From Scytolyngbya sp. HA4215-MV1 (GTDB lineage Bacteria; Cyanobacteriota; Cyanobacteriia; Leptolyngbyales; Leptolyngbyaceae): 64,000 nt of DNA. Location: the NCBI GenBank assembly GCA_019359045.1, contig JAHHIA010000004.1, forward strand, positions 124,001 to 188,000, read 5' to 3'. Position 1 is the first letter of the stretch. Each line of letters begins with the position of its first letter. Position numbers and translations under genes: made by a program. The notes below the pieces were generated by a model. It did no database searches, was not told the DNA's origin, and saw only the letters and a program-made list of their open reading frames with translations. Shown here piece by piece: positions 1 to 64,000 of this stretch.

Positions 1-2
1 TG

Positions 3-2606
3 GTAGTCAGTTCAGATACGCCGCTGTCTGATGCGATCGGATTGATGCAACGGGTGAAACCTCTTTCAAATTGCAACGGGACAACGACAGTTCCTCCCGG
101 GTCGCTAACGGATGGGACGACAAAAAATTGTGTTTTGGTGATGCAGGCGGGGCGACTAGTTGGGATTTTAACCCCGAAGGATGTGGTGGCGTATTCGGTA
201 GATACTGCTGACACCGGGCTGGCACAGGTAAAAGTGCTGGATGTGATGACCCATCCTGTGATCTCGCTGACATTCCATCAGTTGCAACAGCATTCTCAGA
301 CGCTGCTTGTATTTTTGAATCAGCTTCAGGTCTCTCATTTACCTGTGTTCGAGGATGGGGAATCTCTATTAGGTGTGTTGCATCGGGTGACCTGGCAAAC
401 TGCACTCAATCAGCCCGATTTTTCTATGGCTCAGTCTCTGCAGGGAGTTGCCAGTGAAATATCCGGACGGCGAAGCTCGAAGAGACTTCCGCGTGCTACA
501 TTGCGGACGTCGAAACGATCGCACGCAGCGCAGAGATCGCCCCAATTCGTTGACGCTGGTTGCCCGAAGGATGATCACACCGCCTTGATTCACCAAACCC
601 TGCGAGAGGTGACTCAACGCATTCGCCGGGTCTCGACGTTGGAAGAGATTCTCAATAGCGCAGTCCACGAAATCTTGAACTTATTGCAGGCTGATCGGGT
701 CAATATCTATCGGTTTTCTTGTCAAGAGCAGCAACGAACACCAGTCTGTGGCTTGATTGAAATCGAGGCATTGGTTCCTGACTGCCCATCGATGTTGGGT
801 TTCAAAACACATGACCCGTTACTAGTAGATGAACCCTACATTCAGCACTATTGGCAGGGCGAAATTTTGGCGATCGCAGACATTCAGGCTGCGGGGCTAG
901 ACTCATCCGTTTTGGACTTATTGAACTTTTTTGCCATCAAGTCTGAGTTAGTCATTCCCCTGTTGCAGGGAACCACGTTGTGGGGATTGCTAGTGGTGTA
1001 TCAGTGCACCTCAATTCGACAGTGGCAAGCTTGGGAAATCGACTTGCTAAAACAACTGGTTGAGCAACTGATGGGGATGATTCAGCAAGCGGAGCTTTAT
1101 CAACAGGTGCATCAACTCAATGTTGGGCTAGAAGAGCAAGTGCGAGAAAGAACCGCCCAATTACAGCAAGCGTTGCAATTAGAAGCGACGCTGAAGCGAA
1201 TCACAGATAAGGTACGGGATTCTTTAGATGAGCAGCAGATTCTGCAAACGGTGGTTCGGGAACTGGTGCAGGTATTGGGTATGCATCGCTGCACAGCGGT
1301 ACTCTATGACTTGCAACAAAGAACCGGCAGAGTCTGCTATGAACATACACAATCTGCTGATTCTATCCAGGGAACTGTCGAGCAAATCACTGACTTCCCC
1401 ATCTTTTATGAACAGCTTTATCAGGGGCAATGTTTCCAGTTTTGTGAGATTTTTCCATACCTGAATCGAGGAGAAGAAGCGATTCTGGCATGTCCCGTTT
1501 TTGATAATCAGCAAATTTTGGGTGATCTCCGTTTGTATACCCAGCGGGGCAAGGGATTTAATGAGTTGGAAGTGCGGTTGGTGCAGCAAGTGGCGAATCA
1601 GTGTGCGATCGCCATTCGGCAGGCTCGGCTGTATCAAGCGGTTCAGGCACAAGTCAGAGAACTGGAGCACTTGAATCAACTGAAAGACGACTTTCTCAGC
1701 ACAATTTCCCACGAATTACGAACCCCACTCTCTAGTATTAAGATGGCATTGCAAGTGCTAGAGTTTGCTTTAAAGCAAGAAGAGCAAAACGATCTCAGAG
1801 CACCCACATTTTCTCAATCAACGCATCCAGAGTCTTCAGATCAGGCTGCATCCCTGCAAGCAACCCCAACTCGTAAAGTTGAAAAGTATCTCAAAATCTT
1901 GCGAGACGAGTGCGATCGCGAAATTAAGCTGATCAATAATGTGCTCACGTTGCAACAACTAGATGCCGGAAGCCAGATCTACTTACCAACGTTGATTCGT
2001 TTACAAGACTGGCTGCCCCAAATTCTAGAAGTCTTTGAAGAACCGGCGTGCCATCACCAGCTCACGTTGCAGCTGGATCTGCCTCCGGAGCTACCCACAC
2101 TCTGCTCCGACTTGTTTATGCTCGATAACTTGTTAGAAGAATTGTTGACCAATGCCTGCAAATTTACGCCTCCTGGCGAGGTGATTACCCTCTCTGCCAA
2201 AGTGGTCGCAGTGCAGTCCGCCCCAAATTCCTCTTTGCAGTCCGGATCGGATGAGCCAGTCCCTACCAAGTCTGCCGCAACAGTTCCCCCCCCTGCCGTA
2301 ACGACGCAGCACTTTGCTTCGCTTTATCCTTTGCGGTCTTCACTGGATCAAATCTCAAAATCTTTTGTGTGGATTCGAGTGACCAATACCGGAGTCACCC
2401 TCCGAAAGGAGGAATGCGATCGCGTGTTCGATAAGTTTTACCGCATCCCCAGCAGCGATCCTTGGAAGCAGGGCGGCACTGGATTGGGGCTAGCGCTGGT
2501 CAAAAAGCTCACTGAACGCCTGAATGGTTGCATTTGGGTCGAAAGTGAAGACAATTGGACGTGCTTTACTGTAGCATTGCCGATCGATTGCCCCTTTAAC
2601 CCTTAA
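3..2606 (+). CDS. CBS-GAF-GAF sensor histidine kinase (5' end outside window)
   Basis: Soluble two-component sensor kinase. The frame is open to the left edge and reads PLSDAIGLM, which looks like CBS sequence, so the gene begins before the window and the TTG at 42 is not its start. From that TTG: CBS pair to about residue 120, GAF1 about 200-350, GAF2 about 395-535, HisKA with the phospho-acceptor in SHELRTP (His codon 1710-1712), and a HATPase domain with N-box LLTNACKFT and G-box GGTGLGLALVKKL. No membrane helix and no receiver follow. GAF1 resembles cyanobacterial phytochrome-type GAFs but lacks the chromophore-binding Cys-His, so it probably binds no bilin. A Ser/Pro-rich insert of about 35 residues splits the ATPase between N and G boxes. 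Partner regulator and ligand are unknown. The stop overlaps the convergent nuclease gene by 11 bp. Confidence 0.9.
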   Translation, partial: VVSSDTPLSDAIGLMQRVKPLSNCNGTTTVPPGSLTDGTTKNCVLVMQAGRLVGILTPKDVVAYSVDTADTGLAQVKVLDVMTHPVISLTFHQLQQHSQTLLVFLNQLQVSHLPVFEDGESLLGVLHRVTWQTALNQPDFSMAQSLQGVASEISGRRSSKRLPRATLRTSKRSHAAQRSPQFVDAGCPKDDHTALIHQTLREVTQRIRRVSTLEEILNSAVHEILNLLQADRVNIYRFSCQEQQRTPVCGLIEIEALVPDCPSMLGFKTHDPLLVDEPYIQHYWQGEILAIADIQAAGLDSSVLDLLNFFAIKSELVIPLLQGTTLWGLLVVYQCTSIRQWQAWEIDLLKQLVEQLMGMIQQAELYQQVHQLNVGLEEQVRERTAQLQQALQLEATLKRITDKVRDSLDEQQILQTVVRELVQVLGMHRCTAVLYDLQQRTGRVCYEHTQSADSIQGTVEQITDFPIFYEQLYQGQCFQFCEIFPYLNRGEEAILACPVFDNQQILGDLRLYTQRGKGFNELEVRLVQQVANQCAIAIRQARLYQAVQAQVRELEHLNQLKDDFLSTISHELRTPLSSIKMALQVLEFALKQEEQNDLRAPTFSQSTHPESSDQAASLQATPTRKVEKYLKILRDECDREIKLINNVLTLQQLDAGSQIYLPTLIRLQDWLPQILEVFEEPACHHQLTLQLDLPPELPTLCSDLFMLDNLLEELLTNACKFTPPGEVITLSAKVVAVQSAPNSSLQSGSDEPVPTKSAATVPPPAVTTQHFASLYPLRSSLDQISKSFVWIRVTNTGVTLRKEECDRVFDKFYRIPSSDPWKQGGTGLGLALVKKLTERLNGCIWVESEDNWTCFTVALPIDCPFNP

Positions 2607-3285
2607 AGTATCCCAATCTGCGCCAGAAAGTGTGGACCCGTTGCTCCCACTGTTGCCAGTAGGTTGCCAGGGTCTCCGGTTCAAACCAAAAAACTTCTGC
2701 GGGCATGTCTGGAACTGCGATGACGAGTAGGGCATGGTGCAGGTTGAGGTCATAGTCCTGATAGAGCTGGTTGGCGGCTCCGCAGTAGGCAACAAGTTGC
2801 AAGGGGTAGTCGTAGAGGCGATCGACTGTTTGTTTGGGACGATCGGCGGTTTTCCATTCACACAAACACGGAATGCCCTGGTAGCTAGCAACGCAGTCCA
2901 GCTTTCCGGCATAACGCAATTCATCATGAAAGACCGTTCCCTCTACCAGTCGAACTGCATCGATGTCTTGCAGAACGGGTTCCAGACTTTGCCAATAGGG
3001 TTGGATCGCTTCAGAACACGCCACCGATTCTCCTTGCAAGTAGCGCTGGAGTTGGCGGTGGGTGCCGCTACCTCGACGACTGGCAGTGGTGGTAATGCGG
3101 CTGGCTTCTGCTATGCCCAATCGCTGTTGCCAGTTTGCCAGACGCTCTCGCTGCTCAGCCGATCGGGTGGCATTGAGAATTGTAGTGACGCTAGGTAACT
3201 GATTGCCCCGATCGTCTATATAGTATTGTTGACCCTGCGATCGAATCTGTTTGGCGGTGAAATGGGGGAGAGGAGAGGATTGCAT
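2596..3285 (-). CDS. PD-(D/E)XK nuclease, RecB/MGME1-like
   Basis: Probable DNA exonuclease of the PD-(D/E)XK superfamily, closest in layout to MGME1/RecB-type nucleases. Visible elements in order: a helical N-terminus, the motif [12 protein letters not shown], then the core [13 protein letters not shown] followed by CLCEWKTA, which supplies the catalytic Asp and Glu-x-Lys, and a Gln-rich helix containing [11 protein letters not shown] (motif QxxxY). At about 229 residues it is a single-domain enzyme with no helicase partner nearby. The ATG at 3285 (MQSSPL) is preferred. An upstream ATG at 3327 would add 14 residues and crowd the divergent ispH promoter. Its role in repair or DNA degradation is inferred from the fold. 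Confidence 0.8.
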
Positions 3286-3371
3286 TAGAACAAAGGCGTG
3301 AGTCCGAACATTTCCCATTCTGCACACTGCCCTTTATGATCAGGGTGGCGGGCAGGTTATTGAATGGTGCT

Positions 3372-4577
3372 ATGGATACTAAAGCATTTAAGCGATCGCT
3401 CAACAGCTCTGAAAATTATCATCGTAAGGGATTTGGGCATGAAGCAGAGGTTGCCGGGCTGATGCAGTCCGAGTATCAGAGCAATCTGATTCAGCAAATC
3501 CGAGACAATAACTTTACCTGGCAACGAGGCAATGTCACGGTGCGGTTAGCCGAGGCGTTTGGCTTTTGTTGGGGAGTTGAGCGAGCGGTAGCAATGGCGT
3601 ATGAAACTCGCCAGCATTTTCCAACTGAGCGCATCTGGATCACGAATGAAATTATCCATAACCCGTCTGTAAACCAGCGTTTACGAGAAATGCAGGTCGG
3701 GTTTATTCCCGTGATTGACAATCAAAAAGATTTTTCAGAAATTGCCCAGGGAGATGTGGTGATTCTGCCAGCCTTTGGCGCTAGTGTACAGGAAATGCAG
3801 TTACTCAACGATTTGGGCTGCAAGATTGTAGATACCACCTGCCCTTGGGTGTCAAAGGTCTGGAATACGGTTGAGAAGCATAAAAAAAATCAATATACCT
3901 CTATTATTCACGGTAAATATAGCCACGAAGAGACGATCGCGACCAGTTCCTTTGCCGGAACGTATTTGATTGTGTTGAATTTGGCAGAGGCTGAATACGT
4001 TGCTCATTACATTCTCAATGGCGGGGATAAAGCCGAGTTTATGGCAAAGTTTAGCCGTGCTCATTCGGAGGGATTTGATCCCGATCGCGACTTAGCTCAA
4101 ATCGGCATTGCCAACCAGACCACCATGCTGAAGGGTGAAACCGAGCAAATTGGTAAGTTGTTTGAGCACACCATGATGCGAAAGTATGGACCTGATCAAC
4201 TCAACCAGCATTTCCTCAGCTTCAATACCATTTGTGATGCCACTCAGGAACGGCAAGATGCAATGTTTAATTTGGTAGAAAAAAAACTAGATCTGATGGT
4301 GGTGATTGGGGGCTATAACTCTTCCAATACCACTCACTTGCAGGAAATTGCGATCGAAGAACGCATCCCGTCCTACCATATCGACAGTGCCGATCGCATC
4401 CAACCCGGCAATCAGATTGAGCATAAACCCCTGGGGCAACCGCTGATCGTTACCGAAAATTGGCTACCCGAAGGTGAAATCGTGGTTGGGATTACCTCGG
4501 GTGCATCTACCCCCGATCGGGTAGTAGAAGAAGTGATTGAAAAAATCTTTGCCCTGAAAACCGCAGCCGTTTGCTAA
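3372..4577 (+). CDS. ispH: 4-hydroxy-3-methylbut-2-enyl diphosphate reductase
   Basis: Last enzyme of the MEP isoprenoid pathway. It reduces HMBPP to IPP and DMAPP, and in cyanobacteria takes electrons from ferredoxin. The three cluster-binding cysteines are present: Cys66 in [10 protein letters not shown], Cys157 in TTCPWVSKV and Cys288 in [11 protein letters not shown], counting from the ATG at 3372. The start [10 protein letters not shown] matches the long cyanobacterial and plant-type form of about 400 residues. An upstream in-frame ATG at 3336 would add 12 residues with no family support. Full length and apparently intact. It is divergent from the nuclease gene. Isoprenoids feed carotenoids, phytol and quinones, including the substrate of the methyltransferase at 39967. 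Confidence 0.97.
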
Positions 4578-4658
4578 GTGCACAATTGTAACTGCCAACG
4601 TTACATTACTTCGGCACCGGACAGATTACTGTAGAGACGGTGTTCTCGGTAATGTCCT

Positions 4659-5090
4659 ATGGAAAAAGGCTTTATTCTCAGTGCCCTCAACGAAGATGAC
4701 ATCTTCTGGTTTCAAACCTTTGGTAGAATGCAAAACATTTCCGAAGGGCATGTTTTGATTCAAGAAGGCAATTTGCTAGACACGTTTTACATCGTTTTGG
4801 TAGGGGCTTTGGAGGTTTTGCTCTCGTCCCAGAGCGATCGCCAGATTGCCCAACTGGGCAGCGGTCAAGTTTTGGGAGAAATGTCTCTAGTAGACTCGCG
4901 CCCATCTGCTGCCACCGTCAGAGCGCTCGAAGATTCGATCGTGCTTTCGGTACCCCAACGAATGCTGTCTGAAAAGTTGCAACAGGATGAAGGCTTTGCC
5001 GCCCGATTTTATCGAGCGGTTGCCATGTTCCTGTCGAGCCGCCTGCGAAGCACGTTTGTCCAGTTTGGCTACAGTGAGGAATCGGCGTAA
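4659..5090 (+). CDS. Stand-alone cyclic-nucleotide-binding domain protein
   Basis: A 143-residue protein made almost only of a Crp-type cNMP-binding beta-barrel. The phosphate-binding cassette reads LGEMSLVDSRPSAATVRA, with the Gly-Glu and the Arg-Pro-Ser-Ala-Ala stretch expected for a site able to bind cAMP or cGMP. No DNA-binding helix-turn-helix follows, only a short helix rich in Arg and Phe, so it is not a transcription factor by itself. It lies 81 bp after ispH and could be transcribed with it. Small proteins of this kind occur in many cyanobacteria; the partner is unknown. The cyclase at 15037 could in principle supply a ligand, but nothing in the sequence links the two. Confidence 0.85.
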   Translation: MEKGFILSALNEDDIFWFQTFGRMQNISEGHVLIQEGNLLDTFYIVLVGALEVLLSSQSDRQIAQLGSGQVLGEMSLVDSRPSAATVRALEDSIVLSVPQRMLSEKLQQDEGFAARFYRAVAMFLSSRLRSTFVQFGYSEESA

Positions 5091-5231
5091 AAGGAGTGGA
5101 GGGGTGAAAGAAAAAGGGGTAGGGAGTCCCCCTTCTTCTCAAATAGTTTGACTTCAAATAGTCTTAGTGCTAATAATAGATTCAGGAATGTTCACATTCA
5201 AACAATCTTGAGTCTACAGAGAGGCACTTTT

Positions 5232-5468
5232 ATGACTGAACCCGTAATCGCCGACCAAAAGCCCGTTGTGATGGAACTGGAGCCTGGCACCTACTATTGG
5301 TGCAGTTGTGGTCAATCTGGTAAGCAACCCTTCTGTGATGGCTCCCACAAAGGAACTGAGTTTTCGCCTTTGGCATTTGAAGTGGCGGAGAAGAAAACGG
5401 TGGCGCTTTGTAACTGTAAGCACACTGCGAATTCCCCTTTCTGCGATGGGGCACATGCCAGGCTCTAG
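5232..5468 (+). CDS. Dual CDGSH iron-sulfur protein
   Basis: A 78-residue protein with two CDGSH-type zinc-finger-like motifs: CSCGQSGKQPFCDGSH and CNCKHTANSPFCDGAH. Each offers the three-Cys/one-His set that holds a redox-active 2Fe-2S cluster in the mitoNEET/MiNT family. The ATG at 5232 (MTEPVIADQ) is chosen over an upstream in-frame codon at 5148 because the family begins near the first motif and the intervening residues look untranslated. Soluble, with no membrane anchor. A role in iron-sulfur or redox sensing is family knowledge, not shown here. It is monocistronic, between the cNMP protein and the glutathione transferase-like gene. Confidence 0.93.
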   Translation: MTEPVIADQKPVVMELEPGTYYWCSCGQSGKQPFCDGSHKGTEFSPLAFEVAEKKTVALCNCKHTANSPFCDGAHARL

Positions 5469-5790
5469 TCAGTAACCCAAGGGAATGAAAGGCTGATCCT
5501 AGGGTGGATCTATCTATGGGTAGGATCCAGATGGCAACGAATTTGAGATCATTTGGCGAGGCCCCGCGAATTGTAGGGCCTTGCCGAACACCAAGCCAAA
5601 ACCGCCCCACTTTATTTGGCAGCTGAATTGCGACGCTTCAGCGCATAGGCTTCAGGACTGAGAAAAGCTGACATTGCTAAATCAAGGCATGAATTGAGAT
5701 TTGTCTAATTGAACCTTCGTGCCAATTCAGACGGTTATGCAGTAACATCTCAATCTAAAATTCACCCTCACCTATACTCAGGAGTCAATC
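5469..5790. other. Intergenic region, imperfect inverted repeat
   Basis: No convincing gene. At 5491-5532 an imperfect inverted repeat pairs CTGATCCTA with TAGGATCCAG and may act as terminator for the CDGSH gene. The rest, including the leader of the next gene, shows no recognisable site. Confidence 0.35.
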
Positions 5791-6750
5791 ATGGCATTAG
5801 GGATGTTAGTCAATGGTCAATGGACTACCGAATGGACAGAGCGGGACACCAGTGGCAAATTTAACCGAATGCCGACTCGGTTCCGCGATCGCATTACGGC
5901 TGATGGTTCCAGCGGTTTTAAAGCAGAAGCCGATCGCTACCATTTGTATATTTCGCTTGCCTGTCCCTGGGCGCACCGCACCTTGATCATGCGTCAACTC
6001 AAAGGACTGGAAGATGTGATTGGGCTGTCGATCGTCGATCCGATTCTGACTGACCAGGGCTGGGGGTTTTCTGACCAACCAGGATGCATTCCCGATTCGG
6101 TCAATCAGGCGCACTATCTGCAAGAAATCTACCTCAAAGCCAAGTCTGACTACACGGGTAGAGTGACAGTGCCAGTGTTGTGGGACAAGCAAACTCAGAC
6201 GATTATCAATAATGAATCGCGTGAGATCATTCGAATGTTTGATCTTGAGTTCACTGCGTATGCAAAACCTGTAGATTTTTATCCTCAGGATTTGCGCGAA
6301 ACCATTGATCAAACAATTGATGCGATTTATATGCCGATTAATAATGGCGTGTATCGTTCTGGGTTCGCCACGTCTCAAGCTGCATACGATGAAGCTGTGA
6401 CTGAACTCTTTCAACAGCTTGATCATTGGGAAACCGTTTTGGGGCAGCAGCGGTATCTTTGTGGAGATTGTTTGACTGAAGCTGACATTTGTATGTTTAC
6501 GACTCTCCTACGGTTTGATGCAGTTTATCATGGGCACTTCAAATGTAATCTACGACGCATTATTGATTACCCCAGTCTCTGGAACTATTTGAAAGATGTG
6601 TATCAATATCCAGGCATTGCCGCAACTTGCAATCTCGATCACATCAAACGCCACTATTACGGCAGTCACACTCAGATCAATCCGACGCGAATTGTGCCTA
6701 AGGGACCCGTGATTAACTTTAATGAACCCCATGATCGCGATCGCTTCTAA
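5791..6750 (+). CDS. Glutathionyl-hydroquinone reductase (GST Xi class, YqjG/ECM4 family)
   Basis: Predicted to reduce glutathionyl-hydroquinones to hydroquinone using glutathione. The N-terminal thioredoxin fold carries the catalytic cysteine in SLACPWAHRTL, the hallmark of this GST class. NNESREIIRMFD is the glutathione-binding segment, and a helical C-terminal domain contains LCGDCLTEADICMFTTLLRFD. At 319 residues it has the usual family length. It starts with MALGMLVNGQW, which matches the family N-terminus. Cytoplasmic, with no signal peptide. The family links it to quinone detoxification. It precedes the PaaK-like gene by 54 bp on the same strand and may share its transcript. Confidence 0.92.
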   Translation: MALGMLVNGQWTTEWTERDTSGKFNRMPTRFRDRITADGSSGFKAEADRYHLYISLACPWAHRTLIMRQLKGLEDVIGLSIVDPILTDQGWGFSDQPGCIPDSVNQAHYLQEIYLKAKSDYTGRVTVPVLWDKQTQTIINNESREIIRMFDLEFTAYAKPVDFYPQDLRETIDQTIDAIYMPINNGVYRSGFATSQAAYDEAVTELFQQLDHWETVLGQQRYLCGDCLTEADICMFTTLLRFDAVYHGHFKCNLRRIIDYPSLWNYLKDVYQYPGIAATCNLDHIKRHYYGSHTQINPTRIVPKGPVINFNEPHDRDRF

Positions 6751-6804
6751 ACTCCAAGTGAATCGGTAGTATTGGGGGTGATCAATGGGATAAAATTCTG
6801 AAAA

Positions 6805-8301
6805 ATGCACCCAACTCGCCCCCAAGAACTCCTTCAGATATATCAGGCGTTTCTGACCACCCCGCTCGAAGCGTTATTGCAACCTTTCAGTCAGACTGAT
6901 GCTGAAATCGCAGTATTGAAATTGTTTCACCAAGTGGCAGCATCGGTTCCGGCTTATCAGGCTTTTTTGCAAGCGCAGGGCATTGATCCAACCCACATTC
7001 GTACTTTTGCAGACTTTCAAACCCTGCCCCTAACAACCAAAGACAACTATTTGCGCCAATATGAGCGATCGCAGTTGTGTCGTGATGGCGAGATTACCAG
7101 TTGCGATATGGTGGCAGTGTCTTCTGGCTCGACTGGGCAACCCAGCTTTTGGCTGCGATCGCTCAGGGACGAGTTGCAAATTGCAACTCGGTTTGAGCAG
7201 ATCTTTCAGGATAGTTTTGCTGCCGATCGGCGTCGTACGCTGGCGGTCATCTGTTTTGCCCTGGGCACTTGGGTTGGGGGTATGTATACCGCCGACTGTT
7301 GCCGTCATCTGGCAAGCAAAGGCTACCCTCTCACCGTTGTGACCCCAGGCAACAACAAGACAGAAATCTTTCGGGTGGTGCAGGCGTTAGCTGCCGATTT
7401 TGAGCAAGTTGTTTTGTTGGGCTATCCGCCTTTTCTCAAAGATGTGATTGACGATGGCATTGCCCAAAACATTCCCTGGCACCAATACAACGTCAAATGG
7501 GTGATGGCAGGAGAAGTATTTAGCGAAGCGTGGCGATCGCTGGTCGGTAATCGCCTCGGTTCTACACAGTTTTGCTATGATTCTGCTTCGCTTTATGGCA
7601 CGGCTGATGCAGGCGTGTTGGGCAATGAAACGCCGTTGAGTATTGCGATTCGCCGTTGGCTGGCAGAGCATCCCGATGTGGCACGATCGTTGTTTGGTGA
7701 ATCGCGATTGCCCACCCTGGTGCAGTATGATCCGACCAGTCGCTTTTTTGAAGTGCAGGATGGCACACTGCTGTTTTCGGGCGATAACGGTATGCCACTG
7801 ATCCGCTACCACATCGCAGACAACGGTGGCATCCTTCCCTACGAAACCCTGCTCCAATTTCTGGCAGAACACGGCTTTAATCCGCTCGCAACCCTATCCC
7901 ACGGGCGTGGTGTGCATCCCCTGCCTTTTGTCTATGTGTTTGGACGATCGCACTTTACCGTGTCCTATTTTGGAGCCAATATTTACCCAGAAAATATCAC
8001 CGTTGCGCTGGAGCAACCCCCGATTGCTGACTGGGTGACAGGCAAGTTTGTCATACAGGTAAAGGAGGATGTGGATCGCAACTCGTTCCTGGCGATCGTG
8101 GTGGAATTAGCACCAGGAATGGAGGTTGATCCGCAAAAACAAGCCGCGATCGCAGCGGCGATTCGGCAACAGATTTGCCGCCTTAACAGCGAATTCGCCA
8201 ATTATGTTCCAGCCGATCGCCAGATGCCGTTGGTAACGCTGTATGAAACGGGGGAGCCAAATTATTTCCCGATCGGGGTGAAGCATCGCTATACTCGCTA
8301 A
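6805..8301 (+). CDS. PaaK/CapK-like AMP-dependent adenylate-forming enzyme
   Basis: Member of the ANL superfamily related to phenylacetate-CoA ligase and CapK. The P-loop-like phosphate-binding motif is SSGSTGQPSFW at about residue 105. The adenine-pocket segment is SASLYGTADAG and the hinge region includes LFSGDNGMPLIRYHIADNGG. It is 498 residues, longer than the roughly 430 of PaaK, with a C-terminal domain ending in GVKHRYTR. The acid substrate cannot be read from the sequence. No carrier protein, acyltransferase or polysaccharide genes lie nearby, so neither a phenylacetate pathway nor capsule synthesis is supported by context. No clear Shine-Dalgarno precedes the ATG. Confidence 0.82.
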   Translation: MHPTRPQELLQIYQAFLTTPLEALLQPFSQTDAEIAVLKLFHQVAASVPAYQAFLQAQGIDPTHIRTFADFQTLPLTTKDNYLRQYERSQLCRDGEITSCDMVAVSSGSTGQPSFWLRSLRDELQIATRFEQIFQDSFAADRRRTLAVICFALGTWVGGMYTADCCRHLASKGYPLTVVTPGNNKTEIFRVVQALAADFEQVVLLGYPPFLKDVIDDGIAQNIPWHQYNVKWVMAGEVFSEAWRSLVGNRLGSTQFCYDSASLYGTADAGVLGNETPLSIAIRRWLAEHPDVARSLFGESRLPTLVQYDPTSRFFEVQDGTLLFSGDNGMPLIRYHIADNGGILPYETLLQFLAEHGFNPLATLSHGRGVHPLPFVYVFGRSHFTVSYFGANIYPENITVALEQPPIADWVTGKFVIQVKEDVDRNSFLAIVVELAPGMEVDPQKQAAIAAAIRQQICRLNSEFANYVPADRQMPLVTLYETGEPNYFPIGVKHRYTR

Positions 8302-8493
8302 TGAATGGGAAAGAAGTCAATGAAAGATTAAGCGACACATCATATTTCCATAGTTTCTTCTTAATAAGACAGTAGTAAAGTCTAGGGTGGAACTTCAACT
8401 GCTGAGAGATTTGATAGCAGCTTAGTAAAAAATGTAATGACGTTAATTTCTGATTGATTGGCATCAGAGATTTGTAAGAAGGAATCAGGAAAG

Positions 8494-8853
8494 ATGTCCT
8501 TAAATCGTTTCTGTCAGGCTTTTGTAGTGGCGATTGTTTCGCCTTTTATGGTTGCAAGAGTTGTTTTTGGAATTTCTCCATCGTTAACGAATCAAAATTC
8601 AACTTCACAGTTATCGGTACCTGTCATTCCTTCAACAAGTAGAGATGGAGAAGATAACTTGCTCTGTTTTATCCGTATTTCTGGAAAAACGATAGATTTA
8701 CAGCAGCTCTGTAGCGTTGTACCTGGGCAAGGCGATTCCTCTGATTCATTTGGAAACTCACCCTTAATACCCAGCGATTTTCGCAGCACTGGAACTCCAA
8801 GCGTGCCTCTCAGCAAAGGAACGGGAGCCAGTTATCAAAATGACACTCGCTAA
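8494..8853 (+). CDS. Small secreted protein with paired-Cys motif, unknown function
   Basis: A 119-residue protein with an N-terminal hydrophobic segment (FVVAIVSPFMVARVVFG) that looks like a signal peptide. The mature part is low in order except for a short motif, CFIRISGKTIDLQQLC, a pattern I associate with small exported cyanobacterial proteins; the two Cys could form a disulfide. The ATG at 8494 is chosen because AGGAAAG lies just upstream; an earlier in-frame codon at 8458 lacks this. The tail is Ser/Gly/Pro-rich. Function is unknown. It lies in an AT-richer stretch next to the secreted phosphoesterase, so an envelope or periplasmic role is plausible. Confidence 0.7.
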   Translation: MSLNRFCQAFVVAIVSPFMVARVVFGISPSLTNQNSTSQLSVPVIPSTSRDGEDNLLCFIRISGKTIDLQQLCSVVPGQGDSSDSFGNSPLIPSDFRSTGTPSVPLSKGTGASYQNDTR

Positions 8854-9130
8854 CTTTTATCTAAATTAATAGCAAGTCTTAATAAAACGAGTTAGTTATC
8901 TTAAACCATGAAATTAGATTCAATTAAAGCTGGATTTTCATTCGTAATCTGTCTGATTTCTTATAATAATTAAAAGAATATTGTACTTTCTTTATATATT
9001 CAGTATCTATTAATTGATTGATTTTTGGAAAATTTTCATAGTAAGGATAACGAGTTTTTACTATTGACTTAACCTTTTAATTCGACAATAAAGAGCGTTC
9101 CGTGTATTTACTCACATAGGCGCTGCTTCA
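8854..9130. other. AT-rich leader region of the secreted phosphoesterase gene
   Basis: No gene seen. One octamer CTTAACCT at 9068-9075 matches a single PHO-box half, but the direct repeats at 11-bp period that define a cyanobacterial PHO box are missing, so phosphate control is only a weak suggestion. Confidence 0.3.
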
Positions 9131-12100
9131 ATGATTAAAAATAAGTCTGTTTTTTGGGGTTTAGCACTATCTACAGTGTTAGCGGTTAATGCATTGCAGA
9201 TTTCTGTAAGTGCTCGTACAAATAGACCTGTTGGTAATTTTGAAAACTCATCAGCCATATTGCCAACCGGACAAGTTATTACTCCAGCTGCCGCACCTGG
9301 CTCTTCTTTTTCTCGTCTGTCCACAGGCTTGCGTCAGGATGGGAGTGCGGATGCAGCCGAAGCGGTAACAACCGCCCTTAGCCCTGATGGCAAAACGCTG
9401 TTAGTCCTGACCAGTGGCTACAACCAAAACTTTAGAACAACGGCAGGTGTCAATATCACCTACCCTGTTTTAGATCCACTGACAGGTCAACCCAGCAGCA
9501 TTACAACACGTCAAGCTGAATGGGTGTTTGTTTTTGATGTCAGCACTGGCAGGCTGGTTAAAAAACAGCAAATCAATATTCCCAATACCTACAACGGTCT
9601 GACCTGGTCGCCAGATGGCAAGCGCTTCTATGTATCTGCTGGCATTGATGATCGGGTGTATGTCTATAAGCAAGATGGCGCCCAGTATGTTCCTGATGCT
9701 CCTTTTATCCTTTTAGGGCACAACTCAAATCAGACAGCTCCCTTGCCCAAGTATGACGGTGGTCTGTTGAAGGGTTCCCCTGCGGCGATCGCAGGCACAG
9801 GTGCTGTCACTGCAGGTATCGCTGTCAGTCGGGATGGCAAGACCCTGGTTACAGCGAATTTTGAGAACGATTCGATTTCGATCGTTGATACTGCAACTCG
9901 ACAAGTGCTGAAGGAAGTCAAGTTTTTTAAAGCGGGTAGCAACGTAGCGACGGGCGAATATCCTTTTGATGTTGCCATCAAGAGTGGCACCAACGGCAAA
10001 GCAGTCAAGGTATTTGCCAGCAGCCAACGGGATGATGAAGTTTTGGCAGTTGACTTACAGTCGGGCATTATTACCCGCATTCCGGTCGGTGCACAACCCA
10101 ACAAGATGGTGCTCTCCAAAGCAATTTCTGAAGAGACTTTGCTCTATGTTGCGAACGGAAACAGTGACTCAATTTCGGTCATTGATACTACGAAGGATAA
10201 GGTCGTTGCAACAATTTCGATCGCCCGCCCTGGGGAGAAGTATAAGGGATCGAACCCCAATTCATTGGCAATTAGCCCCGATGGCAAAACTTTATATGTC
10301 ACATTGGGTGGCGAAAATGCTATCGCTGTGGTGGATCTGGCTAACTCGAAAGTGCTGGGACGCATTCCAACCGGCTGGTATCCCAACTCAGTGAGTGTCA
10401 GTCAGGATGGGAGCAAGCTCTATGTCGTCAACGCCAAGAGCAATATCGGTGCTAATCCCTCTAATGGTCGCACTACCAGTGCGGGTCTTGCCCGCAACAC
10501 CACCTTCCGTAATGAGTATGGTTGGGCACTGGAGAAAGCGGGCATTGCATCCATCCCTGTGCCAAATAGTGCAACCCTGGCAAGCCTATCAAAATTGGTC
10601 GATACCAACAATGGATTTGATCGTCGTGGGCAAGACCCCAAAATGGCTTTGTTCCGCAGCAAAATCAAACACATCATTTATGTGGTGAAGGAAAACCGGA
10701 CTTATGATGAAGTGCTGGGTGATCTGTCGAAAGGCAACGGCGATCCTGCCCTAACGCGCTTCCCAGAAGTAATTTCGCCCAACCATCATCGGTTGGCAAG
10801 CGAATTTGTCACCCTCGATAACTTCTACGACAGTGGCGAGTCCAGCGGGGTGGGCTGGAGCTGGTCTACTTATGCTCGTACCACTGACTATACGGAAAAG
10901 TCTCAGTCTGTGCTCTATGGCAATGCCAACTTTAACGGACTAACCTACGACTACGAAGGCACCAACCGCAACCTAAATAACGCATTACCCCAAACTGGCA
11001 CGAACCAGTTTAACAGCCGGGTTACAGGTCTAATCGATCCCAGTGGCAATTCTTCGATTCTGCCGGGTTCAAAGGATGTCAATGCGCCCGTAGGAGATGG
11101 TGAATTGGATGGGCAAGCGATCGGGGGTTATTTATGGGATTCCGCCCTGCGAGCAGGCAAGAGTGTCCGCAACTATGGCTTCTTTGTTGATCTGGTTTAC
11201 TACGATACCAATCAAGCCGATCCCACCAAGCCTGATCCCACCAATCCTCTGTATATTCCGGCTTCTCGCACTCCCTTCCAGAGCAAGTTGCCTCAATCTC
11301 CTGTGGGTAAAGTGGCTCTACAAAACAAGACGGATGTTTACTTCCGCGGCTACGACAACAAGGTGCCCGATGTTTATCGGATGGAAGAATGGGAGCGGGA
11401 TGTTAAGCAAAATGGGCTGCCTGCCCTCTCGATGGTACGGATTATGCATGACCACTTCGGCAATTTTGGGCAAGCTCTGGCTGGAGTGAACACACCGGAG
11501 TTACAGATGGCAGATAACGACTATGCCCTTGGCTTATTGGTCGAGAAGGTGTCTAAAATGCCAGAGTGGAAAGAAACTGCCATCTTCGTGATTGAAGATG
11601 ATGCACAGGATGGACCTGACCATATTGATGGTCATCGTTCGATCGCTTACATCATCTCACCCTACACGCGGCGCGGGGCGGTGGTGAGTTCCAACTACAA
11701 CACAGTGAGCATGTTGCGGACGATGGAAGATCTGCTCGGAATTGATCACCTGGGCATCACCGACGCCAATGCTGAACCGATGTCAGATGCCTTTAGCACG
11801 GAAACTCCCAATTTCACACCTTATGCTGCGATCGTGCCTGGCAATCTGTGTAAAGCACCTGTTGACCCAACGCTCGTGGGTTCTGCTTGTCAAGATGCCA
11901 ACGTGGTCAAGACTTCTGCTCTGACGATTTTGCATAATGCAGCCTGGTGGGAAGCTGCGACCCAAGACTTTTATTTCGATGTAGAAGATGCACTGGATGC
12001 AGACGCATTTAACCGGGTTCTGTGGGCAGGCATTATGGGTGACCAGGTGCCTTATCCCGAAGTGCGTAGTGGAGCAGACCTACGGCAAAACCGGGCTGAA

Positions 12101-12142
12101 CTGTTGAAGCAAGTAAAATTGAACGTGAGCAGTCGTTTCTAA
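9131..12142 (+). CDS. Secreted bifunctional YncE-like beta-propeller / phosphoesterase
   Basis: A 1003-residue exported protein. Residues 1-28 form a signal peptide. Residues about 70-450 are YVTN/YncE-type beta-propeller repeats, with blades such as SPDGKTLYVT and IDTATRQVL. From about 515 to 900 comes a phosphoesterase domain of the AcpA/phospholipase-C-like type, opening with IYVVKENRTYDEVLGD and carrying the metal-site segment EDDAQDGPDHIDGHRS; MVRIMHDHFGN is a second conserved block. It belongs to the alkaline-phosphatase superfamily fold. The substrate is not evident. A periplasmic or extracellular phosphate-scavenging role is inferred. Start: ATG at 9131, followed directly by the signal peptide. 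A hairpin follows the stop. Confidence 0.9.
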   Translation: MIKNKSVFWGLALSTVLAVNALQISVSARTNRPVGNFENSSAILPTGQVITPAAAPGSSFSRLSTGLRQDGSADAAEAVTTALSPDGKTLLVLTSGYNQNFRTTAGVNITYPVLDPLTGQPSSITTRQAEWVFVFDVSTGRLVKKQQINIPNTYNGLTWSPDGKRFYVSAGIDDRVYVYKQDGAQYVPDAPFILLGHNSNQTAPLPKYDGGLLKGSPAAIAGTGAVTAGIAVSRDGKTLVTANFENDSISIVDTATRQVLKEVKFFKAGSNVATGEYPFDVAIKSGTNGKAVKVFASSQRDDEVLAVDLQSGIITRIPVGAQPNKMVLSKAISEETLLYVANGNSDSISVIDTTKDKVVATISIARPGEKYKGSNPNSLAISPDGKTLYVTLGGENAIAVVDLANSKVLGRIPTGWYPNSVSVSQDGSKLYVVNAKSNIGANPSNGRTTSAGLARNTTFRNEYGWALEKAGIASIPVPNSATLASLSKLVDTNNGFDRRGQDPKMALFRSKIKHIIYVVKENRTYDEVLGDLSKGNGDPALTRFPEVISPNHHRLASEFVTLDNFYDSGESSGVGWSWSTYARTTDYTEKSQSVLYGNANFNGLTYDYEGTNRNLNNALPQTGTNQFNSRVTGLIDPSGNSSILPGSKDVNAPVGDGELDGQAIGGYLWDSALRAGKSVRNYGFFVDLVYYDTNQADPTKPDPTNPLYIPASRTPFQSKLPQSPVGKVALQNKTDVYFRGYDNKVPDVYRMEEWERDVKQNGLPALSMVRIMHDHFGNFGQALAGVNTPELQMADNDYALGLLVEKVSKMPEWKETAIFVIEDDAQDGPDHIDGHRSIAYIISPYTRRGAVVSSNYNTVSMLRTMEDLLGIDHLGITDANAEPMSDAFSTETPNFTPYAAIVPGNLCKAPVDPTLVGSACQDANVVKTSALTILHNAAWWEAATQDFYFDVEDALDADAFNRVLWAGIMGDQVPYPEVRSGADLRQNRAELLKQVKLNVSSRF

Positions 12143-12168
12143 ACGGATGTCACTGAGGTAATCAACTT

Positions 12169-12200
12169 AGATCCCCGGATCTGGAAGATGCCGGGGATCT
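12169..12200 (+). terminator. Hairpin after the phosphoesterase gene
   Basis: Perfect 10-bp stem AGATCCCCGG / CCGGGGATCT around a 12-nt loop, 27 bp after the stop codon. The T-run after it is short (TTTCC), so termination may be partial. Confidence 0.6.
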
Positions 12201-12217
12201 TTCCAGGCCTATGCGTC

Positions 12218-12318
12218 ATACCAGTTCCAAAAGCTAGCACTACAGAGGACTGTCTGTAGGGGCGGACGGGTCGTATGCTCCTACGAGAATTTGTAAATAG
12301 ACTTTAGAGAATTGGTAT
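12218..12318. repeat. Small palindromic element with ATACCA termini
   Basis: About 100 bp bounded by near-perfect inverted ends, ATACCAGTTC at 12218-12227 and GAATTGGTAT at 12309-12318 (9 of 10). It encloses the GTAGGGGCG-type sequence common in cyanobacterial dispersed repeats. The ends match those of the element at 24488-24657. MITE-like or REP-like; no ORF inside. Confidence 0.55.
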
Positions 12319-12338
12319 CAGTCAGTGCCATGCTTGGG

Positions 12339-12359
12339 TGAATTGAAAGTTTCAATTCA
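12339..12359. promoter_or_regulatory. Perfect 10-1-10 palindrome upstream of the iron porin
   Basis: Arms TGAATTGAAA and its exact complement flank one central G, about 70 bp before the porin start. The symmetry suits a dimeric regulator's operator or an mRNA hairpin. It does not match the Fur/Zur 7-1-7 consensus. Confidence 0.5.
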
Positions 12360-12429
12360 TTGGGTTATTTAGCAACACCCAAGTTATTTGTTCAAGTGAT
12401 GCTGTGATATTTCAAAGGTGTGAGAATTC

Positions 12430-14181
12430 ATGACGATGGCGAGGTTTTTGGCGAACTTATTGTTGATTGCACCGATTTCATTAGGGATATTTTCTTCTGT
12501 CGCCAATGTGGCTTCTGCCACAGAAGAACTTGAGCCCCTGAGTGGGGTTCAAAAATCGGGCACTGGGATTCAGTCGATCGCTCCTCCAACGGGATTTCCC
12601 GCGATCGCGCCTGAATCTACACAATCGATGGAACAAGACCCTGTGCTTGAGTCTACTTGGATGGCTCAAATCACTTCTGTCTCTCAGTTATCGGATGTCA
12701 ATCAGTCGGATTGGGCATTTCAGGCATTACAGTCATTGGTCGATCGCTATGGTTGCATTGTGGGCTATCCAAATCAGTCTTATCGAGGTAATCGGGCACT
12801 GAGTCGCTACGAATTTGCTGCCGGACTGAATGCCTGCCTGGAGCAGGTAAACGGGCTGCTCGCCTCCGGCAGCGCGAGTCTTGTTCAGAAAGAAGACCTG
12901 GACAATTTACAAAAACTGCAAGAGGAATTTGCAGCAGAACTGGCAACTGTGCGGGGTCGGGTTGATGCGCTGGAAGTTCGGACGACGACCCTGGAGCAGC
13001 AACAGTTTTCGACGACGACCAAGTTGCATGGTGAAGTGATCTTTGCGGTCGCAGGTGTCGCGACCGGACAGGACGCCGACAATCGCGATATTGCCAGAAT
13101 TACCACTTTCAGCGATCGGGTACGGCTCAACCTGGATACCAGCTTCACCGGCAAAGATTTGCTGAGAACTCGCTTGCAAGCGCTCAATTCCAATTCCTTC
13201 TTCAGCGCTGCGGGAACAGGGACACAATTGCCCGAAGGTACGCTGGCGTTCAATGCTGAGTTAGATGACGAAGGACCTGAAAGCAACGGGGTCGGTCTCG
13301 ACACGTTGTATTACCAGTTTCCGATCGGGAAGAAAGCCAGAGTCACTCTCTTTGCCAATGAAGGAGAGGTTGATGACTTTACCAATACCGTGAACCCCTT
13401 TTTGGACGGAGATGACGGAGCCAGTGGAGCTTTATCCAAATTTGGCAGTCGCAATTCCGTTTACTATTTTGTCCCTCAGGGGACTGGCATCGGCTTCCAA
13501 TATCAGTTTTCTGACCAGATCGAATTGAGCCTGGGCTATTTGTCTAGCACTGCCTCTAACCCTAGTGCCAAGCGAGGATTGTTTAATGGTTCCTATGGTG
13601 CCATTGCCCAGTTGTCGATTCAACCCAGCGATCGCATTAGCCTTGGTTTTACTTATGTCAATGCCTACAACAATTTAGGCGAAGATCTAGTGTCGCCCGG
13701 AACAGGAAGTCAAAAGGCAAATCTGGGTTTGGTCACGGATGAACCCGTCATCAGCAATGCCTATGGGATAGAGGCGTCTGTTCAAATTACCCCTAACTTT
13801 TTCATCAATGGTTGGGTGGGTTATACTCGCAGTCGAGTGGTGAATGTAGGGGATGCTGATATCTGGAACTATGCCGTGGCGCTGGCTTTCCCAGATTTGG
13901 GAGGTAGAGGAAACCTGGCAGGTATCCTTGTTGGCATGGAACCGAAAGTAACGGGTGCCGATCGCGCCATTGCTGATGCTTTCACCGAAGTGGTGAGCGA
14001 TGACAATGAAGACTCGGCTCGCGATCGCAATACCTCTTTGCACGTCGAAGTGTTTTATACATTGGCCCTGAGTGACAACATTGCCATCACTCCGGGTTTG
14101 ATTTGGCTGACTGCTCCCAATCACGACAATCGAAACGATGACATTGTGATTGGCGTCATTCGCACCACATTTTTCTTTTAA
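12430..14181 (+). CDS. Iron-uptake porin, SLH-OprB type
   Basis: Outer-membrane porin of the cyanobacterial Som/iron-uptake-porin family, 583 residues. Order: signal peptide (residues 1 to about 30), a linker, one SLH domain at about 88-150 (VSQLSDVNQSDWAFQALQSLVDRYGCIVGYP), a coiled coil at about 155-195 that would span the periplasm, then an OprB-like beta-barrel ending in the typical aromatic terminus GVIRTTFFF. The SLH domain anchors to peptidoglycan-linked polymer. Family data connect these porins with passage of inorganic iron and small solutes. The gene is monocistronic with a striking palindrome 70 bp upstream. It may share physiology with the EfeO/EfeB and oxidase genes further right. 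Confidence 0.92.
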   Translation: MTMARFLANLLLIAPISLGIFSSVANVASATEELEPLSGVQKSGTGIQSIAPPTGFPAIAPESTQSMEQDPVLESTWMAQITSVSQLSDVNQSDWAFQALQSLVDRYGCIVGYPNQSYRGNRALSRYEFAAGLNACLEQVNGLLASGSASLVQKEDLDNLQKLQEEFAAELATVRGRVDALEVRTTTLEQQQFSTTTKLHGEVIFAVAGVATGQDADNRDIARITTFSDRVRLNLDTSFTGKDLLRTRLQALNSNSFFSAAGTGTQLPEGTLAFNAELDDEGPESNGVGLDTLYYQFPIGKKARVTLFANEGEVDDFTNTVNPFLDGDDGASGALSKFGSRNSVYYFVPQGTGIGFQYQFSDQIELSLGYLSSTASNPSAKRGLFNGSYGAIAQLSIQPSDRISLGFTYVNAYNNLGEDLVSPGTGSQKANLGLVTDEPVISNAYGIEASVQITPNFFINGWVGYTRSRVVNVGDADIWNYAVALAFPDLGGRGNLAGILVGMEPKVTGADRAIADAFTEVVSDDNEDSARDRNTSLHVEVFYTLALSDNIAITPGLIWLTAPNHDNRNDDIVIGVIRTTFFF

Positions 14182-14280
14182 ATGGGGGATTGCATTGTTA
14201 AAGCTTATGTTTCTGTTTTCTCCTAGGGACTCTAGCTGGGAAGAAGGCGTTTCATTCACTCATTTCATGGAGAGTTTGGC

Positions 14281-14736
14281 ATGAATAGAACACCCATCAA
14301 TTTCCGCATCGTCAGGTATTTGCTCACAAGTGCTCTGGTCTTGCCGCCGATTTGGGCTGGATTGCAGGCAAACGTTTTGGCTAATTGCACCTCTAGTGCT
14401 AGCAATTGCGGCAGTAAAACCGACAACGCCGCCTGCACTGAGACCAATCGCACGCCCTATGACTTGTACGCAGACACACAAACCGCTCACAAAGTCAAAC
14501 TTTCTTGGGAAGTCTGTCAGAAAAGTAATTTTTATCAGGTGAGCTGGAATCTAGTTGGCGGAGCCCCCACCATGGTTCAAGTCAATGATGCCAACACATT
14601 GAACTGGACGCTAACTCGCGTGAGAGATGAGGCTAAGTTCACCTTTAAGGTGCGCGGCTGCAACACTCACCCGAATGCAGAACCCGAATGCACGCCTTGG
14701 ACTGAGTTGACTGTTAAAACCCCAGATTGGGATTAA
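14281..14736 (+). CDS. Small secreted Cys-rich protein with FnIII-like fold, unknown
   Basis: 151 residues with a signal peptide ending near LQANVLA. The mature part has paired cysteines (NCTSSASNCGSK, AACTET, WEVCQKS, RGCNTHPNAEPECTPW) and a beta-rich pattern, KVKLSWEVCQKSNFYQVSW ... FTFKVRGCN ... WTELTVKTP, which reads like a fibronectin type III or similar Ig-like domain with disulfides. No catalytic motif. Start ATG at 14281 follows GGAGAG at a normal distance. It lies 99 bp after the porin gene on the same strand, so an outer-membrane or periplasmic partner role is possible but unproven. Confidence 0.7.
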   Translation: MNRTPINFRIVRYLLTSALVLPPIWAGLQANVLANCTSSASNCGSKTDNAACTETNRTPYDLYADTQTAHKVKLSWEVCQKSNFYQVSWNLVGGAPTMVQVNDANTLNWTLTRVRDEAKFTFKVRGCNTHPNAEPECTPWTELTVKTPDWD

Positions 14737-14778
14737 CAGCGATCGGAAAATGATGAGGTCGTGGGGGTCGAACTCTGT

Positions 14779-14844
14779 AGGGGCATGGCATTGGGACAAC
14801 GATTTTCAGGTTAAACAAGGATTTCGCACCAAATGCCGCGCCCT
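14779..14844. repeat. Degenerate palindromic repeat (GTAGGGGC type)
   Basis: Left arm AGGGGCATGGCATT (14779-14792) roughly complements AATGCCGCGCCCT (14832-14844). This is a dispersed cyanobacterial type also seen at 28690-28732. The rest of the 300-bp gap, 14737-15036, shows no gene. Confidence 0.45.
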
Positions 14845-15036
14845 GCGCTGGATCAACACAAATTGAGTTAGAACCAGGCTTTTCTTAGTAGGTGGGTGGA
14901 ATTAACGAATGGATTAGCGTTAGCGCAGCCATGCCAAAGGCTATTGACGTAATCTATCTTTTTGTAAGTTGCGATTGTCTTGCGAAATCGGTGTAATTTT
15001 AACTGATACGCATTTATTCAGTCCCGCAAGAAGGAT

Positions 15037-17553
15037 ATGGATCACAAGCTCCAGGATTCTATCGTTGTTATTACCAGTGGCGATTCTAGCAATCACCACC
15101 TGGGTACAGGATTTGTGATTCATCAGGAGCAAGCGCTGACTTACATTCTGACTTGTGCCCGTGTCGTGAAGGATTTGGGTGGGAGATCGGCGATCGTGGT
15201 CGAAGACATGTCTGCAACTGTAATCGCTTTGGGGGAACCCGATGGTGTGAATCTGGCTGTCTTGCAGGTTCCGGGATTGGGACACCATCCCCCTCTACAA
15301 CTGGTTCCAATGGCTGAGGCGGGAGATCCTGTGACGATCGCCGGATTTGACTCATCACTCGACTCGCTGCCCTATCAGGAGTTGCCAGGCGTTTTGGGGC
15401 AACTCATCGTGGTTACTCTACAACCACAAACAGAGCTGGTGGGCTTCTGGGGACTGGATCTGGCAGAAGAAAATCGGTTGACTCCGGGCGATCGTGGTGC
15501 TCCCATAGTCAATTCGCAAAACCAGGTGTACGGCGTGGTGGTGGAAGGACAGATGGGATCGAAATCGGGGTGGGCGATCTGCATTACCGCTTTACCCAAA
15601 ATCTGGACAGAGATGCCTTCCCATCTATTACCGGCTCCCGCACCTGAATCGCCTGCTGCAACGGCGGCTCCCACGATGCCATCCGACAGTATGGTAACGA
15701 TCGTCTTTACTGATTTGGTCGGTTCGACTGCATTAAAAAAGCATCTGCCTGGCAGTGACATTTCTGTCCGTAATCGCATTTACTTTGACACGATCCTGCG
15801 TCCTCATCGTCAAAAGGTCGAGGCAGAACTTGAGGAATACGGCGGGCGGGTGGTCAAAACGGAAGGAGATGCCTACTTTCTGGTCTTTGCCAGTGCTGCC
15901 AATGCAGCTCGGTGGGCAGTGTCGATGCAAAAGAGTCATTTACAAGACCCGATCACCACCCCCCTGGGAGCGCTAAGAGTTAAGGTCGGGATGCATACAG
16001 GCACTCCGTTGCAGGATGGCACCGATTTCATTGGGCATGAGGTAGACTTCGCCGCTCGGATTACTTCGGTGACACAAGGGGGAGAAATTTTGCTCTCGGA
16101 AGTGACAGCAGTGCTGGTGCGGGGCGCCCAGATTACTGGACTGGCGATTGCCTATCGGGGGGAACGAGACTTAAAAGGGATTGGCACTGTTCCCGTTTTT
16201 GAGCTGGTGTATGGGGGCAAATCGGTACAGGGTCCGATCGGGCAACCACCTCCCCCCCCAACTTCGCAAAACCTGTCAGGTGCTGTTCTGGCGCCTGATC
16301 CTCCCGGTTTGGCATTTGATACTGCCATTTCAGAGGTATCTAAACTGGTGCGTCGTCCTCCAGGGCGCAGGTTACAGCTCCTGATGCTTTGGGCGACGGT
16401 TGCAACTGCCACGGTGATGGGACTGCGAACCCTGGGGATTTTGCAGCCCTTGGAATTGAAGGCGTATGACCAAATGTTGGCGTTGCGCCCTCCAGAACCC
16501 GTTGATTCCCGCTTGTTGGTAGTGGCGTTTACTGAAACGGATGTGCAGACGCTCAACGAGCCTTCTCTATCCGATCAAAATCTGCTGAAAGTGTTGAAAA
16601 CGCTGGAGGCTCACGAACCTGTGGCGATCGGGCTGGATCTGTATCGCGATGTGCCGATCGGCAAAGGGCAAGCCGAACTTTTGCAACATCTGAAAACCAG
16701 CGATTTGATCGTTTCCACCTGCAAGGTGCCCGATCTGGACGATCGGTTGGGGGTTGCCCCACCACCTGGTTATCCAACTGATCACGCAGGTCAGAATACG
16801 GTGTTGGGGTTTAGCAATGCTGCCTTTGACCCCCATGGCGTGTTGCGTCGTCACTATCTGAGTCAGACATCACCGCCCGCTGCCGCCTGCCTACCGGACT
16901 ATGCCTTGAATGCGCAGCTAGCGTTTCGCTATCTCTACTCTCAGAAAAATATCCAACCCGAATTTCTTAATGACTCAACGCTGAAACTAGGAGCAACCCA
17001 GCTCCATCGCTTACCCAATCGGGCAGGTGGTTACCAAAAGTTTGATGCCAGCGGCTTCCAGCTTTTGCTCAATTACCGATTGCCCGCTGTGGCAGAGCAA
17101 ATCACGATCAATGATGTGCTCAGTGGCAGATTAAAGCCAGAGTCGGTGCGGAATCGGGTGATCTTAATTGGCGTCGATCGTGAAGACATTGATCGGGTGA
17201 TTACTCCAGATGGCTCCAGTATTGCCGGAGTTTTGAGTCAGGCTCAGGGGCTGAGTCAGATTCTCAGTGCCGTACTGGATCACCGCCCCCTCCTCAGTCC
17301 CTGGGCGATCGGCTGGGAAATTCTCTGGGTCTGGGGGTGGGCGATAGCGGGTGGGGCGATCGTCTGTTACCTGCGGCGTTGGCTGGTTCCTCTCGGTGGT
17401 GTCACGATCGTCCTGATTTCAGGAATGAGTTTTATCTTTTTTGTGGTACTGGGTAATTGGGTTCCTCTTGTTCCGACCGTTCTCGCCTGCATCCTAACGG
17501 GGGGCGGAATGACGACTTATCAGGTTAAACAAGGAAACGACGAGCGGACGTAG
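15037..17553 (+). CDS. Trypsin-like pseudoprotease - class III nucleotidyl cyclase - CHASE2 membrane protein
   Basis: 838 residues with an unusual order. Residues 1 to about 200 form a trypsin-fold domain whose catalytic triad is gone: TCAHVV is TCARVV (Arg42), the Asp position is Asn72 in VNLAVL, and GDSG is GDRG (Arg153). Residues about 218-400 are a class III adenylate/guanylate cyclase with both metal Asp present (Asp226 in FTDLVGST, Asp278 in TEGDAYF) and Lys in VVKTEGD; the usual Asn of VNxAAR is Asp (VDFAARI). Residues about 445-740 are a CHASE2 sensor, followed by about three membrane helices at the C-terminus. CHASE2 normally precedes the output domain, so this is an inverted layout. 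It heads a block with the DUF928 and FHA-CHAT genes, all on one strand. cAMP production is inferred. Confidence 0.9.
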   Translation: MDHKLQDSIVVITSGDSSNHHLGTGFVIHQEQALTYILTCARVVKDLGGRSAIVVEDMSATVIALGEPDGVNLAVLQVPGLGHHPPLQLVPMAEAGDPVTIAGFDSSLDSLPYQELPGVLGQLIVVTLQPQTELVGFWGLDLAEENRLTPGDRGAPIVNSQNQVYGVVVEGQMGSKSGWAICITALPKIWTEMPSHLLPAPAPESPAATAAPTMPSDSMVTIVFTDLVGSTALKKHLPGSDISVRNRIYFDTILRPHRQKVEAELEEYGGRVVKTEGDAYFLVFASAANAARWAVSMQKSHLQDPITTPLGALRVKVGMHTGTPLQDGTDFIGHEVDFAARITSVTQGGEILLSEVTAVLVRGAQITGLAIAYRGERDLKGIGTVPVFELVYGGKSVQGPIGQPPPPPTSQNLSGAVLAPDPPGLAFDTAISEVSKLVRRPPGRRLQLLMLWATVATATVMGLRTLGILQPLELKAYDQMLALRPPEPVDSRLLVVAFTETDVQTLNEPSLSDQNLLKVLKTLEAHEPVAIGLDLYRDVPIGKGQAELLQHLKTSDLIVSTCKVPDLDDRLGVAPPPGYPTDHAGQNTVLGFSNAAFDPHGVLRRHYLSQTSPPAAACLPDYALNAQLAFRYLYSQKNIQPEFLNDSTLKLGATQLHRLPNRAGGYQKFDASGFQLLLNYRLPAVAEQITINDVLSGRLKPESVRNRVILIGVDREDIDRVITPDGSSIAGVLSQAQGLSQILSAVLDHRPLLSPWAIGWEILWVWGWAIAGGAIVCYLRRWLVPLGGVTIVLISGMSFIFFVVLGNWVPLVPTVLACILTGGGMTTYQVKQGNDERT

Positions 17554-17667
17554 GAGATTCAGTTACCAAAGGCAAAAGCAGTCAATTTCTCCATTTTCCC
17601 GATCTGCCCCCTCTCCGCGTTGTCGCGTTTTTCCCTGGCTGTGCTCTATCTACCTTTCAGCAAGATT

Positions 17668-18495
17668 ATGTGTCAAATTGTCACTCGTTCTGGTTTCCTC
17701 GCGATCGCAATCCTGCCATTGCTCACTTGCTTTTCTTTGGATTGGCACCGTGCCGTAGCGGCGACCACTCCGATCAGCAGTCAATCTGTGGCACAGGCTA
17801 GCAGCCCGACAACTCCTCGCCAGAGACGACGTCTGTTTGTTCCTCCGAAGGCGCCTAACACTGGCAGAATTGGCAAGAGTCGAGGTACTGCGACCCGGGG
17901 GGGAGGTTGTCCGGCAGTCGATACACCTTTGACGGCACTGGTACCGGTTTACGAAACTAAGACAGGCGCAAAACTGCCCATGGGGTTGACCACTTCGGAA
18001 TATCCCACCCTCTGGTTTTACTTGCCCTATGCCCTAACCCTCGATCGTCCAGCGCGATTGGTTGTGGAAACATCCGAACTGGGCACTAATTATATGACCC
18101 AGCAAACGGTGCTGGAAATCACCAACCTGAAGGCAGGCATTGTCGGGATTCCTATTCCCAAAAGCCAGGCACCGCTCCAGATTGGGCAGCGGGCGAATTG
18201 GACGCTGACGATTTTGTGCAATCCTCAGGATGCAGCGGCAAATAAATATGTAGATGTGTCGCTGCAACGAGTTGCAGCCGATCCAACCTTGCAGCAACAG
18301 TTGGCAACCGCAACACTGGAACAACGGGTTGAGCTGTATGGGGCAGCAGGTTTGTGGGAAAACACGCTCACCACCCTTGCCCAACTGCGTCATGCGGCAC
18401 CCAACGATCGCACGTTAGCTGCCGATTGGCAAGATCTCTTACAAACCGCCAATCTGTCTGGGTTGGCGACCCAGCCTATGACCTATCTACCGTAA
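17668..18495 (+). CDS. DUF928 exported protein
   Basis: About 275 residues. A signal peptide (MCQIVTRSGFLAIAILPLL...) supports the ATG at 17668 rather than the TTG at 17620. After a Ser/Pro/Arg-rich linker comes the DUF928 domain, with the characteristic start GRIGKSRGTATRGGGCP and the core LTALVP, PTLWFYLPY and the end TLAQLRHAAPNDRTLAADWQDLL. The fold is predicted all-beta with a helical tail. The biochemical function is unknown. In cyanobacteria DUF928 genes repeatedly sit beside CHASE2 proteins and FHA/CHAT proteins, as here, with the cyclase-CHASE2 gene 114 bp upstream and the FHA-CHAT gene 275 bp downstream. A periplasmic adaptor role is an inference. Confidence 0.85.
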   Translation: MCQIVTRSGFLAIAILPLLTCFSLDWHRAVAATTPISSQSVAQASSPTTPRQRRRLFVPPKAPNTGRIGKSRGTATRGGGCPAVDTPLTALVPVYETKTGAKLPMGLTTSEYPTLWFYLPYALTLDRPARLVVETSELGTNYMTQQTVLEITNLKAGIVGIPIPKSQAPLQIGQRANWTLTILCNPQDAAANKYVDVSLQRVAADPTLQQQLATATLEQRVELYGAAGLWENTLTTLAQLRHAAPNDRTLAADWQDLLQTANLSGLATQPMTYLP

Positions 18496-18619
18496 TCGAA
18501 AAATTCTGGGCACCCCACTGTTCAGCTAGAGACCGCTGCCGATACGATGGATTTGAATGGGGAAGTTCTGGAATATCGCGGTAGTCACGATCGTTGGGAC
18601 GTTTCAAAGTTTGGAATCG

Positions 18620-18641
18620 ACAAAGGGCTTAAGCCCTTTGT
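18620..18641. terminator. 22-bp perfect palindrome between DUF928 and FHA-CHAT genes
   Basis: ACAAAGGGCTT is followed by its exact complement; flanking GAC/GTC extends the symmetry. It resembles a dispersed cyanobacterial REP and could terminate or attenuate read-through into the FHA-CHAT gene. The rest of 18496-18770 shows no other clear feature. Confidence 0.55.
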
Positions 18642-18770
18642 TGTCAGCTGGTGCTGATCGCGAGATCGACCCCCTTGAAATTTATTTAAAGGCTTTCTAC
18701 TACCGGAAAAAAGTTAGTGGATAATGTGCGGTAGTTCAGACTTTCGATTGGTGCCTATCTGGGGGTTGGG

Positions 18771-21700
18771 ATGAAAAGTAAGATTGTCAACAACTTCCTG
18801 CTCAAGTTGTCTTCTTTGCCAGGACAACGCCGGAGCAGGAGGGTGTTGTCCGTAGTGCTGGGGGCTCCTATATTGGGGGCGTTGATTCCGACGATCTCCC
18901 AAGCCCAAATTACCCCCGCCAATGATGGCACGGGCAGCATCGTCATCCAAAGGGGCGATCGCTTTGACATTAGCGGTGGCAAGTTCTCCAGAGATGGTGC
19001 CAATCTATTTCAGAGCTTCCAGCAATTTGGCTTGACTCAGGGCCAGATCGCCAACTTTCTCGCGAACCCCGCCGTTCGCAACATCCTGGCACGAGTGATA
19101 GGTGGCGATCCATCCTACATCAATGGCTTGCTCCAGGTGACAGGCAGCACTGCCAACCTCTATTTGCTGAACCCGGCAGGCATTATTTTTGGTGCCAACG
19201 CCAGTCTGAATGTCCCCGCTTCTTTTACTGCCAGTACTGCCACAGGCGTGCAAATTGGTAATCGTTGGTTGGAGGTACTGGGCGGCAATCAATATGCTCA
19301 GTTAATTGGTGCGCCGAGCACATTGGCGTTTGCCACGCTGCAACCCGGCGCAATTTTTAATGCCGGGAATTTGCGCGTGGATGCAGGGCAAAGTTTAACG
19401 CTGCTGGGAGGGACGATCGTCTCTACAGGTAGGCTCACAGCTCCAGGGGGAAGCATCACGATCGCCGCAGTCCCCGGACATCAACTCGTTCGCATCAGCC
19501 AGAGCGGCAGTCTCTTAAGTCTAGACTTGCCCCTCACCCCTTCACCCCCTGGCAACGGCATTCCGTTATCCTTGCCAGCCTTGCTCACGGGCGGCAATCT
19601 CACAGGCGCAACGGGGGTGATGGTTGACAATGGCATGGTTCGGCTCACAGGATCAGGTGTGACCATTCCTACGGCGGTGGGAACCACGATCGTCGCAGGC
19701 ACGCTCGACACGACCTCAACCACAGGCAGGTCTCAAATTCAGGTGTTGGGTCAACAAGTGGGACTGTTGGGTGCTAGCGTGGATGCGTCTGGTCGCCAAG
19801 GTGGCACCGTGTTGATCGGCGGCGACTATCAAGGATTGGGTACCACACCCACGGCTCAGGCAACCTTTGTCAGTGCCGATTCCCTCATTCGTGCCGATGC
19901 TCTGAGCATGGGCAATGGGGGCAAGGTGATTGTCTGGGCGGATGGCAGCACCCGTTTTTATGGCAGCATCAGCGCCAGAGGCGGAATGCGCGGCGGCAAC
20001 GGTGGCTTGGTCGAGACTTCGGGCAAGCAAAGTCTGGATATGGGGAATGCCAGCGTGGATGCAACGGCGATCGCGGGGCAAGCTGGCGTGTGGCTGCTTG
20101 ACCCGACCGATGTCACCATTGCGCTGGGGGGCACAGGCGGACTGACTGGGGGCATTTTTGACCCTGCCACCAATAGCACCATTTCTCCCATTACCATTGC
20201 CAATGCGTTGAATGCGGGGATTAATGTCACGATTACCACCAGTTCAGGAACCGGCGGCAATGGGGACATCACCCTGGTGGACAGCATTAACCAGACAGCA
20301 CCCAGCCTTGCCTCACTCACGCTGACGGGACGACAATTTTTGCGCCCTGGGACTGCGGTCATCAATCTGAACAGTAGCGGCGGGCTGATCTTTAATTTGA
20401 ACCAGATCAATCCCCAGGCAGCACCGCCTGGTAGCTCAATTCAAAATGCCATTGATGCGATCGGCACTGTCACCGCTGCCACCGTGAACATTGGAACCGG
20501 AACCTATAGTCTGACGGCTCCAATCTTGGTCAACAAAAATCTCACCTTGAATGGAGTCACAACCAGCAGCAGCACCCTCAATGGCAATAATGCTGTGCGT
20601 GTCTTGAACATCTCTGCCCCCAATGTCACTTTGAATAATCTCACCATTGCCAATGGTAATGTCACGGGCAGTGGCGGCGGCATTTTCCATACAGGTGCAG
20701 GCACGTTAACTGTGACCAACAGCGTGTTTCAGAATAACCAGGCGATCGGAGCGCCGGGAGGGGGCGGACAAATCGCCCCTCCTTTTAATCCAGGGTTGGG
20801 TGGAACTGCCAACGGTTTTGGTGGTGCAATTTTCACCCAAGGAACACTGAACGTTACCAACAGCACTTTCTCTGGCAACCTGGCTCAGGGGGGAGCCGGA
20901 GGATCTAATATCAGTTTTGGGGCTGGGGGTGGCGGCGGCGGCGCGGGGCTGGGAGGGGCAATCTTTAATGACGGTGGCACCGTGACCCTGACCAACAGCA
21001 TCCTAAATACCAATCGCGCCTTGGGAGGGAACGGCAACACAGGCGGACCGGGTAGTGGCGGACCGGGTAGCGGCGGTGGCGGGTTGGGTGGCAATGGCGG
21101 GGCAGTTGGCGGCAACGGCACCCCCGGTGGCTTTGGTGGCGGGGGCGGTAGTGGCGGTAGCCCTGGCGGGCTGGGTGGCGCAGGGGGCTTTGGTGGGGGC
21201 GGTGGCGGTACCGCGAGTGGGTCTGTTGCAGCAACCGGGGGGGCAGGGGGTTTCGGGGCTGGGAACGGGGGATCTTTCGGGGTCGTTGCCGCAGGCATTG
21301 GCGGCGGCGGCGGCGGCGGCGGCGGCGGTATGGGGGGAGCCGTCTTTAGTAATGGGGGAACGCTCACCCTTCTCAACAGCACCCTGTCTGGGAACCAGGT
21401 GCAGGGAGGCAATGGCGGCGCGACTCCCGCCAATGGCAGTGCTCAGGGCGGGGATGGTGGCTCTGGTTTAGGCGGTGCGATTTTTGGACTCAATGCCAAT
21501 GTAACGCTCACCAACAATACACTTGCCAATAATCAGGCAACGGGCGGAAATGGCGGACAACTTTTTAGTGGCACAGCGGGCGCACTGCCTGGAAACGCTG
21601 GCTCAGGTCAGGGGGGCAGCATCTTTAACACTGGCAACCTGACCCTAACAGGCTCAACCCTATCCAGTAACTTGGCGGTGAACTTGGGGGGCAGCATTCT

Positions 21701-24287
21701 CAACACTGGTAACCTGACGATCGGTAACAGCACGCTGAGTGGAAATTCTGCCATTCTAGGTGGAGCAATTAGCAATGCCACCAGCGGGGCAACCACGATC
21801 GTCAACAGCCTGCTAGCCAATAACACCGCCACCTCATCGGGCAATGCGGGTGGTGGCGGCATTTTCAATAGTGGGGGCATCTTGAATGTGAGCACTAGCA
21901 CGTTTAGTGGGAATAGAGCCACGACTGGATATGGGGGCGGCATCAACAGTTCCAGTGGCATTAACTCAGTCATTATCAACAGCAGTACCTTTACAGGCAA
22001 CCTTGCCAATGTGGGCGGTGGCATTGCCAGTTCTAGCCCACTTTCTATCACGAACAGCACCTTTAGTGGGAATGGCAATGCAGGAACCAGTGTCGCGGGT
22101 GGTGTTTACAACTTTGCCAGTACCGTCACTATCAACAACAGTACGTTTAGCAGCAATGTTGCAAGCAATGGGGGCGGCATTGTCAATGATTTCGGCACAT
22201 TGCAGCTAGGTAATAGCATTGTGGCAGCCAATAGTGGCGCTTCTGCTGCCGATGTGTTGGGCAATGTCAGCAGTGTAGGTAATAACATAATTGGCAACCC
22301 CAGTGGCGGGGTTGGTTTTGTCTCTTCCGATTTATTAAATGTCGATCCTCGGTTGGCTCCTTTGGGGAACTATGGTGGACCCACCCAGACGCTGGCGTTG
22401 CTGCCGGGTAGTCTCGCGATCGATGCGGCAGGGACAGGGGCAACAACCAGCGATCAACGCGGAGTTGGGGCAATTGGGCAACGCGATATTGGAGCCTATG
22501 AGTCGGGGGGATTTTTATTAGTTGCGATCGCGGGCAACGGGCAAACGACCCTAGTCAACAATGCCTTTGGCGTGCCCCTACAAGTCCGCTTGCTCGATTT
22601 ATCCAACAATCAACCCATTCTCGTTGCCGGAATTCCCGTGACTTTCACCCTACCAGTCCGTGGAGCCAGTGGGGTTTTCACCATCAGCACCACCGTCACC
22701 GTCTTAACTGATGCTCAAGGCATTGTAACCGCACCCACCTTATTCGCCAATAATGTCGACGGTAACTACGTCGTGACCGCCAATTCGCCTGGAACTGCGA
22801 GTGCAACCTTTAATCTCAGCAATCTACCCATTCCAACACCAACACCAACACCAACGCCAACACCAACGCCAACACCAACACCTACAGTAACCATTCCACC
22901 TGCCAAAGCGGTTCAGCAAAATCCGACTCCAGCTCAGCCTGCCCTTCCTTTGCCAATCAACCTATTGACTCCTGTGTTGAATGCTGGGTTTGATGCGGCT
23001 GAAGCTGGAATGACCAGTCAATTTGTCGATTATTTGGAACTATCCGACGCGCCTAAAACGATTAGTCTGGCTGGGGCGGTAAATACGTTGCACAACGTAG
23101 AAGTGGCGGCAGGGATTCGTCCAGCGTTAATCTATGTGAGCTTTGTCTCTCCGGAAATGGGAGCCAGTACTCGCTGTGCTGTGGATGCCCAACCCAGACT
23201 GATCCACGACCCTAAGACTGGCAAACTAGTACTGCAAGGGGCAGAATGTGGTCAAGCAGATCTGCAACTGTTACTGGTGACTTCATCGGGCAAATTGATC
23301 CGCAAACGCATCCCCGGTGCCACTCGTGCCCGAGTGCTGGCAGTTGCCAAACGATTTCGTTACGAAGTCTCTGACCCTAGCAAAACACGGACTCGCAGCT
23401 ATCTCCCAACCGCCAATCAACTTTACCATTGGCTGATTACGCCGCTGGAACCCGACCTGAAATCTGAAGGGATTGATACACTCACCTTCATTCTAGATAG
23501 TGGTTTGCGATCGATGCCGTTGGCAGCGTTGCATGATGGGCAAGACTTCCTGGTCGAACACTATCGACTGGGCTTAATGCCCAGCCTTAGCCTATCTGAT
23601 ACGCAGTATGCTGATATTCGCAAGATGCAAGTGCTGGCAGCGGGAGCCACCCAATTTGCCGATCAAAACCCACTGCCTGCGGTGTCGGTGGAGTTGACCA
23701 ACATTAACGATCGCTGGCGCGGACAGTCGATCGTCAACCAAGCGTTTACCTTCGCTAATCTGGTCAAAGAACGCAAAGAAACTCCTTTTGGCATTATTCA
23801 TCTGGCAACCCATGGGCAGTTTTTACCCGGCAAACTGAGCAATTCCTATATTCAACTGGCAGATAGTCGCTTAGGGTTGAACCAACTGCGGCAATTGGGC
23901 TGGGCAAATCCCCCGGTGGAATTAGTCGTTTTGAGTGCTTGCGAGATGGCGGTGGGCGATGACAATGCAGAACTCGGCTTTGCTGGGTTTGCGGTGAAGG
24001 CCGGGGCAAAATCGGCGCTGGCAAGTTTGTGGAGTGTCAGCGATGAAGGCACGGCTGGGTTAATGGCGGAGTTTTATGAGCAGCTGTGGAAGCAACCTGT
24101 AAAGTCGGAGGCATTGCGACAAGCGCAACGGGCAATGATTAATGGCACGGTGCGGATTGAGAATGGCAAGTTGATCTGGTCGAATGGGGCAGTAGATTTG
24201 CCGTCTGAATTGGCAAATCAAAGTAGTCAGAGTTTGTCGCATCCCTACTATTGGTCAACGTTTACGTTAATTGGTAGTCCCTGGTAG
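18771..24287 (+). CDS. Secreted filamentous-haemagglutinin / beta-helix protein with C-terminal CHAT protease
   Basis: 1838 residues. A long signal region (to about residue 46) leads into a TPS/FHA secretion domain, residues about 50-175, with NLYLLNPAGIIFGANASL. A right-handed beta-helix follows (repeated NSTFSGN-type coils, about 550-1200). Within it is a glycine-rich section, about 700-860. A Thr-Pro hinge of about 16 residues (near 1355) precedes the CHAT domain, about 1470-1835. Its caspase-type dyad is intact: His1681 in LATHGQF and Cys1724 in LSACEMAVGD. The FHA part predicts export through a TpsB/Omp85 partner, which is not in this window. So a caspase-like protease is displayed or released outside the cell. 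Substrate and activator are unknown; the upstream cyclase-CHASE2 and DUF928 genes are its likely functional neighbours. Confidence 0.93.
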   Translation: MKSKIVNNFLLKLSSLPGQRRSRRVLSVVLGAPILGALIPTISQAQITPANDGTGSIVIQRGDRFDISGGKFSRDGANLFQSFQQFGLTQGQIANFLANPAVRNILARVIGGDPSYINGLLQVTGSTANLYLLNPAGIIFGANASLNVPASFTASTATGVQIGNRWLEVLGGNQYAQLIGAPSTLAFATLQPGAIFNAGNLRVDAGQSLTLLGGTIVSTGRLTAPGGSITIAAVPGHQLVRISQSGSLLSLDLPLTPSPPGNGIPLSLPALLTGGNLTGATGVMVDNGMVRLTGSGVTIPTAVGTTIVAGTLDTTSTTGRSQIQVLGQQVGLLGASVDASGRQGGTVLIGGDYQGLGTTPTAQATFVSADSLIRADALSMGNGGKVIVWADGSTRFYGSISARGGMRGGNGGLVETSGKQSLDMGNASVDATAIAGQAGVWLLDPTDVTIALGGTGGLTGGIFDPATNSTISPITIANALNAGINVTITTSSGTGGNGDITLVDSINQTAPSLASLTLTGRQFLRPGTAVINLNSSGGLIFNLNQINPQAAPPGSSIQNAIDAIGTVTAATVNIGTGTYSLTAPILVNKNLTLNGVTTSSSTLNGNNAVRVLNISAPNVTLNNLTIANGNVTGSGGGIFHTGAGTLTVTNSVFQNNQAIGAPGGGGQIAPPFNPGLGGTANGFGGAIFTQGTLNVTNSTFSGNLAQGGAGGSNISFGAGGGGGGAGLGGAIFNDGGTVTLTNSILNTNRALGGNGNTGGPGSGGPGSGGGGLGGNGGAVGGNGTPGGFGGGGGSGGSPGGLGGAGGFGGGGGGTASGSVAATGGAGGFGAGNGGSFGVVAAGIGGGGGGGGGGMGGAVFSNGGTLTLLNSTLSGNQVQGGNGGATPANGSAQGGDGGSGLGGAIFGLNANVTLTNNTLANNQATGGNGGQLFSGTAGALPGNAGSGQGGSIFNTGNLTLTGSTLSSNLAVNLGGSILNTGNLTIGNSTLSGNSAILGGAISNATSGATTIVNSLLANNTATSSGNAGGGGIFNSGGILNVSTSTFSGNRATTGYGGGINSSSGINSVIINSSTFTGNLANVGGGIASSSPLSITNSTFSGNGNAGTSVAGGVYNFASTVTINNSTFSSNVASNGGGIVNDFGTLQLGNSIVAANSGASAADVLGNVSSVGNNIIGNPSGGVGFVSSDLLNVDPRLAPLGNYGGPTQTLALLPGSLAIDAAGTGATTSDQRGVGAIGQRDIGAYESGGFLLVAIAGNGQTTLVNNAFGVPLQVRLLDLSNNQPILVAGIPVTFTLPVRGASGVFTISTTVTVLTDAQGIVTAPTLFANNVDGNYVVTANSPGTASATFNLSNLPIPTPTPTPTPTPTPTPTPTVTIPPAKAVQQNPTPAQPALPLPINLLTPVLNAGFDAAEAGMTSQFVDYLELSDAPKTISLAGAVNTLHNVEVAAGIRPALIYVSFVSPEMGASTRCAVDAQPRLIHDPKTGKLVLQGAECGQADLQLLLVTSSGKLIRKRIPGATRARVLAVAKRFRYEVSDPSKTRTRSYLPTANQLYHWLITPLEPDLKSEGIDTLTFILDSGLRSMPLAALHDGQDFLVEHYRLGLMPSLSLSDTQYADIRKMQVLAAGATQFADQNPLPAVSVELTNINDRWRGQSIVNQAFTFANLVKERKETPFGIIHLATHGQFLPGKLSNSYIQLADSRLGLNQLRQLGWANPPVELVVLSACEMAVGDDNAELGFAGFAVKAGAKSALASLWSVSDEGTAGLMAEFYEQLWKQPVKSEALRQAQRAMINGTVRIENGKLIWSNGAVDLPSELANQSSQSLSHPYYWSTFTLIGSPW
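22833..22880 (+). repeat. Hexanucleotide microsatellite (CCAACA/CCAACG)8
   Basis: Eight tandem hexamers encode alternating Thr-Pro, forming the hinge between the beta-helix and CHAT parts. Change in copy number would stay in frame and alter hinge length by two residues per unit. Confidence 0.9.
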
Positions 24288-24351
24288 TGGCCGATCGTCT
24301 TAAGCAAATTTTGGCATCTCTACAATGCTTTTTACTCCATTGCGATCATGA

Positions 24352-24414
24352 AAATGAGTGCACGATCTACTGAAATGAGTGGGCAAATAGACCAAATGAG
24401 TGGGCAAAATACCT
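24352..24414 (+). repeat. Three 21-bp direct repeats (AAATGAGTG...)
   Basis: AAATGAGTG begins at 24352, 24373 and 24394, exactly 21 bp apart. The last two copies extend to AAATGAGTGGGCAAA. Spaced short repeats of this kind are typical of transposase-binding ends of Tn7/Mu-like elements, or of a regulator array. No transposase is nearby. Confidence 0.6.
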
Positions 24415-24487
24415 TCGGTTGAACTGATGATAAACAGCGCGATCGTACATCAGCGATCGTGCAGGTTTTTGCAAAGCCTTTGATGTT

Positions 24488-24657
24488 ATACCAATTTGAT
24501 TTGTGTTTGCGACAGATCTAGATCCCCCCTAGCCCCCGCGCTAATGCGCCGCTGCGCTAGAAAAAGGGGGGAAACCCAAGCCAGTCTTGAAGTTCCCCTT
24601 TTTAAGGGGGATTTAGGGGGATCTCCTAAGTGTCATATTCTCAATTTAAATTGGTAT
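24488..24657. repeat. 170-bp MITE/REP-like element with perfect 10-bp inverted ends
   Basis: Ends ATACCAATTT (24488-24497) and AAATTGGTAT (24648-24657) are exact complements. Inside is a second palindrome, GATCCCCCCTAGCCCCC against AAGGGGGATTTAGGGGGATC, interrupted by a GCGCTAATGCGCCGC segment. No ORF of its own. The remaining gap (24288-25013) holds no other gene I can support. Confidence 0.7.
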
Positions 24658-25013
24658 TACTACATAAGAAATTCGACTGAGCCAGTGGAGAATATACGGA
24701 ATGAGTCCTGATAACGGTGGTGATGGGGGTTGTACGGAAAGAGTACTAATAATATCTGATTCTTGAAGATATATGGAAAAAAAACTGATAATCCTCTTGG
24801 CAAGGGTATTGTCAGGAAAGAGTCCGATGAATTATATAGTTAGTAATCCACGCGCTAACGCACCTTTAGGGTGGAAGAAATTAGAGGTTTATTCATGAGT
24901 ACTTTTGCTTATTGAAAATCTAATTTCTTAGGAGACTGCCATGAAATGAAGCTTTGCTCTTAATCACGAAATCGTTGAATTTCCGGCGCTCTCATGACAT
25001 GGAGAAAAATATT

Positions 25014-25466
25014 ATGAATCCACGACCACTTTCTGCGGACGTTGCCAACCTGACACGGCGGACAGCAGAAGCGAACACAGCACTAATGCGCGGCGATATC
25101 GATGGATACCTTGCACTGATCGAGCACGCGAAGGACTACATACTGATGTCGCCGTTCGGTGGAGCGCCGACACACGGCTTCGACATGTCAAAACGGGCAG
25201 CGATGGGGCAGTTCTTCAAGTCCGGCACGTTTGACCAAGAGGTAGTGACAACCTACGCCACAGATGATTTCGTCGTTCTCGTGACGATCGAACGGGTACG
25301 TGCCGAGGTCGGCGGTCTACCAATGCAGGACTGGTCGCTGCGTGTCACACAAGTCTTTCGCCGTGAAGGGTCCGAATGGTGGCTCGTGCATCGGCATGCC
25401 GATCCGCTCGCGAATGGTATCAGTGTGGAGCAGGCGGCTGCGCTTGCCCGGGGCGACCAACATTGA
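25014..25466 (+). CDS. SnoaL-like / NTF2-fold polyketide-cyclase-like protein
   Basis: 150 residues of the SnoaL/ketosteroid-isomerase-like NTF2 fold: an N-terminal helix (NTALMRGDIDGYLALIEHAKDYILMSPFGG), a helix DMSKRAAMGQFF, then strands VVTTYATDDFVVLVTIERVRAEVG and WSLRVTQVFRREGSEWWLVHRHADP. The family includes cyclases, isomerases and stress proteins, so no reaction can be assigned. ATG at 25014 is chosen for its upstream GGAG; 24999 is an in-frame alternative. Base use is GC-richer with codons such as CGC, GCG and GTC, unlike neighbouring genes. An attC-like site lies 76 bp after the stop, so the gene looks like a mobile cassette. Confidence 0.82.
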   Translation: MNPRPLSADVANLTRRTAEANTALMRGDIDGYLALIEHAKDYILMSPFGGAPTHGFDMSKRAAMGQFFKSGTFDQEVVTTYATDDFVVLVTIERVRAEVGGLPMQDWSLRVTQVFRREGSEWWLVHRHADPLANGISVEQAAALARGDQH

Positions 25467-25542
25467 AAGTTGGCGGACATCCGCCTTTCGTGCCCCTCAC
25501 TGTGGGTCTATCTATTCGTGGCAGTTGAACCTTAATTCGTCT

Positions 25543-25629
25543 GTCTAACAACCCTACTGGAATGGACTGGGAAGAGATCCTGATTGTGTTGCAAAGTCTA
25601 CTCGCAGCTGCTCAGCAGGAACGTTATAC
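25543..25629 (+). other. attC-like recombination site (cassette 1)
   Basis: 87 bp with integron attC layout: R'' GTCTAAC (25543-25549), 3-nt spacer, L'' CCTACTG (25553-25559), then at the other end L' CAGCAGG (25613-25619), 3-nt spacer, R' GTTATAC (25623-25629). R and L boxes pair (6 of 7 each) while the spacers do not, as in real attC sites. R' departs by one base from GTTRRRY. Confidence 0.55.
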
Positions 25630-25899
25630 GGCTTTATCTCTAAGTTGTAGCAGTCGATAAATCGTATTGGTAGGTATTCAAAATTAACTGAGCGATCGCG
25701 TAATGAGTTCGGTGTTGTATTTGTGCAGCATTGCCGAGCAAGACGACGGAAACTATAACATGTTCAAATCCTGGCTCAATAACCTGAGTAATGTCCCAGC
25801 ATAGACAAAGCTTCATTCTAAAGAGGGGCGCGCCTGTTTCGATCTTTCCTTTAACCTCAGATCAAGTTAATGCTTTGCCTCGGAAGGTTCAACGCTGCC

Positions 25900-27015
25900 A
25901 TGTTCATGCCCCTCGATTTTTTGTTGCGCTTGCTGTCCAATCTAGGAATAATTGTCCTTCTTGGAGGTGGCTCTTATATTTTCTATCAATGGTATGAAGG
26001 TGGCTTGGTTAGCGATCGCTGGTTATATTTGGGCATAGGACTATTTCTGTGGTCATTTTTGGGATTTCTGCCCATTTTGCTGCTACATCGGGCTGGACGG
26101 GATGAACCCACACCACATCGTAGCAAGCGAGTTCAACGTTTGATTCGACCGGATGGTAGCGAAATTCAAGTCGAATTTTACGGACCCGATCACGCTCCAA
26201 CCCTGATCCTGACCCATGGATGGGGACCAGACAGCACAGCCTGGTATTACGCTAAAAAGCAACTCACAGATCAGTTTCGCGTGATTGTTTGGGATCTACC
26301 GGGTTTAGGAAAGTCCCAAAAGCCAGATAACCGAGACTATTCTCTGGAGAAATATGCCCGTGATCTAGAGGTCGTGTTGGCTCTGGTAGAAGATCAATCT
26401 GCCATTTTAGTGGGGCACAGCATGGGAGCCATGATCCTGTTGACCTTTTGTCGCTTGTTTCCAGAACATCTGGGGCAGCGAGTTGCTGGCTTAATCCTTG
26501 TCGATGGGACGTATACTAATCCGCTCAAAACCACTACTTTCAGCCCACTGTTGCTGGCACTGCAAAAACCCTTGTTAGAACCTTTGCTTTACCTGGCGAT
26601 TGCCCTCTCTCCCTTGCTATGGCTCACAAGCTGGTTAAGCTACTTGAATGGTTCAACGTTACTCACAACTGAAATATCTGGCTTCACAGGCACAGAGACG
26701 CGGGGGCAGCTTAATTTTTCTAGTTTAATTGGTATCAAGGCATCGCCCGGAGTCCTGGCACGAGGAGTTTTAGCGATGTTCAAGTTTGATGAGACAGCAA
26801 CGTTACCTAAAATTTCTGTCCCTACATTAGTTGTTGTTGGCAAGTCCGATATTGCTACACGACCAGTTGCTAGCAAACGGATTAGTGCAGAAGTACCTCA
26901 AGCAGAACTGAGCGTATTGTCGCCAGGAGGGCACATGGTACTAATGGAGCGCAATCAACAATTTCTGCAAATTGTTAGGGCATTTAGTACTTCCTGCTTG
27001 AAATTAAAAAGGTGA
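25900..27015 (+). CDS. Alpha/beta hydrolase with N-terminal membrane segment
   Basis: About 371 residues. Two hydrophobic stretches in the first 60 residues (LGIIVLLGGGSYIFYQWY and LYLGIGLFLWSFLGFLPILLL) anchor it in the membrane. The hydrolase core has the oxyanion motif LTHGWGPDSTAW, strand VIVWDLPGLGKS, nucleophile elbow GHSMGA, acid region VVVGKSDIATRP and catalytic His in GGHMVLMER, so the triad is complete. A helical lid of about 80 residues lies between. Substrate unknown; esterase, lipase-like or epoxide-hydrolase-like chemistry are all possible. ATG 25900 is chosen; 25870 is an alternative adding 10 residues. It is bracketed by two attC-like sites, suggesting a gene cassette with a long 5' leader. 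Confidence 0.85.
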   Translation: MFMPLDFLLRLLSNLGIIVLLGGGSYIFYQWYEGGLVSDRWLYLGIGLFLWSFLGFLPILLLHRAGRDEPTPHRSKRVQRLIRPDGSEIQVEFYGPDHAPTLILTHGWGPDSTAWYYAKKQLTDQFRVIVWDLPGLGKSQKPDNRDYSLEKYARDLEVVLALVEDQSAILVGHSMGAMILLTFCRLFPEHLGQRVAGLILVDGTYTNPLKTTTFSPLLLALQKPLLEPLLYLAIALSPLLWLTSWLSYLNGSTLLTTEISGFTGTETRGQLNFSSLIGIKASPGVLARGVLAMFKFDETATLPKISVPTLVVVGKSDIATRPVASKRISAEVPQAELSVLSPGGHMVLMERNQQFLQIVRAFSTSCLKLKR

Positions 27016-27026
27016 ATTAAACTGCC

Positions 27027-27113
27027 GTATAACACATCCAAATGCAACAGACGTACTGGGCAAAGTCGGGGTGTCCTCAAGAGTGCGATCGCTACTGATT
27101 TGGGTTGTTATGC
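27027..27113 (+). other. attC-like recombination site (cassette 2)
   Basis: 87 bp: R'' GTATAAC (27027-27033), 4-nt spacer, L'' CCAAAT (27038-27043), L' ATTTGG (27098-27103), 3-nt spacer, R' GTTATGC (27107-27113). R boxes pair 6 of 7, L boxes 6 of 6; the odd spacer length gives an unpaired base, as in known attC sites. It begins 12 bp after the hydrolase stop. Confidence 0.6.
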
Positions 27114-27265
27114 TACTTAGTCCTTGATTGGGTTATAGCCGAAAGGTTGCCTACTAATGTTTTAAGGCAAAGCAATCAGAGGTTTGATTGGTCATGCTTT
27201 TTGCATACTTGATTTGGTAGGCTTGAGGCATTGATTGGGCTAAGTTGACCTAGTTTCGAGTAATT

Positions 27266-28633
27266 ATGGCAGTGGTCATTGCAGGCGAACGCAGCGGAGT
27301 CGGTAAAACAACGGTCACGCTGGCATTGCTAGCAGCCCTTTCGCGCCGCTATCCCAAGCAGGTGCAATCTTTCAAAGTGGGACCTGACTACATCGATCCA
27401 ATGTTCCACCAGTTTGTGACAGGTCGCGCCTGTCGCAATCTCGATCCGGTACTCACTTCGGAAGCCTATGTCGCTGAGTGTTTTCAGCAGCATTGCCAAA
27501 CAGCAGATTACGCTTTGGTAGAAGGTGTGATGGGGCTGTTTGATGGAGTCACCGGTAAAGATGATTGGGCAAGTACCGCCCATGTTGCTCGCCTGTTAGG
27601 GTTACCGATCGTCCTGGTAGTCAATTGCAGCAGTACTTCAAGATCGATCGCTGCGATCGTCCATGGCTACACCACCTTCGATCCACGCTTAACCTTTGCT
27701 GGAGTAGTTTTGAATCGGGTTGGTAGCGATCGTCATCTGGAACTGCTCCACGATGCGCTTGCCCCCCTTAACCTGCCCATCCTGGGGGTCTTGCGACGAC
27801 AGGATCAAATCACCATCCCCGATCGGCACCTGGGACTGATTCCCACTGCCGAACTGCCTCAACTCAACACCGTCGTCGATCACCTCGCCCATCTTGGCGA
27901 AACCTGCTTCCATTGGGAAACCCTCCTTCCCCTTCTCTCCTCCTGCTTTCCTCCCCCTCTTCCCCTCTTTCCCTCTTCCCCTCTCCCCCTTACCCCTCCC
28001 CGCCTCGCCATCGCCCGCGATCGTGCCTTCAGCTTTTACTACGCCGACAACCTCGATTTACTGCGATCGACTGGCTTTGAATTGGTGGAATGGAGTCCAC
28101 TGGACGATCGTAGCTTACCCGAAAACATTCAGGGACTCTATTTGGGCGGTGGCTTTCCGGAAGTATTTGCCGCAGCCTTGAGTGACAATCAGACAGTTCG
28201 TAATGCGGTCAAAGCCGCGATCGCTGCTGGAATGCCCACTTATGCTGAGTGTGGTGGATTGATGTATTTGTGCGATCGCATTGTCGATTTTGAGGCAAAA
28301 GCATATCCTATGGTAGGGATTTTGCCGACTACTGCTCAAATGGGCAAACGTTTGACTCTGGGCTATCGCCAAGCCATTGCCCAACGGTCAACGCCGCTGG
28401 TCACCGCTGGGGAATGCCTTTGGGGACATGAATTTCATCGCTCCAGCCTGGAAGCTCAACCAGACCAACCCCTATTTGCAATGCAAAACTACGAAGGTAC
28501 ACTGCATCAAACCGAGGGTTGGCAACGATTTCGGGTTCATGCTTCCTATCTGCATCTTCACTTTGGAGGTAACCCCAAACTGGTGCAGCGCTGGTTACAA
28601 CAATGCCAACAATATGGTGCAACCCCCTTTTAG
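27266..28633 (+). CDS. cbiA: Cobyrinate a,c-diamide synthase
   Basis: Corrin-ring amidase of cobalamin synthesis (CbiA/CobB): ATP- and glutamine-dependent amidation of the a and c side chains of cobyrinate. N-terminal P-loop domain with ERSGVGKTTVTLALL, VGPDYIDPMFHQ and VEGVMGLFDGV. C-terminal class I glutamine amidotransferase with nucleophile Cys in YAECGGLMYL and GHEFHRS near the end. Length 455 is normal. An odd Pro/Ser/Leu-rich linker at residues about 220-247 is encoded by a pyrimidine-only tract. Other cobalamin genes are not adjacent, common in cyanobacteria, where cob genes are scattered. Start ATG at 27266 has no obvious Shine-Dalgarno. Confidence 0.95.
   Translation: MAVVIAGERSGVGKTTVTLALLAALSRRYPKQVQSFKVGPDYIDPMFHQFVTGRACRNLDPVLTSEAYVAECFQQHCQTADYALVEGVMGLFDGVTGKDDWASTAHVARLLGLPIVLVVNCSSTSRSIAAIVHGYTTFDPRLTFAGVVLNRVGSDRHLELLHDALAPLNLPILGVLRRQDQITIPDRHLGLIPTAELPQLNTVVDHLAHLGETCFHWETLLPLLSSCFPPPLPLFPSSPLPLTPPRLAIARDRAFSFYYADNLDLLRSTGFELVEWSPLDDRSLPENIQGLYLGGGFPEVFAAALSDNQTVRNAVKAAIAAGMPTYAECGGLMYLCDRIVDFEAKAYPMVGILPTTAQMGKRLTLGYRQAIAQRSTPLVTAGECLWGHEFHRSSLEAQPDQPLFAMQNYEGTLHQTEGWQRFRVHASYLHLHFGGNPKLVQRWLQQCQQYGATPF
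27921..28003 (+). repeat. Pyrimidine-only low-complexity tract inside cbiA
   Basis: About 83 nt of C and T, broken only near 27945 and 27992. It encodes a Pro/Leu/Ser linker between the synthetase and amidotransferase domains. Similar tracts precede znuB (55412-55457) and the SDR gene. Confidence 0.85.
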
Positions 28634-28689
28634 ATAAGAGATTTAGATAAGAGATTTTATGCCAATTGAATCAGTCAATCCAACAGATT

Positions 28690-28732
28690 GTATAGGGGTG
28701 CATTGCCATGCGTCCCCTCGATGCGCCCCTAC
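28690..28732. terminator. Palindromic repeat between convergent cbiA and tetR genes
   Basis: GTATAGGGGTGCAT, then ATGCGTCCCCT and ATGCGCCCCTAC, form overlapping hairpins of the dispersed GTAGGGGC type. They sit exactly between two convergent genes and could stop transcription from both sides. Confidence 0.45.
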
Positions 28733-29334
28733 GATGTGCCCTGTTTGAGGATCAGATCAAGTAAGTGATTCAGCAACCGATCACGCTCGATCGGCATAAT
28801 CTCCGCACCGTGCAAAACATATCCCAGCATGACAAAGTGAATCAGCGTACCCACAAAAGCCCGTGCCGTTACTTCGGGATCGGCAATCTGGAGTTGGGGA
28901 TGGGAGGCAAAATATTGGGTCAGGTTGTCTAAACTCGGTTTTTCCAAATTTCGAACAAATGCCTGCGCCAATTCTGGGAAACGTCCTGATTCGCCAATAA
29001 TGATTCTGAGAAACGTCAGAATTTGCGGGTCAGTGGCAACGTTATCCAACATATTTTCGGCAAATCGCCGCAAGAAACTTGCCGGGTCTTCTTCAAACGA
29101 CTGAAGCTGGCGAAGTTGAAACAGCTTTTTTCTCACCGCCATGCGTTGAATTAATGCGGTAAACAAAGCTTCTTTGTCAGGAAAGTGTCGGTAAACCGTG
29201 GCTTTGGAGACTTTTGCCGCTGCGACAATTTTATCGACTCTGGCTCCGGCATAGCCATTCTCCAGGAACTCCTGCATGGCTCCGTCTAGGATTGCTTCAG
29301 TTTTTTCAGGAGATAAATCACGCGAGGGAGGCAT
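28729..29334 (-). CDS. TetR/AcrR-family transcriptional regulator
   Basis: 201 residues. N-terminal TetR helix-turn-helix at about 10-55: TEAILDGAMQEFLENGYAGARVD followed by AAAKVSKATVYRHFPDKEALF. The C-terminal helical ligand-binding domain reads like AcrR/AefR-type proteins. It is divergent from the DevBCA-type exporter genes with 176 bp between them, and that gap holds a palindromic site over the predicted promoter. The simplest reading is a repressor of the exporter, released by the exported compound or a precursor. Start ATG at 29334 (MPPSRDLSPEK). Confidence 0.93.
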   Translation of the reverse strand: MPPSRDLSPEKTEAILDGAMQEFLENGYAGARVDKIVAAAKVSKATVYRHFPDKEALFTALIQRMAVRKKLFQLRQLQSFEEDPASFLRRFAENMLDNVATDPQILTFLRIIIGESGRFPELAQAFVRNLEKPSLDNLTQYFASHPQLQIADPEVTARAFVGTLIHFVMLGYVLHGAEIMPIERDRLLNHLLDLILKQGTS

Positions 29335-29423
29335 GGGAGCAGGAAGGATGAGGGGTTAAGCCATTACAGGGTGAAGGAATGGAGAATCTTTCACTCCTTT
29401 ACCCCTTTCTCTTCATCATACTC

Positions 29424-29480
29424 TTGACAAGTCGAAACGAAACAGTTTAGTTTAGTTTTAGCGAAACGAAACTGTTTCGT
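29424..29480 (+). promoter_or_regulatory. Promoter with overlapping TetR-type operators for the exporter operon
   Basis: TTGACA at 29424-29429 with a weak -10 (TAGTTT) near 29448. Overlapping it is GAAACGAAACAGTTTAG (from 29433), and just downstream a perfect palindrome ACGAAAC-T-GTTTCGT at 29466-29480. Two related sites around one promoter suit a TetR dimer pair. The genes on either side are the TetR regulator and devB. Confidence 0.65.
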
Positions 29481-29510
29481 CTTCTTAAAGTAATTTTTAG
29501 GAGTCCACCA

Positions 29511-30701
29511 ATGCTGCAAGGTTCGCTCGTCAGCATTTCTCAAGCCAAGTCTCGCCCTTGGGTGGGGATGGCTGCGGCTGTGTTGGTTTTAGTTGGGGGT
29601 GGGGTTGGTTACGGAGTGTGGCGATCGCAAATGGCGCAACAGGCGGCAAAGCAAGCAGCACTGGTCTCTCCCCCCAAAATCACGACCGTAACTGCTTTGG
29701 GGCGATTGGAGCCTCAAGGTGAGGTGATTAAGCTCTCAGCTCCTACGTCGAGTAGCGGTAATCGAGTGGAGCAGTTACTCGTGCAGGAAGGCGATCGGGT
29801 CAAAGCTGGACAGGTGATTGCCATTCTCGACAGTCGCGATCGACTCCAGGCAGCCTATGAGCAGGCGCAAGAAGCGGTGAGTGTGGCTCAGGCAAAACTG
29901 GCGATTACGCAAGCGGGTGCCAAGCAGGGAGAAATCAATGCTCAACAGGCTGAAATTGCTCGCCTGGCAGCGCAACAACAGGGAGATCTCAATGCTCAGG
30001 TGGCAACGGTTGCCCGATTGACATCAGAACTACAAAATGCCGAGACAGAATTTAGCCGTTATCAATCGCTCTATCAAGCAGGGGCAATTTCTGCTTCTAA
30101 TCTGGACAGCAAACGCCTAGTGTTGGACTCGGCACAAAAATCGGTGCAGGAGGCGCAAGCAGTCTTGGCTCGTCTGCAAGCGACTAGTCCAGCAGCATTA
30201 AGTCAGGCACGGGCGAATCTAGAGCGGATTGCAGAGGTGCGTCCGGTGGATATACAGGCAAGTCAGGCAGAGGTCGATCGTGCCCTGGCAGCGATGAAAC
30301 AGGCAAAAGCAGAACTGGATCAAGCCTATGTACGATCGCCCATCACTGGAGAAGTGTTAGCAATTCACACCCGTGCCGGGGAATTGGTTGCGAACGATGG
30401 TATCGCGGACATGGGTAAGACCCAACAGATGAATGCGATCGCGGAAGTCTATCAAAGCGATGTGCATCGAGTGCAGGTAGGGCAACGGGTGCGAGTCACG
30501 AGCGATTCCCTCCCTGGTGAACTGGTGGGTACGGTGGAACGGATTGATGCCCAAGTGAAGCGGCAAACGATCGTCAACACTGATCCCAGTACCAATATCG
30601 ACTCCAGAATTGTAGAAGTCCATATTGCGTTGGATCAGAAGTCGAGTCAAAAAGCCGCCAAGTATACCAATTTGCAAGTCACAGTGGTCATTCAGCAATG
30701 A
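29511..30701 (+). CDS. devB: DevB-like membrane fusion protein (HlyD family)
   Basis: Periplasmic adaptor of a DevBCA ABC exporter, 396 residues. N-terminal membrane anchor (WVGMAAAVLVLVGGGVGYGVW), a first barrel/lipoyl half with VEQLLVQEGDRVKAGQVIAILD, a long alpha-hairpin rich in Gln/Ala (about 110-250), the second lipoyl half with AYVRSPITGEVLAIHTRAGE, and a C-terminal beta-barrel. It would link the inner-membrane DevC/DevA to a TolC-type outer-membrane channel. AGGAG stands 7 bp before the ATG. The stop overlaps devC by 4 bp. Known DevBCA systems export heterocyst glycolipids; paralogues in other cyanobacteria export other lipids or stress compounds, so the substrate here is open. Confidence 0.92.
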   Translation: MLQGSLVSISQAKSRPWVGMAAAVLVLVGGGVGYGVWRSQMAQQAAKQAALVSPPKITTVTALGRLEPQGEVIKLSAPTSSSGNRVEQLLVQEGDRVKAGQVIAILDSRDRLQAAYEQAQEAVSVAQAKLAITQAGAKQGEINAQQAEIARLAAQQQGDLNAQVATVARLTSELQNAETEFSRYQSLYQAGAISASNLDSKRLVLDSAQKSVQEAQAVLARLQATSPAALSQARANLERIAEVRPVDIQASQAEVDRALAAMKQAKAELDQAYVRSPITGEVLAIHTRAGELVANDGIADMGKTQQMNAIAEVYQSDVHRVQVGQRVRVTSDSLPGELVGTVERIDAQVKRQTIVNTDPSTNIDSRIVEVHIALDQKSSQKAAKYTNLQVTVVIQQ

Positions 30702-31873
30702 TGAAACTGATGCAACAACTCCAGCGCCGCACGTCACTGGGCTGGTTACAACTGAGTCGAGAGCGTGGTCGGTTATTGGTAGCATTATCGGGGATTGCCT
30801 TTGCCGATGTGCTGATGTTTATGCAGCTAGGATTCCAGAGTGCGTTGTATGACAGCAATACCAAGCTAAGCCGCGCACTCGATGCCGATATCGTGTTAGT
30901 TAGCCCGAAAGCCCGTAATACACAAAATTTGAGTACATTCTCGCGTCGCCGTCTGTATCAGGCGCAAGACATTGTAGGGGTGCGATCGGCTGAGGCATTC
31001 TATTCCAATATCATCACCTGGAAACATCCCGACACGCGCAAAGAAACTTCGATTCAGGTGATTGCCTTTAACCCCGATCGTCCTGCTCTGACGCTGCCAG
31101 AGGTAAATCAACAACTGGACAAAATCAAATTGCCCGATCAGGTGTTGTTCGATCGCAAATCCAGAGGCAACTACACTCAGGCAATTGCTCAGGTGGAACG
31201 GGGGATGCCAGCGATGACCGAAGTGGAACGTCGTACGGTCACGGTCTCTGGGTTATTTAGCCTGGGAGCCTCCTTTGGTGCCGATGGTATTCTGGTTGCC
31301 AGTGATGAGACCTTTTTACATTTCTTTCCCCGTCGAGAAGCCGCAAGTGCCAGTTTAGGGTTGATTAAGCTGGCACCAGGCTATGACGCAAAACAAGTTG
31401 CGATCGCCCTCCAGTCTCATCTGCCCAACGATGTTAGAGTGCTCACTCACGCTGAATACATCGCCTTTGAGGAAAGTTTCTGGAAAACTGAAAGTCCCAT
31501 TGGCTTCATCTTTGGACTCGGTACTGCCATGGCGTTTGTCGTCGGCGTGGTGATTGTGTATCAAGTGCTTTCGACTGATGTGAATAGTCACTTAAAAGAA
31601 TATGCCACCTTCAAAGCGATGGGGTATCGCAATCGATATCTCCTGGCGATCGTCTTTGAAGAAGCCATTATTCTTGCCTTATTGGGGTTTATTCCGGGAT
31701 TCGTTTTACCCATTGGATTGTACCAACTGGCTGCTGGGGCAACCGCGCTTCCTATTTATATGAAAGCTTCCAGAGCGATTACGGTTTTAATCTTAACCAT
31801 TTTGATGTGTGCCATTTCGGGGGCGATCGCCACTCGAAAACTGCAATTAGCTGATCCGGCTGACATGTTCTAA
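30698..31873 (+). CDS. devC: DevC-like ABC exporter permease
   Basis: Inner-membrane permease of the MacB/FtsX type, 391 residues. One N-terminal helix near residues 25-45, a large periplasmic domain, and three C-terminal helices (IGFIFGLGTAMAFVVGVVIVY; LAIVFEEAIILALLGFIPGFVLP; AITVLILTILMCAISGAIA). Its start overlaps devB in ATGA, so the two are translationally coupled. The cytoplasmic segment HLKEYATFKAMGYRNRYL is the coupling region toward the ATPase. Length and pattern are normal for the DevC family. Confidence 0.93.
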   Translation: MMKLMQQLQRRTSLGWLQLSRERGRLLVALSGIAFADVLMFMQLGFQSALYDSNTKLSRALDADIVLVSPKARNTQNLSTFSRRRLYQAQDIVGVRSAEAFYSNIITWKHPDTRKETSIQVIAFNPDRPALTLPEVNQQLDKIKLPDQVLFDRKSRGNYTQAIAQVERGMPAMTEVERRTVTVSGLFSLGASFGADGILVASDETFLHFFPRREAASASLGLIKLAPGYDAKQVAIALQSHLPNDVRVLTHAEYIAFEESFWKTESPIGFIFGLGTAMAFVVGVVIVYQVLSTDVNSHLKEYATFKAMGYRNRYLLAIVFEEAIILALLGFIPGFVLPIGLYQLAAGATALPIYMKASRAITVLILTILMCAISGAIATRKLQLADPADMF

Positions 31874-31894
31874 CCCTAAATTTGAGGAGCGTAA

Positions 31895-32137
31895 ATGATG
31901 AAATCCCCCCTGGTTCAACCTGCTATATCCTCGGTCCCCCGGTTGTCGCGGCTCTCCCCACGAGAATTTGAAGTGTTGCAACTTTTGGTTGAAGGCTATA
32001 GCAATCCCGAAATCGCCAAAAGGCTGCACCTCAGTATCAACACGATCAAGACTCATGTAACAGCGATCTTGAATAAATTTGGCGTCAACGATCGAATTCA
32101 AGCGGCTGTTTTTGCCATTCGCAATGGCTTGGCTTGA
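31895..32137 (+). CDS. Stand-alone LuxR/GerE-type HTH protein inside the exporter operon
   Basis: 80 residues, essentially only a LuxR C-terminal DNA-binding domain: LSPREFEVLQLLVEGYSNPEIAKRLHLSINTIKTHVTAILNKFGV in register with the four-helix GerE fold. It lacks a receiver or sensor domain. GAGGAG lies just upstream of ATG-ATG, giving a strong start. It sits 21 bp after devC and 62 bp before devA, so it is cotranscribed with the transporter and splits the normally contiguous devBCA order. It probably acts as a small DNA-binding regulator, perhaps of its own operon, alongside the divergent TetR protein. The domain is clear; the role is inferred. Confidence 0.88.
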   Translation: MMKSPLVQPAISSVPRLSRLSPREFEVLQLLVEGYSNPEIAKRLHLSINTIKTHVTAILNKFGVNDRIQAAVFAIRNGLA

Positions 32138-32199
32138 GCTGATTTAAGCTGATTTGAACTGATTTGGCGATTACCGATTCGATTCACCAGGATTTTCTT

Positions 32200-32934
32200 A
32201 TGCAAACACTCACGACATCTGATCGTTCTCCAAGCCGATTCAACTACCCGGTCATTTCTGTGCAGCATCTCGATCATTATTTCGGTCACGATTCCCTGCG
32301 AAAACAAGTCTTATCTGACATTAACCTAGACATTAATGCAGGTGAAATTGTTATTATGACGGGACCTTCTGGTTCCGGGAAAACGACTTTGCTCACATTG
32401 GTAGGTGGGTTGAGATCGGCGCAATCGGGTCATCTGCGCGTATTAGGACAGGAATTGTGTGGTGCTAGTGCGGCTGCATTGACGTTAGCCCGACGACACA
32501 ACGGGTACATTTTCCAGGCACACAATTTGCACAATAGTTTGACGGCACTCCAAAACGTCAAGATGGGGTTGGAGTTACACCACCATTGGTCGATGGCAGA
32601 AATGCAGGAACGGTCTGCGGCAATGCTGGAGCATGTGGGGTTGGGCGATCGACTGCATTACTATCCCGATGATCTATCGGGTGGACAAAAGCAACGGGTG
32701 GCGATCGCGCGCGCGTTGGTCAGTCATCCTAAAATTGTGCTGGCGGATGAACCAACGGCGGCTCTGGATAGCAAATCCGGACGGGACGTTGTGAATTTGA
32801 TGCAGACTTTAGCGAAGGAACAGGGCTGTACGATTCTGTTAGTGACACACGACAACCGTATTCTGGATATTGCCGATCGCATTGTCCAGATGGAAGATGG
32901 CAAGCTAACTAACTCTGATGAATTCTTGAGGTAG
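32200..32934 (+). CDS. devA: DevA-like ABC exporter ATPase
   Basis: 244-residue ATP-binding subunit that powers the DevBC exporter. Walker A GPSGSGKTTLL, Q-loop IFQAHNLHNSLT, signature LSGGQKQRVAIARAL, Walker B IVLADEPTAALDS and the switch His in LLVTHDNRI are all intact. It belongs to the LolD/MacB/DevA clade. ATG at 32200 has CAGGA upstream at normal spacing; a TTG at 32164 would add 12 residues without support. It is the last gene of the operon; a long AT-rich gap follows. Confidence 0.94.
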   Translation: MQTLTTSDRSPSRFNYPVISVQHLDHYFGHDSLRKQVLSDINLDINAGEIVIMTGPSGSGKTTLLTLVGGLRSAQSGHLRVLGQELCGASAAALTLARRHNGYIFQAHNLHNSLTALQNVKMGLELHHHWSMAEMQERSAAMLEHVGLGDRLHYYPDDLSGGQKQRVAIARALVSHPKIVLADEPTAALDSKSGRDVVNLMQTLAKEQGCTILLVTHDNRILDIADRIVQMEDGKLTNSDEFLR

Positions 32935-33517
32935 AACAAGACTCATCTCCTGTTAAAAAAGTTAGCTTTTAGAGTGCTCCATACACACAATTTCTGAACT
33001 TGTCAAAAGGCAACTGGTCAAATCTCGAATAACAAACCACTCAATCTCTTAACTAAAAAACGAATCTTAAAAATTCCTAACAAACTCAATATCAGTGCAA
33101 TTTCTTGAGTAAACTCCAGAATGAAATTCTGCGGCTTTGAAGGGTTAACTCGAATGATATAAGTTATTTTCGATACTTTATGAACGCCTACTTATAGACT
33201 GCTGTCTATGATGGATTTCTATTTGTAAGGTAACATCACTGAAAGTTGATTTTTACTCATTTATCCTTGAAGACGTCATTCTATCGGCGATCGAGATTGT
33301 TCTTTAGAGGGAGTCATTATAATCATCTCGTGATCCAGATTTGGAGGGATGATTCAAGCAATTTATCGGGCAAACCTATGTAATTGAAAAGCTAGGAAAG
33401 GTTTCCGATTTTACCCGTGATTTGTGAGTTTCTCCAAATATTTAGATTTCTATATTTGAATTTCTGAATATTTTGGGTTTAGACATGAGAGCAATGTCAA
33501 ATCTTTGAAGGATACGA
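32935..33517. other. Long AT-rich intergenic region before the oxidase cluster
   Basis: About 580 bp with no supportable gene. It must contain the promoter of the small membrane protein and oxidase operon, but I see no clear -35/-10 pair or Fur/Zur box. Composition is markedly AT-richer than the flanking genes. Confidence 0.5.
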
Positions 33518-33640
33518 ATGCTCATGAATTGGGAAAATTCTAATGAAATAGATGTCAAAGAACTAAAGCAATTTTTTGTAATCTTGGTATTAATGAGTTT
33601 AATTATGGTTGCTTTTTTCGATTTGCTCTCAGTTCTATAA
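33518..33640 (+). CDS. 40-residue single-helix membrane protein upstream of the ARTO cluster
   Basis: A short reading frame, MLMNWENSNEIDVKELKQ then a hydrophobic helix (FFVILVLMSLIMVAFFDLL), ending SVL. AAGGA at 33508-33512 stands 5 nt before the ATG at 33518; a second ATG at 33524 is possible. Charged N-terminus and one membrane span are typical of small accessory subunits of oxidases and photosynthetic complexes. It lies 67 bp before the first DUF2231 gene on the same strand. I do not recognise a named family. Spacing, ribosome site and composition support translation, but the length allows a chance ORF. Confidence 0.55.
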   Translation: MLMNWENSNEIDVKELKQFFVILVLMSLIMVAFFDLLSVL

Positions 33641-33707
33641 GTATATTGGTCTGATGGGTTTGGTTGTCATGTTTTCTAGGTTGTTTAAGATTCTTCCAAA
33701 CTGAATC

Positions 33708-34205
33708 ATGCTAGAGTATCTTCCCCCGCTTAACGATCACAACCTGCCTTATCCTGACACCATGCATCCCATTGTGGTGCATTTTGTCATTGCGATGGTT
33801 CTGTTTGCAGTATTGTGTGACAGCATTGGCTACTTTACACGCAATCCTCGTTTATACGAGGTGAGCTGGTGGAATTTGTTTTTCGCCACCATCTCTATCT
33901 TCATTGCGATTATTTTTGGACAGATCGAAGCTGGACTAGCAGAGCCTTATTCGGCGGTAGAATCGACTCTTAACTTACACACGCTGCTTGGGTGGTCGCT
34001 TTCTGGCATCATTACTGCCGTAACTGCATGGCGATACGTGCTGCGTTCTCGCGATCCGAAGGAACTCCCCGCTCCCTTCTTAGGGGTCGGAGTTCTGTTG
34101 GTTGGTTTGGTTTGCTTTCAAGTTTATTTGGGAGATTTGCTGGTTTGGGTTTACGGGCTACATACGGTTCCGGTGGTGGAAGCAATTAAGGAGGGGGTGT
34201 TGTAG
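33708..34205 (+). CDS. DUF2231 membrane protein (first of a pair)
   Basis: 165 residues with about four membrane helices. The motif MHPIVVHFVIAMVLFAVLCD near residue 19 and LHTLLGWSLSGI are typical of DUF2231, a family of heme-oxidase-associated membrane proteins with conserved His that could bind heme or metal. The stop codon shares one base with the start of the second DUF2231 gene, so the two are tightly coupled. Pairs of such genes often precede the alternative oxidase genes of cyanobacteria. The precise role, assembly or electron entry, is not known. Confidence 0.85.
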   Translation: MLEYLPPLNDHNLPYPDTMHPIVVHFVIAMVLFAVLCDSIGYFTRNPRLYEVSWWNLFFATISIFIAIIFGQIEAGLAEPYSAVESTLNLHTLLGWSLSGIITAVTAWRYVLRSRDPKELPAPFLGVGVLLVGLVCFQVYLGDLLVWVYGLHTVPVVEAIKEGVL

Positions 34206-34810
34206 TGAATCCCAATTTAATTGAACAATTGAAAAACCAATTGGGCAGTAATGGGTTGCCCTATGCCATTCCCATTCACCCCAATCTTGTCCACTTGACG
34301 TTGGGACTTTTTATTGTGGCGATCGCCTTCGATATTGTGGGGGTGCTGTTTCCTTTAGAGAAGCCCATTTTCAAATTCTTGGCAATTCCTGCGATTCGAG
34401 CGAATTTTTTTGATGTTGGCTGGTATAACATGCTAGCCGCCGCGATCATTACTTTCTTTACGGTGGCAGCAGGTTTTTACGAAATGATGCTGGCGCAGCC
34501 CCCAGCGGATATCAAGAGTGCCTGGGGATTACAGGCAATGGAAACCATGCTCTGGCATGGCGTAGGTGGGGTTGTGCTATTGTTCTTTATTGTGGTGATG
34601 ACGGTTTGGCGAGGTTTCCAGCGCTTTGTTTGGCGTAAAGATCGCGCCCAACAAGTACAAATTAGTTATCTACTCGTTGGCTTAGGCATTTTTGCTTTGA
34701 TGTTTGTCCATGGGACATTGGGGGCACAACTGGCAGCCGAGTTTGGGGTTCATATCAGCGCCGATCGTTTATTGCGGTTGGGAGAAAATCCAAATTTGGT
34801 TTTGAGGTAA
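34205..34810 (+). CDS. DUF2231 membrane protein (second of a pair)
   Basis: 201 residues starting with GTG at 34205, preceded by AAGGAGG. Motif IPIHPNLVHLTLGLFIVAIAFDIVG mirrors MHPIVVHFVIAMVLFAVLCD of its neighbour, and METMLWHGVGGVVLLFFIVVM corresponds to the second His-containing helix. About four helices. The two proteins look like paralogues that probably form a complex with each other or with the oxidase. It lies 21 bp before ctaC. Confidence 0.85.
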   Translation: MNPNLIEQLKNQLGSNGLPYAIPIHPNLVHLTLGLFIVAIAFDIVGVLFPLEKPIFKFLAIPAIRANFFDVGWYNMLAAAIITFFTVAAGFYEMMLAQPPADIKSAWGLQAMETMLWHGVGGVVLLFFIVVMTVWRGFQRFVWRKDRAQQVQISYLLVGLGIFALMFVHGTLGAQLAAEFGVHISADRLLRLGENPNLVLR

Positions 34811-34831
34811 CGTAGGTGCAAACAGGTCGTT

Positions 34832-35758
34832 ATGAAGATTCGCACAATTTTGACGCTCGTAATGATTGCGATCGTTCTGGCTGTAATTAGCCTTTGGATA
34901 GGGCAACAAGCTTATTCCTGGTTGCCTCCCCAGGCGTCTGCCGAAGCACAATTGATCGATCGCTTGTTCAGCTTTCTCGTAACGCTGGGAAGCTTTATTT
35001 TTCTAGGCGTTGCAGGAGCATTGACCTACTCCATTGTGTTTCAACAAGCCGGCAAATACGATTTTAGTGATGGTCCTCACGTTGAAGGAAATGTACCGTT
35101 AGAAATCGTTTGGACGGTAATCCCATTTGTTTTAGTCATTTGGATTGCAGGTTATAGCTACCAAATTTACGAGCAAATGGCAATTTTGGGACCGATGGAG
35201 CACACCCATCAGACCACTGCGATCGCTCAAAGAGCTTCCACTGCAACGGGAGCGACAGATATGCAGGAGCAGCAGTCAACTACAGCCATCGAAGTTTATG
35301 CACGGCAATGGGCATGGGAGTTTCGCTATCCTGAGCAAAATGTGACCAGCACGGAGTTACATCTACCCAGCCATCAGCGAATCAAGCTCTCACTGCATTC
35401 CGAAGATGTACTCCATGGCTTTTTTGTTCCGGCGTTTCGAGTGAAACAAGATGTTATTCCGGGGCGTGTAATTGATTTTTCTTTTACCCCCATTCGAGAA
35501 GGGCAATATCGATTGCGTGATTCTCAATATAGTGGCACTTATTTTGCGGCGATGCAGGCTGATGTGGTTGTAGAGTCGCCCGATGCCTATCAACAGTGGC
35601 TAACTGTTTCTGCGACTCACCCCCCGATCGCTGCTTCCAATCAGGCATTTGACGAATATCATCGGGGGCAAAATCCGCTCAATACAGGATGGAAAACGGT
35701 CGAACCTGCACCGCCTCCAGTTGTGAATGCCCCCAGTGGTCAAGCGAGGAACCTATGA
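34832..35758 (+). CDS. ctaC: Alternative respiratory terminal oxidase subunit II, CuA site lost
   Basis: 308-residue subunit II of a heme-copper oxidase: two N-terminal helices (FLVTLGSFIFLGVAGALTYS; LEIVWTVIPFVLVIWIAGYS) and a cupredoxin domain with YARQWAWEFRYP. The CuA loop, normally CAELCGxxHxxM, reads DSQYSGTYFAAM: both Cys (D230, S234), the Glu (Q232) and the second His (F238) are replaced, and only Met241 and the first His (SLHSEDVLHGF) remain. So it cannot hold CuA or accept electrons from cytochrome c and should be a quinol oxidase, as known for ARTO in Synechocystis. The stop overlaps ctaD in ATGA. Confidence 0.93.
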   Translation: MKIRTILTLVMIAIVLAVISLWIGQQAYSWLPPQASAEAQLIDRLFSFLVTLGSFIFLGVAGALTYSIVFQQAGKYDFSDGPHVEGNVPLEIVWTVIPFVLVIWIAGYSYQIYEQMAILGPMEHTHQTTAIAQRASTATGATDMQEQQSTTAIEVYARQWAWEFRYPEQNVTSTELHLPSHQRIKLSLHSEDVLHGFFVPAFRVKQDVIPGRVIDFSFTPIREGQYRLRDSQYSGTYFAAMQADVVVESPDAYQQWLTVSATHPPIAASNQAFDEYHRGQNPLNTGWKTVEPAPPPVVNAPSGQARNL

Positions 35759-37437
35759 CAAACCTTTCCGTTGAAGTAAGCTCGCAGATTGAGCAACCCC
35801 TACCGGGTGCACCTGACAATTGGAAGCGATTTTTTGGGTTTAGCACGGATCATAAAGTGATTGGGATTCAATATCTGGTCACGTCATTCTTTTTCTTTTT
35901 AATCGGTGGCATTTTCGCCATGATCATTCGGGGGGAATTGATCACGCCTGAAGCTGATTTGCTCGATCGCACTGTTTACAATGCCATGTTTACAATGCAT
36001 GGCACAGTAATGTTATTTCTGTGGACGTTTCCCTCTCTTGTGGGGCTGTCCAATTATCTCGTGCCCTTAATGATTGGGGCAAAAGATATGGCATTTCCTC
36101 GCCTCAATGCAGTGGCTTTTTGGTTGGTGCCCTTGTTTGGCACCATTTTGATGGCAAGCTTTTTTGTGCCAGGGGGTCCTTCCCAATCGGGTTGGTGGGC
36201 CTATCCTCCAGTGAGCCTGCAAAATCCAACGGGCAATCTGATCAATGGGCAGATGTTGTGGTTGTTGGCAGTGGCGATTTCGGGCGTGTCTTCCATTATG
36301 GGCGCAGTCAACTTTGTCACGACCATCGTGCGCATGCGGGCACCGGGAATGACCTGGTTTCGGATGCCAGTGTTTGTATGGACGGTGCTGGCAGCCCAGA
36401 TTATTCAGCTCTTTGGGTTGCCGGCTCTCACCGCAGGGGCAGTGATGCTGTTACTAGATCTCACGATCGGCACTAGCTTTTTTGATCCTGCTAAAGGGGG
36501 CGATCCAGTTCTTTTTCAGCACTTCTTTTGGTTTTACTCACATCCAGCCGTATATGTGATTATTCTGCCAATTTTCGGTGTTTTTTCAGAAGTTTTTCCA
36601 GTCTATGCGCGCAAGCCTCTGTTTGGCTACAAAGTCGTGGCTGTCTCTTCGCTAATTATTACAGGACTGAGTAGCATTGTTTGGGTTCACCATATGTTCG
36701 CTAGTGGAACCCCCGGTTGGATGCGAATGGCATTTATGGCGACAACCATGTTGATCTCGGTGCCAACAGGTATCAAGGTTTTTGCCTGGGTTGCCACCAT
36801 TTGGGGTGGTAAATTGCGCCTGAACACCCCCATGCTGTTTGCATTAGGTGGGCTGTTTATGTTTGTGTTTGCTGGGATTACGGGCATTATGTTGGCAGCC
36901 GTGCCGATCGACATTCATGTCAACAACACCTATTTTGTAGTCGGGCATTTTCACTATGTGATTTATGGCGCTACCGTGATGGGGCTGTATGCAGCGTTCT
37001 ATCATTGGTTCCCTAAAATGACTGGGCGAATGTATTCCGAAGGTTTAGGGAAACTCCACTTTTACCTGACGTTGATTGGCACCAATCTCAACTTTTTCCC
37101 GATGCATCCTCTGGGGCTACAGGGAATGCCACGTCGAGTTGCTTCCTACGACCCGGAATTTGCTTTCTGGAATGTAATTGCCAGTTTAGGCGCGTTTTTG
37201 CTGGGGATGTCTACATTACCCTTTATTTTGAACATGATTGGCTCGTGGGTACAGGGTGAGAAAGCACCTAAAAATCCCTGGCGAGCGATCGGGTTAGAGT
37301 GGCTGGTGTCCTCCCCGCCGACGGTTGAAAATTTTGAAGCTCTCCCGATTGTGATTGCTCCCCCCTACGGCTACGGCAAATCAGACCCCTTAGTTGCAAA
37401 TCCTGAAGCGCTTGAGGTGATCCATGAACCCAACTGA
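35755..37437 (+). CDS. ctaD: Alternative respiratory terminal oxidase subunit I, A2-type
   Basis: 560-residue catalytic subunit with twelve helices. Low-spin heme His in FTMHGTVMLFLW; CuB/Tyr segment WFYSHPAVYVIILP (Y261 S262 H263, Y267 as the cross-linking Tyr); CuB pair VHHMFASG; final heme ligands VVGHFHYVIYG. The D-channel Glu of HPEVY is replaced and the YSHPxV signature is present, which defines the A2 subfamily of heme-copper oxidases. Start at 35755, not 35689, because it overlaps ctaC by 4 bp. ctaE overlaps its end by 14 bp. It probably reduces O2 with electrons from plastoquinol. Confidence 0.96.
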   Translation: MTNLSVEVSSQIEQPLPGAPDNWKRFFGFSTDHKVIGIQYLVTSFFFFLIGGIFAMIIRGELITPEADLLDRTVYNAMFTMHGTVMLFLWTFPSLVGLSNYLVPLMIGAKDMAFPRLNAVAFWLVPLFGTILMASFFVPGGPSQSGWWAYPPVSLQNPTGNLINGQMLWLLAVAISGVSSIMGAVNFVTTIVRMRAPGMTWFRMPVFVWTVLAAQIIQLFGLPALTAGAVMLLLDLTIGTSFFDPAKGGDPVLFQHFFWFYSHPAVYVIILPIFGVFSEVFPVYARKPLFGYKVVAVSSLIITGLSSIVWVHHMFASGTPGWMRMAFMATTMLISVPTGIKVFAWVATIWGGKLRLNTPMLFALGGLFMFVFAGITGIMLAAVPIDIHVNNTYFVVGHFHYVIYGATVMGLYAAFYHWFPKMTGRMYSEGLGKLHFYLTLIGTNLNFFPMHPLGLQGMPRRVASYDPEFAFWNVIASLGAFLLGMSTLPFILNMIGSWVQGEKAPKNPWRAIGLEWLVSSPPTVENFEALPIVIAPPYGYGKSDPLVANPEALEVIHEPN

Positions 37438-38059
37438 GGCTGACGCTTCCCCAAACCCACCCATGGTGACAAGTCACACACCTGCCATCCCCTCGGTCGC
37501 TGAACATGGACACGATGATGCAGGTAACCGAATGTTTGGCTTCATCGTCTTCCTGCTCTCTGAGAGTGTTATTTTTCTGAGTTTTTTTACTGGATATATC
37601 GTCTACAAAACTACCACTCCTGATTGGTTGCCATCGGGTGTTTCCGGTCTGGCAATGAGAGACCCTGCCATCAACACGATCGTTCTGGTTTCCAGTAGTT
37701 TGGTGATTTATATTGCTGAGCGGTTTCTTCATGCTAAGAATCTTTGGGGATTTCGAGCCTTTTGGTTGCTGACAATGGCAATGGGGAGCTATTTCCTGTA
37801 CGGTCAAGCAGTGGAATGGCGCAGTCTTCCCTTTGGTTTTACAGCGGGTGTGTTTGGGGGCTCTTTCTATTTGCTCACTGGATTTCATGGGTTGCATGTT
37901 CTGACAGGTGTGCTATTGCAGTCGCTCATGTTGGGACGATCGTTTATTCCAGGCAACTACAACAAAGGTGAATTTGGAGTTGCCGCAACCTCTTTGTTTT
38001 GGCACTTTGTGGATGTCATTTGGGTTATTTTGTTTGTGCTAATTTATGTCTGGCAATGA
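37424..38059 (+). CDS. ctaE: Alternative respiratory terminal oxidase subunit III
   Basis: 211 residues, five helices as in short cyanobacterial subunit III. Key segments: MFGFIVFLLSESVIFLSFF, the Glu-containing helix 3 region and HGLHVLTGV, and the end WHFVDVIWVILFVLIYVWQ. Starts inside the end of ctaD with GAGGTG ahead of the ATG. Structural subunit of the oxidase; needed for assembly and activity stability in related enzymes. Confidence 0.95.
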   Translation: MNPTEADASPNPPMVTSHTPAIPSVAEHGHDDAGNRMFGFIVFLLSESVIFLSFFTGYIVYKTTTPDWLPSGVSGLAMRDPAINTIVLVSSSLVIYIAERFLHAKNLWGFRAFWLLTMAMGSYFLYGQAVEWRSLPFGFTAGVFGGSFYLLTGFHGLHVLTGVLLQSLMLGRSFIPGNYNKGEFGVAATSLFWHFVDVIWVILFVLIYVWQ

Positions 38060-38068
38060 GGAAGCGCC

Positions 38069-39580
38069 ATGATTATTGACGACCAATCCTACGATCTAAT
38101 CATTGTTGGCACTGGCGCGGGCGGAGGAACGCTGGCATATAAACTGGCTGCCACAGGCAGGAAAATCCTCATTTTGGAACGAGGAGATTTTATGCCTCTA
38201 GAGGAGCAAAATCGCAGTCATGTAGATGTGTTTAAGCGTGAACGCTATCATGCGCCTGAAGAGTGGTACGACAGCGCTGGCGAACCGTTCTCGCCCCAAA
38301 TGAATTATGCGATCGGGGGCAATACGAAAATCTATGGTGCAGCCCTGTTGCGGTTTCGAGAAAAAGATTTTGAAAGAGTCAAACATCAAGCGGGAGTATC
38401 ACCGGAATGGTGTCTGAAATACTCTGATTTTGAACCCTACTATACTGAAGCAGAAACCCTTTACAAAGTGCACGGGCAGATAGGAAATGACCCAACTGAG
38501 CCTGTTCATTGTGCTGATTACCCTTTTCCCTTGATCGCTCAGGAACCGCAAATGGTTGCCATTGGCGAAGCGATCGCCCAGCAAGGGTTACATCCTGCCC
38601 CAATTCCTCTAGGGTTAACCCGCCAATCGGATGATCCGACTAATGATGCAGAGGTCAGTGGGATTCTTCCGGCTTTAAAGCATCCGAACGTCACTTTGAA
38701 AACGGGTGCCAAAGCGATTTGTTTGCACACCAATCCCTCTGGTCGCGCCGTGAAAGGAGTTGAAGCCGAAATCGCTGGACAATCTTATTTATTCCTGGCG
38801 GATATCGTCGTGCTTGCCTGCGGTGCCGTCAATTCGGCTGCGTTGTTGTTGCGATCGCGCAATGATCTTCATCCCCAGGGCTTAGCCAATCGTTCCGATC
38901 AGGTGGGGCGCAATTTAATGAAAAGCCTGATAACAGCTGTCGTACAGTTGAGCAAAAAGCCCAATTCCGGCACATTTCAGAAAAGCATTTATGTCAATGA
39001 CTTTTATTGGGGAGAGGGTGATTTTCCTTATCCCATGGGACACATCCACAATACGGGTGGGTTACTCACGGACATTATTTTTGCTGAGGCACCCCCCATG
39101 TTTTCTGGATTGGCAAAGTTTATGCCAGGGTTTGGCTTAAAGCAATTGGCAACCCATTCGATCGGATGGTGGGCACAAACCGAAGATTTGCCTGAGCCAA
39201 TCAATCGTGTACGAGTGGATAATAATAAGTTGTGGGTTGACTACACCCCGAATAATTTGGAAGCGCACGATCGTCTCCTTTACCGTTGGACAGATGTTCT
39301 CAAATCGGTTGAAAAACATCTAGATGGGTTTCAACCTGGCGTGTTGCACCCGCGAGGCGAGGTTCCCCTCCAGGTCATGGCAAATCAATGTGGCACATGT
39401 CGTTTTGGGGATGATCCGGACACTTCTGTGCTCGATCGCAACTGTCGCGCCCATGATGTAGATAATTTATACGTGGTGGATGGTAGTTTTTTCCCATCTA
39501 ATGCTGGAGTCAGCCCTGCATTGACTATTATCGCCAATGCCTTGCGAGTGGGAGAACACCTCATTGAACGTCTGAAATAA
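38069..39580 (+). CDS. GMC-family FAD oxidoreductase
   Basis: 503 residues, glucose-methanol-choline family. FAD-binding GTGAGGGTLAYKLA at the N-terminus; ERGDFMPLEEQNRSHVD; the GMC signature region YAIGGNTKIYGAALLRFREKDF; C-terminal VVDGSFFPSNAGVSPALTIIANALR with the GMC_oxred_C fold. It lies 9 bp after ctaE with GAGGA before the ATG, so it belongs to the oxidase operon. It may be a dehydrogenase that feeds electrons to the quinone pool served by the oxidase, or a detoxifying oxidase. Substrate is not predictable. Length normal; no signal peptide. Confidence 0.9.
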   Translation: MIIDDQSYDLIIVGTGAGGGTLAYKLAATGRKILILERGDFMPLEEQNRSHVDVFKRERYHAPEEWYDSAGEPFSPQMNYAIGGNTKIYGAALLRFREKDFERVKHQAGVSPEWCLKYSDFEPYYTEAETLYKVHGQIGNDPTEPVHCADYPFPLIAQEPQMVAIGEAIAQQGLHPAPIPLGLTRQSDDPTNDAEVSGILPALKHPNVTLKTGAKAICLHTNPSGRAVKGVEAEIAGQSYLFLADIVVLACGAVNSAALLLRSRNDLHPQGLANRSDQVGRNLMKSLITAVVQLSKKPNSGTFQKSIYVNDFYWGEGDFPYPMGHIHNTGGLLTDIIFAEAPPMFSGLAKFMPGFGLKQLATHSIGWWAQTEDLPEPINRVRVDNNKLWVDYTPNNLEAHDRLLYRWTDVLKSVEKHLDGFQPGVLHPRGEVPLQVMANQCGTCRFGDDPDTSVLDRNCRAHDVDNLYVVDGSFFPSNAGVSPALTIIANALRVGEHLIERLK

Positions 39581-39645
39581 TTTCATTCCAATCACGTTTG
39601 CCGAACTTAGGGATCTGCAGATTAATAATTTACCCAGCAGTCAGG

Positions 39646-39694
39646 TTTCGACTGCGCTCAACCTTCAGTCGTCGCAGCTTGAGCGTAGCCGAAA
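39646..39694. repeat. Dispersed hairpin repeat (TTTCGACTGCGCTCAA type)
   Basis: Arms 39646-39661 and 39679-39694 complement each other in 14 of 16 positions. This TCGACTnCGCTCAA / TTGAGCGnAGnCGAA palindrome is a common cyanobacterial repeat. It lies just after the GMC gene and may terminate the oxidase operon. Confidence 0.65.
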
Positions 39695-39764
39695 TCCAAA
39701 CCGCGGGTATTTTATTTTCATGCAAGTCCTTTAGGAGGATGCTTTTGCATTATTCTGGCATAAC

Positions 39765-39925
39765 CGTGTTAGCCTCTAAATGAGAGTCGGTCCTGATGGG
39801 GATCAGCCATCAGACTTGAGGGGAAGTTTGCTAAAAATCCAGCGCTGTCCCGCACCTGTAATGAAAGCCATCATGCAAAAGCTCAACTTAGCCACCAGCA
39901 TCAAAATGAAGCAGGCACCCGCTCA
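39765..39925 (+). ncRNA. Cobalamin-riboswitch-like leader
   Basis: The core resembles the B12 element: GTCGGTCCTGATGG, then TTGAGGGGAA, AAAAATCC, and the highly conserved GCGCTGTCCCGCACCTGTAA at 39842-39861 followed by TGAAAGCC. The junction core is convincing. The P5 hairpin is imperfect and the 3' closing half (the box usually ending in CCTGCC) is not clearly present, though GCAGGCACCC occurs at 39911-39920. So it is either a diverged or a partly decayed riboswitch. It ends about 40 bp before the methyltransferase start on the same strand. Confidence 0.65.
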
Positions 39926-39966
39926 TTTTCGATAACATCACATAAAGACTTTGAGGCTTGAGTTTG

Positions 39967-40911
39967 ATGAATTTCTTTCTGGTTGTGCTTGGATTGCTCC
40001 TAGCCCTATTGATCCTAGCTATCGCCTTTTATCTATTCACCGCCCGTCGTTACCAATCCTCCAGTTCAGTTGCCAATTCTTATGATCACTGGACAGAAGA
40101 CGGCATTCTAGAGTTTTACTGGGGCGAACATATCCACCTAGGGCACTATGGTTCTCCACCGCACCGCAAAGATTTTCTCACTGCCAAAGCAGACTTTGTC
40201 GATGAAATGGTGCGTTGGGGAGGACTGGATCAATTGCCTGCCGGCACAACGGTTTTGGATGTGGGTTGTGGGATTGGCGGCAGCAGTCGCATTTTGGCAA
40301 AGGATTATGGATTTGCTGTCACAGGAGTTACCATCAGTCCGCAACAGGTGAAACGAGCACAAGAATTGACCCCCCATGACCTGAATGTGACATTTTTGGT
40401 TGATGATGCGATGGCACTTTCGTTTCCCGATGCCAGTTTTGATGTGGTGTGGTCGATCGAAGCAGGTCCTCACATGCCTGACAAAGCGGTGTTTGCCAAA
40501 GAGTTAATGCGCGTGCTCAAACCTGGTGGCGTGCTGGTAGTGGCGGATTGGAATCAGAGAGACGATCGCCAAAAGCCCTTGAATTTTTGGGAAAAGCCTG
40601 TGATGCAACAACTGCTCGATCAGTGGTCGCATCCGGCATTCTCCAGTATTGAAGGCTTTGCCGAACTGTTGGCAGCAACCGGATGGGTGGAGGGCACTGT
40701 GAAGACCACCGACTGGACTGAACCCACGCTGCCATCCTGGTTAGATTCGATTCGACAAGGCATCATTCGCCCCAATGGCTTGGTGCGTTTTGGCGTTTCA
40801 GGTTTCATCAAGTCACTGCGCGAGGTGCCCACACTGCTCCTCATGCGGCTTGCCTTTGGCACAGGGCTTTGCCGGTTTGGTATGTTTTATGCGCGAAGAG
40901 CTGAAAATTGA
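39967..40911 (+). CDS. MPBQ/MSBQ methyltransferase (plastoquinone/tocopherol synthesis)
   Basis: 314-residue SAM-dependent methyltransferase very like the Synechocystis Sll0418 type. An N-terminal membrane anchor (LVVLGLLLALLILAIAFYLF), YDHWTEDGILEFYWG, SAM motif I VLDVGCGIGGSSRIL, then VTGVTISPQQVKRAQEL, SIEAGPHMPDKAVF and VLKPGGVLVVADWNQRDDRQ are all characteristic. It methylates 2-methyl-6-phytyl- and 2-methyl-6-solanesyl-benzoquinol, giving precursors of tocopherol and plastoquinone. ATG 39967 is chosen for GAGG 10 nt upstream; TTG codons at 39958 and 39964 are less likely. The adjacent oxidase uses plastoquinol, a plausible functional link. The leader upstream looks like a cobalamin riboswitch, unexpected for this gene. 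Confidence 0.9.
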   Translation: MNFFLVVLGLLLALLILAIAFYLFTARRYQSSSSVANSYDHWTEDGILEFYWGEHIHLGHYGSPPHRKDFLTAKADFVDEMVRWGGLDQLPAGTTVLDVGCGIGGSSRILAKDYGFAVTGVTISPQQVKRAQELTPHDLNVTFLVDDAMALSFPDASFDVVWSIEAGPHMPDKAVFAKELMRVLKPGGVLVVADWNQRDDRQKPLNFWEKPVMQQLLDQWSHPAFSSIEGFAELLAATGWVEGTVKTTDWTEPTLPSWLDSIRQGIIRPNGLVRFGVSGFIKSLREVPTLLLMRLAFGTGLCRFGMFYARRAEN

Positions 40912-41255
40912 GCAGCCTTGATTGACGCTACTTGGGCGGGTGCCTTTTATCCTTCTTCTGGCAAGGTTAGCCAAGTTGCGTATTGGGCTTGACCCAGCGA
41001 ACCTGCCATCTGGCAGAGGTTTTGCCATCGACAAAATTGGTGGGGTTGAGTGGTGGTGCAGGTCTGCCGACGCCTCAGCGGTTAGCTATTAGCGATATAG
41101 ATCATCATTAACTAAGATTTTTCTAATTCAGAATATTCTCAATAAGCAACTTGCAATTGGGCGATTTATGAGATTCGGAATATCAAAAATGCTTTCTAAT
41201 CAAGCCTTTTAGCTTTGAAGAGACTATATTTCGTGTGGTGAAGTAATTAGCAAAT
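40912..41255. other. Intergenic region upstream of efeO
   Basis: No gene supported. AT-rich near its right end, leading into the Fur-like site and promoter region of efeO. A GAATATTC palindrome near 41133 is too short to interpret. Confidence 0.4.
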
Positions 41256-41270
41256 TGATTTTAATTATCA
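41256..41270. promoter_or_regulatory. Fur-family 7-1-7 operator candidate
   Basis: TGATTTTAATTATCA matches the Fur/Zur 7-1-7 palindrome TGATAATnATTATCA at 12 of 14 positions; the right half is perfect. It lies about 105 bp upstream of efeO, suitable for iron repression of efeO-efeB. Confidence 0.45.
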
Positions 41271-41375
41271 ATACCCAGTGGTGAATAGCTATGGTACTCT
41301 TGCAAGTAATTCTCAACTTATACCCTGACAGCGACAGCAGTGTCCAGGGCTTACTTGTGCTGAAAAGAAACATTT

Positions 41376-42368
41376 ATGATGAAGACCAAGACCAAAATTT
41401 GGATCGGCATCGGGGCTTATTTACTGGCAAGTGCCAGCCCCATGGTGAAACTGTCTAGCACCGATCGTGCGGGTGTTGATCGCTCGCAATCATCTCCCAG
41501 TCTTTCAATCAACTTGATATCGCAAACGTATGCCCAACCCCCTGATCCTTGTCGAAAGGGCTTAGGCGGTGAAGGCGGTGAAGGCAGTAGTGAATCTCCG
41601 GCTGCTTCGCTCAATCCACTGATCAAGCCCGGTGAACTGGAAACCGCGGTGATAGGTTATCAGACCTATGTTTTGCATGAGGTCGATCGCTTACTGGCAG
41701 ATGCCAAAGTATTTACCGATTTGGTGATTGCTGGAGATGTGAAACAGGCAAAATCTGTATATGGTTCGTCACGTCTGGGCTGGGAGCGGATTGAACCGAT
41801 CGCCGAAGCTTTTGAAGCTTTTGATAACAGCATTGATGTGCGCGTTGATGAATTTAAGGACGAAAATGATCCTAAATTTACAGGGTTTCATCGTCTTGAG
41901 ATGGGGTTGTTCAAACACAACACCACCCAGGGATATGAACCTTTTGCCAAAAAGCTGATGGCAGATCTCAACGCCTTAAAAGCCTGTGTCGCATCGCTGG
42001 AAATTGCACCGAAAGACATGGTGAGAGGCGCATCGGAGCTGATCGAAGAAGTTGCACAAGGCAAGATCACTGGCGAAGAAGAACGCTACAGCCGCACGGA
42101 CTTCTGGTCATTCAAAGCCAATGTGGAAGGCTCAGAAAAGATTGTTGAATTGATCCGTCCCATGGTGTTGAGGATTAATCCAGAATTGCTGCGACAAATT
42201 GATAATGACTTTGCTGTGGTGAATCAAATGTTGAAAAAATATTCACTTCCAGGTGGCAAATTCATGTCTTACGACCAATTAACGCCTCGAGACAAGCAAC
42301 AACTGCAAGCTGATCTGGCAAGACTGGCAGAAAATTTGTCCAAACTGCGCGGTGTAATTGGGGTGTAG
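41376..42368 (+). CDS. efeO: EfeO/EfeM-like iron-transport lipoprotein-type protein (imelysin domain)
   Basis: 330 residues. An N-terminal export segment (IWIGIGAYLLASASP) and a Gly/Ser linker lead to an all-helical EfeO/peptidase M75 domain from about residue 90: YQTYVLHEVDRLLADAKVFTDLV, SRLGWERIEPIAEAF, and the metal-binding HxxE motif in GFHRLEMGLF. The N-terminal cupredoxin of EfeO is absent, as in EfeM forms. It would bind ferrous or ferric iron in the periplasm. efeB follows 6 bp later; the permease EfeU/Ftr1 is missing here. A Fur-like site lies upstream. Confidence 0.88.
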   Translation: MMKTKTKIWIGIGAYLLASASPMVKLSSTDRAGVDRSQSSPSLSINLISQTYAQPPDPCRKGLGGEGGEGSSESPAASLNPLIKPGELETAVIGYQTYVLHEVDRLLADAKVFTDLVIAGDVKQAKSVYGSSRLGWERIEPIAEAFEAFDNSIDVRVDEFKDENDPKFTGFHRLEMGLFKHNTTQGYEPFAKKLMADLNALKACVASLEIAPKDMVRGASELIEEVAQGKITGEEERYSRTDFWSFKANVEGSEKIVELIRPMVLRINPELLRQIDNDFAVVNQMLKKYSLPGGKFMSYDQLTPRDKQQLQADLARLAENLSKLRGVIGV

Positions 42369-42374
42369 GCAACG

Positions 42375-43640
42375 ATGTCAGGAAATCTATTTGGTAAAAG
42401 AGCAGGTTGGAATCGCCGAAGCTTTTTGTTGGGTGCTTCGGCGATCGCGACCATGGGAGCGATTCAGCAATTGGGCCTATCCTGCTGGGACGATCGTGCC
42501 AGTGCGGCAACCAGTGTATCGGGTCAGATTCCGTTTTGGGGCGTGCATCAGGCTGGCATTGTCACTCCGGATGTGGCAGCGGCGTTGGTGGTCGCACTGG
42601 ATGTTACTGCCCGATCTACCGCTGAACTACAGCAGCTTTTTCACATCTTGACTCAACGAATTGAGTATTTAATGTCAGGAGGGATTCTACAACCGCTTGA
42701 TCCCAAATATCCTCCCAGTGGTTCCGGCATTTTAGGGAATGAGTTTGTTGCCGATAACTTAACGGTGACAGTGGCAGTGGGGGCATCGTTGTTTGACGAT
42801 CGCTACGGCTTAGCAAGCTTGAAACCTCGCTGTCTCACTGAGATGCCTAATTTTGCCCACGATCGTCTCGATCCATCGCTGTGCCATGGTGATCTGTTGC
42901 TTCAGTTGTGCGCCAATCACAATGAAACCAATATTCATGCCTTGCGCGATATTGTGAAACAACTGGCGGGTTTAGTCGTATTGCGCTGGCAAATGACCGG
43001 ATTTCAACAGCCCGATACCGATTCTCACCCACATCGCACGACGGTTCGCAATCTGCTAGGGTTCAAAGATGGCACGGCGAATCCTGATTCTCAAGACGAG
43101 CGCTTGATGAACCAGTTAATTTGGGTGCAGCGCAATAGCAATGAACCTGCCTGGACGATCGGCGGCACCTATCAGGTCGTCAGAATTATCCGCATGTTTG
43201 TCGAATTTTGGGATCGCACCCCTCTGGAGGAACAGGAAGAAATTATCGGACGCGCCAGGGTAACGGGTGCGCCTCTGGGCTACCAGCACGAAGAAGATAT
43301 TCCAGACTATGCCAAAGACCCTAACGGACGGAAGATTGCGCTGGATGCCCACATTCGATTAGCCAATCCACGCACGCCTCAAACTGAAGCCAACCGAATT
43401 CTGCGGAAAGGGTTTCACTATTCTCGTGGTATTGACAAAGCTGGACAGTTGGATATGGGGTTGCTGTTCATGGCGTTTCAACAAAATTTGCAGCGTGGGT
43501 TTGAAACGGTGCAAAACCGCTTGAACGGTGAACCGCTGGAAGAATATATCAAACCGATCGGCGGTGGTTATTTCTTTACTCTACCCGGCGTAGTAAAAAA
43601 AGATGGTTATTTGGGAGAATCTTTGCTGGAAGCTCAATAG
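42375..43640 (+). CDS. efeB: EfeB-like Dyp-type heme peroxidase, Tat-exported
   Basis: 421 residues. Tat signal NRRSFLLGASAIATMG near the start. Dye-decolorising peroxidase fold with the GxxDG motif in LLGFKDGTANP, the distal Arg/His region RIIRMFVEFWDRTPLEEQEEIIGR, and KGFHYSRGID for heme binding; the end GGGYFFTLPGV is typical of EfeB. In the Efe system EfeB oxidises ferrous iron or removes iron from heme outside the membrane. It directly follows efeO with a 6-bp gap. No efeU in this window. Confidence 0.93.
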   Translation: MSGNLFGKRAGWNRRSFLLGASAIATMGAIQQLGLSCWDDRASAATSVSGQIPFWGVHQAGIVTPDVAAALVVALDVTARSTAELQQLFHILTQRIEYLMSGGILQPLDPKYPPSGSGILGNEFVADNLTVTVAVGASLFDDRYGLASLKPRCLTEMPNFAHDRLDPSLCHGDLLLQLCANHNETNIHALRDIVKQLAGLVVLRWQMTGFQQPDTDSHPHRTTVRNLLGFKDGTANPDSQDERLMNQLIWVQRNSNEPAWTIGGTYQVVRIIRMFVEFWDRTPLEEQEEIIGRARVTGAPLGYQHEEDIPDYAKDPNGRKIALDAHIRLANPRTPQTEANRILRKGFHYSRGIDKAGQLDMGLLFMAFQQNLQRGFETVQNRLNGEPLEEYIKPIGGGYFFTLPGVVKKDGYLGESLLEAQ

Positions 43641-43719
43641 ACATTCAGCAGGTTCCTGATAGCAAAAATCAACCCCAAAGCGATCGCTTGAAAGGACACA
43701 TTCAGCGTGGCGGAAAGCG

Positions 43720-44013
43720 TTACGGAAGATCGGCAATCAGCACATTAATTCGTTCCGCCACGTCTGCTTTCGCTTCTGGATCAGAATCGTGGAGAAACAC
43801 ATCTAATACAAACCATCGGCACAATTCTGGGTCAATTAGCACAAGACGCAGAATGATTTGATTCAGGATTTCTGTAACTAACTGATCGGGAAGGCGACGA
43901 ATTTCATCACGAATCATTAGCCCTTCTTCCATGTTGTGGCTACTGCCAACCCGTATCACGGCTTTGAAAATAACCTCAATTAGCGTCTCAAAATTTTCTT
44001 TTGGCAAAGTCAA
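43720..44013 (-). CDS. Small conserved-looking helical protein, unknown
   Basis: 97 residues, all-helical in appearance (LIEVIFKAVIRVGSS, IRDEIRRLPDQLVTEILNQIILRLVLIDPELC, EAKADVAERINVLIADL), acidic, with no membrane span or known motif. The only start in range is TTG at 44013, with a poor ribosome site; the next ATG would drop 26 residues. It stands alone on the minus strand between efeB and the giant kinase. I do not recognise the family. Codon pattern and amphipathic helices favour a real gene. Confidence 0.6.
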   Translation of the reverse strand: MTLPKENFETLIEVIFKAVIRVGSSHNMEEGLMIRDEIRRLPDQLVTEILNQIILRLVLIDPELCRWFVLDVFLHDSDPEAKADVAERINVLIADLP

Positions 44014-44318
44014 GAGAAATAAAACCTAATTCATATAAAAACTATCGCGCGTCTGGGTTAGCGACAAGGTAACCCAAACTATGATTCATTCAGCTTACCC
44101 CTTTATAAGGTTGGGCAGGCATACAAAATTGGGCATCTATCTTTGGAGAGATCTAGAAGCCCCTAATTTCTTCTGAAAACTCTATCTCCGGTAGGAAGCC
44201 AGGAATCAGTTCTGAGATAGATGATCGACGTGGACAAGCCCTAAATTTGCCCAAAATCTGTGCAACGACGATTCTCGCTTGCGATCGTCCCTCTACAGCG
44301 TCATCTAAGGGAACCCTT
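44014..44318. other. Intergenic region before the giant kinase
   Basis: Contains the promoter and leader of the kinase gene; no hairpin, repeat or operator stood out. Confidence 0.4.
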
Positions 44319-47300
44319 ATGCCAACTGCCCAAGCGCCAACTGAACCTAGCAACTTTGACCTGAAGCAACTTCTCAATGTGTTGATGGAAGTGAAGAAAG
44401 GCAATTTCTCCATTCGCATGCCTGCTGATCAGATTGGCATTGCTGGAAAAATTGCCGATACGCTCAACGACATCATTGAAAAAAATGAGCAGATGACGAC
44501 GGAGCTTGAGCGCATCAGTACGGTTGTCGGTAAAGAAGGGAAAATCAATGAGCGGGCTTCTATTGGGTCAGCGCGAGGATCCTGGAAGGCTTGTGAAGGC
44601 TCGATCAATTCCTTAATTGGGGACTTGGTGCAGCCGATGGCAGAAATTACTCGCGTCATTCGGGCAGTTGCCAATGGCAATTTGTCGCAGTCGATCGCCA
44701 CAGAAATTGATGGGCGATCGCTGCAAGGGGAATTCCTGCAAACGGCGCAAATCGTCAATACGATGGTGGGGCAGCTTAGCTCCTTTGCCTCGGAGGTAAC
44801 GCGGGTGGCGCGCGAGGTGGGCACCGAGGGGAAATTGGGTGTACAAGCAGAAGTGCGGGGGGTGGCAGGCACCTGGAAAGACCTGACCGACTCAGTGAAC
44901 TCCATGGCAGGCAACCTAACTGCCCAGGTACGGAATATTGCCGAAGTGACCACCGCTGTGGCAAACGGTGACCTTTCTAAAAAAATCACCGTCGATGTCA
45001 AAGGCGAAATTTTAGAACTGAAAAACACCATCAATACCATGGTGGATCAGCTCAACTCCTTTGCTTCGGAAGTCACGCGGGTGGCACGCGAAGTCGGAAC
45101 GGAAGGGAAACTGGGTGTGCAAGCGCAAGTGCCCGGTGTAGCAGGCACTTGGAAAGACCTGACCGATTCTGTGAATCTGATGGCAGGCAACCTCACGGCT
45201 CAGGTGCGCAACATTGCCGAAGTGACCACCGCCGTGGCGAATGGCGACCTGTCTAAGAAAATCACGGTCGATGTCAAGGGCGAAATTTTAGAGCTGAAAA
45301 ACACCGTCAATATCATGGTGGATCAGCTCAACTCCTTTGCTTCGGAAGTGACGCGGGTGGCGCGAGAAGTGGGTGCCGATGGCAAACTGGGCGGTCAAGC
45401 CGATGTGCGGGGTGTAGCGGGCACCTGGAAAGACCTGACCGACTCGGTGAATTTCATGGCAGGCTCGCTCACTGCCCAAGTGCGGAACATTGCCGAAGTG
45501 ACGACGGCAGTAGCCAATGGCGACCTCTCCAAGAAAATCACGGTCGATGTCAAAGGCGAAATTTTAGAGCTAAAAAACACCATCAACACCATGGTGGATC
45601 AACTCAACTCCTTTGCCTCGGAGGTGACGCGAGTTGCCCGCGAGGTGGGGACCGAAGGCAAACTGGGGGTACAGGCGCAAGTACCGGGGGTGGCAGGTAC
45701 CTGGAAAGACCTGACGGACAACGTCAACCTGATGGCGGGTAATTTGACCGGGCAGGTGCGAAACATTGCGGAAGTGGCAACCGCGATCGCCAATGGCGAC
45801 CTTTCCAAAAAAATTACCGTCGATGTGCGGGGTGAAATTTTTGAGCTAAAAAACACCATCAACATCATGGTGGATCAGCTCAACTCCTTTGCCTCAGAGG
45901 TAACGCGGGTGGCGCGCGAAGTAGGGGCGGAAGGCAAGCTAGGCGGACAGGCAGAGGTGCGAGGGGTGGCAGGTACCTGGAAGGATCTCACCGACTCGGT
46001 AAACTTCATGGCAGGTAGCTTAACGGCTCAAGTGCGGAACATTGCCGAAGTAACGACAGCGGTGGCGAATGGTGACCTGTCCAAGAAAATCACCGTGGAT
46101 GTCAAAGGCGAGATTTTAGAGCTGAAAAACACGATCAACGTCATGGTGGATCAGCTCAACTCCTTTGCTTCGGAGGTGACGCGGGTGGCCCGCGAGGTAG
46201 GCACGGAAGGGAAACTGGGGGTACAGGCGGAAGTGCGAGGCGTCGCAGGCACCTGGAAAGACCTGACCGACTCGGTAAACTCCATGGCAGGCAATCTCAC
46301 GGCTCAGGTGCGGAACATTGCCGAAGTGACTACCGCTGTGGCCAATGGCGACCTGTCCAAGAAAATCACCGTGGATGTCAAAGGCGAGATTTTAGAGCTG
46401 AAAAACACGATCAACACCATGGTGGATCAGCTCAGTTCCTTTGCCTCGGAGGTGACGCGGGTGGCGCGCGAGGTCGGTACGGAAGGGAAGCTGGGGGTAC
46501 AGGCTGAAGTGCGAGGTGTGGCGGGTACCTGGAAAGACCTCACCGATAACGTCAACTCGATGGCAGGCAACCTGACCGCTCAGGTGCGGAACATTGCCGA
46601 AGTGGCAACGGCGATCGCCAATGGCGACCTCTCCAAAAAAATCACCGTGCAAGTCAAAGGTGAAATCTTTGAGCTGAAAAACACCATCAACATCATGGTG
46701 GATCAACTCAGTTCCTTTGCCTCGGAGGTAACGCGGGTGGCGCGGGAAGTGGGCGCAGAAGGCAAACTGGGGGTACAAGCCGATGTGCGCGGTGTAGCAG
46801 GTACCTGGAAAGACCTCACCGACTCGGTAAACTTTATGGCAGGCTCCCTCACTGCCCAGGTGCGAAACATCGCGGCAGTCACAACGGCGGTGGCAAACGG
46901 TGACCTTTCCAAAAAGATCACGGTCGATGTCAAAGGCGAGATTCTGGAGCTGAAAAACACGGTCAACACGATGGTGGATCAGCTCAATTCCTTTGCCTCG
47001 GAGGTAACGCGGGTCGCGCGCGAGGTGGGCGCGGAAGGCAAGCTAGGCGTGCAAGCCGAAGTGCGAGGCGTGGCGGGCACCTGGAAAGACCTGACCGACT
47101 CGGTGAACTTCATGGCAGGCTCCCTCACTGCTCAGGTGCGGAACATTGCCGAAGTCACCACCGCCGTGGCTAACGGCGACCTCTCCAAGAAAATTACCGT
47201 GGATGTGAAAGGCGAAATTTTGGAGCTGAAAAACACGATCAATATCATGGTGGATCAGCTCAACTCCTTTGCCTCGGAGGTGACGCGGGTGGCAAGAGAG

Positions 47301-50300
47301 GTGGGGACGGAAGGGAAATTGGGAGTACAGGCGCAGGTACCCGGCGTGGCAGGTACCTGGAAAGACCTGACCGACTCGGTGAACTCGATGGCAGGCAACC
47401 TCACCGCGCAGGTGCGGAACATTGCTGAAGTGGCAACGGCGATCGCCAACGGCGACCTTTCCAAGAAAATCACCGTAGATGTGCGGGGTGAAATTTACGA
47501 ACTGAAAAACACGATCAACATCATGGTGGATCAACTCAGTTCTTTTGCTTCTGAAGTGACGCGGGTGGCGCGCGAGGTGGGCACCGAAGGCAAACTGGGC
47601 GGTCAGGCATTGGTGATTGGGGTGGCTGGTATTTGGAAAGACCTGACCGACAATGTGAACTCCATGGCGGGCAATCTGACGGCACAGGTGCGAGGCATTG
47701 CCAAAGTGGTAACTGCCGTAGCCAACGGCGACCTGAAACGCAAGCTGATGCTGGATGCCAAGGGAGAAATCGAAACCCTGGCAGATACAATCAACGAGAT
47801 GATTGACACGCTGGCAACCTTTGCCGACCAGGTGACCACAGTTGCGCGTGAGGTGGGCATTGAAGGCAAACTGGGCGGTCAGGCGAAGGTGCCGGGGGCA
47901 TCGGGCACCTGGCGGGCACTGACCGATAACGTGAATGAACTGGCGGCAAATCTGACAACCCAGGTGCGTGCGATCGCCGAGGTGGCAACCGCAGTGACCA
48001 AGGGCGACTTGACCCGATCGATTTCGGTAGAAGCCCAGGGTGAAGTGGCAATTCTAAAGGACAACGTCAACCTGATGATTGCCAACCTGCGCGAAACCAC
48101 CCAGAAAAACACCGAGCAGGACTGGCTCAAAACCAACCTGGCGAAGTTTACCCGCATGCTGCAAGGTCAACGGGATCTGGAAACCGTCTCCAAACTGATT
48201 TTGTCGGAATTGGCGCCCCTCGTTTCCGCTCAACACGGGGTCTTCTACTTACTAGAAACCAGCGAAATCCATCCTTCCCATTTGAAGCTGCTCAGTACCT
48301 ATGCCTATCGCGAACGCAAACATCTCGCCAATCGCTTCTACTTGGGCGAAGGACTGGTCGGACAGTGTGCGCTGGAGAAAGAGCGCATTCTGGTCACCGA
48401 GGTGCCGCACAACTATATCAAGATCAACTCCGGGTTAGGCGAAGCTCCCCCGATGAATGTGGTAGTGTTGCCCGTCCTGTTTGAAGGGCAGGTAACCGCA
48501 GTGATTGAGCTAGCTTCGTTTAATCGATTTAATGAAATTCACCTCACCTTCTTTGATCAGCTCACCGAAAGTATCGCCATCGTGCTGAATACGATCGCCG
48601 CTAGCATGAGAACTGAAGAACTGTTGAAGCAGTCCCAATCCCTGGCAGAAGAACTGCAAAGCCAGCAGACCGAGTTGACCGACACCAACAAGCGATTGGA
48701 ACAGCAAGCCCAATCCCTCAAGGCATCAGAAGAATTGCTCAAGAGTCAGCAAGAACAACTGCAACAAACTAACGAAGAATTGCAAGAAAAAGCCGAATTG
48801 TTGGCGCTGCAAAATCGAGAAGTGGAACGCAAGAATACTGAAATTGAGCAAGCGCGCCGATCGCTAGAAGAGAAAGCCGAGCAGTTGGCACTCACCTCCA
48901 AATATAAATCCGAGTTCCTCGCCAACATGTCTCACGAATTGCGAACCCCACTCAACAGCTTGCTGATTCTGGCGCGACTGCTGGCAGACAACAGCGACGG
49001 TAACCTGACCCAGCGCCAAGTGGAATACTCCCAAACTATCTACTCGGCGGGTAATGATCTGTTGGGATTGATTAATGACATCTTAGATTTAGCCAAAATC
49101 GAATCGGGCACGATCTCGGTCGAAGCGGAACAAATGTTGTTTACTGACCTCCAGGTACATCTGGAGCGCACCTTCCGGCAAGTGGCGATCGATCGCAAGC
49201 TCGACTTCTACCTCCGCTTCAACGAGTACCTACCTCGCAGCATCTACACCGATGCCAAACGACTCCAGCAAGTGCTCAAGAATTTACTGGCAAATGCCTT
49301 TAAGTTTACCGAGCGGGGGCATGTCTTGCTGGATGTCAGCGTCGTCACCAATGGCTGGAATCCAGAAAACGAAACCCTCAACCAGGCAGAACAAGTCATC
49401 GCCTTCGCGGTAACGGATACTGGCATTGGCATTGCTTCCGAGAAACAGCAAATTATCTTTGAAGCTTTCCAACAGGAAGACGGCACCACCAGTCGTCGCT
49501 ATGGGGGCACTGGGCTAGGACTGTCGATTAGCCGAGAAATTGCTCACCTGCTTGGGGGCGAAATCCGCCTGATCAGCAAGCTAGGCAGTGGCAGCACCTT
49601 CACACTCTACTTGCCCCTCATCTATTCGGGTGGGCAGGACGACCCCAAACGGCGGGTAGACGGATTGCTGCGCAAGCGTCTGGATGAAGACTCCCCTAGA
49701 ATCCAACCTGCGTCTGCATTGAGCTCTCCCTCAACCCTAGCTCGGAGCATCAGCGATGCGCCCCCTCCGCTACAGCAGGAGATGCGATTGACCTCCCCTG
49801 CCTCTAGCACGCTGCATCATGAGCAGATTATCGAAGACGATCGCACCACCATTGGCTCTGGCGATCGGGCACTGCTGATTATTGAAGATGACCTGAACTT
49901 TGCCCGAATTCTGCTCGATCTCACCCGCCAACAAGGCTTTAAAGGACTGGTGGCAACCCGGGGTGACATTGGTTTGGACATGGCGAGACAATTTCAGCCA
50001 GCCGCCATCATGCTCGATATCCGTTTGCCCATTTTGGATGGCTGGACCGTGCTCAACTATCTCAAGCATGATCCCGGTACACGCCACATTCCCGTTCAAA
50101 TTATGACTGTAGAAGATGGGCAAGATCGGAGCTTGCGACAAGGTGCGATCGCCTATTTGCAAAAACCCATCAGCAGCGAAGCTTTGTTGAATGCGCTCGC
50201 CAGTATCCGAGAATTTGTCGAGCGTTCGATTAAGACGTTGCTTGTGGTAGAGGACGACCCCGTACAGCGGCAGAGCATGATCGACTTAATTGGCAACGGC

Positions 50301-51053
50301 GATGTTGTGACGGTTGCAGTCGAAACCGGTGCCGCAGCCCTTGAAACGATTCGCTCACAACGGGTTGATTGTCTCGTGCTCGATCTGCTGTTGCCTGATA
50401 TGGATGGGTTTGAACTGATTGAGCAAATTAAGCGAGAACCCAACCTGGAGCGTCTGCCCATTATCATTTACACCGGCAAGGAACTGACCCCTCCAGAAGA
50501 AACTGAATTGCGCCGCCTTTCCGACACGTTGATCATTAAAGGTGTGCGATCGCCAGAACGATTGCTGGACGAAACAGCCCTCTTCTTGCACCGAGTTCAG
50601 TCCAATCTACCCGAACAGCAGCGACTCATACTCGAACAATTGCGGCGTAATGATCCCATTCTGACTGACAAAAAGGTTTTGATCGTAGATGACGATGTTC
50701 GCAATATCTTTGCCCTGACCAGCGTATTGGAACGCTTCCAGATGCAAGTCTTTCATGCTGAGAATGGCAGGGATGGAATTGCTATCCTCCAGGTGAATTC
50801 CGATATCGATGTGGTGCTAATGGACATCATGATGCCAGAGATGGACGGCTACGAAACCATGCGATCGATTCGTCAGATGAGCCAATTCATGACCCTACCG
50901 ATGATTGCCCTCACGGCAAAAGCCATGAAAGGCGATTGTGAAAAGTGCCTGAATGCAGGGGCAACCGACTACATCACGAAACCTGTTGAGATCGAGCAAC
51001 TGCTCTCCATGCTCAGAATTTGGCTGTGTCAGGCAGAGGAACGAGCTTCTTAA
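44319..51053 (+). CDS. Giant soluble hybrid histidine kinase with 12 tandem HAMP repeats, GAF and three receivers
   Basis: 2244 residues from the ATG at 44319 (AAGGGA upstream). Residues 1-148 hold two divergent HAMP-like units. Residues 149-1252 are twelve consecutive 92-residue HAMP repeats (core [20 protein letters not shown], then [50 protein letters not shown]). A GAF domain (about 1275-1425), a coiled coil (1430-1525), HisKA with His1539 in [10 protein letters not shown], HATPase with [13 protein letters not shown], then three receivers with phospho-Asp in LDIRLP, LDLLLP and MDIMMP. No transmembrane segment. The repeat unit closely resembles that of fungal group III kinases (Nik1/Os-1), osmosensors with five to six copies. 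The next gene, 62 bp on, is another kinase and likely partner. Confidence 0.95.
44763..48074 (+). repeat. Twelve tandem 276-bp HAMP-coding repeats
   Basis: Units begin at 44763, 45039, 45315, 45591 and so on, each exactly 276 bp, with no length change over 3312 bp. Inner copies are nearly identical; the last two (from 47523) are more diverged. Variants alternate (TEG/AEG/ADG; VRGV/VPGV; FMAGS/SMAGN/LMAGN). Confidence 0.95.
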
Positions 51054-51115
51054 GGATTTGTTTAGGCACTTCTGGTTTCTTTTTCTGCCGTCCCCATCCT
51101 ATTCTGTGTACACCT

Positions 51116-52807
51116 ATGCGCGCTGATTCCAAAGTCAATATTCTTCTGGTGGACGACCACAATGAAAATTTGGTTGCGCTAGAAGCTGTGCTGTCTATCA
51201 TGGAGCAAAATCTCGTCAAGGCTCGTTCTGGCGAGGAAGCGCTCCGGTGTTTACTGAGTCAGGATTTTGCCGTGATTCTGCTAGATGTGCAGATGCCCGA
51301 CATCGATGGCTTTGAAACTGCCCATCTCATCCGCCAACGACCCCGATCGCAGCATACGCCCATCATTTTTATCACAGGATTTAGCACCAGCGAGATGTGG
51401 CAAATGAAGGGCTACGCCCTGGGTGCAGTGGATTACTTGCTCAAACCCATTGATCCAGCCATTCTGATTTCAAAAGTAACCGTCTTTGTTGAGCTTTTCA
51501 AGAAAACGGCGGAAGTGCAACGGCAGGCTGCCGAACTGGCAACCCAAAAAGTTGAAATCATCCGAGAACAGCTGGCTCGGCAGCAGGCAGAATCTGATAG
51601 TCGCATGAAGGATGAGTTTTTGGCGATCGTTTCCCACGAGTTACGCACCCCCCTAAACGCCATTCTGGGTTGGTCGAAGCTGTTACAGACCAAAAACCTG
51701 GATGCAGAAACCACCCATCGCGCCTTAAAAGTGATCAGTCGCAATGCCCAATCGCAAGTGCAACTCATCGATGACATTCTCGATGTGGCACGTTTGATGC
51801 GGGGCAAACTGCATCTGAACTGTAGACCCGTGAACCTGCTGCATCTAATTTCAGCCGAACTCGAATCGATAGCACCGAGCGCAGAGGCGAAACAGATTCA
51901 CCTCAATAAACAATTTTCGTCTACTCCGTGCATCGTGTTAGGTGATTCAGAACGGTTGCAACAGGTGGTTCGCAACTTGCTCTCCAATGCCATTAAATTC
52001 ACGTCAGAAGGAGGAACCGTTGAGGTTTCGCTATCTGTCATTGCCAACCAGCGAATCCCCGATCCGTTAGTTCTGCTCGACACCACGATCGAGCCAACTC
52101 CGATGGAGCAAATCGTTCAAATCAAGGTCAGCGATACAGGTGTGGGGATTCATCCTGAGTTTCTACCCCACATTTTTGAGTATTTTCGTCAAGCAGATTC
52201 CTCTTCTACTCGCACCCATAACGGGCTGGGTCTGGGACTGGCGATCGTCCATCAATTGATAGACTTACACGGAGGCAAAATTTATGCTGCCAGTGACGGT
52301 CATGGTAAAGGGGCAACCTTTACCATCCATCTGCCCCTGTTCCGGCTATCGCCAAGCCTATCCCCACCCTATCCAGAGCCAGTTTTAGAGCAAAGCAAAG
52401 CCTCCTTGTCTCTCCATGCCATTACTGTGCTTGTGGTGGATGACAATGCAGACAATCGCGAGTTCATCAAAACTGCGTTAGAGCAAATGGGTGCTCAGGT
52501 GGAGGTCATGGCGAACGGGAATGAGGTGATGGAGTATCTCCAGCATCGACAGCCTGATGTGTTTGTGAGTGACATCGCTATGCCCGACGAAGATGGCTAC
52601 GATCTCCTAAACCGGGTTCGAGCGTTTGAGCGCGAAAAAGGAATCAAGATCCCCGCGATCGCCCTGACCGCCTATACCAAGCAAGAAGACCAGACCCAGG
52701 CACTTGCTGCTGGCTTCGAAATGTTTCTCTCTAAACCGATTGATCCATTGCATCTCGCGAACGCGATCGTTCAACTCGCCAGGGTGCAAACGCAACCCCT
52801 CCGATAA
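51116..52807 (+). CDS. Hybrid response regulator-histidine kinase (REC-HisKA-HATPase-REC)
   Basis: 563 residues. N-terminal receiver (ILLVDDHNENLVALEAVL, phospho-Asp in LLDVQMPDIDGF), a coiled coil, HisKA with [14 protein letters not shown], HATPase with NAIKFT and NGLGLGLAIVHQL, and a C-terminal receiver (VLVVDDNADNREFIK, SDIAMPDEDGYD). ATG 51116 is chosen because the receiver starts right after it; 51020 would run through the end of the preceding gene. It follows the giant kinase by 62 bp and is probably cotranscribed. It likely takes phosphate from the giant kinase's receivers and passes it on. A strong hairpin follows the stop. Confidence 0.94.
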   Translation: MRADSKVNILLVDDHNENLVALEAVLSIMEQNLVKARSGEEALRCLLSQDFAVILLDVQMPDIDGFETAHLIRQRPRSQHTPIIFITGFSTSEMWQMKGYALGAVDYLLKPIDPAILISKVTVFVELFKKTAEVQRQAAELATQKVEIIREQLARQQAESDSRMKDEFLAIVSHELRTPLNAILGWSKLLQTKNLDAETTHRALKVISRNAQSQVQLIDDILDVARLMRGKLHLNCRPVNLLHLISAELESIAPSAEAKQIHLNKQFSSTPCIVLGDSERLQQVVRNLLSNAIKFTSEGGTVEVSLSVIANQRIPDPLVLLDTTIEPTPMEQIVQIKVSDTGVGIHPEFLPHIFEYFRQADSSSTRTHNGLGLGLAIVHQLIDLHGGKIYAASDGHGKGATFTIHLPLFRLSPSLSPPYPEPVLEQSKASLSLHAITVLVVDDNADNREFIKTALEQMGAQVEVMANGNEVMEYLQHRQPDVFVSDIAMPDEDGYDLLNRVRAFEREKGIKIPAIALTAYTKQEDQTQALAAGFEMFLSKPIDPLHLANAIVQLARVQTQPLR

Positions 52808-52853
52808 AAGCAATCCATACGTAAAAAAATGGACGAGGGTAAAGGATTTTAGG

Positions 52854-52884
52854 CACCCCTTCTCCCAAATCAGGAGAAGGGGTG
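52854..52884 (+). terminator. 12-bp stem hairpin after the two-kinase operon
   Basis: CACCCCTTCTCC (52854-52865) and GGAGAAGGGGTG (52873-52884) are perfect complements with a 7-nt loop. No T-run follows. It may be a REP-type palindrome acting as terminator. Confidence 0.6.
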
Positions 52885-53021
52885 GTGATGAGGACAAGCA
52901 AGCCAAGCTAGGCAAAGGTTTCACTGACTTTTGTGTAATGGATAGGATAGAAAGACAGCGTCATAAATCTTGAGCGGTGAAGCATCCCTTTTCACCGCAA
53001 TTGGCAGTAGAATAAGCAAAT

Positions 53022-53036
53022 GATAATCATTATCAT
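53022..53036. promoter_or_regulatory. Zur box upstream of znuA
   Basis: Exact TGATAATCATTATCA, a perfect 7-1-7 inverted repeat that equals the cyanobacterial Zur consensus TGATAATnATTATCA. It lies 146 bp before the chosen znuA start and would overlap the promoter. Confidence 0.88.
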
Positions 53037-53182
53037 TCTGTGCCATGACCTCCTTTGCCTCCGCAATCCTCACTGCTCTGGTCGCTCGGGGTACTGCTGC
53101 TCAAAAGCTGGCACCCGAAAGCATGCCCCCAGAGGGTTTACGCTGCGCAAGGTTCGTGCGGTCGGCATTGCTGAGTCAAGGT

Positions 53183-54343
53183 ATGAATTTAGAGATTCAT
53201 TCTAAAATTGGATTGCAACAATCCAGCAATCGCGCCCGTTGGATCTCGATCGGGTTGGTCTCTGTAATGGCGATTGGGATGGGAGGTTGCGCCTCTTCCC
53301 CCTCCTCAACCCAGTCCGCCGCTCCTCAGGCTCAATCTTCGCCTGCTGCAACCAAAGATGAATTGAAGGTCGTCACGACGTTTTTGCCCATCACGCAATT
53401 TACCAAAGCGGTGGCAGGCGATCGGGCCGAGGTAACACAACTGTTGCCAACCCAGATTGAACCTCACGACTATCAAGCTAAGCCCGAAGATATTCAAAAA
53501 CTTGCCAATGCCGATGTGTTGGTAGAAAACGGTCTGGAAATGGAAGAATTTTTGGACGATTTGGTCAAAAATTCGGGCAATTCAAAATTAAGCATTATTG
53601 ACTCTAGCCAAGGCGTGCCGACGATCTCCACCGCTGCGATCGCAGGGCATGAGCACGAAGCCATTGAAAATCAAGCTGAAGCCAAACATGCCTATGGAGA
53701 ATCAAATCCCCATATCTGGCTTGATCCTAAACGCGCTATCCGCCAGGTCGAAAATATTCGCGATGGTTTGATCGCGACTGATCCAACTGGGAAAGAAATT
53801 TATACCGCTAATGCCGCCGCCTATATCCAGAAGCTAAAAGCTCTGGATGCAGAAACGACGAAAATGCTCCAACCCTATGCCGAAAAGACTTTTGTTGCGT
53901 TTCATGATTTTGCTCCCTATTTTGCCCAAAGCTATCGCTTGAAAGTGACTTTTTTGGTTGATGTGCCAGAAGGGAATCCTGCTCCGGGGGATGTGAAACG
54001 GGTAATGGATACGGTAAAAGCAACCCATCTCAAAACCTTATTGACTGAACCTCAGGAGGGAACAGATGCTTTTTCGGCATTGGCAAAGGATTTGAAAGTG
54101 CAAATCAGTACCTTTGATCCGATGGAAACGGGTGGATCTGATGCGACAGAACCAGACTATTACTTCACCACTATGCGGCAGAATGTCAAAGCATTGGTAT
54201 CAGCCTTTACGGGGCAATCTATTCAATCATTGTTGCCTGCATCGAGATCGGGGGCGATCGTGCCCTTGCCAGTCATTCATTACCAGTTTGAGGTGTCGTC
54301 AAGATTGATGTGGAGAAAGGGAGACGCGGCGAGTCGTCTATAA
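53183..54343 (+). CDS. znuA: Zinc ABC transporter substrate-binding lipoprotein
   Basis: Periplasmic zinc-binding protein of the cluster 9 family. From the ATG at 53183 (MNLEIHSKIG) it has a membrane segment and a lipobox-like MGGC before a Ser/Ala/Gln-rich linker. Metal ligands: EPHDYQAKPEDI, a short His-rich loop GHEHEAIENQAEAKHAYG, NPHIWLDPKRA, and FHDFAPYFAQ; TLLTEPQEG supplies the last acidic region. An ATG at 53045 would add 46 residues with no signal character and begins only 8 bp after the Zur box, so it is less likely. The C-terminal 25 residues (from VIHYQF) extend beyond the usual family end. znuC and znuB follow on the same strand. Confidence 0.92.
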   Translation: MNLEIHSKIGLQQSSNRARWISIGLVSVMAIGMGGCASSPSSTQSAAPQAQSSPAATKDELKVVTTFLPITQFTKAVAGDRAEVTQLLPTQIEPHDYQAKPEDIQKLANADVLVENGLEMEEFLDDLVKNSGNSKLSIIDSSQGVPTISTAAIAGHEHEAIENQAEAKHAYGESNPHIWLDPKRAIRQVENIRDGLIATDPTGKEIYTANAAAYIQKLKALDAETTKMLQPYAEKTFVAFHDFAPYFAQSYRLKVTFLVDVPEGNPAPGDVKRVMDTVKATHLKTLLTEPQEGTDAFSALAKDLKVQISTFDPMETGGSDATEPDYYFTTMRQNVKALVSAFTGQSIQSLLPASRSGAIVPLPVIHYQFEVSSRLMWRKGDAASRL

Positions 54344-54461
54344 AAAGCTCTGTGTCTCCTGGTTCCCGCAATCGCTAAATCCTTCGGTTGCCAGATTGAC
54401 ACGATCGCCCGTTTGAATAACCTGAAAACCAGGTAGCCCTCATTAAGTATAAGAAAGGGGT

Positions 54462-54478
54462 TGGGGGCTGCGCCCCCA
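54462..54478 (+). terminator. GC-rich hairpin between znuA and znuC
   Basis: TGGGGGC-TGC-GCCCCCA, a 7-bp perfect stem with a 3-nt loop, 119 bp after znuA, without a T-run. It may attenuate or protect the transcript ahead of znuC. Confidence 0.5.
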
Positions 54479-54546
54479 GGCAGAGGATTTTCCCCTCCCC
54501 TCCCTAAAAAAATCTTCAATTTAATTTAGCCCAGCGACTGATTAAG

Positions 54547-55359
54547 ATGCCAAAAATCCAGAATAGAGCCAGAAGTGAAAGGATGAGGTGTGGATTGAAA
54601 GAGCCTGTATTAGCAGTGGAGCGGCTAACGGTTTATCGAGGAACCTATGCAGCGGTGCAAGATGTTTCTTTCTCGCTAGAGGCAGGAACAGACACAGCGA
54701 TCGTTGGTCCCAATGGTGCAGGCAAAAGTACGCTGGTGCAAGCGATTTTAGGAATTTTGCCCCGACAAACAGGCAATATTGTGATTTTGGGTCAAGCTTT
54801 GGGGCACAAGGGTGCACTCATGCCGCTGATTCGGCAACAGATTGCCTATCTGCCTCAAAACTTTTTGTTCGATCGCCGCATTCCCATGACGGTTGAAGAG
54901 CTAGTGGGCTTGGGCTGGGATCGGTTGGGTTTCCAGATGCCCTGGGTCGATCGTCAAGCCCGTCGTGCTGCAATTCAATCTGCGCTGATGCGGGTCGATG
55001 CGACCCACCTCAAACGCCAACTCATTAGTGGGTTATCTGGTGGCGAAACCAAGCGCGTTTTGCTGGCATATTGCTTAGTCTATCCCCGCCGATTGCTCAT
55101 TCTCGATGAAGCGCCAGCGGGGTTGGATATGCGAAGTGAGTCAGAATTCTATGATTTGCTTTACCAACTCAAGCAAGAACAAGGTTGGGCAATTTTACAA
55201 ATTTCTCATGACCTGGACATGGTGCGACGACATAGCGATCGCGTCCTTTGCCTCAATCAAACACTGCTCTGTCAGGGCACGCCAGAGATCGCACTCTCCC
55301 CCGAAAACCTCTCAACCGCCTATGGCTCCGAGTTTGTGCGCTATCGACATCGACATTGA
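54547..55359 (+). CDS. znuC: Zinc ABC transporter ATPase
   Basis: 270 residues. Walker A GPNGAGKSTLV, Q-loop IAYLPQNFLFD, signature LSGGETKRVLLAYCL, Walker B LLILDEAPAGLD and switch His in ILQISHDLDMVRRHSD. The order GETKR in the signature is typical of the metal-transport clade. Two in-frame starts, 54547 and 54583, are possible; neither has a strong ribosome site and the first is listed. It lies between znuA and znuB. The gaps (203 and 98 bp) are wide for an operon and hold a hairpin and a pyrimidine tract. Confidence 0.93.
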   Translation: MPKIQNRARSERMRCGLKEPVLAVERLTVYRGTYAAVQDVSFSLEAGTDTAIVGPNGAGKSTLVQAILGILPRQTGNIVILGQALGHKGALMPLIRQQIAYLPQNFLFDRRIPMTVEELVGLGWDRLGFQMPWVDRQARRAAIQSALMRVDATHLKRQLISGLSGGETKRVLLAYCLVYPRRLLILDEAPAGLDMRSESEFYDLLYQLKQEQGWAILQISHDLDMVRRHSDRVLCLNQTLLCQGTPEIALSPENLSTAYGSEFVRYRHRH

Positions 55360-55411
55360 AACCGTGAAGCGGTCAAGGGTAAAGAAGTGAAGGCGTAAAA
55401 TTCCCCGCTTA

Positions 55412-55457
55412 TTTCTTTCCCCCTCTCCCTTTCTCTCCCTCTCCCCTTCTCCTTCCC
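55412..55457 (+). repeat. 46-nt pyrimidine-only tract directly before znuB
   Basis: All C or T from 55412 to the base before the znuB ATG at 55458. It leaves no Shine-Dalgarno for znuB. Similar C/T-rich sequence precedes the SDR gene at 58857 and lies inside cbiA. Confidence 0.85.
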
Positions 55458-56291
55458 ATGACCCAACTTACCCACATCATCGAGCTTTTCCAATTGCCTT
55501 TCATGCAGCGTGCGCTGATTGGCGGTGTTTTGACGGGATTGATGGGCGGAATGCTGGGGAGTTTTACAATTTTGCGTCAGTTGTCGTTTTTCAGTGATGC
55601 CTTGGGGCATTCGGCGTTGTTAGGGATCAGCATTGGCTTGTTGTTAGGGTTAAACCCATCCGTTGTCGTGTTGCCGTTTGCGGTCTTGTTTGCCTTAGGG
55701 GTGAATTATTTGCTGGAACATACGCGCTTATGGACGGACGCATTATTGAATATTATTTATTCTTCATCTTTGGCGATCGCGATTATCACGCTGAGTTTCG
55801 TTGGACGATACAAAGGGGGACTGCATAACCTGCTTTTTGGCGACATTCTGGCAGTGCAGGAACTCGATTTAGTCTTTAGTGGAGGGCTGTTAATCGTTTG
55901 TACTGTGTTTATTGGGCTGACACTACGAACTCAGATGTTGATGACTTTGAATGAACCGTTAGCGATCGCGCGCGGAGTTGCGGTCTCTGCCCACCGCACG
56001 GCTTTTATTGTGCTGTTGTCATTGGTAGTAGGGATTTCAATTAAAGCGATCGGTGTGTTGCTGGTGAGTGCATTTATCGTAATTCCAGCCTGTGCCGCCC
56101 GATTTCTCAGTCGAACCTTTGCCCATTATGTTGTGTTGTCCGCAGGGTTGGGTGCATTGAGTGCAGTCTTGGGCATGGTGATCTCAGCCGGGTTCAATTT
56201 ACCCTCCGGTCCCAGCATTGTGGCGACTCAGTTGGCAATCTTTTTAACGGCGATCGCGTTACCCAATCTGCGTCTCCCCGTTCATGAGTGA
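55458..56291 (+). CDS. znuB: Zinc ABC transporter permease
   Basis: 277 residues, about eight helices, ABC-3 family. Conserved parts: GVLTGLMGGMLGSFTILRQLSFFSDALGHSALLGI at the start, the cytoplasmic coupling region NEPLAIARGVAVSAHR, and helices VGISIKAIGVLLVSAFIVIPACAAR near the end. It forms the membrane channel for zinc delivered by ZnuA and driven by ZnuC. The stop at 56291 is 27 bp from the end of the convergent esterase gene. Confidence 0.94.
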   Translation: MTQLTHIIELFQLPFMQRALIGGVLTGLMGGMLGSFTILRQLSFFSDALGHSALLGISIGLLLGLNPSVVVLPFAVLFALGVNYLLEHTRLWTDALLNIIYSSSLAIAIITLSFVGRYKGGLHNLLFGDILAVQELDLVFSGGLLIVCTVFIGLTLRTQMLMTLNEPLAIARGVAVSAHRTAFIVLLSLVVGISIKAIGVLLVSAFIVIPACAARFLSRTFAHYVVLSAGLGALSAVLGMVISAGFNLPSGPSIVATQLAIFLTAIALPNLRLPVHE

Positions 56292-56317
56292 GCGCCAACC
56301 AACGACCTTGGTGCTGG

Positions 56318-56965
56318 TTAGGCGATCGCTCGGGCTTCAGGTAACTGACAAAACTGGCAAATTGCCTGCCAAATCTCGTCCATCATATCCGCAAGTCCAT
56401 GGTCACTCGGCAGTTCGATTAAGTCTACCCAGGGGCGCTGAACCGCAAAATCACGACTTGCCTGGATGGGAATCACCTCATCGTCTAAGCCATGCAAAAT
56501 TAAGGTAGGGATGGGGCGTTGCAGCATAGCATCACTATACTGCTCTGCATCCTGAAGAAACTTGTAGCTGAGGTTACGTTCTTGATCAAGAGCATAGTGA
56601 TAAATCGGCAATGTTTGCTGGGTGCGCCACTGTTGGAGTTGCTCTGCTCCCAGTTTGGGTAACCAGTGAGTCAAAAACTCGAATGCAGGAGCCAGAAGCA
56701 CCAACCGTTGAATTTGCGGGTTGCGCTCTGCTAACCAAGCTGCCGTTAAGCCTCCCAGACTGGAGCCAATCAGGGTGACTGGGGTGCAGGATAGGACAGC
56801 TTCGACCTGATGAATTTGTCGAGTCAAGGTGAGGCGAAAGAAATCGCCCTGATTGAGATCCGGAATATGGAGATTGAGGTTGAGACGACGATAGTAATCA
56901 TTCAATGCGCGTGCTTTTGTCGATCGGGGACTGGATGCAAAACCATGCAAGTAGATATAATCCAT
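56318..56965 (-). CDS. YqiA/YcfP-like alpha/beta-fold esterase
   Basis: 215 residues from ATG at 56965, which has AGGGAGATAGGG just upstream. Fold markers: YLHGFASSPRSTKA, nucleophile elbow GSSLGGLTAAWLA, LVLLAPAF, acid/strand region LILHGLDDEVIPI and catalytic His in SDHGLADMMDEI. The family (UPF0227/YqiA) includes bacterial short-chain esterases of unclear natural substrate. Small, soluble and complete. It is convergent with znuB. A TTG at 56980 would add five residues. Confidence 0.85.
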   Translation of the reverse strand: MDYIYLHGFASSPRSTKARALNDYYRRLNLNLHIPDLNQGDFFRLTLTRQIHQVEAVLSCTPVTLIGSSLGGLTAAWLAERNPQIQRLVLLAPAFEFLTHWLPKLGAEQLQQWRTQQTLPIYHYALDQERNLSYKFLQDAEQYSDAMLQRPIPTLILHGLDDEVIPIQASRDFAVQRPWVDLIELPSDHGLADMMDEIWQAICQFCQLPEARAIA

Positions 56966-57113
56966 CCCTATCTCCCTCAACCAGCCAAACTTGGAACGCT
57001 AGACATTGAAAAGAATTTTGTGTGAACGAGACGAGTTATCTGTGATCGGTGCTTGCAAAGCTTGCTCAGACCCTCAACTAAAATCGTCCTTAGCCTGGGC
57101 AATGGGTTCAGGA

Positions 57114-57638
57114 TTAGTTAGGTTCTGGTGGCATATCGGGTCGCCCTTTCATGGGATGATCAAACCGTCCGCGACGGCGATCCATCCGTTCTGCCATCTT
57201 TTGCCGTTGCTCTAGCGTCAGAATTTCTCGCACTGCTAGCATCGTGTCAAACCGCAATCGATCCACTTCTTGTCGAAGCGATTCTACCTGACGGTATTTA
57301 ACTCGCACTTCTTCTTGAGACGCAGACCCTGCCATCAAGTTCCGCAATTCTCGTTGTGCTTGTTTCATCGCCTGTGCTCGCTGAGCAATCTGATCTTTGT
57401 TACGATCGTGAATCGCTTGCATTTTTTGCGTTTGCTCAGGCGTGAGATCCAGGTCTTTGAGCCATTCTCCCTTGTTCGGCTTGGGGTGGTCTAGTTCCTC
57501 GGATCGTGAGGGCTCGGGTGATCCTGGCGAATTTTGGGCAATTCGATGATTAGAAGATAAGAAGGTGGACTGGGCAAGGGCGATCGATCCGCCTAAGGCA
57601 ACCAGCACCAAAACTGCAATTGAAATACGGCGGAACAT
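57114..57638 (-). CDS. Spy/CpxP-like periplasmic LTxxQ protein
   Basis: 174 residues. Signal peptide MFRRISIAVLVLVALGGSIALAQ, a linker, then a four-helix Spy/CpxP-type domain with both LTxxQ-like motifs: DLTPEQTQKMQAI and LTLEQRQKMAERM. The C-terminus is rich in Arg, Pro and Met. Such proteins act as periplasmic chaperones or metal-stress sensors. It follows, on the same strand, an ECF sigma factor and its membrane partner, so it is probably their target gene or part of the same operon. Confidence 0.9.
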   Translation of the reverse strand: MFRRISIAVLVLVALGGSIALAQSTFLSSNHRIAQNSPGSPEPSRSEELDHPKPNKGEWLKDLDLTPEQTQKMQAIHDRNKDQIAQRAQAMKQAQRELRNLMAGSASQEEVRVKYRQVESLRQEVDRLRFDTMLAVREILTLEQRQKMAERMDRRRGRFDHPMKGRPDMPPEPN

Positions 57639-57710
57639 AATGATTTACCGATTGACAATGATGAACGATTCAAACAAAACTCCAAGTCATAGGGGCGATC
57701 GGCATCTCTA

Positions 57711-58109
57711 TCAATTACTTATTGCAGCTGGCTCATGCGTTGTTTGACCTGTACTGTCCAGAGACACGACCCATTCAGCAGCAGGCTCCTCCAGCAACGA
57801 ATTGTCCCAGTTGTTTTCCACAAAGGTCTCCAAATTAGCAGTATCCCCAGCCCTGACCTGAGGACGCTGTAAGGTCTGATAGCTCACCAATGCCACCATT
57901 AATCCGGCAGCCAATGTGGAGGGCACCAGCCAAAGCGATCGTTTTTTGTGAATAGAGATCACCTGAGCACCTGGCTTTTTCGCAGGTCGATCGGTGGCAA
58001 TAGCGTGCACAATGCGATCTTCTAAATCAGGCGAGGCAAGGGGCGGAGCGGCACGATGCTGGCGCAAAAAATTGGTCAGCATTGGATCATCATCGGGAAA
58101 CTGAGTCAT
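57711..58109 (-). CDS. Putative membrane anti-sigma factor
   Basis: 132 residues: an N-terminal cytoplasmic part (DDPMLTNFLRQHRAAPPLASPDLEDRIVHAIATD) that would bind the sigma factor, one helix (SLWLVPSTLAAGLMVALVSY) and an acidic periplasmic tail with VENNWDNSLLEEPAAEWVVSL. It lacks the zinc-binding HxxxCxxC motif of ZAS proteins. It overlaps the sigma gene by 4 bp, the standard arrangement for sigma/anti-sigma pairs. Function is inferred mainly from that overlap and topology. Confidence 0.75.
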   Translation of the reverse strand: MTQFPDDDPMLTNFLRQHRAAPPLASPDLEDRIVHAIATDRPAKKPGAQVISIHKKRSLWLVPSTLAAGLMVALVSYQTLQRPQVRAGDTANLETFVENNWDNSLLEEPAAEWVVSLDSTGQTTHEPAAISN

Positions 58110-58687
58110 AGCTGGACTCCTTGTTGCTGCAAAAACTGACGCATGGCAGCACGAGCATGGAACAGACGGGATTTGACCGTCCCAGTCGGAATTCCTAAGA
58201 TTTCTGCCACTTCTTTTTGGGGTAACTCTTCCAGATCATGCAAAACCAGCACGGTGCGGTGATCAAAACTCAGTTGTTCTAATCCTCGTTGTACCAGGTC
58301 TTGATAGTGCAACTGAGCCAGATCAAGCGCCTGATAGTGGGCTGGGGTCTCATTTTTTATCACTTGCAATCGAGAGCGATTTTGAGCTGCCGCCTGGCGA
58401 TAGTCGTATGCCACATTCCAGGCAATCCGATAAAGCCAGGTTGAAAACTGTGCTGTCTGCTTAAATTTCGGCAATCCCTTCCACGCTCTCAAAAAGACCT
58501 CCTGTACCAGATCATCCAAAGTTGATGAATCACATAACTGAAAAAGCGTCGATCGCACCCGTTGTTGATGCCGCTGATAAAGCAGCCGAAAACTAGCCGT
58601 ATCCCCCCCAACGCACCGTTGCACCAGGTCACGATCGGACGGATTGTCGAGTGGGTTGGTTGATACTGCGATCGTCACAACAGCCAT
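58106..58687 (-). CDS. ECF-family RNA polymerase sigma factor
   Basis: About 193 residues. Region 2 with FRLLYQRHQQRVRSTLFQLC and DLVQEVFLRAWKGLPKFKQTAQFSTWLYRIAWNVAYDYRQ, region 4 with LEELPQKEVAEILGIPTGTVKSRLFHARAAMRQFL. A typical RpoE/SigG-like ECF factor. ATG 58687 (MAVVTI) is listed; a GTG at 58696 adds three residues. The stop overlaps the anti-sigma gene. With the Spy-like protein it forms an envelope or metal stress response cluster. Confidence 0.95.
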   Translation of the reverse strand: MAVVTIAVSTNPLDNPSDRDLVQRCVGGDTASFRLLYQRHQQRVRSTLFQLCDSSTLDDLVQEVFLRAWKGLPKFKQTAQFSTWLYRIAWNVAYDYRQAAAQNRSRLQVIKNETPAHYQALDLAQLHYQDLVQRGLEQLSFDHRTVLVLHDLEELPQKEVAEILGIPTGTVKSRLFHARAAMRQFLQQQGVQL

Positions 58688-58856
58688 CCGGGACACATTA
58701 TTACTCTTATTTGTAATCTACAGCTTTAGACGGACGGACAAAGAGAATGGTTCAATGTGGGTAGGGAGTAGGAGTCCGGAGTCCGGAATCAGGACTTCTT
58801 CACCCCATCCTCCCATCCCCCCAATCCCCCATCCCAATCTCAATCCCCTGTCTCCC

Positions 58857-59750
58857 ATGTCCCACTCCCTTTCCGAACAAGTCATTCTCATCACAGGTGC
58901 TTCTGCTGGCATTGGTGCAGGGTTAGCTCAATTACTGGCAACGCGATTTATGGGCATCCGCCTGGTGCTGGCTGCACGGAATATCGAAAAGCTGGAAGGA
59001 GTTGCTGAGATCTGCCGTAAGGCGGGAGCAGAGGTGCTCATTGTACCGACGGATATGGCGCAGGTGGAAGAGGTGCAGGCATTGGCGCAAGCAGCGTTGA
59101 CGAATTTTGGGCGGGTGGATGCCCTGGTGAATAATGCTGGATATGGGCAGATGGGACCGATCGAACTGATTCCCCCTTCGGCTTGCCAGCGCCAATTTCA
59201 GGTCAATGTGTTGGGGATGATTGCCCTCACCCAATCCCTGATTCCCGCAATGCGCGACCAGGGCAGTGGCAGAATTGTCAACATTAGCTCGATCGGCGGA
59301 CGTACGGCTTTTCCTTTTGGAGGCTTGTACAGTGCTTCCAAGTTTGCGCTGGAGTCGTTGAGCGATGTCTTGCGAATGGAACTGGAACCCTTTAATATCC
59401 AGGTCTGTGTGGTAGAACCGGGTCCCGTTAGCACCGAGTTTTTTGACGTAGCCCAGCGCGGGGTAGAAGCCGCCATCACCGCACCGGAGAATACGCCCTA
59501 CCGAGCCGCCTTCAAAAAATTAGAAAGCTTGCAAGAACAGACCAGTCGACGTGCCTGGACAGTGGAACAAACGGCTGAGGTAATTTTGAAAGCGCTAAGC
59601 GATCGTCATCCCCGTCCGCGCTATATCGCAGCCACAGGCGGTGCTTTTCTACTGTTTCTGTTGAATAAGGTATTTCCTACGAAGCTAGTTGATCGATTTT
59701 GGCAACGCTTTTATGGAATTGATCAAGTGATGAAGGAGTGGAAGGGGTGA
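58857..59750 (+). CDS. Short-chain dehydrogenase/reductase
   Basis: 297 residues, classical SDR. Cofactor motif TGASAGIGAGL, NNAGYG, catalytic Ser in NISSIGG and the YSASK motif, then VEPGPVSTEF. The Arg in LAARNIEK favours NADPH. A C-terminal hydrophobic helix (FLLFLLNKVF) suggests membrane association. Start ATG at 58857 (MSHSLSEQ) is preferred; the frame is open upstream to 58644 but that part is low-complexity and overlaps the divergent sigma gene. Preceding sequence is C-rich with no Shine-Dalgarno. Substrate unknown. Confidence 0.9.
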   Translation: MSHSLSEQVILITGASAGIGAGLAQLLATRFMGIRLVLAARNIEKLEGVAEICRKAGAEVLIVPTDMAQVEEVQALAQAALTNFGRVDALVNNAGYGQMGPIELIPPSACQRQFQVNVLGMIALTQSLIPAMRDQGSGRIVNISSIGGRTAFPFGGLYSASKFALESLSDVLRMELEPFNIQVCVVEPGPVSTEFFDVAQRGVEAAITAPENTPYRAAFKKLESLQEQTSRRAWTVEQTAEVILKALSDRHPRPRYIAATGGAFLLFLLNKVFPTKLVDRFWQRFYGIDQVMKEWKG

Positions 59751-59879
59751 TGGAGTGAAGAAGTCCTGCCTCTTGACTCGTGACTCCTCACTTTGAATCT
59801 TTACCAAACCTACGTAAATTCCACAGACTTCCTTGCTTAGAATAGAATTTCCCTCAAATACCATAAAGTGGAGTCCTGC

Positions 59880-62800
59880 ATGGGTGCGTTTCAGGATGTG
59901 TTTATCTCTTATGGTCGAGCCGATAGTCTGACGTTTGCAATCAAGCTACATCAACGACTACTGGAACATGGTTTAGAAGTTTGGTTTGACAAAAACGACA
60001 TTCCCTATGGAGTGGATTATCAAAATCAGATTGATGATGGTATTGAAAAAGCAGACAACTTTTTGTTCATCATTGCGCCGCATTCGGTCAATTCGCCTTA
60101 TTGCCTCAAAGAGATTGAGTTGGCGATTCGACGCAATAAGCGCATTATTCCACTCTTGCACGTTGAGCAGATTTCTCAGGAAACCTGGCAGCAGCGCAAT
60201 CCGGGCAAGGATCTGGCTGCTTGGCAGGAGTACCAGTCCAAGGGGTTGCATTCTAGCTTCCCCAATATGCACCCCCTAATTGGCAAAATTAACTGGGTCT
60301 ATTTTCGAGAGGCGGCAGATGATTTTGAGCAATCCTTGACAAATTTGCTGGGGATTATTGAACGAGATCGCGACTATGTTCGGAACCACACGCAATTGCT
60401 GGCAAAAGCACTGGATTGGGAGCAACAGCAAAAACGATCGTCCTATTTGCTGATTGGCGAAGCGCGACGACAAGCAGAACAGTGGCTTAGCATTCGCTTC
60501 AAAGCAGAACAACCGCCCTGTGTGCCCACCGACCTGCATTGCGAGTTCATCAGCGAGAGCCGCAAAAATGCCGATAATTTGATGACGCAGGTCTTTCTTT
60601 CCCATGCAGAGGAAGACGACGCCATTTCAGAGCAAATCCGCTACAGTTTGATGCGTGAGGGCCTTACCGTCTGGACAAATAAAATTGATATCCAGACGGG
60701 CGGAGATTTTCAGGAAGCAATTAACCGGGGCATTGAAGAAGCCGATAATTTGGTTTACCTGATCTCGCCGGATTCTGTGCGATCGCGCTACTGTCAGCAA
60801 GAACTGGACTATGCCCGATCTCTCAACAAACGCATCATTCCAATTCTGGCAAGAAAGACGGATTTGTCCGAGGTACCTCCGCTCTTGCGTGAGTTGCAGT
60901 ACATTGACCTGACCGACAACATCGCCGATGAAGACTATCGCCTAGATGAGCATCAATTGCTTAAAATCTTGCGACAAGACGCAGCCTACTACGAAGACCA
61001 CAAAACCTTACTGGCAAAGGCGCTGAAGTGGCAACGCCAGGAACGCAATCCCAGCCTTTTCCTGCGCGGCTATAACTTGCGCCACGCGGAAGGATGGCTG
61101 AAAGGTGCCAAGTACCATCCCCATCCCCCAACCGCACTTCAGCAAGAATTCATCCACGAAAGTTTGCAACAACCGCCTGAGACTTCGTTAGATGTTTTTA
61201 TTTCTTATTCTCGAACCGATTCCGATTTTGCTCGTAAACTCAACGAGGCTTTACAACTTCAGGGCAAAACCACCTGGTTTGATCAGGAAAGTATTGCCTC
61301 TGGGACTGAGTTTCAGCAAGAGATTTATCGGGGTATTGAAAACTCGAATAGCTTTTTATTCATCATTTCGCCGCATTCTATTCAGGCACCCTATTGTAAG
61401 GATGAGGCGGAGTATGCCCAAAAACTCAATAAGCGCATTGTAACGGTGCTGCATTCGGAGATTGACCCAGCAGTATTGCTGCCTGTACTTGCTAAAGTCC
61501 AGTGGATCGCTTTTACTCAAGGGGAAGAGAATTTTTCTACGCAATTCAATGAGTTGGTGCAGGCACTGGATGTCGAGCCTGCCCATTTGCAAGCTCATAC
61601 TCGCCTGTTGGTACGATCGCTGGAATGGGAAAACCGAGGGCGGCACGAAAGTTGCCTGTTACGCGGTATTGACCTGGAAGAAGCCGAGCACTGGCTGACG
61701 ACCAGTACTCAAAAAGAACCCAAACCGGTTGAATTGCAGGGCGAATACATCGGCACCAGTCGCAAAATCGAAACCAGTCGGCAAAAAGCTGAAATCAAGC
61801 GGCAGCGGCAAGCATTGGTGTTGATTAGCTTGGGGTTCATGATCGCGATCATTTCAACAATCGTGGCGCTCCAACAACGGGCGATCGCCCGTAAAGAGCA
61901 AGTTAATGCTGAAATTACGGCGAAAAGTCTGTCGGCGGAAAGCATGTTGACATCGGGATTAAATCTGGATGCCTTACTAGAAGCGCTTCGCATGGGGCAA
62001 CAACTGCAACAGGCAAACCGCCAAGTCAAACCTGCCACCCGTATGAAAGCCATTACTGCTTTACGAGATGTGGTATACCAAATTCGGGAGCATAATTCCT
62101 TGCCAGGACACCATCAGCAAGTTTTGGGCGTTGCTTTCAGTCCCGATGGCAAAACGATCGCGTCTGCCAGTGTCGATCGCACCCTCAAACTCTGGAGTGT
62201 GGACGGCAAACTCTTGCGCACCTTGGAAGGGCATACGGAGGCGGTCAATGCGGTCAAATTTAGCCCCGATGGCAAAACGATCGTCTCTGCCAGTGCTGAC
62301 AAAACCTTGCGCCTCTGGTCTTTAGAGGGGCAGGTGCTCAAAACCTTAAATAGCCCTGACGCCGTTAATGGGGTTGCTTTTAGCCCAGATGGACAGACGA
62401 TCGCCTCGGCAAATCAAGACCAGACGATCCGCTTGTGGAACCGCCAGGGTAAACTGCTCAAAACTTTGAAAGGCAGTCAAGATGCATTGCTCGATGTTGC
62501 CTTTAGTCCCGATGGCCAGACGATTGCTGCCGTTGGGTTTGATGACACCGTGCACCGCTGGACAATCCAAGGAAACGCCCTGCCTTCCTGGGCAGCTCAG
62601 ACCGAGGGCATCACTGCCATTGCCTTTAGCCATGATGGCAAAACGATCGCCACTGCCGGAGCCAATGGCAATGTCCGGCTCTGGAACCCGGCAGGACAGG
62701 TTGTCAAAACCCTGCGAACGGGCAGTCCCAGTATTGCCAGCGTGGTTTTCAGTCCTGACAGCACTACCCTTGCCACTGCCGGAGCCAATGACCTGATCCA

Positions 62801-63902
62801 AATTTGGAACCGAGCAGGGCAAGTGCTCCAAACCTTGAAAGGACATCGCAATAGTGTTTCTAGCCTTGCCTTTAGCCCCGATGGCAAAAGTCTGGCTTCT
62901 GGCAGTTACGATCGCACCGTCAAACTCTGGAAACTGCAAGGACAAGCCCCGATTATTTTGGCAGGGCATGGCAGCGAAGTTTGGGATGTCAGCTTTAGCC
63001 CCGATGGACAAACGATCGCCTCGGTTGCCAGCGATCAAACAGTCCGCCTTTGGAGCCGCACTGGGCAACTGTTAAAAAAATTATCTGGACATGTGGGCAA
63101 GGTGTATGGTGTGGCGTTCAGCCCGGATGGCAAAACGATCGCCTCCGTGGGGGAAGACAAAACCATTCGCCTCTGGTCGCTGGATGGAAAATTACTCAAT
63201 ATCCTCAAAGGTCATACCAATGAGGTTCGCGGTGTAACCTTTAGCCCTAATGGCAAAACGATCGCCTCCGTGGGCGTAGACAAAACTATTCGTCTCTGGG
63301 ATCGTCAAGGAAAATTGCTCAAAACCCTCTCAGGGCATCAAGATATTACGAATGATATTAGCTTTAGCCCCGATGGCAAACTCTTGGCTTCTGCCAGTAC
63401 CGACAAAACCATCAAACTTTGGAGTCTCGATGGCAAACTGCTGAAAACACTGGCTGGACATAGTGAAGCAGTTTGGAATGTCAACTTTAGTCCCGATGGC
63501 AAAACCTTAGCAACCACCAGTGAGGACAGCACGGTACGGATCTGGAGTCTAGATGGCAAACTACTCAATGTTCTAAAAGGCTATACCGACTTTGCCAGTG
63601 GTATGAGCTTTAGTCCTGATGGTGAAGTCATTGCCACCGGGGGAGGCGATCGCGAAGTCAAGCTCTGGAGTCTGGATGGACGCCCGATCTCCTTTTTGCA
63701 AGGACATCAAAATCCGATTAGAAGTGTTTACTTTAGTCCCGATGGCACCGCCCTTCTCTCCGCCAGCGATGACCAAACCGTCATGGTCTGGGATTTGAAT
63801 CTGGAGAGTTTGATGAAAGACGGCTGTCATTGGGCTAAAGACTATCTCAGCAGTAATCCAGACTTGGCTTCGGCAGATCGTTCCCTCTGTTCAGGTAATT
63901 GA
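59880..63902 (+). CDS. Triple-TIR, single-TM, 14-WD40 protein
   Basis: 1340 residues. Three TIR domains at about 4-160, 235-370 and 434-570: each has the opening (DVFISYGRADS, QVFLSHAEEDD, DVFISYSRTDS), the BB-loop-like stretch, and the late motif with a candidate catalytic Glu (SPYCLKEIE, RYCQQELDY, PYCKDEAEY). Each is followed by a similar linker (HTxLLxKALxW ... LLRG.xL..AExWL). A membrane helix lies at about 645-668, then a helical segment and fourteen WD40 repeats of 41 residues from about 741 to 1300, enough for two seven-bladed propellers. ATG 59880 is chosen for GGAG 7 nt upstream; the GTG at 59868 is less likely. Predicted TIR NADase or assembly hub sensing through the propellers; not assignable to a named defence system. 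Confidence 0.92.
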   Translation: MGAFQDVFISYGRADSLTFAIKLHQRLLEHGLEVWFDKNDIPYGVDYQNQIDDGIEKADNFLFIIAPHSVNSPYCLKEIELAIRRNKRIIPLLHVEQISQETWQQRNPGKDLAAWQEYQSKGLHSSFPNMHPLIGKINWVYFREAADDFEQSLTNLLGIIERDRDYVRNHTQLLAKALDWEQQQKRSSYLLIGEARRQAEQWLSIRFKAEQPPCVPTDLHCEFISESRKNADNLMTQVFLSHAEEDDAISEQIRYSLMREGLTVWTNKIDIQTGGDFQEAINRGIEEADNLVYLISPDSVRSRYCQQELDYARSLNKRIIPILARKTDLSEVPPLLRELQYIDLTDNIADEDYRLDEHQLLKILRQDAAYYEDHKTLLAKALKWQRQERNPSLFLRGYNLRHAEGWLKGAKYHPHPPTALQQEFIHESLQQPPETSLDVFISYSRTDSDFARKLNEALQLQGKTTWFDQESIASGTEFQQEIYRGIENSNSFLFIISPHSIQAPYCKDEAEYAQKLNKRIVTVLHSEIDPAVLLPVLAKVQWIAFTQGEENFSTQFNELVQALDVEPAHLQAHTRLLVRSLEWENRGRHESCLLRGIDLEEAEHWLTTSTQKEPKPVELQGEYIGTSRKIETSRQKAEIKRQRQALVLISLGFMIAIISTIVALQQRAIARKEQVNAEITAKSLSAESMLTSGLNLDALLEALRMGQQLQQANRQVKPATRMKAITALRDVVYQIREHNSLPGHHQQVLGVAFSPDGKTIASASVDRTLKLWSVDGKLLRTLEGHTEAVNAVKFSPDGKTIVSASADKTLRLWSLEGQVLKTLNSPDAVNGVAFSPDGQTIASANQDQTIRLWNRQGKLLKTLKGSQDALLDVAFSPDGQTIAAVGFDDTVHRWTIQGNALPSWAAQTEGITAIAFSHDGKTIATAGANGNVRLWNPAGQVVKTLRTGSPSIASVVFSPDSTTLATAGANDLIQIWNRAGQVLQTLKGHRNSVSSLAFSPDGKSLASGSYDRTVKLWKLQGQAPIILAGHGSEVWDVSFSPDGQTIASVASDQTVRLWSRTGQLLKKLSGHVGKVYGVAFSPDGKTIASVGEDKTIRLWSLDGKLLNILKGHTNEVRGVTFSPNGKTIASVGVDKTIRLWDRQGKLLKTLSGHQDITNDISFSPDGKLLASASTDKTIKLWSLDGKLLKTLAGHSEAVWNVNFSPDGKTLATTSEDSTVRIWSLDGKLLNVLKGYTDFASGMSFSPDGEVIATGGGDREVKLWSLDGRPISFLQGHQNPIRSVYFSPDGTALLSASDDQTVMVWDLNLESLMKDGCHWAKDYLSSNPDLASADRSLCSGN
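62101..63780 (+). repeat. Fourteen tandem 41-residue WD40-coding repeats
   Basis: The units follow the pattern (G/S)H...V..V.FSPDGKTIAS...D.T(I/V)(R/K)LW...G with about 123-bp spacing. The central copies 8-13 are the most alike, which suggests recent internal duplication. Confidence 0.85.
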
Positions 63903-64000
63903 CGATTTTAGAGGTGAATTGCAGATTATAAACTTCTCGATGAGTGTTGAGTCTTTGTCTCCAATATCTGATACTGATTTCTGACCACTTAATTTCTTGT

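What the first reader, a model, noticed from the sequence alone, without database searches (positions are those of the whole stretch)
15037..24287. Cyclase-CHASE2 / DUF928 / secreted FHA-CHAT block as a possible signalling-to-protease system
Three consecutive same-strand genes couple an inner-membrane extracytoplasmic sensor with a cyclase, an exported DUF928 protein, and an extracellular beta-helix protein ending in an intact caspase-like CHAT protease (His1681, Cys1724). This family combination recurs in cyanobacteria, but its function is undefined. An external stimulus or partner could activate an extracellular protease arm.
Basis: partly seen in the sequence, partly recalled or inferred. 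Interest (0 to 1): 0.75.

Follow-up and report, generated by a model that had tools for sequence, protein, structure and literature searches.

The report
Membrane sensor with exported partner protein
In this bacterium, probably a cyanobacterium, a membrane sensor gene sits beside genes for an exported partner protein and a secreted caspase-like protein, a grouping that recurs in related genomes and suggests that this common but little-understood type of sensor works with a helper protein outside the inner membrane.

Summary
The three genes are real and intact. Gene 1 was under-read: besides the cyclase and CHASE2 it carries an N-terminal trypsin-like domain whose catalytic triad is fully substituted. 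The grouping is far from chance. In eight other genomes of the phylum 27 of 45 DUF928 genes have a CHASE2 domain within 2.5 kb (0.46 expected). CHASE2 genes with a DUF928 neighbour have a TPS (secretion) or strong CHAT gene within 5 kb in 13 of 25 cases; those without, in 2 of 37. The usual receptor of this orientation carries a cytosolic CHAT (caspase-like) domain, often with DUF1822 nearby, like the published EACC2-caspase systems. The window is a variant with dead trypsin plus cyclase as output. DUF928 models match the solved structure of MtxA, an exported Ig-TPR protein of magnetotactic bacteria, over both domains; mtxA is directly followed by a CHASE2 gene in 39 of 39 testable loci. Sequence profiles do not connect the two families. 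Best reading: DUF928 is the exported partner of CHASE2 receptors, here reporting surface or envelope state to a cyclase. That the system switches on an extracellular protease is untested; the direction could be the reverse.

The parts
15037..17553 (+). Receptor gene: inactive trypsin-like domain, class III cyclase, CHASE2 with membrane helices at the C-terminal end
   Evidence: ORF; domains; CHASE2 falls with the effector-first CHASE2 set, SH-aLRT support 86, not starred
15103..15537 (+). Trypsin_2 domain with all three catalytic positions replaced (H to R42, D to N72, S to R153)
   Evidence: the two relatives found (L120, L121) keep the triad
15685..16194 (+). Class III nucleotidyl cyclase domain; Asp226, Asp278, Lys274, Asp330 and Arg341 kept, the usual Asn is Asp337 (roles recalled)
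16402..17355 (+). CHASE2 sensor domain
   Evidence: Pfam PF05226 165 bits
17668..18495 (+). DUF928 protein (likely ATG start; ORF from TTG at 17620): signal-peptide-like start, Ig-like sandwich, four-helix TPR-like end
   Evidence: models; structure matches; N-terminal hydropathy
18620..18641 (.). Perfect 22-bp palindrome between DUF928 and FHA-CHAT genes
   Evidence: only copy in the window; of 211 loci searched the four that hold it (L008, L026, L072, L122) are this same place
18771..24287 (+). FHA-CHAT protein (TPS domain, Gly-rich repeat region, choice-of-anchor Q, CHAT)
18903..19571 (+). TPS (two-partner secretion) domain
   Evidence: PF05860
23406..24278 (+). CHAT caspase-like domain with His1681 and Cys1724
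   Evidence: PF12770; dyad

Best explanation
The block is a variant of a recurrent receptor cassette. A CHASE2 receptor in the inner membrane is paired with an exported Ig-TPR protein, DUF928, which I take to be its partner in the periplasm. The pair is often encoded beside TPS-domain (FHA-like) and CHAT proteins with export-type starts. In most relatives of this orientation the cytosolic arm is a CHAT (caspase-like) module, as in the published EACC2-caspase systems (the EACC2 part was not tested here). Here that arm has been replaced by an inactive trypsin-like domain plus a class III cyclase with adenylyl-type residues. Likely working (inferred): DUF928 reads the state of the envelope or of surface proteins, perhaps the co-encoded FHA-CHAT or its cleavage products, and contacts CHASE2; this changes cyclase activity and so cAMP. 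Shown: domains, active-site residues, gene linkage, fold match. Inferred: export of DUF928 and FHA-CHAT, physical contact, direction of signalling, cAMP as product.
For: DUF928-CHASE2 linkage: 27 of 45 DUF928 within 2.5 kb of CHASE2 in eight genomes, 0.46 expected; immediate neighbours for 43 of 65 DUF928 of 60 related loci, 42 on the same strand. Two gene orders with the effector at opposite ends of CHASE2: effector-CHASE2 then DUF928 (31) and DUF928 then CHASE2-cyclase (8); the constant is the pair, not the output. Outputs of effector-first receptors vary: CHAT motifs in 32 of 36, kinase in L196 (Pfam) and L095 (by eye), AAA_35 in L191, trypsin-cyclase in the window. TPS or strong CHAT within 5 kb of 13 of 25 CHASE2 genes with DUF928 against 2 of 37 without, Fisher p 3.9e-5. 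17 of 60 related loci hold CHASE2, DUF928 and TPS and/or CHAT in one same-direction run. Parallel: two DUF928 models match MtxA (4z29) over both domains, Z 9.6 and 9.9, next rows 6.1 and 6.7, and mtxA is followed by a same-strand CHASE2 gene in 39 of 44 loci, the other 5 having under 300 bp of held DNA downstream. Precedent: S. meliloti CHASE2 cyclases respond to a plant protein through an outer-membrane protein, NsrA (PMC13001267, passages).
Against: No interaction was tested. 18 of 45 DUF928 in the eight genomes have no CHASE2 within 2.5 kb and 13 of the 18 own-genome DUF928 that my gene caller resolved (19 exist) have none adjacent, so DUF928 also does something else or acts at a distance. 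The mtxA deletion had no phenotype in the assays of its authors (PMC4439547 section 20). At the cyclase Asn position the window has Asp, while 16 of 18 other cyclase ORFs show Asn and in 2 the pattern was not found, so activity is uncertain. The trypsin-cyclase N-terminus found no full-length relative in 386 genomes, of which at most 4 candidates each were scored, so this exact arrangement is not known to be conserved.
Confidence: 0.57

Rival explanations
1. One reading: an external stimulus acts through CHASE2 and the cyclase to switch on the secreted FHA-CHAT as an extracellular protease arm.
For: Intact His1681/Cys1724; same-strand order; TPS and strong CHAT genes cluster with DUF928-linked CHASE2 genes.
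Against: The usual receptor carries its own CHAT on the cytosolic side; TPS and CHAT stand upstream, downstream or on the opposite strand and are missing from many cassettes; a 275-bp gap with a palindrome precedes FHA-CHAT here. No link from cAMP to the protease was looked for or found here.
Confidence: 0.2
2. Loose clustering: surface, adhesion and conflict-type genes gather in the same chromosomal islands or share regulators, without a joint pathway.
For: The families are large (own genome 19 DUF928 over the cut-off, 16 CHASE2, 27 CHAT rows, 14 TPS); CHASE2-TPS and CHASE2-CHAT linkage alone is weak in the own genome; DUF928 without CHASE2 are common.
Against: Where the two are adjacent, DUF928 and CHASE2 are mostly on the same strand and in one of two orders, and a separate exported Ig-TPR protein shows the same adjacency, mainly in Proteobacteria.
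Confidence: 0.15
3. Gene 1 is a degenerate receptor: neither the trypsin-like nor the cyclase domain is catalytic, and it acts as a scaffold or is decaying.
For: All three trypsin positions are replaced; Asp337 stands at the cyclase Asn position.
Against: Long intact frame; Asp pair, Lys, Asp and Arg are kept; the closest solved cyclase, Ma1120, has Ala at the Asn position (alignment).
Confidence: 0.12

Closest known systems
EACC2-caspase systems (Kaur et al. 2021, PMC8195603; passages read)
   Same: Relatives of this locus have a caspase-like module plus a C-terminal CHASE2, some with DUF1822 and an ECF-like gene upstream, as described there for that class
   Different: The window gene has no CHAT module and no DUF1822 or sigma gene beside it; DUF928 is in none of the passages read, and library searches for the word DUF928 returned no paper but PMC5587647 for it
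MtxA with its CHASE2-cyclase neighbour, magnetotactic and other Proteobacteria (PMC4439547; abstract, sections 15 and 20 and passages read)
   Same: Ig-like plus TPR protein with a signal peptide, encoded next to a CHASE2-cyclase; best structural match for DUF928; a CHAT gene with an export-type start follows in 5 loci
   Different: No sequence-level relation found; MtxA has an extra N-terminal domain, DUF7354; MtxA_IG-like not found in 146 genomes of this phylum, a search without positive control; its deletion had no phenotype there
S. meliloti CyaD1/CyaD2/CyaK with NsrA (PMC13001267, passages)
   Same: CHASE2 cyclases whose signal comes through another envelope protein
   Different: NsrA is described as an outer-membrane beta-barrel; symbiosis setting
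Metacaspase-CHASE2 protein of Trichodesmium (PMC3501461 and PMC2853523, passages)
   Same: Caspase-type domain first, CHASE2 last, flanked by helices, proposed to act in the cytoplasm
   Different: A p20 metacaspase, a single protein in those surveys; no DUF928 in the passages read
HetF, CHAT-TM protein of Anabaena (PMC8406250, passages)
   Same: Membrane-anchored CHAT; weak NCBIfam similarity of two CHAT-CHASE2 relatives, far under the cut-off
   Different: The term CHASE does not occur in that main text; divisome and heterocyst role
CHASE2-DUF928 adjacency in Nostoc punctiforme (PMC5587647, passages)
   Same: Reports a CHASE2 gene and a DUF928 gene in one array
   Different: Array found in one of seven surveyed species and used to discuss WD40 proteins; no pairing proposed in the passages read

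Membership tests
DUF928 (PF06051) | Profile match over the cut-off | tested here: met
   177.7 bits against 26
CHASE2 receptor | CHASE2 domain with flanking membrane helices | tested here: met
   165 bits; two strong hydrophobic 19-mers after the domain, the other helices by eye only
Class III nucleotidyl cyclase | Domain match | tested here: met
   44.6 bits against 21.9; Ma1120 best PDB match, E 1.4e-15
Class III nucleotidyl cyclase | Full catalytic set (two metal Asp, substrate Lys and Asp, transition-state Asn and Arg; roles recalled) | tested here: inconclusive
   All but the Asn kept; Asp337 at that place
Active trypsin-like protease | His-Asp-Ser triad | tested here: not met
   R42, N72, R153
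EACC2-caspase system | EACC2 plus caspase N-terminal module | tested here: not met
   Window gene 1 has Trypsin_2 and cyclase and no CHAT; EACC2 itself had no model to test
EACC2-caspase system | Neighbouring DUF1822 and ECF sigma genes (reported for most TRADD-N-independent cases) | tested here: not met
   Neighbours are a porin and a weak fn3-like match upstream, DUF4440 and a hydrolase downstream
CHAT caspase-like protease | Domain with His-Cys dyad | tested here: met
   227 bits; H1681 and C1724, columns invariant in 43 of 43 domains aligned
CHAT caspase-like protease | Proteolytic activity | not testable with these tools
   Needs an assay
Two-partner secretion substrate | N-terminal TPS domain | tested here: met
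   122.7 bits
Two-partner secretion substrate | TpsB partner in the genome | tested here: met
   5 ShlB matches over the cut-off, none beside this gene; the one on the same contig is about 43 kb upstream; which one serves this protein is unknown
MtxA family | MtxA profile or sequence-profile match | tested here: not met
   No MtxA family among Pfam rows at E up to 0.5; hhalign not significant
MtxA family | Ig-like plus TPR fold | tested here: met
   On predicted models: 4z29 top with Z 9.6 and 9.9, about 150 residues over both parts, rmsd 4.0

The most novel reading that the evidence does not exclude
CHASE2 receptors often work with an exported Ig-TPR co-receptor. DUF928 in cyanobacteria and MtxA in Proteobacteria are two very divergent branches, or convergent versions, of that partner, and the module is coupled to caspase-like CHAT proteins inside and outside the cell. 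The unknown ligand of CHASE2 would then be, or be presented by, this partner.
Probability: 0.45. Interest if true: 0.82.

Novelty: new variant of a known kind. Interest (0 to 1): 0.7.

Why it matters
The ligands of CHASE2 are called unknown in a 2023 paper (PMC10581220, passages), and MtxA was left without a function after its structure was solved and its deletion tested (PMC4439547). Tying both to one kind of exported partner turns two orphan questions into a testable pair: does DUF928 (or MtxA) bind the periplasmic CHASE2 domain and change its output? It would also give a first role to DUF928, relatives of which were found by this one member at E up to 1e-15 in 85 of 386 genomes of the phylum, own genome included.

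Tried and rejected
Partner reassortment: a quick tree put the window DUF928 outside the 41-row clade that holds 30 of the 32 DUF928 linked to effector-first CHASE2, suggesting that the pair was reshuffled. An AU test did not reject the window joined to that clade (p 0.925; the constrained tree had the higher likelihood), so I dropped it.

DUF928-MtxA homology by sequence: A3 against A4 by hhalign, whole and by domain, not significant; PDB searches with DUF928 profiles listed no MtxA. I claim fold and context similarity only.

Sigma factor: three of the ~220-aa genes upstream of DUF1822 match no Pfam family at E 0.01, and the label ECF sigma is weak (TIGR02937 E 0.026 for one of two scanned; RpoE chain E 0.16). 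I follow the published label with caution.

Orthologues: the trypsin-cyclase N-terminus matched in 3 of 386 genomes at E 1e-20, own genome included, the other two over the trypsin part only; at most 4 candidates a genome were scored. The best DUF928 match in the same-family genome G183 is 33% identical; beside it stand a CHAT-CHASE2 receptor gene and a CHAT gene (L210).

A terminator or promoter between genes: scans gave about as many promoter-like and fewer terminator-like sites than shuffles. The 275-bp gap folds somewhat better than shuffles (z -2.3, 6 of 200 as good), mainly through the palindrome by its drawing; no function assigned.

Full report
What is there. Three intact + strand genes lie at 15037-17553, 17620-18495 and 18771-24287. 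Gene 1 is Trypsin_2 / class III cyclase / CHASE2, gene 2 DUF928, gene 3 TPS plus CHAT. The window is part of a 6.6-Mb genome (G000). That genome and its kin are unnamed; I take them for cyanobacteria from the family make-up (DUF928, somb porin; recalled). His1681 and Cys1724 are confirmed.

Gene 1 begins with a trypsin-like domain in which His, Asp and Ser are replaced by Arg42, Asn72 and Arg153. The two relatives found in other genomes keep all three; each has a ~104-aa gene just upstream, and one is beside an AAA ATPase gene of MoxR look (by eye). That resembles the trypsin proteins of the conflict systems of Kaur et al. (PMC8195603, passages). The cyclase keeps both metal Asp, a Lys and Asp of the adenylyl type (recalled roles) and Arg341, but has Asp337 for the usual Asn; the nearest solved relative, Ma1120, has Ala there.

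Is the grouping more than chance? In the own genome 5 of 19 DUF928 have CHASE2 within 3 kb (random mean 0.27, 0 of 2000 simulations as high); 7 of 19 have CHAT and 6 of 19 TPS within 8 kb (random means 1.1 and 0.64, 0 of 2000 each), one of the seven CHAT being the receptor's own domain (C16). CHASE2-TPS (3 of 16, 30 of 2000 simulations) and CHASE2-CHAT (3 of 16, 138 of 2000) within 8 kb are weak on their own. In eight other genomes, chosen for few contigs and different genera among those with a match to this DUF928, 27 of 45 DUF928 have CHASE2 within 2.5 kb (0.46 expected), in 7 of 8 genomes; 25 of 62 CHASE2 domains have such a partner. TPS or strong CHAT (E up to 1e-50) lies within 5 kb of 13 of 25 CHASE2 with DUF928 and of 2 of 37 without (Fisher p 3.9e-5). 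So the linkage to TPS/CHAT genes goes with the DUF928-linked CHASE2 genes.

The usual form of the cassette. In 60 DUF928 loci from 37 genomes, 43 of 65 DUF928 genes have CHASE2 as immediate neighbour, 42 on the same strand, in 30 of 37 genomes. Thirty-one follow an effector-CHASE2 gene; 8 precede a CHASE2-cyclase gene; 3 follow a gene read as CHASE2-first, two of these short pieces at contig ends; 1 is on the opposite strand; 22 have none. Of 36 effector-first CHASE2 proteins (this set plus the own genome) 32 carry the motifs FFAGHS and IFNSCDG of a CHAT domain (Pfam CHAT confirmed in the four such proteins scanned). DUF1822, by a model made from one sequence, is somewhere in 20 of 60 loci (Pfam confirmed in the one scanned), and a weakly ECF-like gene stands upstream in at least six. 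This looks like the CHASE2 version of the EACC2-caspase systems described in PMC8195603. Other outputs are kinase (L196 by Pfam, L095 by eye) and AAA_35 (L191). In 17 of 60 loci CHASE2, DUF928 and TPS and/or CHAT stand in one same-direction run; L175 has DUF1822 > CHASE2 > DUF928 > TPS > CHAT, the window order with TPS and CHAT unfused. The window CHASE2 falls with the effector-first set (34 rows, support 86, not starred). Hence the window is most simply a cassette whose cytosolic arm has been exchanged, without DUF1822 or sigma gene at hand.

What DUF928 is. 76 of 79 aligned members have a hydrophobic N-terminal segment and none a later membrane-like stretch; two Cys columns are each kept in 76 of 79. 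AlphaFold models of two members (pLDDT 84.4 and 84.8) show an Ig-like sandwich and a four-helix end. Both give MtxA (4z29) as the top VIA-align row, Z 9.6 and 9.9 over about 150 residues spanning both parts, next rows 6.1 and 6.7. MtxA was described as a protein with signal peptide, Ig-like and TPR parts, whose gene is followed by a CHASE2-cyclase gene in magnetotactic strains; its deletion gave no phenotype in that study (PMC4439547). I tested the linkage more widely: a motif scan gave 45 stretches, 44 with an ORF of 150 aa or more; a CHASE2 gene follows directly on the same strand in 39, and the other 5 have under 300 bp of held DNA downstream. These are loci of one orthologous family, so the 39 are not independent. 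In 5 of them a CHAT gene with a signal-like N-terminus (by eye) comes next; its His motif is there, its Cys was not found by my pattern, so the dyad is untested.

How it most likely works. Inferred: DUF928 in the periplasm binds the CHASE2 domain and couples it to something at the surface; the co-encoded FHA-CHAT is a candidate for that something, as ligand, substrate source or processing enzyme. Output is the cyclase; the dead trypsin domain is probably a regulatory or docking part. The S. meliloti precedent, CHASE2 cyclases reading a plant protein through NsrA (PMC13001267, passages), shows that a CHASE2 receptor can depend on another envelope protein. In Leptolyngbya a CHASE2-GGDEF protein suppresses motility and biofilm (PMC10581220, title and passages), so surface behaviour is a plausible output.

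Limits. No expression, binding or enzyme data. The 60 loci were drawn from the matches most similar to the window DUF928, so their linkage rate is not an estimate for the family; the eight-genome count is the fairer one, though these genomes too were required to hold a match to this DUF928. In-print statements rest on the searches in an open-licence library. In it the word DUF928 occurs in one paper, and MtxA with CHASE2 in one. Confidence in the best explanation was set to 0.57 after the missing mtxA phenotype was added to the evidence against.

Noticed in passing
44247-51053: A 2268-aa ORF with about 10.8 copies of a 276-bp tandem repeat, 82% matches, possibly a multi-HAMP signalling protein (by eye).
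   Followed up: no
59868-63902: A 1344-aa ORF with a WD40-like repeat at 63120-63380 (label by eye).
   Followed up: no
12430-14736: SLH-OprB (somb) porin and an ORF with a weak fn3-like match directly upstream of the block; no DUF1822 or sigma match there.
   Followed up: partly
L098 (G000:C23:262000-277000): A CHASE2 gene inside what looks like a contractile tail or injection gene cluster (tail-sheath-like N-terminus by eye).
   Followed up: no
L221, L253: Proteobacterial loci with the order CHASE2-kinase, PP2C-like gene, (FHA-like gene in L221), MtxA, CHASE2-cyclase: two CHASE2 receptors around one MtxA (PP2C and FHA labels by eye).
   Followed up: partly
L187: Two DUF1822-CHASE2-DUF928 cassettes on opposite strands, divergent, in one locus.
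   Followed up: no
L092 (G000:C11:188000-204000): A CHASE2 protein with a GGDEF-type C-terminus (by eye) divergent from an FHA-CHAT gene, without DUF928 nearby.
   Followed up: no
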